This document shows, piece after piece, positions 1 through 35,124 of a stretch of 35,124 nucleotides of DNA. The translations under genes were made by a program, and so were the position numbers. This DNA is from Pseudomonadota bacterium (GTDB lineage Bacteria > Pseudomonadota > Gammaproteobacteria > Burkholderiales > Burkholderiaceae_D): assembly GCA_030272785.1 (NCBI GenBank), contig JARXKM010000017.1, forward strand, positions 1-35,124, written 5' to 3'. A model generated the notes under the pieces. That model worked only from the letters and a program-made list of their open reading frames with translations. It was not told the DNA's origin and did not search any database. The first letter of the stretch is position 1. The number at the start of each line of letters is the position of its first letter.

Positions 1-65
1 TGTGTAGCCGATCTGTGTAGCCGATCTGTGTAGCCGATTTGTGTAGCCGATTTGTGTAGCCAACC
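1..65. repeat. 13-bp tandem repeat (tgtgtagccgat[c/t]), about 5 copies, reaching the window edge
   Basis: Direct reading: tgtgtagccgatc x2, tgtgtagccgatt x2, then the degenerate copy tgtgtagccaacc. Confidence 0.9.
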
Positions 66-79
66 TGTGCGGCGATCGC

Positions 80-562
80 CTACCCCGGCGGCAATGGCGG
101 ATTGGCCGGCGCCTTCACTTCTTTCAGCACGAACGAGGTGTACACCTCCTTCACGCTGGGCAGGCCGTTGATGAATTTTTCGGCGAACAGGCCGTACGCT
201 TCGAGGTCCTCGGCCACCACCGTCAGCTGGTGGTCGTAGCGCCCGGAGATGCGGTGGCAGGCCAGCACCTGAGGGATCGCCAGCACCGCCTGCTCGAACT
301 CGTGCACGTACTGGGTGTGGTTTTTGTCGAGCGAGATGTGGATGAAGGCCGTCACCTGGTAGCCCAGCTTGCGCGAATCGAGCCGCGCCTGGTAGCCGCA
401 GATCACCCCCGCGCTTTCGAGCCGCTTGACGCGCCGCCAGCACGGCGAGGCGGTCAGCGCCACCCGTTCGGCCAGCTCTGCGCTGGACAAGCGCGCGTCA
501 GCCTGCAGTTCCTCGAGGATCTTGCGGTCGATGCGGTCCAGCTTTACCTTTGGCGAGATCAT
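80..562 (-). CDS. Lrp/AsnC family transcriptional regulator
   Basis: ORF 80..598 with likely start at the internal Met (MISPKVKLDRIDRKILEELQADARLSSAELAERVALTASPCWRRVKRLESAGVI), a typical AsnC HTH followed by a RAM/AsnC ligand domain. Confidence 0.93.
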   Translation of the reverse strand: MISPKVKLDRIDRKILEELQADARLSSAELAERVALTASPCWRRVKRLESAGVICGYQARLDSRKLGYQVTAFIHISLDKNHTQYVHEFEQAVLAIPQVLACHRISGRYDHQLTVVAEDLEAYGLFAEKFINGLPSVKEVYTSFVLKEVKAPANPPLPPG

Positions 563-634
563 TGCGTCATTTCCCCGTTCTTGGAATGTCCATGGCAAAA
601 AAGCCGGTGGTTGCAGCCTGAATATAGCAAAATA

Positions 635-671
635 TTGCGCAATGTCACAGATATAATTTACCTTTGCGCAA
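635..671. promoter_or_regulatory. Two copies of the palindrome TTGCGCAA in the Lrp/TonB divergent intergenic region; putative operator
   Basis: TTGCGCAA at 635-642 and 664-671, 29 bp apart, in an AT-rich stretch between divergent genes. Confidence 0.45.
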
Positions 672-809
672 CAAAACCACGCACCGAGCTGGCCATCGAC
701 GGATCGAATCTACCCATGCGACTCCTGCTTTCCCGCGCTCTGGCGCGCGCCACCGCGCCGCCGCCGAACCCCTTTCCATCCATCGCCTCACCTCAGGAGT
801 AATTGCGCC

Positions 810-3635
810 ATGTCGAACCAGAGATTCCCCTTCACGCCGTCGGTGCTGCTGCTCGGCGCCGCCTTCGGCCCGTGCCTGCTGTTGCTGCTGCCGGCGCCCG
901 CCGCCGCCCAGGCTGCCCAGGCTGCCGATGCCGCCGCGCCGGTCATCGAGCGGGTGGTCGTGACCGGCTCGTCGATCAAGCGCATCGACGGCGAGACCGC
1001 GCTGCCGGTGCAGATCCTCAAGCGCGAGGACATCGAGCGCATCGGCGCGTCATCGACCGAGGAACTGGTCAAGCAGCTCAGCTCGCTGTCGAGCGCCGGC
1101 AGCGCCACCACCGTCGCCAACGCATCCGGCTTCGGCGGCGGCAACATCGCCACCGTGTCGCTGCGCGGGCTCGGCGGCGGGCGCACCCTGGTGCTGGTGA
1201 ACGGTCGCCGCGTGTCGGTGTACGGCGGCGGCTCGGCCGGCGCGGCCGGCTCGTCGGTCGACATCAACAGCATCCCGCTGGCGGCCATCGAACGCGTCGA
1301 GGTGCTCAAGGACGGCGCCTCGGCCGTCTACGGCAGCGACGCCATCGCCGGCGTCGTCAACTTCATCCTGCGCAAGGACTTCAGCGGCGTCGAACTATCG
1401 GGCACCTACGGCCAGCCGAGCGCGGGCGGCCACGGCAAGGACAAGAAGGCGGGCCTGTTCGCCGGCGTCGGCAAGCTGGCCGAGGACGGCTACAACGTCA
1501 CCTTCGGCGCCAACGTGCAGAAGACCGACCCGATCTTCGGCGTCGACCGCCCGTACGCCAACCGGCTCAACGTCGCCGAGCAGAACGACGGCCTGTCGTC
1601 GATCTCGTTCCCGGCCAACGTGACGCTCTACACCAGCGGCACGCTGGTCAACCCGGCGCTGCCGGACTGCGGGCCGGTGTCGCAGGTGTCGCCCTACGCG
1701 AGCACCCGCTGCAGCTTCGACAACAGCCCGTTCGTGTCGATCCAGCCGGAGTCGCTCAAGGCGAGCGTGCTGGCCAACGGCCGCCTGACCCTGAGCCCGA
1801 ACGCCGAGGCCTATTTCGAGGGCAGCTACACCAACAACAAGATCACCTCGACCACCCAGCCGGTGCCGATCGCCTACAACGCCATCACCACCGCCAGCAA
1901 TCCGTATGTGCCGGCCTACAAGCTGCTGATCGCCCAGTACCCGGCGCTCGCCACCAAGCCGGCGTCGGCGCTGGGCGGCTTCGTGCTGGTGCCGACCAGC
2001 CCCTATTATCCGCAGGCGTTCGCCGCCGCCAACGGCTTGAGCGGCAAGCCCTTGCTGCTCAATTACCGCGACGTCGCCAACGGCCCGCGCCAGACCCGCG
2101 ACAACGCCGAGAACAGCCGCTTCATGACGGGCGTGCGCGGCAGCTGGTCCGGCTGGGACCTCGATTCGGCGCTGCTGTACAGCGAGAGCAAGGTCAACGA
2201 GGAGCTGCTGACCGGCTACGCGCAGTATTCGAAAGTGCTGCCGGTCCTCAACAGCGGCCTGATCAACCCGTTCGGCGACACCGCCGACAAGGCGGCGCTG
2301 GCGCAGGCCCAGGCGGCCGAATTTCGCGGCACCAGCTACACCACCAAGACCTCCACTACCTCGCTCGACGTGAAGGGTTCGCGCGAGCTGTTCAGCCTGG
2401 CCGGCGGCGCAGTGGCGCTGGCGCTCGGCGCCGAACTGCGCGCCGAAAAGTTCGCCTACGACCCGTCGGTGGCGATCCAGACCGGCGACATCGCCGGCCT
2501 CGGCGGCAACGCCTTCCCGGTCACCGGCAAACGCCGCGTCAGCTCGGCGTTCGCCGAAGTGAGCGTGCCGCTGGCGCGCAAGCTCGACGCCGACCTCGCC
2601 GCCCGCTACGACAACTACCAGGGCGTCGGCGACACCGTCAATCCGAAGGCGTCGATTCGCTGGCAGCCGAGCAGCATGTTCCTGCTGCGCTCATCGGTCG
2701 GCAGCGGTTTCCGCGCGCCGTCGCTGACCGACCTGTACACCTCGCAGGCGACCAGCGTCACCGCCAACGGCACGCGCGACCCGATCCGCTGCCCGGACAT
2801 CAAGACCGGCGCGCCGGGCGACTGCAGCTTCCAGTTCACCACCATCACCGGCGGCAACCCGACGCTGGCGCCGGAGAAGTCGCTGTCGTACACGGTCGGC
2901 ATGCTGTTCGAGCCGGTCAAGGAACTCTCGATCAGCGTCGACGCCTTCCGCGTCAACCTGAAGAACGCCATCGTCGTCGGCGGCCTGTCGTCGACCTATT
3001 TCCTCGCCACCGCCGAACGCGCCAAGCAGTACGAAGCGTTCATCCTGCGCGGCGCGCCGGACGGCAACGCCAGCGGGGTCGGCCCGATCACCGGCATCCT
3101 GCAGACCAACGCCAACCTGTTCAAGACCCAGCTGGCCGGCGTCGACCTCGATGCCAAGTATGGCCTGCGCCTCGGCGCCGGCCAGCGCCTGACGGTGCGC
3201 ATGAGCGGCACCTACCTGGCCAAGTACGACGTGCAGGGACCGTCCGGCGCCTACACCAGCGCGCTCGACACCGCCCTCAATGCCGGCGGCGGCGTGGTGC
3301 TGCGCTGGAAGCACAACGCCAGCGTCGCCTACGACAGCGGGCCGTTCGCCGCCTCGCTGTCGCAGAACTACCAGAAGGGCTACGTCGACGTGCTGGGCAA
3401 CCGCGCGCCGGCCGGCTCGACGCCGCGCAAGGTCGCCGCCTACCAGACCTTCGACGCGCAGGTCGGCTACAACGGTTTGCGCGCCACCAAGGTGTCGCTC
3501 GGCGTGAAGAACCTGACTGACCGTACGCCGCCGTATACCAACCTGAGCTCGAACTTCCTCGGCGGTTACGATGTCAGCTACGGCGACCCGCGCGGGCGCT
3601 ACGTCTACGTCACCGCAAGCTACACTTACAAATAG
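810..3635 (+). CDS. TonB-dependent receptor
   Basis: Signal peptide, plug (VVVTGSSIKRIDGETALPVQILKREDIERIG...LRGLGGGRTLVLVNGRRV...VEVLKDGASAVYGSDAIAGVVNFI), C-terminal beta-barrel ending in aromatic-rich strands; AGGAG upstream of the ATG. Confidence 0.95.
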   Translation: MSNQRFPFTPSVLLLGAAFGPCLLLLLPAPAAAQAAQAADAAAPVIERVVVTGSSIKRIDGETALPVQILKREDIERIGASSTEELVKQLSSLSSAGSATTVANASGFGGGNIATVSLRGLGGGRTLVLVNGRRVSVYGGGSAGAAGSSVDINSIPLAAIERVEVLKDGASAVYGSDAIAGVVNFILRKDFSGVELSGTYGQPSAGGHGKDKKAGLFAGVGKLAEDGYNVTFGANVQKTDPIFGVDRPYANRLNVAEQNDGLSSISFPANVTLYTSGTLVNPALPDCGPVSQVSPYASTRCSFDNSPFVSIQPESLKASVLANGRLTLSPNAEAYFEGSYTNNKITSTTQPVPIAYNAITTASNPYVPAYKLLIAQYPALATKPASALGGFVLVPTSPYYPQAFAAANGLSGKPLLLNYRDVANGPRQTRDNAENSRFMTGVRGSWSGWDLDSALLYSESKVNEELLTGYAQYSKVLPVLNSGLINPFGDTADKAALAQAQAAEFRGTSYTTKTSTTSLDVKGSRELFSLAGGAVALALGAELRAEKFAYDPSVAIQTGDIAGLGGNAFPVTGKRRVSSAFAEVSVPLARKLDADLAARYDNYQGVGDTVNPKASIRWQPSSMFLLRSSVGSGFRAPSLTDLYTSQATSVTANGTRDPIRCPDIKTGAPGDCSFQFTTITGGNPTLAPEKSLSYTVGMLFEPVKELSISVDAFRVNLKNAIVVGGLSSTYFLATAERAKQYEAFILRGAPDGNASGVGPITGILQTNANLFKTQLAGVDLDAKYGLRLGAGQRLTVRMSGTYLAKYDVQGPSGAYTSALDTALNAGGGVVLRWKHNASVAYDSGPFAASLSQNYQKGYVDVLGNRAPAGSTPRKVAAYQTFDAQVGYNGLRATKVSLGVKNLTDRTPPYTNLSSNFLGGYDVSYGDPRGRYVYVTASYTYK

Positions 3636-3652
3636 GCCGTAGCTTGGCTGAC

Positions 3653-3679
3653 CCGGCCGGGCGCGATCCGCCCGGCCGG
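3653..3679 (+). terminator. Strong GC hairpin after the TonB receptor gene; possible terminator
   Basis: Perfect 11-bp stem ccggccgggcg-cgatc-cgcccggccgg followed by ccttta. The U-tract is weak. Confidence 0.5.
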
Positions 3680-3710
3680 CCTTTACCGCACGCTAGCTCA
3701 AGGATTCCCA

Positions 3711-5102
3711 ATGCCCCTCCCTGTCCCACGCACTACCCTGCTGGCGCTGCTGCTGGCCACCGGCGCCGCCAGCGCCGCCCAGCCGAACGCCGCCAGCGCC
3801 GCCGAGCCGAACGTCGCCGCCCGCCAGCCCCAGATCGACGCCATCGTGCGCGCCATTTCGCCGCAACGTATCCAGGCCAATATCGACAAGCTGGTCAGCT
3901 TCGGCACCCGCCACACCATGTCCGACACCGTCTCCGAAACGCACGGCATCGGCGCGGCGCGGCGCTGGATCAAGGCCGAACTAGAACGCTGCGGCGCGGC
4001 CGCCGGCGGCCGCCTGCAGGTCGCCTTCGACAGCCACCTGCACCCGGTCGACCGGCGCCTAGCGCGGCCCACCGAGATCGTCAACGTCGTCGCCACCCTG
4101 CCCGGCAGCCAGGCCGCGTCGCGCGAGCGCATCTACGTCGTCAGCGGCCACTACGACTCGCGCAACAGCGACGACGCCGACGCCGTCAACGACGCTCCGG
4201 GCGCCAACGACGACGCCTCGGGCAGCGCGGCGGTAATCGAAATGGCCTGCGTGATGGCGCGCTACCAGTTCGACGCCACCCTGGTGTTCATGACCGTCGC
4301 CGCCGAGGAACAGGGGCTGTACGGCTCGACCGACTACGCCGAGAAGGCGAAGCAGCAAAAACGCAACATCGCCGGCATGTTCACCAACGACATCATCGGC
4401 AGCTCCTACAACGAGGACGGCCAGCGCGACAACGGCCAGGTGCGCCTGTTCGCCGAGGGCATCCCGGCGCTCAAGGACATGCCGGACAATTTGCGCACCT
4501 TGATCCAGACCGGCGGCGAAAACGATACGCTGCCGCGCCAGCTGGCGCGCCACGTCAAGGAAATCGGCGAGCGCTATGTCGACGGCTTCAAGGTGACGGT
4601 GGTGACGCGGCGCGACCGCTACCTGCGCGGCGGTGACCACGCCCCCTTCCTCGACCGCGGTTTCGCCGCGCTGCGCTTCACCGAGCCGGCCGAAAACTTC
4701 AACCACCAGCACCAGAACGTGCGCAAGGAAGGCGCGCTGCAATATGGCGACCTGCCCGAGTTCGTCGACCCGGCCTACATCGCGCAGGTGGCGCGCGTCA
4801 ACGCCGCCGCGCTGGCGTCGCTGGCCTTGGCGCCGGCCGCGCCGCAGGAAGTCAAGATCCGCACCGCCAGGCTGGATAACCACACCGACCTGACCTGGCA
4901 GGCCAACGCCGAACCGGACCTGGCCGGCTACCGCGTCGTCTGGCGCGACACCACCGCCGCGCAGTGGCAGGGCAGCCGGTTCGTCGGCAAGGTGACCGCG
5001 GTGACGATGCCGCAGTCGAAGGACAATCTGTTCTTCGGCGTGCAGGCGGTCGACCGGGACGGCAACGCCAGCGTGGCGACCTACCCGCTGCCGCAACGCT
5101 GA
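3711..5102 (+). CDS. M28 family metallopeptidase with a C-terminal fibronectin-III-like domain
   Basis: Signal peptide; YVVSGHYDSRNSDDADAVNDAPGANDDASGSAAVIEMA and AAEEQGLYGSTDYAEKA motifs; C-terminal NHTDLTWQANAEPDLAGYRVVWRD...GVQAVDRDGNAS. Confidence 0.9.
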   Translation: MPLPVPRTTLLALLLATGAASAAQPNAASAAEPNVAARQPQIDAIVRAISPQRIQANIDKLVSFGTRHTMSDTVSETHGIGAARRWIKAELERCGAAAGGRLQVAFDSHLHPVDRRLARPTEIVNVVATLPGSQAASRERIYVVSGHYDSRNSDDADAVNDAPGANDDASGSAAVIEMACVMARYQFDATLVFMTVAAEEQGLYGSTDYAEKAKQQKRNIAGMFTNDIIGSSYNEDGQRDNGQVRLFAEGIPALKDMPDNLRTLIQTGGENDTLPRQLARHVKEIGERYVDGFKVTVVTRRDRYLRGGDHAPFLDRGFAALRFTEPAENFNHQHQNVRKEGALQYGDLPEFVDPAYIAQVARVNAAALASLALAPAAPQEVKIRTARLDNHTDLTWQANAEPDLAGYRVVWRDTTAAQWQGSRFVGKVTAVTMPQSKDNLFFGVQAVDRDGNASVATYPLPQR

Positions 5103-5127
5103 CCCAGGTGCCGGTCGCCGCGCCGCG

Positions 5128-5850
5128 TTACGCCGGCGCGCCGACCCGCAGCGCCGTCTCGGGCAGCGTCGCCTCGCGCAGCGTGAACACGCTGACCACG
5201 CGCGCCAGGCTGCCCGCCTGGTCATTCAACGCTTCGGCCGCCGCCGCGGCCTGTTCGACCAGCGCGGCGTTCTGCTGGGTGGTCTCATCCATCTGCGCGA
5301 TCGCCTGGTTGATCTGGGCGATGCCGGCGCTTTGCTCGCTGCTGGCGACCGTGATCTCGATCATGATGTCGGTGACCTTGCGCACGCTCTCGACGATCTG
5401 TCCCATGGTGCCGCCGGCCTGTTCGAACAGCGCGCTGCCGGCGCCGACCTGCGCCACCGAGTCGCCGATCAAGGCCTTGATTTCCTTGGCCGCGACGGTG
5501 CTGCGCTGGGCCAGGCCGCGCACTTCGGCGGCCACCACGGCAAAGCCGCGCCCATGCTCGCCGGCGCGCGCCGCTTCGACGGCGGCATTGAGCGCGAGGA
5601 TGTTGGTCTGGAAGGCGATGCCGTCGATGACGCCGATGATGTCGACGATGCGCTTGGAGGCGCCGTTGATGCCCTGCATCGTCACCACTACCTGGCGCAC
5701 TACCTGGTCGCCCTTGAGCGCGGCATCGGCCGCCGACAGGGCCAGCTGGTTGGCGCGCTGCGCGTTGTCGGCGTTCTGGCGCACCGTGCCGCTGAGCTGC
5801 TCCATCGCGAAAATCCGCAATGCCCATGGCGCGCAGGGACACATTTTCAA
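5128..5850 (-). pseudogene. Truncated methyl-accepting chemotaxis protein (C-terminal signalling arm only)
   Basis: [22 protein letters not shown]...[47 protein letters not shown] is the MCP hairpin tip and C-helix. No TM helices, ligand domain, HAMP or N-terminal methylation helix. Confidence 0.75.
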
Positions 5851-5916
5851 GCGTCAACGAGCGCGCAGCACTACACTAGACTATATTTCGCCCCCCTGCC
5901 ACGGAATCCCTTGCCC

Positions 5917-6876
5917 ATGCATCCCATCGACGCCGTCGACGACCCCGAAGACACCCTGCACACGCCGGCCGAACGGGCCGCCGCAGCTGCCCGCAGCACC
6001 TGGGTCAGTGTCGCCGTCAACATCGCCCTGAGCGCCACCCAGGTCACCGTCGGCGTGCTGGCCAGGTCGCAGGGCCTGATCGCCGACGGCATCCATTCGC
6101 TGTCCGACCTGGTCGCCGATTTCGTCGTGCTGTTCGCCAGCCACCACGGCGCCAAGGCAGCCGACGCCGGCCATCCCTACGGCCACCAGCGCTTCGAGAC
6201 CGCCGCCTCGATGTTGGTCGGCGCGCTGTTGCTGGCGGTCGGCGCCGGCATGGCCTGGTCGGCCATCGGCAAGCTGCAACATCCCGACACCATCGCCGCC
6301 GTCCATGCGGTGGCGCTGGCGGTCGCGGCCACCGCGCTGGTGGCCAAAGAGATCCTGTTTCGCTACATGCTGAAGGTCGCCAAGCAGGTCAAGTCGAGCA
6401 TGCTGGTGGCGAATGCCTGGCATGCGCGCTCGGACGCGGCATCGTCGCTGGTGGTCGGCATCGGCATTGCCGGCAACCTGGCCGGCTATCCGCTGCTCGA
6501 CCCGGTCGCCGCGCTGGTGGTCGGCCTGATGATCGCCAAGATGGGCTGGGGCTTTGCCTGGGACGCGCTGCACGCGCTGATGGACCGCGGCATCGACGCG
6601 CAGGAGGTCGCCGCCATCACCGCCACTTTGCGCGCGACGCCTGGCGTGATGGGCGTGCACGACGTGCGCACCCGGAAAATGGGCGACATGATCGTGGTCG
6701 ACGCCCACCTCGAGGTCGACGCCACCATCCCGGTCGCCGCCGGTCACGACATCGCCGTCGCGGCGCGCCGCAACGTGATGGAGCGCCACCGGGTGCTCTC
6801 GCTGATGACCCACGTCGATCCGTGGCACCGGCCCGACCTCGACCATGCCGACGCGCGCGGCGGTGGCGTATCATGA
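5917..6876 (+). CDS. Cation diffusion facilitator (CDF) family transporter
   Basis: VGVLARSQGLIADGIHSLSDLVADFVVLFASHHGAKAADAGHPYGHQRFETAASML; HxxxD in both TM2-like (HSLSD) and TM5-like (HARSD) segments. ATG at 5917 chosen inside the longer ORF. Confidence 0.92.
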   Translation: MHPIDAVDDPEDTLHTPAERAAAAARSTWVSVAVNIALSATQVTVGVLARSQGLIADGIHSLSDLVADFVVLFASHHGAKAADAGHPYGHQRFETAASMLVGALLLAVGAGMAWSAIGKLQHPDTIAAVHAVALAVAATALVAKEILFRYMLKVAKQVKSSMLVANAWHARSDAASSLVVGIGIAGNLAGYPLLDPVAALVVGLMIAKMGWGFAWDALHALMDRGIDAQEVAAITATLRATPGVMGVHDVRTRKMGDMIVVDAHLEVDATIPVAAGHDIAVAARRNVMERHRVLSLMTHVDPWHRPDLDHADARGGGVS

Positions 6877-9446
6877 ACAGCACGGCGCCCGCCGCCGCCG
6901 GCCTGGCCGAAGCGGAAGCGGCGCGCCGCTTGCGCCAGGACGGGCCGAACGCGCTGGCGGTGTCGAAGCAGCGCTCGCTGCTGCGCCTGCTCGCCGAGGT
7001 GCTCGCGGAGCCGATGTTTCTGCTGCTGGTCGCCTGCGGCCTGATCTACCTGATGCTGGGCGACCGCGGCGAGGCGCTGATGCTGCTCGGCTTCGTGTTC
7101 GTCGTCATGGGCATCACGTTTTCCCAGCAGCGGCGCGCAGAAAACGCGCTCGCCGCGCTGCGCGAGATGGCGAGTCCGACCGCGCTGGTGATGCGCGACG
7201 GCGTGGCACGCAGCATCGCCGCCAGAGCGCTGGTGTGCGGCGACGTGGTGCTGATCTCCGAAGGCAACCGGGTGCCGGCCGACCTGCGCCTGCTGGCGTC
7301 GTCGAACCTGGCGATGGACGAATCGATGCTGACTGGCGAATCGGTGGCGGTGTCGAAGTTCGCCGCCCGCGCCAATGGCGCCGATCACGCCGATCACGCC
7401 GGCGAGGTCTATTCCGGCACGCTGGTCACGCAGGGCAATGCCAGCGGCATCGTCATCGCCACCGGCGCACGCAGCGCGCTCGGACGCATCGGCGCCTCGC
7501 TGGCCGGCATCGCCACCGCGCCGACCCCGATTCAGCAGGAAACGCGCCGCGTGGTCAAGCGGGTCGCGCTGGTCGGCGTGCTGCTGGCGGCGGCGCTGGC
7601 GCTGCTGTTCTGGTGGCTGCGCGGCGACTGGCTGCACGGCCTGCTCGCCGGCCTGACCTTCGCGATGGCGGTGCTGCCGGAAGAACTGCCGGTGGTGCTG
7701 ACCATCTTCCTTGGCCTGGGCGCCTGGCGGCTGGCGCGCGCGCAGGTGCTGGCACGCCGGATCCCGGCCATCGAACTGCTCGGCGCGACCACCTTGCTGT
7801 GCGTCGACAAGACCGGTACCCTGACCATGAACCGTATGAGCGTGCGCGCGCTGTGGTCGGAAGCGGCCGCCTACGACGTCGCCGGCGCTGGCGCTGCACC
7901 GCTGCAGGAAGAACTGCACGGCGTGCTCGAATTCGCCGTTTTGGCCAGCCACCGGCGCGCGTTCGATCCGATGGAGACGGCAATCGGCGCGGCCGGGCGG
8001 CGCCTGCTGGCCGATACCGAGCATCTGCACGGCGACTGGACCCTGCTCGACGACTACCCGCTGTCGAAGCAGATGCTGGCGATGTCGCGCGTGTGGCGCT
8101 CGCCCGACCTGCGCGCCAAGATGATCGCCGCCAAAGGGGCGCCCGAGGCGATCGTCGACCTGTGCCACCTCGAGGCCGGGCGCGCCGCGCTGATCGCAGG
8201 CCAGGTGGCGCGCATGGCCGCCGACGGATTGCGCGTACTCGGCGTCGCGCGCGCCGTGTTCGACGCCTCGGTCCTGCCGGGCAACCAGCACGATTTCGAT
8301 TTCGAATTTCTCGGCCTGATCGCGCTCGAAGACCCGGTGCGCGCGGCCGTGCCGGCGGCCATCGCCGAGTGCCGCCGCGCCGGCATCCGGGTGGTGATGA
8401 TCACCGGCGACCATCAGGCCACCGCCATCTCGATCGCCCGCCAGGCCGGGCTGGCGAACGGCGCCGCCACGCTCAGCGGCGCCGAACTGGCATCGCTCGA
8501 CGACGCCGGGCTGGCCGCGCGGCTGGCCGATACCGACATTTACTGCCGCGTGCAGCCGGCCCAGAAGCTGCGCCTGGTGCAGGCGTTTCGCGCGCGCGGC
8601 GAGGTGGTGGCGATGACCGGCGACGGCGTCAACGACGCGCCGGCGCTGAAGGCAGCCGACATCGGCGTGGCGATGGGGGCACTCGGCACCGACGTCGCCC
8701 GCGAGGCGGCCGCGCTGGTGCTGCTCGACGACGACTTCGGCTCGCTGGTGAGCGCGGTGCGCCAGGGCCGGCGCGTTTTCGCCAACCTGCGCAAGGCGAT
8801 CGTGTTCGTCGTCGCCGTGCACGTGCCGATCGTCGGCCTGTCGATCCTGCCGGTGCTGCTCGGCTGGCCGATGCTGCTGATGCCGGTGCATATCCTGTTC
8901 CTGCAGCTGATCATCGATCCGGCCTGCTCGGTGATCTTCGAGGCCGAACCGGCCGAAGCGGACGCGATGGCGTGCGGCCCGCGCCGGCCCGACGCGCGCC
9001 TGTTCGACCGTGTGGTGCTGCTGCGCGGCCTGTGGCAGGGCGGCGGCCTGCTGCTCGCGCTGGTGGCCGTCAACTGCGCCGCGCACGCCTCCGGAGGATC
9101 CGACGACGCCGCCCGCGCCGTCACGTTCTGCGTGCTGGTGCTGGCGAATCTCGGCCTGATCCAGGTCAACCGCGCGTGGTCGCAGCCGAGCTGGCGGCCC
9201 GGCACCGCGCGCAACCCGGCCTTCCCGGTCATCGCCGCCGGCGCGCTGATCCTGCTGGCGCTGATCGTCGGCGTCGCGCCCCTGCGCGCGCTGTTCGTGT
9301 TCGACCTGCCGCGCTGGCCGCTGGCCGCCGTCGGCGCCACCGCCCTGGCGGGCAGCCTGGCGTGGTTCGAGACAATCAAGTGGGTGGCCAACCGGCCGCT
9401 ACGGCCGGGCGCGTGTCCGATTGCCGGCTCTGCCCCCCGCGGGTAG
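6873..9446 (+). CDS. Cation-translocating P-type ATPase (P2/SERCA-like)
   Basis: DKTGTLT phosphorylation motif, LTGES, TGDGVNDAPALKAADIGVAMG, P2-type N-terminal domain; start overlaps the CDF stop by 4 bp (ATGA). Confidence 0.94.
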   Translation: MNSTAPAAAGLAEAEAARRLRQDGPNALAVSKQRSLLRLLAEVLAEPMFLLLVACGLIYLMLGDRGEALMLLGFVFVVMGITFSQQRRAENALAALREMASPTALVMRDGVARSIAARALVCGDVVLISEGNRVPADLRLLASSNLAMDESMLTGESVAVSKFAARANGADHADHAGEVYSGTLVTQGNASGIVIATGARSALGRIGASLAGIATAPTPIQQETRRVVKRVALVGVLLAAALALLFWWLRGDWLHGLLAGLTFAMAVLPEELPVVLTIFLGLGAWRLARAQVLARRIPAIELLGATTLLCVDKTGTLTMNRMSVRALWSEAAAYDVAGAGAAPLQEELHGVLEFAVLASHRRAFDPMETAIGAAGRRLLADTEHLHGDWTLLDDYPLSKQMLAMSRVWRSPDLRAKMIAAKGAPEAIVDLCHLEAGRAALIAGQVARMAADGLRVLGVARAVFDASVLPGNQHDFDFEFLGLIALEDPVRAAVPAAIAECRRAGIRVVMITGDHQATAISIARQAGLANGAATLSGAELASLDDAGLAARLADTDIYCRVQPAQKLRLVQAFRARGEVVAMTGDGVNDAPALKAADIGVAMGALGTDVAREAAALVLLDDDFGSLVSAVRQGRRVFANLRKAIVFVVAVHVPIVGLSILPVLLGWPMLLMPVHILFLQLIIDPACSVIFEAEPAEADAMACGPRRPDARLFDRVVLLRGLWQGGGLLLALVAVNCAAHASGGSDDAARAVTFCVLVLANLGLIQVNRAWSQPSWRPGTARNPAFPVIAAGALILLALIVGVAPLRALFVFDLPRWPLAAVGATALAGSLAWFETIKWVANRPLRPGACPIAGSAPRG

Positions 9447-9551
9447 AACCCCGCGGGTAGAACCCCGCGGGTAGAACCCCGCGGGTAGCCCCGCGCGAGT
9501 ATGCGCGCTACGGCCGGGCACGTGTGCGATTGCCGGCACTGACCCCCGGGG
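9399..9551. repeat. Approximately 44-bp imperfect direct duplication (9399-9443 and 9508-9551) flanking the 14-bp minisatellite
   Basis: ctacggccgggcgcgtgtccgattgccggctctgccccccgcgg versus ctacggccgggcacgtgtgcgattgccggcactgacccccgggg. Confidence 0.85.
9435..9488. repeat. 14-bp GC-rich minisatellite (ccccgcgggtagaa), nearly 4 copies, covering the ATPase stop codon
   Basis: Three exact units and a partial fourth read directly from the sequence. Confidence 0.92.
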
Positions 9552-9669
9552 TGTTGTTCATATTTACTATGTACGCTAGCGCACGTGCCAACCTGGCCAA
9601 AGTCGCCTATATTGCAATATGTTAGTTCGGTGCGGCATTCCCCGGTATTTGCAGGCAAAAAGGTTACCC

Positions 9670-12537
9670 ATGGATAAAATGTTTCGCCGCGTGCGCCTGT
9701 CGGTATCGGTCTCGGCGGCGCTGATGCTGGTGTTCGGCCTGGCCATGACGACGCTGCTGTTCGTCACGGTGCGGCGCGCCGAAACCGCGGCGCAGGCGGC
9801 CCGCTTCCACCAGGAGGCGGCGCTGCGCATCAAGGTGGTGGCCGAGGGCATGGAGGACGCCGTCGAGCAGTTGGTGGTGCTGAACCAGTTGTTTCGCACC
9901 ATGGGGGTGGTCAGCGGCGCGCAATTCACCCAGTTTACCGGCCCGCTGCTGGCGCGCTACCCGGCCATCCAGGCGCTGAGTTTCCAGCGCTTCCTGGCCG
10001 ACCGCGACCGCGCGGCCTACGAGGCGGCCATGCGCCGGCGCCATCCGGGTTTCCAGATCAGCGAATTCGTCGACAACGTTCAACGCCCGGCGGCGCGGCG
10101 CGACAGTTACAACGTCGTCGAGTATATCGAGCCGTACCAGGCCAACCGCTCGGCGTTCGGCCTGGACACGGCGCGCACGCTCGACCACGCCGCGGCGCGC
10201 GCGCGCGCGCGCGCCACCGGCCAGGTCGCCGCCACCGGCCTGCTGTCGCTGGTGCAGGACCATCGCTTCCATACCGGTTTCCTGGTGCTCGCACCGCTGT
10301 ACGCGCCGGGCGCGCCGCTCGCCACGCCGGCCCAGCGCCAGCGCGCGGTGATCGGCGAAACGGCCGCCGTGTTCCGCGCCGACCGCCTGCTCCACGCGCT
10401 GCTCGACCCGAAGCACCTGCTGGGCGCGCCGGGCGTGGCGCTGAGCGTGTACGCGGCCGCCTCGGCGCAGCCCTCCAATCTCGTCTTCCGCGACGGCGAA
10501 CCGGCCGCGCCGCTGAGCGCGCCGCTGATGCCGGCCTGGCTGCTGTACGACCATGCGCAGGCCGAAACGGCGACCTTCAGCGTCGCCGGCACACCCTGGT
10601 TCATCCAGGTCGACAAGGCGCCGCTGCCGTTTACCGCCAGGCCGGGCGGCTCGGTGTTCGCGCTGCTCGGCGGGATCTTGTCGAGCCTGCTCGCGGCGGC
10701 GTATGTCTACGGCCGGGTGTCGCGCAACCTGACCATCGAGCGCGTCACCAGCGAGCGCACCTCGGCGCTGCGCAACGACAATCGCCGCCTGTCGGACGAC
10801 CTGGCGCAGCGCATCCACGCCGAAAGCTCGCTGCGGCTGCGCGAAAAGGTGATCGAGGTGTCGTCCAATGCGATCCTCATCTGCAGCGCCGCGGGACCCG
10901 ACTATCCGATCGAGTACGTCAACCCGGCGTTCGAGTCGATCACCGGCTACCGCTCCGCCGAGGTGATCGGCAAGAGCCTGCGCACCTTCCAGGACGACAG
11001 CCAGGACCAATGCAACATCGACGAGATCCGCGCCGCCCTGCGCGAGCAGCGCGAAGGCCACGCGGTGCTGCGCAACTACCGCAAGGACGGCAGCGGCTAC
11101 TGGAACGACCTGTTCATCTCGCCGCTGCGCGACGACGCCGGCACGATCGTCAACTTCATGGTGGCGCAATACGACATCAGCGCGGTGATGCGCTTCGAGG
11201 CCGAACTCGAATACCAGGCGCACCACGACGCCCTCACCGGCCTGGCCAACCGCAACCTGCTCAACGAGCGGCTCGACAGCGCGATCGCCCACGCCAGCCT
11301 GTGCGGCACCGCGCTGTGGGTGGTGTTCATCGACCTCGACCGCTTCAAGTTCGTCAACGATACGCTCGGCCACGAAGCGGGCGACCTGCTGCTCAAGGCG
11401 CTCGCCGAGCGCATCAAGCTGGCGGTGCGCGATACCGACACGGTGGCGCGCATGGGCGGCGACGAATTCATGCTGGTGCTGCCGCAAGGCGAGAGCGCCG
11501 ACGCCAGCCTGAAGGTGATCCACCAGGTCACGGATGCGATCGCCACGCCGCTGACGATCCAGTCCTACGAGTTCTACCTGACCTGCAGCATCGGCATCGC
11601 CGCCTATCCGGACGACGGCGCCACCGCCGAGACGCTGGTCAAGCACGCCGACATCGCCATGTACAAGGCCAAGGAATTGGGCCGCAACACCTACCAGTTC
11701 TATACCGCCGCGATGAGTGCGCGCACGCTCGAGCGGCTCGATATCGAAGCGGACCTGCATCACGCGCTCGAGCGCGGCGAGTTCGTGCTGCACTATCAGC
11801 CGCAGATCGAGCTGGCCAGCGGCCGCGTGGTGGGCATGGAGGCGCTGCTGCGCTGGAACCGCCCCGGTTACGGCATGGTCGCGCCGTCGCAATTCATTTC
11901 GCTGGCCGAGGACATGGGCCTGATCGTGCCGATCGGCGCCTGGGTGCTGCGCGTGGCCTGCGCGCAGACGCGCGCCTGGCACGCCGCCGGGCTGGGCGCG
12001 CTGCGGGTGGCGGTGAACCTGTCGCCGCGCCAGTTCACCCAGAAAGGCCTGGCGCAATCGATCGCCGCGATCCTGCACGACAGCGGCCTCGAGGCGCGCT
12101 TCCTCGAACTGGAGCTGACCGAACGGCTGGTGATGAACGATGTCGACAACGCCATCGTCGTGCTGCGCGACCTCAAGCAGCTGGGCGTGCAGATCGCCAT
12201 CGACGACTTCGGCACCGGCCATTCCAGCCTGGCCTACCTGCGCCGCTTCCCGATCGACGTGCTGAAGATCGACCAGTCGTTCGTGCACGACATCACGCTC
12301 GAGGAAGACGGCGCCGCCATCGTGCGTGCCATCATTTCGCTGGCCCACAGCCTGCGCCTGACGGTGATCGCCGAAGGCGTCGAGACGACCGAACAGCAAG
12401 CCTACCTGCAGGCGCACGGCTGCGACCAGGCCCAGGGCTACCTGATCAGCCGGCCGGTCGCCGCAGCCGAGTTCGAGGCGCTGATCAAGCGCGAGGTTGC
12501 CGGCCGCCTCGCCGCGCTGGGCCACGCCCACGCCTGA
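9670..12537 (+). CDS. CHASE-PAS-GGDEF-EAL bifunctional cyclic-di-GMP protein
   Basis: N-terminal TM and CHASE-like periplasmic region, second TM, PAS (ICSAAGPDYPIEYVNPAFESITGYRSAEVIGKSLRTFQ), GGDEF (RMGGDEF), EAL (GMEALLRW, LELTERLVM, IDDFGTGHSSLAYL, EGVET). Confidence 0.95.
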   Translation: MDKMFRRVRLSVSVSAALMLVFGLAMTTLLFVTVRRAETAAQAARFHQEAALRIKVVAEGMEDAVEQLVVLNQLFRTMGVVSGAQFTQFTGPLLARYPAIQALSFQRFLADRDRAAYEAAMRRRHPGFQISEFVDNVQRPAARRDSYNVVEYIEPYQANRSAFGLDTARTLDHAAARARARATGQVAATGLLSLVQDHRFHTGFLVLAPLYAPGAPLATPAQRQRAVIGETAAVFRADRLLHALLDPKHLLGAPGVALSVYAAASAQPSNLVFRDGEPAAPLSAPLMPAWLLYDHAQAETATFSVAGTPWFIQVDKAPLPFTARPGGSVFALLGGILSSLLAAAYVYGRVSRNLTIERVTSERTSALRNDNRRLSDDLAQRIHAESSLRLREKVIEVSSNAILICSAAGPDYPIEYVNPAFESITGYRSAEVIGKSLRTFQDDSQDQCNIDEIRAALREQREGHAVLRNYRKDGSGYWNDLFISPLRDDAGTIVNFMVAQYDISAVMRFEAELEYQAHHDALTGLANRNLLNERLDSAIAHASLCGTALWVVFIDLDRFKFVNDTLGHEAGDLLLKALAERIKLAVRDTDTVARMGGDEFMLVLPQGESADASLKVIHQVTDAIATPLTIQSYEFYLTCSIGIAAYPDDGATAETLVKHADIAMYKAKELGRNTYQFYTAAMSARTLERLDIEADLHHALERGEFVLHYQPQIELASGRVVGMEALLRWNRPGYGMVAPSQFISLAEDMGLIVPIGAWVLRVACAQTRAWHAAGLGALRVAVNLSPRQFTQKGLAQSIAAILHDSGLEARFLELELTERLVMNDVDNAIVVLRDLKQLGVQIAIDDFGTGHSSLAYLRRFPIDVLKIDQSFVHDITLEEDGAAIVRAIISLAHSLRLTVIAEGVETTEQQAYLQAHGCDQAQGYLISRPVAAAEFEALIKREVAGRLAALGHAHA

Positions 12538-12579
12538 ACGCGGCGCGCGCCACGGCCCGCGACAACACCGGCCGGACGG

Positions 12580-14376
12580 CTACGCGCGCCCGCCTGATCG
12601 GCGACGACGCACCAGGCTGAGCACCGCCACTGCGCCGAGCAGCAATGCCCAGCTGCCCGGCTCCGGCACTGCGCTCTGGTGGTGCATCGATGTCATTGCT
12701 GTCTGCGCGCTCATGCCGCCGACATAGAACGAGTCGCTGCCGGCGAGGCCGACGAAGGTGAAGCTTTTCGACGTGAACGTCATGCTCGGGTCGAACAGGT
12801 TACTGAGCGCGTACTTGGCGGACGAGCCGTCGTCGAGGATCAGTTGCCACAGCGAGTTGGCGGAAAACGTCGTGCCGTGCGCATCGTTGTAGAAATTGAG
12901 GTTGCCGATCTGGGTCGTCTGCGCGAACGAAAACGTGACGCGCTCGTTGGCCTCGATGTTGTCGCCGCCACCCATGGTCGGGCCGAACACGCCGATGCCG
13001 CCGTTTTTCGGCGCCATGTCCTGGATCACCACGCCGGCGACCAGGTGACCGTTCTGCTGCAGCGCGAGCTTCTGTTGTTCCAGCGCGGCCAGGTCAGCCT
13101 TCTTGGCGTCGAGCGCGCCGATCGCCGCCGCCAGCTTGGTGTCGATGACGCCATCGGCGGCGAGCTCGCTCGCCTTGGTGGCGGTCGCACTGGCGCTCTT
13201 GCTGGCGAGCGCGGCGATGTCGGTGGTCTTCGCCAGCACCAGGCTGTTCGCGCTGGTTTGCTGGGCGACGAGCAGCTTGTTGGCGTTGGTGGTGCTAACG
13301 ACCAGGGCGGCGGCAGTCGCCTTCTGGCCGTTGAGCACGACGACCGCATCGTTGCTGTTCTTGATGACCGCGGCGGCGGCCACTTTCTGCTGGTCGATAG
13401 CGGCGATCGCCTGATTCGTGACCGCGGCCGTGTTCACATAGGTGGCGCGCTGGCCGGCCAGCTTGACGAGATCGGCGTTCTTCGCCGCGATGGCCGCCGC
13501 CGCCGTGGCCGTGGACGTGTCGAGCGTCTTGATGCTGGCGTTCTTGCTGGCGACGGTGGCCTGGTCGGTTTTCAGCAGCGCCAGTTCGGTCGACGTCGGA
13601 TGCGCTTTGGCCAGCAGCGACGCGATCTCGACGTTCTTCGCATCGATGACGCTTTGCGCCGCCGCTTTCAGGGTGGCGTTCGCGGCGATCGTGGCGTTCT
13701 TCGCGGCGATATCCTTGCTGTCGGCCAGCGCGGCCGCATCGGTCGTGGCGATCTGCTTGGTGACGGTGGCGACCAGCGTGACATCCTTGGCGCGCGTGAC
13801 GTTCAGCGCCGCCACCTCGGCCGTCTTGCTGGTGACCAGGGCGAGCGCGGTGGTGCGCGCAGCGTCGATATTCTTGATGTCCGCGTTGGCGCCGGCGATG
13901 ACCTGGTTGCCGGCGTCGATGCCGACCTTGAGCGTGGCCAGGGTGGCGGTGGCCGTCGCGATCGCCGCCTGGTCGGCTGCCTTGCTCGCAGCGTAGCCGT
14001 CGATCAGGGTGGCCGTGGCGGCGATGCTCGCCAGGCTGGTCGTCTTGGTCTTTTGCAGGGCCGCTAACGCCGTTTCGCTGCTGGCGATGGTCTTGACGGT
14101 GGCCGCGCGGGTCGTCTCGAGCGTCTTGAGATCGGCCGCGGCGACATCGACCGCGCCGTTCACGTTCAACGTGCCGTTCGACTTGGTCGCAAAGGTGAGC
14201 GTGGTGCCGCACAGGTCAGCGTCGGCGCAACGATCGGCGGCGCCGCCCAGGCTGCCGGCGAGCGCGCCATTTTGCGCAAAGCGCAGCGTTTCGGTCGTCG
14301 TCAACGGCGCGGCCATGGCGCTGTGGACGGTGGACAGTGCCACCACGGTGGCGATCGAGAGGAAGCGCATGGCCAT
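12580..14376 (-). CDS. PEP-CTERM sorting domain protein with long Ala-rich helical/coiled-coil central region
   Basis: Signal peptide MAMRFLSIATVVALSTVHSAMA; C-terminus SAVPEPGSWALLLGAVAVLSLVRRRRSGGRA is a canonical PEP-CTERM tripartite signal; about 370 residues of low-complexity A/T/K/D/L repeats. Start follows AGGGAAATT. Confidence 0.88.
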   Translation of the reverse strand: MAMRFLSIATVVALSTVHSAMAAPLTTTETLRFAQNGALAGSLGGAADRCADADLCGTTLTFATKSNGTLNVNGAVDVAAADLKTLETTRAATVKTIASSETALAALQKTKTTSLASIAATATLIDGYAASKAADQAAIATATATLATLKVGIDAGNQVIAGANADIKNIDAARTTALALVTSKTAEVAALNVTRAKDVTLVATVTKQIATTDAAALADSKDIAAKNATIAANATLKAAAQSVIDAKNVEIASLLAKAHPTSTELALLKTDQATVASKNASIKTLDTSTATAAAAIAAKNADLVKLAGQRATYVNTAAVTNQAIAAIDQQKVAAAAVIKNSNDAVVVLNGQKATAAALVVSTTNANKLLVAQQTSANSLVLAKTTDIAALASKSASATATKASELAADGVIDTKLAAAIGALDAKKADLAALEQQKLALQQNGHLVAGVVIQDMAPKNGGIGVFGPTMGGGDNIEANERVTFSFAQTTQIGNLNFYNDAHGTTFSANSLWQLILDDGSSAKYALSNLFDPSMTFTSKSFTFVGLAGSDSFYVGGMSAQTAMTSMHHQSAVPEPGSWALLLGAVAVLSLVRRRRSGGRA

Positions 14377-14619
14377 AATTTCCCTGTAGTAAATTAGTTT
14401 TCTTGGGTGCAATATAACATGTTCCGCCCGGCGCATTTATCAAATCAGCACTATTCGCGCGGAGTGTTGTCTGATAGCCACATACATTTCCTCATGACAA
14501 TTTATTCCGGTCACGCATTCAGCAACGTGACGCAGCCGCGCGTTGATTCTTATGAAACTGTTTCGAGCGTGGTGTAGTATCGCCGGATGTTTTCTATTGA
14601 ATAACTAGACGAGGTGACT

Positions 14620-15864
14620 ATGCGTAATTCGACTTCCGGTGGCCGTGCGTTCACCACATTTTCCCTGCTTGCCGCATGCCTGTTGAGCGCCGCCGCGGCC
14701 GCCGCCCCGAAGAACGAGGGCTTGTACCAACGCGCGGTCGAAGCGAAACCTGAACTGATCACCCTGCTGGGCCGCCTGGTCAGCATCGACTCGGGCACCG
14801 GCAGCGAAAAAGGCCTCGACGCGGTGGGCGCCATCGTCACCGACGAGCTCAAGAAACTCGGCATGCGGGTCGAGTTGTCGTCGGCGGCGCCGGCGGCCGG
14901 CCACAACCTGGTCGCCACGCTCGACGGCAAAGGCAAGGCGAAGATCTTGCTGATGGCCCACATGGATACCGTGTTTGCCGACGGCACCGCGGCGGCGCGC
15001 CCGTTCCGCATCCAGGGCGACCGCGCCTACGGTCCCGGCGTGATGGACGACAAGGGCGGTATCGTCACCGCCATCTACGCGCTCAAGCTGCTGCAGCAGA
15101 TGAAGTTCACCGACTTCGCCCGCATTACCTTGATGGTCAACACGAACGAGGAAACGTTTTCCAAGGGCACGCGGAGCTTGATCGACACGCTGTCCAAGCA
15201 GCATGACGTGGTCCTCAGCATGGAACCGGGCCGCGCCGCCGACGGCCTGGTGGTGTGGCGCAAGGGCGCCGGCGACCTGCTGATCGAGGTCAAGGGCAAA
15301 TCGGCGCACGCCGGCGTGGCGCCGGAGTCGGGCCGCAACGCGGCCATGGAAGCGGCCCACCAGATGCTGCAAATGGCGGCGCTGGGCGACAGCGCCAAGC
15401 TGACCACTGTTAACTTCACCGTGTTCAATTCGGGCGATCGCCTCAACACCATCCCCAACGCGGCGACCGTGCGCGGCGACATCCGCGTGCGTGAGATGGC
15501 CGAATTCGATCGGGTCGAAAAGGACATGGCGCGCCTGGCCGACAAAAAACTGATCGCCGACACCGAGGTGAAAACCAGCGTCACGCGCGGCATGCCGCCG
15601 ATGCCGGTCAACCCCGGCACCGAAGCGCTGGCGCGGCGCGCGCAGGCCATCTACGGCGAGCTCGGACTGACGCTGACGATGGAAGGCTCCGGCGGCGCCG
15701 GCGACGCCAACTACTCCAGCGCGGCCGGCACGGCATCGCTCGATGGTTTCGGTATCGTCGGCGGCAATATCCACACGGAGAATGAATACGCTGAGCTCAA
15801 CAGCATCGCGCCGCGGCTGTATCTGCTGACCCGCATGCTGGTGGATGTGAGCACGAACAAGTAG
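14620..15864 (+). CDS. M20 family metallopeptidase (glutamate carboxypeptidase-like), secreted
   Basis: Signal peptide; LLMAHMDTVFADG, GPGVMDDKGGIV, NEETFSKGT, GKSAHAGVAPESGRNA motifs; GAGGTG just upstream of the ATG. Confidence 0.9.
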   Translation: MRNSTSGGRAFTTFSLLAACLLSAAAAAAPKNEGLYQRAVEAKPELITLLGRLVSIDSGTGSEKGLDAVGAIVTDELKKLGMRVELSSAAPAAGHNLVATLDGKGKAKILLMAHMDTVFADGTAAARPFRIQGDRAYGPGVMDDKGGIVTAIYALKLLQQMKFTDFARITLMVNTNEETFSKGTRSLIDTLSKQHDVVLSMEPGRAADGLVVWRKGAGDLLIEVKGKSAHAGVAPESGRNAAMEAAHQMLQMAALGDSAKLTTVNFTVFNSGDRLNTIPNAATVRGDIRVREMAEFDRVEKDMARLADKKLIADTEVKTSVTRGMPPMPVNPGTEALARRAQAIYGELGLTLTMEGSGGAGDANYSSAAGTASLDGFGIVGGNIHTENEYAELNSIAPRLYLLTRMLVDVSTNK

Positions 15865-16051
15865 GCGGCGTGCCTCGTTCTGCATGAGTACAACCATTTC
15901 ATGCGTTGCGGGCGCTGCCAGCCAAGGCCACCCGGCAGTACAGTGCGTATCGGCACAAGGGCGCCGCCCCGGCCTGACGATGCCTGGCTGGTGCGTACCA
16001 GTGAAGAATCAGCGCGAGACATGGCGCGCAGGCATAGGGTGCGATAGGCTG

Positions 16052-17212
16052 TTAGCGAATCTGCTCGCGATCCAAGGTAAACCGGGCCACGCGATCTTCC
16101 AGCACGGTGACGCCGATGCCGGCACCGATGGGCATGGCGATGAAGCCATCGTCGGCCAAAACCACCGACGGCTCGACGATGTCTTCGCTGAAGTAGCTGG
16201 CAGTTTCCGCTGTGTCGCCCGGCAAGGTGAAGCCCGGCGCAGCCTGCAACTGGAGATTGAAGGCGCGGCCAATGCCGGTTTCGTCCATGCCGCCTGACCA
16301 GACGTCAACGCCGGCATGCTGACACAGCGCGGCGATGCGCAGCGATTCGATCATGCCGCCCACCCGTCCCTGCTTGATGTTGATCACGCGCGCGGCTTGC
16401 AGGGCCAGCGCCGCGCGGGCATCGTCGAGGTCGTGAATCGATTCATCCAGGCACAGTGGCGTGGCCAGTTCGCGTTGCAGCGCGGCATGTTGAACAATGT
16501 CGCTGTACGACAGCGGCTGTTCGATCATGGTCAGGTTGAAGGCATCGAGTTCGCGCAACACCGCTGCGTGCTCGAGCCGGTAGTCGCCATTGGCGTCGGC
16601 CATCAGCGCCAGCTGTGGATAGGCTTCGCGCACGGCGCGGACCCATTCGACATCCTTGCCTTGCATGATCTTGAGCTTGACCCGGTGATAAGGGCGGTTC
16701 ATCGCCTCTGCCACGGCATCGAGCAGCGCCGCAATGGAGTCCTGAATCCCCAGGCTGACGCCCGACTGGATGCGGCGTGCCGACAGTCCCAGCAACTCGT
16801 GCAGGGGACGACCTTGCTGGCGCGCTATCAGGTCCAGCAGGGCATTTTCGACCATGGCCTTGGCCATGCCATGGCCGCGCACCGGGCTCCAGCGCTTGAG
16901 CAGTTCGCCGATCGTCTGTCCTGGCGTGACCAAAGGGAGCAGGAATGCCTTGAACACATGGCGCACGGTGTGCGTGGTTTCGCTGGCATAAAAGGGATCG
17001 GGGTCGGCCACGCATTCACCCCAGCCAACCACACCGTCCGATTCGAGCCGCAACAAGAGCGCCTCCTTGACGGCCCAGGTGTGAACGCTGGTGGCGAACG
17101 GCCTCACATACGGCAAGCGAACCGTGATCAGATCGATCCGTTGCAGCACGGGCACTTGCGCCTGCGCCGCCGGGGAAACTGGCACTGGGCAGTGGAGGAA
17201 TTGATGGTCCAT
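16052..17212 (-). CDS. Enolase-superfamily enzyme of the MLE subgroup, N-succinylamino-acid racemase / o-succinylbenzoate synthase-like
   Basis: VGWGECVADPDPFYASETT; catalytic KxK (VKLKI); metal ligands in LMADANGDY, MIEQPL, LCLDESI; NIKQGRVGGM; VWSGGMDETGIGRAFNLQLQAAPGFTLPGDTAETASYFSEDI. Confidence 0.87.
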   Translation of the reverse strand: MDHQFLHCPVPVSPAAQAQVPVLQRIDLITVRLPYVRPFATSVHTWAVKEALLLRLESDGVVGWGECVADPDPFYASETTHTVRHVFKAFLLPLVTPGQTIGELLKRWSPVRGHGMAKAMVENALLDLIARQQGRPLHELLGLSARRIQSGVSLGIQDSIAALLDAVAEAMNRPYHRVKLKIMQGKDVEWVRAVREAYPQLALMADANGDYRLEHAAVLRELDAFNLTMIEQPLSYSDIVQHAALQRELATPLCLDESIHDLDDARAALALQAARVINIKQGRVGGMIESLRIAALCQHAGVDVWSGGMDETGIGRAFNLQLQAAPGFTLPGDTAETASYFSEDIVEPSVVLADDGFIAMPIGAGIGVTVLEDRVARFTLDREQIR

Positions 17213-17236
17213 TGAATCGAAGAAGAGGTGAGGAAC

Positions 17237-18655
17237 TCAGGCGTAACCGGTGAGTACGGCAAACGCCACCATGGCCATGGACATGAGCAGGATCAGTAGC
17301 TGAAAGCGCCAGATAATGCCAAGCCAGCGTGTCCATGGCACGCCGGCAACACCGAGCGTTGCCATCAGAATGGCGCCGGTCGGTACGCTCATGTTGGCCA
17401 TGGCGTTGCCCAACTGGTATGCCAGGACGGCGGTTTGCCGCGTCACGCCGACCAGGTCGGACAGGCCTGACATCAAGGGCATGTTGATCGCTGCCTGGGC
17501 CGAGCCGGAATGAATGACAAAGGTGAACGCGGTTTGCACGGCGAGCATGCCTTGCGCCGCCAGCAGCGGCGGCCAGGTTTCCAGCATCGTGCCCATGCTG
17601 TGCAGGAAGGTATTGAGCACCGAGGGCGCGTGCGGATTGGCGCCGCCCAACAGGTATTCGATGCCCTTTGCCAAAGAAATCACCAACACCGCCGGCACCA
17701 ATTGCTGCGCTCCGGCGACGAATGCTGCGGCCGCGGCGTCGGCGCTGAGCCGTTTGGCGATGACCGCGACGATCGCGGCGAAGAAGCACAGCGTGACGAA
17801 CTGGGTGGCGATTTCCGGGATGAAGTAGCCGGCCGTGACCACGCCCCAGACGATCCAGATGATGGTGCCGACGATGCCGGCAAGAATGAGTCGGTCGGCC
17901 AGCGCGAGTGGCGGCGTATCGACGGGAATGACGATCTGGCCGTTCGCACCCAACTCGACCTCGCCGCGATGGCGCTCGGCATACCAGAGGGTAAAGGCGG
18001 TGCCGGTACTGACAAAAATGAAGAACATGACGATGCGCAGAGGTGCGCCCGACAGCAGCGGCACGTTGGCGATGCCTTGCGCCAATGCCACGCCAAACGG
18101 ATTCATCCACGAGGTACCGAAGCCGATCTGGCTGGCCACATAGGTGATCATCACTCCCACTTCAGGCGGGTAGCCCATACGCCGGATCAGCGGCAACAGC
18201 AGCGCCAGGAAAGCGATGGTTTCCTCCCCCATGCCGAATACGGCGCCGCCGGTGGCGAAGGCCGTGAACAAGGACCCCAGCAACAGGCGCGGGTGGTGGC
18301 CGGTGATGGCGATCAGGCGCAACAGACCACGGTCGACCGCACCGGTGGCATTGATGACGCCGAATGCGCCGCCGACCAGCAGGATGAAGGCGATGACGCC
18401 AACGGCAGCACCGCTTCGGCCGCCCGACGTCATGCCCTCGAAGGGCGCGTTGAGGAAGCCGACTTCCTTGCCGCTGCCGAACACGGAAATGCTGATGTTG
18501 TGCTCGGCTACCCGGTAGGAGTCGAGCGAAATCGGCACGCCTTTCTCGAAGTAGCCGGCCGCTACCCAAGGCACAAGCAGGGCAACAAACAGTGCGCCGA
18601 AGAGCAGGATGATCAGGGTGTTGGGAACTTTGAATGTACTTGGCTTGTCGCTCAT
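17237..18655 (-). CDS. YfcC-family (ArcD/DcuC-like superfamily) permease
   Basis: Multi-TM protein; FKVPNTLIILLFGALFVALLVPW, GGAFGVINATGAVDRGL, FGMGEETIAF, SQIGFGTSWMNPFGVALAQGIA. Located 24 bp upstream of the enolase-superfamily gene. Confidence 0.85.
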   Translation of the reverse strand: MSDKPSTFKVPNTLIILLFGALFVALLVPWVAAGYFEKGVPISLDSYRVAEHNISISVFGSGKEVGFLNAPFEGMTSGGRSGAAVGVIAFILLVGGAFGVINATGAVDRGLLRLIAITGHHPRLLLGSLFTAFATGGAVFGMGEETIAFLALLLPLIRRMGYPPEVGVMITYVASQIGFGTSWMNPFGVALAQGIANVPLLSGAPLRIVMFFIFVSTGTAFTLWYAERHRGEVELGANGQIVIPVDTPPLALADRLILAGIVGTIIWIVWGVVTAGYFIPEIATQFVTLCFFAAIVAVIAKRLSADAAAAAFVAGAQQLVPAVLVISLAKGIEYLLGGANPHAPSVLNTFLHSMGTMLETWPPLLAAQGMLAVQTAFTFVIHSGSAQAAINMPLMSGLSDLVGVTRQTAVLAYQLGNAMANMSVPTGAILMATLGVAGVPWTRWLGIIWRFQLLILLMSMAMVAFAVLTGYA

Positions 18656-18701
18656 GCTCGTAAAGCTCCTGCTAATATTTCAGACAGTCTACCCTCGGAT
18701 G

Positions 18702-18724
18702 AAAAAGCCCCACCGAAGTGGGGC
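18702..18724 (-). terminator. Rho-independent terminator of the downstream TonB receptor gene
   Basis: On the minus strand: GCCCCAC-TTCG-GTGGGGC-TTTTT, a perfect 7-bp stem with UUCG loop and U-tract. Confidence 0.88.
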
Positions 18725-18748
18725 GTCGAGGGGTGGTCGGGGATCGAT

Positions 18749-21505
18749 CTACTTGAACTTGTACTGCATGTTGACAAACAGTGAGCGGCCACGCGGGTCG
18801 CCGTAGGTGGGATCCCATGTCACTTCAAAATAACGCGATTGATTGGTGAATGGCGGCGGCGTATCGAACATGTTGATGACGCCGGCGCGAAGCTTCAGCT
18901 GCTTCGTGAACGCATAGCTTCCGCTCAAGTCCCACAGCGAATAGGCCTTGACGTCACGGTCATTCCAGCCGGGATCAGCCAGGCCCGGGATGTTCTGATC
19001 GCGATAGCCCGACATGAAGGTATTGCCCAGGGTCAGATTGAGCGGGCCATGAGTCCAATCAATGTTGAGCTTGTGGCGCCAGCGCTGCACGGCCTTGTCG
19101 TCACGGAATACGCCGAGGCCATTCGTCAACGGCGAGCTCGGGTCGGACTGGAACTCGTACTTGGTGATATAGGTCGCTCCGATATTTGCGCTGAACCGGC
19201 CGAATGCCGTGGCATCGCCACGCCAGTTGAGGGCCAGGTCGAAGCCGGAGGTATTGAGCTTGCCGCGGTTCTCTTTCTTGAACTGCAAATAGGAAACGGC
19301 ACCGTCCGAGTCGCGCACGACGATCTTCGGGTCGTTGTAGTACACCGGATTATCGAACACGGTTTGTTCGCCGATCTCCGAAATGATGTCCGTCTTGCGG
19401 ATCATCCAGTAGTCAACACTGCCATTCCAGTTCTGGTTCGGTTCAAGGACCAGGCCGAGCGAGAATTGCTTGGACTTCTCCGGTTTGAGCAAGGGGTTGG
19501 CATAACGATCGAGGTCGAACTGGGCAATTTCACCCGAGACCGGATCCTTGACGAAGCTGGCGATGGTGCCTGAACGTACCGGCAGGAACATTTCTGAAAT
19601 CGAGGGCGCGCGGAAGCCAGTGCCGAACGATGCCCGGCCCAGCATCGCCTTGCTCGGACGGTAGCTCAGCGCGATCTTCGGATTGGTGGTGTCGAGGGCC
19701 GGCGTGGTGATGGCCGAGCGCGGGTCCTTGACGCCTTTGTAGTGGTCATGGCGAATGGCGAACTGGCCTTCCCATTCCTTGCTGAAGGGCGCGTTCAGTT
19801 CGGCGAAAATGCCGGCGATGTCGCGCTGGTTCGACGAGTCTTCCAGCAGGTCGTCGGAACTGGAACGGTCGCCTTGCACGTCGTTCGTCTTCAGTGCCGC
19901 CGTTGACGAGAACGCGGTCTTCTCACGGCGCAGTTCGGCACCGAGCGCCAGCATCGCATCGCCGCCCGGCAAGGACATCACGGCGCGCGTCAGCTTGCCA
20001 TCGATGCTGTCGCTGGTCCCTTTGGAGATCCGGGCGGCGCCGGCGATCTTGATCGAATCCATGAACTTCTTGCCCGAGTCGTCGGTCGGGGCGACAAACG
20101 GGTTGTAGAGTCCCTTGGCGATGCCAGCGAGTAGTTTACTACGCGAAACCCAACCGTCGATATCGAGGTCGGTGGCCTTGTTTTCGCTGTGGTTATACGC
20201 CGTGTCGTAATCCCATAGTCCAAAGCGACCATTGGCCCCCAGCAAGAAGCGCGATCCTTCACTGGTGACCTCGGTGGTGCGGCGCCCTGCATCGGTCAGG
20301 CGGAAGCGGAAATTGACGGGGGTCGTGATGCCGGTCTTCGCTTGCAGGCTCGCCGGCAGCGTAATGCCGGCGGTGGTGCCGTTGATGCTGCCCGATGTTG
20401 CGGGCGAGGCGGCATAGGCGGTCTCGGCCTTGCTCAGCAAGACTTCGGCGAACACCTGGTGATCATCCGCGACCTGGAAGGTGGCGCGCCCGATAAAGCT
20501 TTGCTTGTCGGATTTTGGGTAGACTTCCGAGTCGCCCATGTAATTGAACGAACAGCCTTCCGTCCCGCCAGGGCCGAGCGGGCGGACGACGTTGGCGCTG
20601 CCATTGACGCAGGAGGACTTGCCTAGACTGACGCGCCGGCCCGGCGAGGGCACCCACGTACCGCCGGGTCCGGAGCCGAAGAGATAGGTGGATTTATTCA
20701 GCGTGGCAAGTTGCGCGGCAGTCAGATCGACGTTGGCCGGAAAAGTGGTGCTCGACAACTGCGGCGACAGGCGATCAGGCAGGCTGTACTCCTGCATGAA
20801 CTTGCGATCCGAACTGGAAAGCCGCCCCGTCCTCTGGATGTCGAACGCACCGAACACGTTATAGCGGTCGGTGACCAGGTCGCCGAAGCCGCCCGACAAG
20901 GACGCGCTGGTTTTACCACCGCCGCCTTCGCCCGTCTTGAGCGCATACACGCTGGCGTCGCCGCCCTGATAGTCCTTGCGGGTGATGAAGTTGATCACGC
21001 CGCCCATCGCATCGGTGCCGTAGATCGCCGATGCACCATCTTTGAGTATCTCGACGCGCTGAATGGCGCCGGCGGGAATATTGTTGAGGTCGACACCGGA
21101 ACTGTCGCCCGGGCTGGCGAAGTTGGCCAGCCGCCGGCCGTTGAGCAGCACCAGCGTGCTTGATACACCCAGGCCGCGCAGGTTGGCGCCATTGAAGCCA
21201 CGCTGCCCGCCCATGACGTCGCTGACGCTGGCGCCGTCGGTGAGACCGCCGACATTCGACGAGATCTTCTGCAGCAGCTCGGCGGCGGTCGTCACCCCGG
21301 CCTTGTCGATATCTTCGCGTTTGATGGTTTCCACCGCCAACGCCGTCTCACCTTCAATGTGCTTGATGCTCGAGCCGGTGATTTCCACGCGCTGCATGGA
21401 TTGCGCGGCAACGTTCATGCTCGAGGCACTGAGCGCGAGTAGGACTGCATGGGTGCATCGGGAGCGACGGAATGCGAACGCGGCGGGCTTGCTAGCTGGT
21501 TTCAT
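18749..21505 (-). CDS. TonB-dependent receptor
   Basis: MKPASK... start; plug VEITGSSIKHIEGETALAVETIKREDIDKAG...LRGLGVSSTLVLLNGRRLANF...VEILKDGASAIYGTDAMGGVINFITRKDY; C-terminal barrel ending NMQYKFK. Confidence 0.94.
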   Translation of the reverse strand: MKPASKPAAFAFRRSRCTHAVLLALSASSMNVAAQSMQRVEITGSSIKHIEGETALAVETIKREDIDKAGVTTAAELLQKISSNVGGLTDGASVSDVMGGQRGFNGANLRGLGVSSTLVLLNGRRLANFASPGDSSGVDLNNIPAGAIQRVEILKDGASAIYGTDAMGGVINFITRKDYQGGDASVYALKTGEGGGGKTSASLSGGFGDLVTDRYNVFGAFDIQRTGRLSSSDRKFMQEYSLPDRLSPQLSSTTFPANVDLTAAQLATLNKSTYLFGSGPGGTWVPSPGRRVSLGKSSCVNGSANVVRPLGPGGTEGCSFNYMGDSEVYPKSDKQSFIGRATFQVADDHQVFAEVLLSKAETAYAASPATSGSINGTTAGITLPASLQAKTGITTPVNFRFRLTDAGRRTTEVTSEGSRFLLGANGRFGLWDYDTAYNHSENKATDLDIDGWVSRSKLLAGIAKGLYNPFVAPTDDSGKKFMDSIKIAGAARISKGTSDSIDGKLTRAVMSLPGGDAMLALGAELRREKTAFSSTAALKTNDVQGDRSSSDDLLEDSSNQRDIAGIFAELNAPFSKEWEGQFAIRHDHYKGVKDPRSAITTPALDTTNPKIALSYRPSKAMLGRASFGTGFRAPSISEMFLPVRSGTIASFVKDPVSGEIAQFDLDRYANPLLKPEKSKQFSLGLVLEPNQNWNGSVDYWMIRKTDIISEIGEQTVFDNPVYYNDPKIVVRDSDGAVSYLQFKKENRGKLNTSGFDLALNWRGDATAFGRFSANIGATYITKYEFQSDPSSPLTNGLGVFRDDKAVQRWRHKLNIDWTHGPLNLTLGNTFMSGYRDQNIPGLADPGWNDRDVKAYSLWDLSGSYAFTKQLKLRAGVINMFDTPPPFTNQSRYFEVTWDPTYGDPRGRSLFVNMQYKFK

Positions 21506-21629
21506 GCGATGAGTCCTCGGAAATGGGTGAGTCAGACGCAAGCACCGTGCATGCAGTGCCCCGGCGCAATTTTGGAACGCCTCGAGTGTATGCAGTGTTC
21601 GCTTCCTTGGGCCCCCTATTGCCAGCTTG

Positions 21630-21666
21630 GGTCGCACCGTGAGAAGCCGGTGTCGCATTCTTGCAA
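21630..21666 (+). promoter_or_regulatory. Putative ArgR (AraC-type) operator facing the cyanophycinase operon
   Basis: GGTCGC-ACCGTGAG-AA, 5 bp, TGTCGC-ATTCTTGC-AA: tandem half-sites with 21-bp pitch. Confidence 0.6.
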
Positions 21667-21693
21667 AGTTGTTCAGCTTATGGTGTTGCAAAC

Positions 21694-21730
21694 TTCTGAC
21701 AGTGCGACATGCATTTGCCAATGTGCGCAA
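21694..21730 (-). promoter_or_regulatory. Putative ArgR operator facing the TonB receptor gene (mirror of the previous site)
   Basis: Minus strand: TTGCGC-ACATTGGC-AA, 5 bp, TGTCGC-ACTGTCAG-AA, again 21-bp pitch. Confidence 0.55.
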
Positions 21731-21811
21731 ACATCGTCGGGACGGTGCCAGCAGGCACCCGATCGGTGGCAACATCCGCTCAAGTTTGTATCGTGGCGAA
21801 AGGCCCTTCCC

Positions 21812-23080
21812 GTGAAATCCGTGTTCATCCTGCTGCTGTCCGCAGCGAATTTGGCGATCGGTAGTGCGTACGCCGAGGAAATCCACGCAAGACCGGCGTT
21901 CCAGCCGATACCCGGCATCGTCGTTCCCATGGGCGGCGCAGTGCGTGACGATAACGATGCGTTGCGCCAGCGCCTGGTCGATCTTGCCGGTGGCAAGGGC
22001 GCGCGGTTTGTGGTGATCCCGACCGCATCAGGCAATCCTGCAGCGACCGGCGAGAGTGCCGCGCATGAACTCAGGCGCCGTGGTGCGCAGGTGGAGCTTC
22101 TGCGCATCGCGCCGACCTGGCCGGGAGAAAATATCGAATCGGCGCGCCGGGCTGCTGCCGATCCCGCCAACGTCGCCAAGATTCGCGCTGCGACCGGGGT
22201 GTACTTCACCGGCGGTGCGCAAGAACGGTATGCCGACGTGCTCAATCCGGGCGGCGTGGCCTCGCCAGTGCTGCAGGCGGTGCGCGAGTTGCAGGCGCGC
22301 GGTGGGGTGATCGCCGGCACCAGTGCCGGTGCGGCGATCATGAGCCGCGTCATGTTTCGCGATGCGCCAAATTCTCTTCTGGTACTCAAGGGATTGCTGC
22401 GCGAAGGCAAGGAGATTGAGCGCGGCCTGGGATTTGTCGGCGATGACCTTTTCATTGATCAACATTTTCTGAAGCGCGGGCGGATCGGCCGCATGCTCGC
22501 CGCGATGCTGGCCAAGGGCTACAAGATCGGCGTGGGCGTCGACGAGAATACGGCTGCGGTGATTCGCGGTACGGATATCGAGATCGTGGGCGCCACCGGC
22601 GCGCTGCTGATCGACCTGCATGATGCAACGGTTGAGCCGGGCCCGGTCAATGTGCGCAACGCGCGCATTTCCTACCTGGATAATGGCGACCATTATGATT
22701 TGGCCAAGGCGCAGGCGCGTGTCTTTCCTGCCAAACGTGCCAGAGGGGAGCTCAAGTTCGGCCAGCCCGGTTTTGTCCCTGACTTTGAAAATCCGCGCGG
22801 CGCGTTTACCGACATCCTCGGCGAAAACGCCGTCCAGCGGGCCTTGTCGCAACTGGTCGATGGCCCCGATGATCACGTCACCGGCTTCGCCTTCGACCTG
22901 CTTGCGGCAGCCGACGATCCGACCCCCGACCTGGGATTCGAGTTCGTGCTGCGGCGCGATGACCGCACGCGCGCCTGGGAAAGCGTCGGCATTGACGGCA
23001 AGGACTACTCCGTATTCGATGCCCGGCTTGATGTACGGCCGATCCGCATGACTACCCCGCTCTACAAGGCATGGCGATGA
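21812..23080 (+). CDS. cphE: Secreted cyanophycinase-family (S51 peptidase) protein
   Basis: GTG start in frame; signal peptide VKSVFILLLSAANLAIGSAYA; VVPMGGAVRDDNDALRQRLVDLAGGKGARFVVIPTASG, catalytic-Ser motif VIAGTSAGAAIMS, GLGFVGDDLFIDQHFLKRGRIGRM. Confidence 0.85.
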   Translation: MKSVFILLLSAANLAIGSAYAEEIHARPAFQPIPGIVVPMGGAVRDDNDALRQRLVDLAGGKGARFVVIPTASGNPAATGESAAHELRRRGAQVELLRIAPTWPGENIESARRAAADPANVAKIRAATGVYFTGGAQERYADVLNPGGVASPVLQAVRELQARGGVIAGTSAGAAIMSRVMFRDAPNSLLVLKGLLREGKEIERGLGFVGDDLFIDQHFLKRGRIGRMLAAMLAKGYKIGVGVDENTAAVIRGTDIEIVGATGALLIDLHDATVEPGPVNVRNARISYLDNGDHYDLAKAQARVFPAKRARGELKFGQPGFVPDFENPRGAFTDILGENAVQRALSQLVDGPDDHVTGFAFDLLAAADDPTPDLGFEFVLRRDDRTRAWESVGIDGKDYSVFDARLDVRPIRMTTPLYKAWR

Positions 23081-24381
23081 GGATCCGGCTCCTTCTGCTC
23101 GCCGCCGTCACGGGCTCGCAGGCCGCTGGCGTGCTGGCACGGCCGACGGTTGACCATGCACTGCTCGATGCCGCGGCGGCCAGGGTGCTGCCCGCCGTGG
23201 TGAACTGGCGCCGCGACCTGCATGCGCATCCCGAGCTGGCCTTCGACGAACAGCGCACCTCCGACATCGTTGCCACCGAACTGCGCCGCATGGGCTACGA
23301 GGTCACCCGCGGCGTCGCCGAAACCGGCGTCATCGGACTGCTCGATACCGGTCGCCCGGGCCCGGTCGTCGCCTTGCGTGCCGACATGGACGCACTGCCG
23401 GTGGCGGAACAGACCGGCCTGCCATACGCGTCCAGGCAGCGCGTCAGGCAAGGATCGACGCAAGTGGCCTTGATGCACGCCTGCGGCCATGACATGCATG
23501 TCGCCATGCTGCTTGGTGCTGCCCGGGTGCTCGCCGACCTGCGCGGGCAACTTTCCGGCACGGTCAAGCTGGTGTTCCAGCCCGCCGAGGAAGGCGTACC
23601 GAATCAAGCCAATGGCGCCGAACGCATGGTCAAAGCCGGCGTGCTGGAGAACCCCAAGGTCGATGCGATGTTCGGGCTACACGTGGGCATCACGCCGCAA
23701 CCGACCGGCACGCTCTCGCTGCGCGCACGTGGGTTCATGGCGGGAAGCGACACCTTCAATATCGTCGTCAAGGGCCGCCAGACCCATGGCGCCTTGCCGT
23801 GGAACGGCGTCGACCCGGTCGTTGTCGCGGCGCAGATCGTGCTGGGGCTGCAGGTCATCGTCAGCAGGCAAACCAACCTGACCCTGGCGCCGGCCGTGAT
23901 CACCGTGGGCACCCTGCACGGCGGACAACGGGCGAACATCATCCCGGCCGAAGTCACCATGAGCGGCACCATTCGCAGCTTCGACCCGGCCACGCGCGAC
24001 CAGCTTCTGGCGCAGGTCAGGCGTACCGCCGAGAACCTTGCGCTGGCCTCGGGTGCCACGGCCGAGGTGAGTTTTGACGCCGGCTACGCGGTGACCTGGA
24101 ACGATCCGGTACTGACAGCGAAGATGCTGCCGAGTCTGCACCGGGTGGCCGGCGCGGCCGTGCTTGCCGACGTCCCGCCGACCACGACGTCGGAGGATTT
24201 TTCCTATTACGGACAGCGCGTCCCCGCCATGTTGTTTTTTCTCGGTGTCAATCCGCCGGGGATTGCCGCCGCGGACTGGGCACCGAACCATTCACCTCGC
24301 TTCAATCCGGACGAAGGCGCCTTGCTGACTGGGGTGCGCTCGCTCGCCAGCCTGGCCGCCGATTTCTTGACTGGGAACTGA
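23071..24381 (+). CDS. M20D family amidohydrolase/aminoacylase with signal peptide
   Basis: RDLHAHPELAFDE, VALRADMDALPV, MHACGHDMH, FQPAEEG motifs; N-terminal MRIRLLLLAAVTGSQAAGVLA. Overlaps the upstream stop (start at 23071, or 23077 with ATGA overlap). Confidence 0.9.
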   Translation: MAMRIRLLLLAAVTGSQAAGVLARPTVDHALLDAAAARVLPAVVNWRRDLHAHPELAFDEQRTSDIVATELRRMGYEVTRGVAETGVIGLLDTGRPGPVVALRADMDALPVAEQTGLPYASRQRVRQGSTQVALMHACGHDMHVAMLLGAARVLADLRGQLSGTVKLVFQPAEEGVPNQANGAERMVKAGVLENPKVDAMFGLHVGITPQPTGTLSLRARGFMAGSDTFNIVVKGRQTHGALPWNGVDPVVVAAQIVLGLQVIVSRQTNLTLAPAVITVGTLHGGQRANIIPAEVTMSGTIRSFDPATRDQLLAQVRRTAENLALASGATAEVSFDAGYAVTWNDPVLTAKMLPSLHRVAGAAVLADVPPTTTSEDFSYYGQRVPAMLFFLGVNPPGIAAADWAPNHSPRFNPDEGALLTGVRSLASLAADFLTGN

Positions 24382-24389
24382 AAGTCTTC

Positions 24390-25508
24390 ATGGAACTGAT
24401 CTCGATTCCGCTCCCTTCCCCTGCCGCAGGCACGAGCCGGGCCTTGTCGGTTCTTCGCTTTGGGAAGGAGGGGGCCGGCCCCAAGGCCTATATTCAGGCA
24501 TCACTGCACGCCGACGAACTGCCCGGCATGCTGGTCGCGCACCATCTGAGAAATCAGCTTACCGCGCTGGAGCAGCAGGATAGGCTGCTCGGGGAGGTGG
24601 TATTGGTACCGGCGGCCAATCCGATCGGACTTGCGCAAACCTTGTTGGGGTCCAGCCAGGGGCGCTTCGATCTGCGCACCGGACAAAATTTCAATCGCAC
24701 CTTTCACAACCTGTCAGGCGATGTACTGAGCCGGGTGAAGGCGCAGCTGGGGCCGGATGCGGGCGCGAACCAGGCGCTGATCCGCGCGGCGATCCGCGCC
24801 AGCCTGATGGACCAGGACGCCACCGACGAACTGTCGGTACAGCGACTGGCACTGATGCGACTGGCCGCGGATGCCGATGTCGTGCTCGACCTGCATTGCG
24901 ACTGCGAGTCGGTGTTGCACATCTATACCGGCACGCCCCTGTGGGAGCGCGTTGCACCACTGGCGGGATTGCTCGATGCGCGGGTTGCCCTGTTGGAGAC
25001 CAATTCCGGCGATGACCCGTTCGATGAGGCCTGTTCACGGATCTGGTGGGATCTGGCCGCGCTGGTTGGCGAGGAGTTCCCGATACCCCTGGCCTGTCTT
25101 GCCGCGACGGTTGAATTGCGCGGCTTTGCCGACGTCAATCATGCCGATGCCGAGCGTGACGCTACCGCTTTGCTCGACTTCTTGCGCTTGCAGGGCATCA
25201 TTGCCGGTCCGTTGTCGCGAGCCGTGCCACCTGCCTGCGAACCGACCCCGCTGGCAGGCTGCATGCCGCTGACCGCACCGACGGCCGGACTGGTGGTGTA
25301 CTTGCGAGCACTGGGCGATAGCGTCAAGGCAGGCGACCCGCTGATCGATCTGATTGATCCCGTGAGCGGTAACGTGCAACAATTGTTGGCGCCGGTGGAC
25401 GGGATTTATTTCGCCCGCGAAAATCGTCGCTATGTGTCGCCCGGGACGCGGTTGAGCAAGGTCGCGGGGCGTCAAGCCGTTCGCAGCGGCCCGCTGCTTT
25501 CGGCCTGA
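24390..25508 (+). CDS. cphZ: Succinylglutamate desuccinylase/aspartoacylase-family protein; candidate cyanophycin dipeptide hydrolase (CphZ/AotO-like)
   Basis: YIQASLHADELPGMLVAHHLR (HxxE zinc motif), VLVPAANPIG, DVVLDLHCDCESVLHIYTG; 372 aa. Starts 9 bp after the M20D gene. Confidence 0.7.
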   Translation: MELISIPLPSPAAGTSRALSVLRFGKEGAGPKAYIQASLHADELPGMLVAHHLRNQLTALEQQDRLLGEVVLVPAANPIGLAQTLLGSSQGRFDLRTGQNFNRTFHNLSGDVLSRVKAQLGPDAGANQALIRAAIRASLMDQDATDELSVQRLALMRLAADADVVLDLHCDCESVLHIYTGTPLWERVAPLAGLLDARVALLETNSGDDPFDEACSRIWWDLAALVGEEFPIPLACLAATVELRGFADVNHADAERDATALLDFLRLQGIIAGPLSRAVPPACEPTPLAGCMPLTAPTAGLVVYLRALGDSVKAGDPLIDLIDPVSGNVQQLLAPVDGIYFARENRRYVSPGTRLSKVAGRQAVRSGPLLSA

Positions 25509-25573
25509 AGCAATCCGATTGCGTGTGACGTCGTTGTACCACGTAGAATTCTGGCATCCCAAGAAAATAAACT

Positions 25574-26584
25574 ATGCCAACGCCCTTTTCCGTTTCGTTG
25601 ATATTGTTTCCCGGTTTCTCGCTGTTCGCACTGGGTGCGGTGCGCAGTGTCTTCGCTGTCGCCAATGATGTTGGCGGCGAGATGCTGTATCGGGTCCGCC
25701 AATATGCCCCGGATGGTGCGCAAGCGCTGACGCAATGCGGCCTGTCGCTCGCAGCCGACCCGCTCCACAAGCTCGATCATGAGCAACTCGGTTTGTTGAT
25801 GCTGATCGCTGACGAACGCGTCGATGAGCGGGTTGCCGGCACAGTCGGCAGCCACCTCGGGCAGCAGTTGAACCGCTGCGGCGATGGCGGTGAATGGGTG
25901 CTCGGCGCCAGCGGTGCTGGCGCGCAGGTACTCGCCGAGCATGGGTTTCTCGATGGCTATCGTGCCGCGATTCATTGGCAGATTCTGGCGGATGCGGTGA
26001 AGCGCTATCCAGCGACCGTGTTCACTGCGGGCTTGTTCGAAATCGATCGGAATCGCATCAGCGCCGGTGCCGGTGCCGCGGTACTCGATTTGCTCTTGCA
26101 TTGGCTTGGATTACGCCATGGCAGCACCTTTGCCGCCGAAGTGGCAGCCGGGCTGGGACTGGACCGGCTGCGCGGGAGCGACGAACGGCAGCCGGTGCCG
26201 GCGTCGGCGCAACCGGCGCTCGGATCGGCGCGCCTCAAGGAAGCGCTGGAACTGATGGCAGCCAATCTTGCCGAGCCCTTGCAGGCAGAAGATATTGCCC
26301 AACTGGTCGGCGTGTCGCGCAGGCAACTGGAACGATTGTTCCGGCAGCATATGGATACCTTTCCCTCGCGGTATTACCTGGAGCTGCGCCTCAAACATGC
26401 TCGCCGCCAATTGAAGCAGACGACCCAATCGATCATGCAAGTCGGCCTTGCTTGCGGTTTCGCTTCTGGTCCGCATTTTTCCACCACGTACCGCAATTAT
26501 TTTGGTTACACCCCGCGCGAGGAACGTGCCCGGCACACCATGCCGCAAGTCGCGACGAAAATCTCCGAAGAGGACATTCAATGA
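25574..26584 (+). CDS. GlxA/ArgR-like AraC family transcriptional regulator
   Basis: DJ-1/PfpI-like N-terminal domain (SVSLILFPGFSLFALGAVRSVFAVAND) plus C-terminal AraC HTH (EDIAQLVGVSRRQLERLFRQHM...SIMQVGLACGFASGPHFSTTYRNYFGYTPREERARH). Confidence 0.88.
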   Translation: MPTPFSVSLILFPGFSLFALGAVRSVFAVANDVGGEMLYRVRQYAPDGAQALTQCGLSLAADPLHKLDHEQLGLLMLIADERVDERVAGTVGSHLGQQLNRCGDGGEWVLGASGAGAQVLAEHGFLDGYRAAIHWQILADAVKRYPATVFTAGLFEIDRNRISAGAGAAVLDLLLHWLGLRHGSTFAAEVAAGLGLDRLRGSDERQPVPASAQPALGSARLKEALELMAANLAEPLQAEDIAQLVGVSRRQLERLFRQHMDTFPSRYYLELRLKHARRQLKQTTQSIMQVGLACGFASGPHFSTTYRNYFGYTPREERARHTMPQVATKISEEDIQ

Positions 26585-27612
26585 ATCACATGGACTACCT
26601 GTTGCGCCCGGCGACCCTGGATGATCTCGATGCCATCGAGCGGTTCTCGAAAGCCAGTACGTTTGGCATCCACACGCTGAAACCGGGTCGTGTCCGCCTC
26701 GCGGAGCGGCTCGAACGGTCGCTGAAGGCCTTCGCAGGCACTGAACCGGTCAGCGGCGACGAGATCTACCACTTTGTCCTCGAAGACCTTAGGGCCGGTC
26801 GCGTCGTCGGTACCAGTGGCATCGTCGCCAGCGCCGGGGCAAACGGCCGTTTCTATTGTTATCGCAATGAATTTTCGGTGCATACCAGCGAGGAACTCGG
26901 CATCAGCAATCGGGAACATACACTGCGTCTGTGCGAAGACTTGTCCGGCCACTCACTGCTCAGCTCGTTTTACATCGAGCCGGAGTATGGCGCTACGCTC
27001 GCCCCGCAACTGCTTTCCCGCGGACGGCTGCTTTTCGTGAGGAACTTTCCCCACCTGTTCGCGGAAAGGATAGCTGCTGAAAATCCCGGCTTGTGCGACG
27101 AAACTGGCAATAGCCCCTTATGGAATGCGCTGGGGCATCGATTCCTAAAAATGCCATTTCCTGAGGCTGAGCAACGCACCGGGGGCCGATCCAAGAGTTT
27201 CATCGCTGAGTTGATGCCCCGCTCACCGATTTATGTCTCCTTGCTGGCCGAGGATGCCCAGTGGGCAATGGGGCAGTTGCATCCAGACGGAGAGTTGCCT
27301 TTTAGCATACTGGTTGCGGAAGGGTTTGATGTGGATTCCTACGTCGACATATTCGATGGTGGGCCGATTGCCGAAGCGCGGGTGGCCATGTTGAACACCG
27401 TGGTTTCCGCGCTGGAGGTGGATCTGCGTGGTGCTGCTGACCTGGAAGGAGAACCCTGTCTGTTGTCCAATATGGAACGCTCAGGATTTTGCGCGACGCT
27501 GGCACTTGGTGAGTTCGTCGAGGATGCGCTTCAACTGACGCCCTCGGCGATCAAACGACTGGCGCTGACCGCGGGTTCGCGCGCGTGTGCCGTGCGTGTC
27601 AACGGATCGTAG
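26581..27612 (+). CDS. astA: Arginine N-succinyltransferase
   Basis: LLRPATLDDLDAIERFSKAS, GITTL-like GIHTLKP, YRNEFSVHTSEELGISNREHTLRLCEDLSGHSLLSSFYIEPEY, LFAERIAAENPGLCDETGNSPLWNALGHRFLKMPF. 4-bp overlap (ATGA) with the regulator. Confidence 0.92.
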   Translation: MNHMDYLLRPATLDDLDAIERFSKASTFGIHTLKPGRVRLAERLERSLKAFAGTEPVSGDEIYHFVLEDLRAGRVVGTSGIVASAGANGRFYCYRNEFSVHTSEELGISNREHTLRLCEDLSGHSLLSSFYIEPEYGATLAPQLLSRGRLLFVRNFPHLFAERIAAENPGLCDETGNSPLWNALGHRFLKMPFPEAEQRTGGRSKSFIAELMPRSPIYVSLLAEDAQWAMGQLHPDGELPFSILVAEGFDVDSYVDIFDGGPIAEARVAMLNTVVSALEVDLRGAADLEGEPCLLSNMERSGFCATLALGEFVEDALQLTPSAIKRLALTAGSRACAVRVNGS

Positions 27613-28109
27613 TTGCCCACTAGATTCATTGCGCGTTTGATCATGCCCACAAGACGATGAGCGAATACGGTTCTGTTCCATGGGTCACCGCTTACAAGGA
27701 TGCAAATTCTCTCGTTCCCGGCCTTTTGCTGAAGGGGGAGTTCAATCGATGTATCTCACGAGCTCTCATAAATGGTGTAAAAAAGCTACTATTGAAGAAT
27801 ATCCATATCTATTGGAATGAAACGGCACCCTATCAAAATATTTATGCGCAAACTCTTTTAACTTAATTTCAGGCCGCCGCCGACATGAAGGCGGTTGGTC
27901 ACGCGAACATGAGCAAGGGGTGCGGGGTTGCGCTGGCCCGGGTGACGGCGGTGCGGCCGGTGAAAGTCCAAACTCATGCGAAACCGATGGCCGCCTACCG
28001 GTTGAAAGAAATTACTTACATAGCCGTTGCATGAAGGCGACAGAGCGCAAAATAAATAAAAATGGCTGCAAGCGAAAGCGTGCAACCATTTGATTTTTAA
28101 GGCTAATTC

Positions 28110-28188
<79 letters not shown>

Positions 28189-28289
28189 GAAATCGGTGCG
28201 GCGGGAGTTGCGCCAACTCGCCACCGTCCGGCACAGGTCCGGAACGAAGTGGCGAGAGGATATTGCCTTTACCCTAAGCCCGTCAAGGC

Positions 28290-30551
28290 CTAGTTTCCTT
28301 CGAGGAAGCTCTTCAGCTTGTCGGAGCGCGACGGATGGCGCAGTTTGCGCAGCGCTTTCGCCTCGATCTGGCGGATGCGTTCGCGCGTGACGTCGAACTG
28401 CTTGCCCACTTCTTCGAGCGTGTGGTCGGTCGACATCTCGATGCCGAAGCGCATGCGCAGCACCTTGGCCTCGCGCGGCGTCAGCGAATCGAGCACATCC
28501 TTAACGACCCCGCGCATCGACGCGTGCAGCGCCGCATCCGACGGCGCCAGCGTGTTGTTGTCCTCGATGAAGTCGCCCAAATGCGAGTCGTCATCGTCGC
28601 CGATCGGCGTCTCCATCGAGATCGGTTCCTTGGCGATCTTCATGATCTTGCGGATCTTGTCTTCCGGCATTTCCATCTTGATCGCCAGGGTGGCCGGATC
28701 CGGTTCGGCGCCGGTTTCCTGCAAGATCTGACGCGAGATGCGGTTCATCTTGTTGATCGTCTCGATCATGTGCACCGGAATGCGGATGGTGCGCGCCTGG
28801 TCGGCGATCGACCGGGTGATCGCCTGGCGGATCCACCACGTCGCATAGGTCGAAAACTTGTAGCCGCGGCGGTATTCGAACTTGTCGACCGCCTTCATCA
28901 GGCCGATGTTGCCTTCCTGGATGAGGTCGAGGAACTGCAGGCCGCGGTTGGTGTATTTCTTGGCGATCGAAATGACCAGCCGCAAGTTGGCCTCGGTCAT
29001 TTCGCGCTTGGCCTTGCGCGCCTTCATTTCGCCGGCCGCCATCTGGCGGTTGATGTTGCGCAAGTCCGGCAGCGGCAGCACCACGCGCGCCTGCAGGTCG
29101 ATCAGGCGCTGCTGCAGCTCCTTGATGGTCGGGATGTTGCGCCCAAGGATGGCGCTGTACGCGTGGCCCGCGTTGACTTCGCCGTCGACCCAGTCGAGGT
29201 TCGTTTCGTTGCCCGGGAACACCTTGATGAAGTGGGCGCGCGGCATGCCGCACTTGTTTACCGCCACGTCGAGGATCTGCTTTTCGATGTGGCGCACTTC
29301 GTCGACCTGGCCGCGCAGGGTGTCACACAGTTTCTCGACCACCTTGGCGGTGAAGCGGATGCCCAGCAGCTCGTTGGAGATCGTTTCCTGCGCCTTGATA
29401 TAGGCTTTCGAGTTGTAGCCGTCCTTTTCGAACGCCTTGCGCATCTTGTCGAACTGCACCGAGATGATCTCGAACTTGCCCAGCGCTTGCGTTTTCAGCG
29501 CTTCGAGCTGCTCGGCCGAGAAGCCGGCCGCGCCGGAGGCGTTGTTTTCCTCTTCCTCGACTTCTTCCTCTTCGTCACCTTCTTCGTCCTCGTCGTCCTC
29601 GTCGGACGTCGGCGCCGGCGCCACCACCGCCGGGCCGTCTTCGGCGTCGACCATGCCGTCGACGATTTCGTCGATCTTGGTTTCGTCGTTCTGGATGCGC
29701 AGCGAGGCCGAAATGATCTCGGCGATCGTCACCGGGCAGGCCGAGATGGCCTGGATCATGTCCTTGAGGCCGTCTTCGATCCGCTTGGCGATCTCGATTT
29801 CGCCTTCGCGCGTGAGCAGCTCGACCGAGCCCATCTCGCGCATGTACATGCGCACCGGGTCGGTGGTGCGGCCGAAATCGGAGTCGACCGTCGACAGCGC
29901 CGCCTCCGCCGCAGCCTCGGCTTCGTCGTCGCTGGTGACGGTGGCCACGTTGTCGGACAGCAGCAGCGTTTCGGCGTCGGGCGCGTGCTCGTACACCGCG
30001 ATGCCCATGTCGTTGAAGGTGCCGATGATGCCTTCGATCGCTTCCGGATCGACGATGTTCTCAGGCAAATGGTCGTTGATCTCGGCGTACGTGAGGAAGC
30101 CGCGTTCCTTGCCGAACTTGATCAGTGTCTTCAGTTTCTGGCGGCGCCGCTCGAGTTCTTCCTCGGTCGCTTCGGTATCCGACGAGAAGGCGTCTTTCAG
30201 CAGCGCCTTTTCCTTGGCCTTGCGGTCCTTCGCCTTGGCCTTGTCGACTGCCTTCAGTTCGGCCCGCTCGACCGCGTTGAGCGCGGCCACTTCGTCGTTC
30301 TCGGGCTGGAATTCTTTCGGCTTGCGACCGCGCCGGCCCGGTACCTTGACCGATGGCAGGACGTAACCGGACGTGTCGATCGCGGCCAGGGTGGCGGCAT
30401 CGGTGGTCTGGCTGACGGCAGGCGTGCCGCTGCTCGTGCTGCGAGTTTCAGCCTTGTCTTGCGCCTTGTCCGACTTGGCGGACATTTGCGCGGGCTTTTC
30501 AGCCATGGTGGTTTCAGGTTTCTTGATTGGCACAGGCGCTTTCGATGTCAC
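28290..30551 (-). CDS. rpoD: RNA polymerase primary sigma factor RpoD (sigma-70)
   Basis: [98 protein letters not shown]-terminal [13 protein letters not shown]. Confidence 0.98.
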
Positions 30552-30918
30552 AACGACTAGCTTTATGGTGGATTTAGATAAAGTTTGTTGCCGCCCAATT
30601 GCGGGCCTCCGACTCCCGGCCGCCCCTCGCAGGTCAGCCTGGCACTACGCACTCTTACACCGCTACATCACCCCGCGGACACGCCGCGCCGCCGGCTTGC
30701 GCCAGTCATCACTCGATACAACAGCAGTCGGAGGGCAGGCGCCTGGTGGTTGCGGGGGCAAACTGTTGCTCGCCATCCAAGCGCATCGCGCTGTCGCATC
30801 CAAAGCTGGCCCTGGCCGCCGACGCCACCCTGCGCGCCGATCAAGAGCCTAATTGTTTGACATACTGCGTCCCTTCGAAACGAAGAATCATTTCAAAGAA
30901 CACAATACTTATCGTTTT

Positions 30919-30927
30919 ATTATAGCA
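30919..30927 (-). promoter_or_regulatory. Candidate extended -10 promoter for rpoD
   Basis: Minus strand reads TGCTATAAT, consensus TG-n-TATAAT, in the 433-bp gap between dnaG and rpoD. No convincing -35. Confidence 0.5.
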
Positions 30928-30984
30928 CGCACCCCAACTTTTTCCAGTCACGGCAACCCCTTGATTTGGAGGCAATTTCACAAC

Positions 30985-32781
30985 TTAACGCGCTGCTTTT
31001 TCGGCCGCTTCCTCGATCTCCAACTGATTCTGAATCGCGGTGATTTCGCGGTAGCGCACACCCATCTGATCTGCGGTCAGTCCTGAAGAAAACAACTGCT
31101 GCAGTTCCAGTTTAAGTGCATCCATCTTGAGCTGCCTCACTGTTGCCACCAGCCACGGCCGGACGCTGTCGACGTCCGATTCCGGCTCGGCGGCGATCTC
31201 GGCGATCAGGGCGTCGTACTCGACGCTGCCTTCCTTCAACTGCTGCGAGAACGCGGCGAAACCGCCGCCCGGGCCCAGCGCCTGGCCGCCCGCCACCAGC
31301 TGGCGCAGCCGTTCGGCCGATTCGGCGCCGAAGAAGTCGAACGAGCCCAAGGCGGCCTCGTCGAGCTCGAGACACAGCGGCGGATGCGCCACCAGGATGC
31401 GCAATATCTGCAGCTCCAGCCCGACCGGCTGCGGCCGCCCTTGCCGCGGCGGCGCCCGCCGCGCCACCGAGACCGGCTTGGCCAGTTCGAATAACGCTTC
31501 AATCTCGGCCGGGGTTGACTGCGTGATGCCCGACAGGCCGCGCACGATTTGCAGCCGCAGCGACGACGGTGCCATCGACTGCAACAGCGGCTTGGCGTCG
31601 AACTGGGTGCGGGCCCGCCCTTCCGGCGAGGAAAGGTCGTGTTCGCCGGCCACCACGCGCAGCAGGAATTGCGACAGCGGCATCGCCTCGTGGATTTCCT
31701 GCTCGAACGCTTCGAAGCCGCGCTCGCGCACGAAGCTGTCCGGATCGTGCTCGGTCGGCAGGAACAGGAACTTGATGGTCTTGTTGTCGCTCACTTGCGG
31801 CAGGCAGGCTTCGAGCGCGCGGCGCGCGGCCTTGCGGCCGGCCTTGTCGCCGTCGAAGCTGAAGATCACCGTGTCGGTCTGGCGCAGCAGCTTTTGCACG
31901 TGGGTCGCGGTGCAGGCGGTGCCGAGCGTGGCCACCGCTTGCGGAAAGCCCAGCTGGGCCAGCGCCACCACGTCCATGTAGCCTTCAGTGACCAGCACAT
32001 AGCCGGCGTCGCGGATCGCCTGGCGCGCCTCGAACAGGCCGTACAGCTCCAGGCCCTTCTGGAACAGCGGCGTTTCCGGCGAGTTCAGGTATTTCGGCTC
32101 GCCCTGGTCGAGCACGCGGCCGCCGAAACCGATCACCTGGCCCTTGGTATTGCGGATCGGAAACATGATGCGTTCGCGGAAACGGTCGTAGCGCTTCTTG
32201 TTGCCGCCGTCTTCGTCCACCTTGTCGATCACCAGGCCGGACTCGACCAGCGCGAGCGCGTCGTAGTCGGGAAACACCGCCTTCAGGCTGTCCCAGCCGG
32301 ACGGCGCGTAGCCCATGCCGAAGCGGGCCGCCACTTCGCCGGTCAGGCCGCGCTTCTTCAGGTAGGCGATGGCGCCGTCGGCGCCGCGCAGCTGGCCGCG
32401 GTAGAAGTCGCAGGCCTGCGTCATGGCGTCGGTCAGCGCCAGCGACTGCGCCTGATTGGCGGCGCGCTGGGCCGGCGGGAGCTTGTCGTCGGCGTCCGGC
32501 ACCACCATGCCGCAGCCTTGCGCGAGGTCCTTGACGGCGTCGACGAAGCCCATGCCCGAGTACTCGATCAGGAAGCCGATCGAGGTGCCGTGCGCGCCGC
32601 AGCCGAAGCAGTGATAGAACTGCTTGGTCGGGCTGACCGTGAAGCTGGGGGATTTTTCGTTGTGGAACGGGCACAGGCCCATGAAGTTGGCGCCGCCCTT
32701 TTTCAGCTGGACGTAACGGCCGACCACGTCGACGATGTCGACCCGGTTAAGCAAATCGGTAATAAATGATTGTGGGATCAC
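30985..32781 (-). CDS. dnaG: DNA primase
   Basis: Zinc-binding CPFHNEKSPSFTVSPTKQFYHCFGCGAHG; TOPRIM VTEGYMDVVALAQLG and FSFDGDKAGRKAA. Confidence 0.98.
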   Translation of the reverse strand: MIPQSFITDLLNRVDIVDVVGRYVQLKKGGANFMGLCPFHNEKSPSFTVSPTKQFYHCFGCGAHGTSIGFLIEYSGMGFVDAVKDLAQGCGMVVPDADDKLPPAQRAANQAQSLALTDAMTQACDFYRGQLRGADGAIAYLKKRGLTGEVAARFGMGYAPSGWDSLKAVFPDYDALALVESGLVIDKVDEDGGNKKRYDRFRERIMFPIRNTKGQVIGFGGRVLDQGEPKYLNSPETPLFQKGLELYGLFEARQAIRDAGYVLVTEGYMDVVALAQLGFPQAVATLGTACTATHVQKLLRQTDTVIFSFDGDKAGRKAARRALEACLPQVSDNKTIKFLFLPTEHDPDSFVRERGFEAFEQEIHEAMPLSQFLLRVVAGEHDLSSPEGRARTQFDAKPLLQSMAPSSLRLQIVRGLSGITQSTPAEIEALFELAKPVSVARRAPPRQGRPQPVGLELQILRILVAHPPLCLELDEAALGSFDFFGAESAERLRQLVAGGQALGPGGGFAAFSQQLKEGSVEYDALIAEIAAEPESDVDSVRPWLVATVRQLKMDALKLELQQLFSSGLTADQMGVRYREITAIQNQLEIEEAAEKAAR

Positions 32782-32917
32782 GTTGGCTGCACAGTCTTTG
32801 TCTAAAGTCAGACTATACCGCCGGCTCCGCGTCAGATTGATTTAAAACAATTGATGCTCTGCCGGCGACTTCGGCGGGGCCAGCGCTAGCGCTGACCCCG
32901 CGCATCGTGGAACGGGC

Positions 32918-33367
32918 TCAGGCCGGCGCCAGCGCCTGCTTGATCATGGCCGAGACCACGCCCATGTCGGTGCCCTTGGGCATTTTCGGCTTGATGATGG
33001 CCATTACCTTGCCCATGTCCTGCGGCCCGGCGGCGCCCGAGGCGGCGACCGCCTCGGCGACGGCGGCGACGATTTCCGCCTCCGACAGGCCGGCCGGCAT
33101 GTAGGTCGCCAGCACCGCCAGTTCGGCCTTTTCGATGTCGGCCAGGTCGGCCCGGCCGCCCGCTTCGAACTGGGTGATCGAATCCTTGCGCTGCTTGATC
33201 ATCTTTTCGAGGATCACCAGCACTTGCTCGTCGCTGACGTCGATGCGCTCATCGACTTCCTTGCGCTTGATCTCGGCCAGGATCAGGCGGATCGTGCCCA
33301 GCTTGCCCGCTTCTTTGGCGCGCATCGCCGTCTTCATGTCGTCGGTGAGTTGTTCTTTCAAGCTCAT
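32918..33367 (-). CDS. yqeY: GatB/YqeY-family protein
   Basis: SLKEQLTDDMKTAMRAKEAGKLGTIRLILAEIKRKEVDER... typical YqeY; position between rpsU and dnaG. Confidence 0.94.
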   Translation of the reverse strand: MSLKEQLTDDMKTAMRAKEAGKLGTIRLILAEIKRKEVDERIDVSDEQVLVILEKMIKQRKDSITQFEAGGRADLADIEKAELAVLATYMPAGLSEAEIVAAVAEAVAASGAAGPQDMGKVMAIIKPKMPKGTDMGVVSAMIKQALAPA

Positions 33368-33397
33368 GTCATCCTCGCGTTGGCAGGTATAAATAGC

Positions 33398-33425
33398 AAA
33401 ACCCGCTGCGGTAAACCGGAGCGGG
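33398..33425 (-). terminator. Intergenic terminator/attenuator between rpsU and yqeY
   Basis: Minus strand CCCGCT-c-CGG-TTTA-CCG-c-AGCGGG-TTTT. Confidence 0.7.
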
Positions 33426-33493
33426 CCTGCGATGCATCAGACCGTCAATCCGGACAGGCGCGACGCCTTCACCGGACTACAGGGCTAGCAATC

Positions 33494-33706
33494 TTAGAAT
33501 AATTTCTTCGGCAGTTGTTGGCTGCGAATGCGCTTGTAGTGACGCTTCACAGCAGCTGCCAGCTTGCGCTTGCGCTCAGCCGTTGGCTTTTCGTAGAACT
33601 CGCGTGCGCGCAGTTCTGTCAGCAGACCGGTTTTTTCGATGGTGCGCTTGAAGCGACGCATTGCGACTTCGAACGGCTCGTTTTCTTTAAGGCGAATAGT
33701 GGTCAT
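33494..33706 (-). CDS. rpsU: 30S ribosomal protein S21
   Basis: [70 protein letters not shown]. Confidence 0.98.
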
Positions 33707-33841
33707 GTAAAAATCAAACCGTTAGATTAGGGGAAGAACGAGATAGTAGCAGGTATCGCCGATCATTGGAAGCTTTTCGGCGAGCTGTTTCGCGACAGCC
33801 ACATCCAGCGGGGCCCGTTTTGCCCTGCGTACCGGGCCGCG

Positions 33842-35071
33842 TCAGGCGCGTTCGGCGCGTTCTGCAATCGCCGCCCCGGCGGCGGCGGCCGACGCCCACG
33901 CCCATTGGAAGTTGTAGCCGCCCAGCCAGCCGGTCACATCGACCGCCTCGCCGATAAAATACAGGCCCGGCACCTTGTTGGCCATCATGGTCTGCTGCGA
34001 CAGCTCGCGCGTGTCGACCCCGCCCAAGGTCACCTCGGCCTTGCGGTAGCCTTCCGAGCCGGTCGGCACGATGGCCCAGCGGTTGACCGCGTCGCCCAAC
34101 TTGCGCAGCCTGGCGTCCTGCATGTCGGCCAGCCGCGCGTCGGGCGCGATGCCGGCGACGTCGAGCAGGCATTCGGCCAGCCGCGCCGGCAGCCACTGCG
34201 ACAGCACATTGCCCATCTGCTTCTTCAGGGTACTCTTACCGTCGATCAGCTCCTGCGCCACGTCCATGTCCGGCAGCAGGTTGACGACGATCGGCGTGCC
34301 CGGCTGCCAGTAGCTGGAAATTTGCAGGATGGCCGGGCCGGACAGGCCGCGGTGGGTAAACAGCAGGTCTTCGCGGAATTTGCCGCGCACGGCGCCCTTG
34401 CCCTTGCCGGCGCCGGTTTCGACCTCCACTTCAAGGGCAATGCCGGCCAGCGGCGCGAACATTTCCCACGCCGGGCCGTCGAACGTCAGCGGCACCAGGC
34501 CCGGGCGCGGCTCAACCAGCGCAAGGCCGAACTGGGTGGCGATCTGGTAGCCGAAGTCGGTGGCGCCGATCTTCGGAATCGACAGCCCGCCGGTGGCGAT
34601 CACCACGTTGTCGGCCATGATGTCGCCGGTGTCGGTCGACAGCAGGAAGCCTTCCGGGAACTGCTCGACCGATTCCACCTTGGTCGGCATGCGCCAAGTG
34701 ACGTCGCCGTCGGCGCACTCGGTTTTCAGCATCTGGATGATCAGCTCGGCCGACTCGTCGCAAAACAGCTGGCCGCGATGCTTCTCGTGGTAGCCGATGC
34801 GGTGTTTCTTGACCAGCGCGAGGAAGTCCTGCGGCGTGTAGCGCGACAAGGCGCTCTTGGCGAAGTGCGGATTGGCGGACAGGAAGTTGGCCGGGGCCGT
34901 GTTCAGGTTGGTGAAATTGCAGCGGCCGCCGCCGGAGATGCGGATCTTCTCGGCCAGCTTGGCGGCGTGATCGATCAGCACCACGCGCTTGCCGCGCTGG
35001 GCCGCGATGGCCGCGCACATCATGCCGGCGGCGCCGGCGCCGATCACCGCTACGTCGTATTGTTTTGCCAT
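33842..35071 (-). CDS. HI0933/YhiN-family NAD(P)/FAD-dependent oxidoreductase
   Basis: DVAVIGAGAAGMMCAAIAAQRGKRVVLIDHAAKLAEKIRISGGGRCNFTN; GLYFIGEAVDVTGWLGGYNFQWAWASAAAAG. Confidence 0.93.
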   Translation of the reverse strand: MAKQYDVAVIGAGAAGMMCAAIAAQRGKRVVLIDHAAKLAEKIRISGGGRCNFTNLNTAPANFLSANPHFAKSALSRYTPQDFLALVKKHRIGYHEKHRGQLFCDESAELIIQMLKTECADGDVTWRMPTKVESVEQFPEGFLLSTDTGDIMADNVVIATGGLSIPKIGATDFGYQIATQFGLALVEPRPGLVPLTFDGPAWEMFAPLAGIALEVEVETGAGKGKGAVRGKFREDLLFTHRGLSGPAILQISSYWQPGTPIVVNLLPDMDVAQELIDGKSTLKKQMGNVLSQWLPARLAECLLDVAGIAPDARLADMQDARLRKLGDAVNRWAIVPTGSEGYRKAEVTLGGVDTRELSQQTMMANKVPGLYFIGEAVDVTGWLGGYNFQWAWASAAAAGAAIAERAERA

Positions 35072-35124
35072 GGTTGCTGCCGATCCCGCGTATCACTAAA
35101 AGCGTGATTGTAAACTGCGCAGCG

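Follow-up and report, generated by a model that had tools for sequence, protein, structure and literature searches.

A cyanophycin utilisation locus has been described (Ben Hania et al. 2017) in which, according to PMC10206079, a cyanophycinase, IadA or IaaA and a transporter are clustered in a genome without cphA1; this source also cites the work on the Pseudomonas CphZ (Sharon et al. 2023 PNAS). The catalytic and pocket residues of the cyanophycinases CphB and CphE have been listed (PMC3235067), and the CphE enzymes of Pseudomonas alcaligenes and P. anguilliseptica comprise an export leader, ~420 aa, a catalytic Ser-His-Glu and an Arg/Gln/Asp pocket (PMC3235067). In Citromicrobium sp. JLT1363, a TonB-dependent transporter adjoins a cyanophycinase, and cyanophycin was proposed as the substrate (PMC3400609).

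In this work, we analysed a window of 35,124 nucleotides (the whole stretch of DNA under study), where an eight-gene cassette occupies positions 16052–27612. Just as in the Ben Hania locus (PMC10206079), a cyanophycinase, a predicted dipeptide-splitting enzyme and a transporter are clustered in the window, but a CphZ-type enzyme replaces IadA, and a TonB receptor, an ArgR-type regulator with its operator, and AstA are extra. Neither IadA nor IaaA is encoded in the cluster, the CphZ-type enzyme presumably filling the dipeptidase role, and the host encodes CphA1 (on contig C59), unlike the scavenger-type locus as PMC10206079 presents it. The receptor–cyanophycinase neighbourhood is common to the window and Citromicrobium sp. 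JLT1363, a member of another bacterial class, for which the available sections of PMC3400609 do not mention CphZ, ArgR, AstA or the operator.

Scavenging loci, a TonB receptor beside a cyanophycinase, and CphZ-type hydrolases were already known. As far as the literature searched goes, what is new is the way the parts are combined, the exchange of one permease type for another, the doubled ARG box and the cassette's likely transfer; the coverage of the literature was partial, and parts may have been described. The aot operon of Pseudomonas reportedly comprises aotO/CphZ and argR. The window resembles it in the CphZ-type hydrolase beside an AraC-family ArgR, the ARG boxes and the link to arginine catabolism, whereas a YfcC-type permease replaces the ABC transporter, and the window additionally has a putatively exported cyanophycinase and a TonB receptor. 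An intermediate between the two is Roseateles toxinivorans L121, bearing Aot, S51 and receptor genes together.

All eight genes claimed in the first-pass annotation are present, with the order, strands and spacing that it gave. The minus strand carries the genes for an N-succinylamino-acid racemase (NSAR, 16052–17212), a YfcC permease (17237–18655) and a TonB-dependent receptor (18749–21505), and the plus strand those for S51 (21812–23080), M20D (23071–24381), an AstE/AspA-family protein (24390–25508), an AraC-type regulator (25574–26584) and AstA (26581–27612). The S51 and M20D genes overlap by 10 bp, 8 bp separate M20D from the CphZ-type gene and 65 bp the latter from the regulator gene, which shares an ATGA overlap with astA. 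Genes were predicted with a codon-score caller suited to GC-rich DNA, which gives approximate starts; within the cassette, the refined starts are GTG at 21812 for S51, ATG at 21505 for the receptor and 26581 for AstA. Chance ORFs are ruled out because homologues occur in the same order in nine further genomes. Elsewhere in the window, another TonB receptor and an exported hydrolase-like protein (810–5102) adjoin an Lrp-type regulator (80–562), a stretch collinear with one congener. A long alanine-rich coiled-coil-like protein with a C-terminal PEP-CTERM-like anchor (VPEPGSWALLLGAVAVLSLVRRRRSGG) is encoded at 12580–14376, and an exported M20 glutamate-carboxypeptidase-like gene (14620–15864) adjoins the cassette, with which it is not conserved.

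The assignment of the plus-strand S51 protein to the cyanophycinase family was borne out: it scored 143.1 bits with TIGR02069 against a cut-off of 126.6, and every published catalytic and pocket residue is present. The triad (S171, H218, E245 in the window protein) is invariant in 56/56 relatives in the alignment, and so are Q101, S132, D172, Q173, H174, R178, R180, R183 and E201 (CphB numbering), among which Q101, D172, Q173, R178, R180 and R183 line the substrate pocket. The predicted model (pLDDT 84) shows the cyanophycinase fold with a C-terminal extension, and its nearest folds in Foldseek were 7uqv (E 5.6e-21), 3en0 (1.4e-19) and 7uqw, all ahead of PepE. Since the top-ranking structure, 7uqv, bears the title 'pseudo-CphB', neither the fold nor the motifs are proof of the substrate. 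The protein is CphE-like, sharing the size of ~420 aa, the triad, the pocket and a putative export leader with CphE of P. alcaligenes and P. anguilliseptica, and it differs from CphEal in having Gln instead of Thr at the CphB Q173 position (PMC3235067). A Sec-like hydrophobic leader, MKSVFILLLSAANLAIGSAYA, was recognised at its N-terminus by inspection and hydropathy only; M20D has a Sec-like leader as well, and secretion of both proteins is probable as judged from leader sequences. S51 would be expected to release beta-Asp-Arg from cyanophycin outside the inner membrane.

The AstE-like protein falls into the CphZ group, as had been proposed. Its best matches, covering residues 8–363, were 8ein and 8eip (273 and 270 bits), whose entry names read succinylglutamate desuccinylase and which we take to be CphZ structures. 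The Zn-site motifs HADE and DLHCD are kept together with E242, at which 8ein and 8eip differ from each other; H40, E43, H169 and E242 are invariant in alignment A1, and by analogy with the AstE/AspA family we assign putative Zn-site roles to the first three and a putative catalytic role to E242. This probably cytosolic protein may split beta-Asp-Arg into Asp and Arg. AstA, an arginine/ornithine N-succinyltransferase of AruF-like type, matched PF04958 (328 bits) and TIGR03243 (326 bits vs the AOST subfamily cut-off of 284) and scored below both equivalog cut-offs, TIGR03244 and TIGR03245 (AstA, AOST-alpha). It is a third, divergent copy in the genome, two further copies lying on contig C458 within the AST cluster astC-A-A-D-B-E. 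The suggested link to the AST pathway is supported by these genes, but to call the locus 'complete' was an overstatement, AstB, C, D and E being encoded on C458, outside the cassette.

M20D and NSAR are accessory and stand outside the proposed cyanophycin route. The former, a putatively exported amidohydrolase/carboxypeptidase, matched TIGR01891 above its cut-off (343 bits) with the metal-site motifs kept; the latter, an NSAR/OSBS-family member of the enolase superfamily, scored 304 bits with TIGR01928 (cut-off 200), retains the catalytic KxK, D, E, D, K residues, and has N-acylamino-acid racemases as the nearest solved structures. Across the orthologous loci, M20D, YfcC and NSAR either occur together or are missing together. 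Perhaps the two enzymes trim or racemise modified or N-acylated amino acids.

Within the family, two genera have S51 orthologues of 70–88% identity in a further 16 genomes, against a paralogue background of ~38–49%. The divergent receptor/S51 pair is retained in 16/16 orthologous loci and all eight genes in nine; five loci carry the receptor and S51 only, and L056 and L058 lack M20D, YfcC and NSAR, L056 lacking CphZ as well. A phylum-wide search with the receptor and S51 gave matches confined to the family at the cut-offs chosen, and distant loci were reached through a CphZ scan of named genomes. In Roseateles/Paucibacter, the receptor gene is divergent from S51-CphZ-YfcC-ArgR-AstA (~45–50% identity); R. 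toxinivorans L121 has the order S51-aotJQM-CphZ-aotP-ArgR-AstA-AstA-receptor, also at ~45–50%; in Janthinobacterium/Duganella/Rugamonas, S51-receptor adjoins CphZ-YfcC, and a regulator of RpiR type is often present. The MAG loci L069 and L116 continue directly into astC-astA-astA. Two receptor/S51 pairs lie in tandem in L137 (634–9849) and L146 (659–9881), which suggests duplication, possibly for different polymer variants.

These neighbourhoods uphold the claim that the receptor and the permease belong with the cyanophycin enzymes. The receptor (PF00593, PF07715) clusters in the tree with other S51-associated receptors (25 rows, support 92/95); two rows are marked far, one in the S51 gene cluster of L121 and one a lone copy in G018, and the L157 receptor is a lone copy away from S51. 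The permease matched PF03606 (293 bits) and NF008611 (480 bits, slightly below the cut-off of 500), and shares only ~35% identity with its counterparts in the named-genome loci. Among 43 loci with receptor and S51, a YfcC-type permease occurs in 32, Aot genes in five and both in none, consistent with replacement of one transporter by the other. In the window, YfcC is co-operonic with NSAR and not with CphZ. Gene association points to cyanophycin-derived substrates for the receptor and to beta-Asp-Arg for this YfcC/DcuC-family permease.

The Pseudomonas ARG box has been given as TGTCGC-N6-G-N-AA (PMC10963909); the form in PMC4997734 is TGTCGC-N8-AA-N5. In the divergent promoter region we found two inverted boxes, TGTCGC-N8-AA-N27-TT-N8-GCGACA (21651–21709), forming a 59-bp unit with 43 bp from start to start; the unit lies 102 bp upstream of the S51 gene and 145 bp upstream of the receptor gene. 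The regulator matched PF12833 and, below the cut-off, NF052371 (243 bits); in Aot-type loci the ArgR-type gene sits after aotP-like genes, as in aot-argR. The AraC-type match and the conserved boxes agree with the earlier description of this protein as ArgR-like. The 59-bp unit recurs in all 11 other family loci with the regulator as well as in L137, L139 and L146, and was not found in the five family loci lacking it. Overall, the paired boxes occur in 15/19 receptor+S51 loci with an ArgR-type gene vs 0/24 without (Fisher p 2.6e-8, a value that is too small because the compared loci are related), and within genus g40 in 5/5 vs 0/5. Across 1.73 Mb from other loci, no paired boxes were seen outside the three Roseateles-type loci L137, L139 and L146. 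The astC gene of this genome is itself preceded, at ~90 bp, by one ARG box. A single exact box on the minus strand (28027–28042), between the cassette end and tRNA-Met, has no obvious target gene, and in Janthinobacterium-type loci (L082, 8808–9779, and similar) an RpiR-family regulator replaces the ArgR type. We propose that the ArgR-type protein acts at 21651–21709 in response to arginine, and arginine-dependent induction or repression of the cassette would be a prediction of the same kind.

The cassette was probably acquired horizontally, because a block (16042–27634) that is 86.8% identical in DNA to G118, a genome of another genus, over 11,623 columns ends at the cassette ends, beside housekeeping flanks with only 67–72% identity to the same genome. 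The GC3 of the cassette is 0.66–0.81 vs 0.87–0.95 for the flank. Misbinning of the contig was considered and rejected, the rpoD-dnaG flank being 86–87% identical in DNA to congeners. The cassette is absent from all four congeners searched, among which this site is variable, and the tRNA-Met beside it (28110–28188, minus strand) marks the border of collinearity with them. Three genomes from the genus of G118 have the cassette next to the same tRNA-Met and rpoD, which makes this conserved anchor a plausible route of transfer. General inspection of the predicted genes adjoining the cassette revealed no recognisable mobility genes. Inheritance from a common ancestor followed by loss in congeners would fit the identity and base composition less well.

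The genome bin (G000; 82.8% complete, 3.9% contamination) contains on C59 (L061, 6129–11095) tandem synthetases, a full CphA1 (967 bits, over cut-off) and a shorter paralogue, CphA1'; the tandem is present in all 21 genomes searched, and CphA1 is encoded in 20/20 other genomes checked. The host is therefore a potential producer, and the first-pass description of a consumer rather than a storage system is unsupported. The suggested search for cphA, iadA and iaaA outside the window located cphA on C59 and iaaA on C241, while iadA gave no match over cut-off in the bin. A second S51 gene, with a Sec-like leader, is divergent from a second CphZ gene on C65 (L060, 1624–4272), and an S51 without a leader was not found in G000, which has CphA1.

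Taken together, the families of the genes, their active sites, the conserved association, the operator and the signs of transfer read from these sequences make it likely that the cassette serves cyanophycin utilisation under arginine control, with the following predicted activities and transported substrates. The putatively exported S51 would release beta-Asp-Arg from the polymer beyond the inner membrane; the TonB receptor would carry oligomers or dipeptides across the outer membrane, and the YfcC-type permease would move the dipeptide into the cytosol, where CphZ would split it into Asp and Arg. AstA, together with AST enzymes encoded elsewhere, would degrade the released arginine, and the ArgR-type regulator would sense arginine and act at the inverted ARG-box pair in the region from which the two operons diverge. 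A TonB receptor is hardly needed for a 289-Da dipeptide, which counts against this route. So do the five orthologous loci reduced to receptor and S51, the low identity of YfcC to its counterparts and its pairing with NSAR, and the poor fit of M20D and NSAR. In a broader interpretation, which we hold tentatively and at a little under an even chance, the cassette belongs to a PUL-like system for amino-acid polymers, with a cyanophycin TonB family, interchangeable transporters and an intergenus Burkholderiales cassette. Under the same tentative interpretation, arginine control would operate through the fixed-geometry double ARG box, the hosts would also make cyanophycin, and M20D/NSAR would make polymer variants that are modified or of D configuration usable as well.

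Other explanations were weighed against cyanophycin utilisation. It is unlikely that the locus serves general scavenging of arginine- or beta-aspartyl-containing peptides, S51 cutting other beta- or aspartyl-linked peptides with cyanophycin not the main substrate: S51 is indeed a broad family that includes PepE, with a pseudo-CphB as the best solved relative, and what the regulator and its boxes indicate is arginine, not the polymer, but the pocket has every residue that defines cyanophycinases, and the fold search ranked CphB structures above PepE. Succinylation, racemisation and desuccinylation by three enzymes is the scheme of Gram-positive NSAR operons. That AstA, NSAR and M20D convert D-arginine or other D-amino acids in this way, joined to a smaller cyanophycin module, seems quite unlikely, even though all three enzyme classes co-occur, the NSAR active-site motifs are intact and M20D, YfcC and NSAR come and go as a set. 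We retain this conversion as no more than a rival, since M20D is apparently exported, whereas succinylation and racemisation are cytosolic; besides, AstA is tied to ArgR and S51 without NSAR/M20D in L056, L058 and the Roseateles loci.

TonB receptors are numerous, with 61 first-look candidates in this genome, and the one described here might be a siderophore or other receptor lying next to S51 by chance. We regard this as very unlikely in view of the adjacency in all 16 orthologues and many independent loci, the clustering of S51-associated receptors in the tree and the divergent operator common to both genes. There is only a slight chance that the locus mobilises the cell's own stored cyanophycin: the same genome does encode CphA1 and CphA1', but S51 bears a putative export leader, cphA lies on another contig, and congeners with CphA1 lack the cassette.

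Read as a cyanophycin utilisation locus, the cassette provides a concrete, testable genetic unit for the recovery of cyanophycin nitrogen by heterotrophic bacteria in nature. It also leads to a substrate prediction for a family of orphan TonB receptors and to another for permeases of the YfcC type. The ArgR operator could be predicted from sequence and geometry alone. The occurrence of such a cassette in bacteria that possess cyanophycin synthetase blurs the split between producers and scavengers drawn in the literature.
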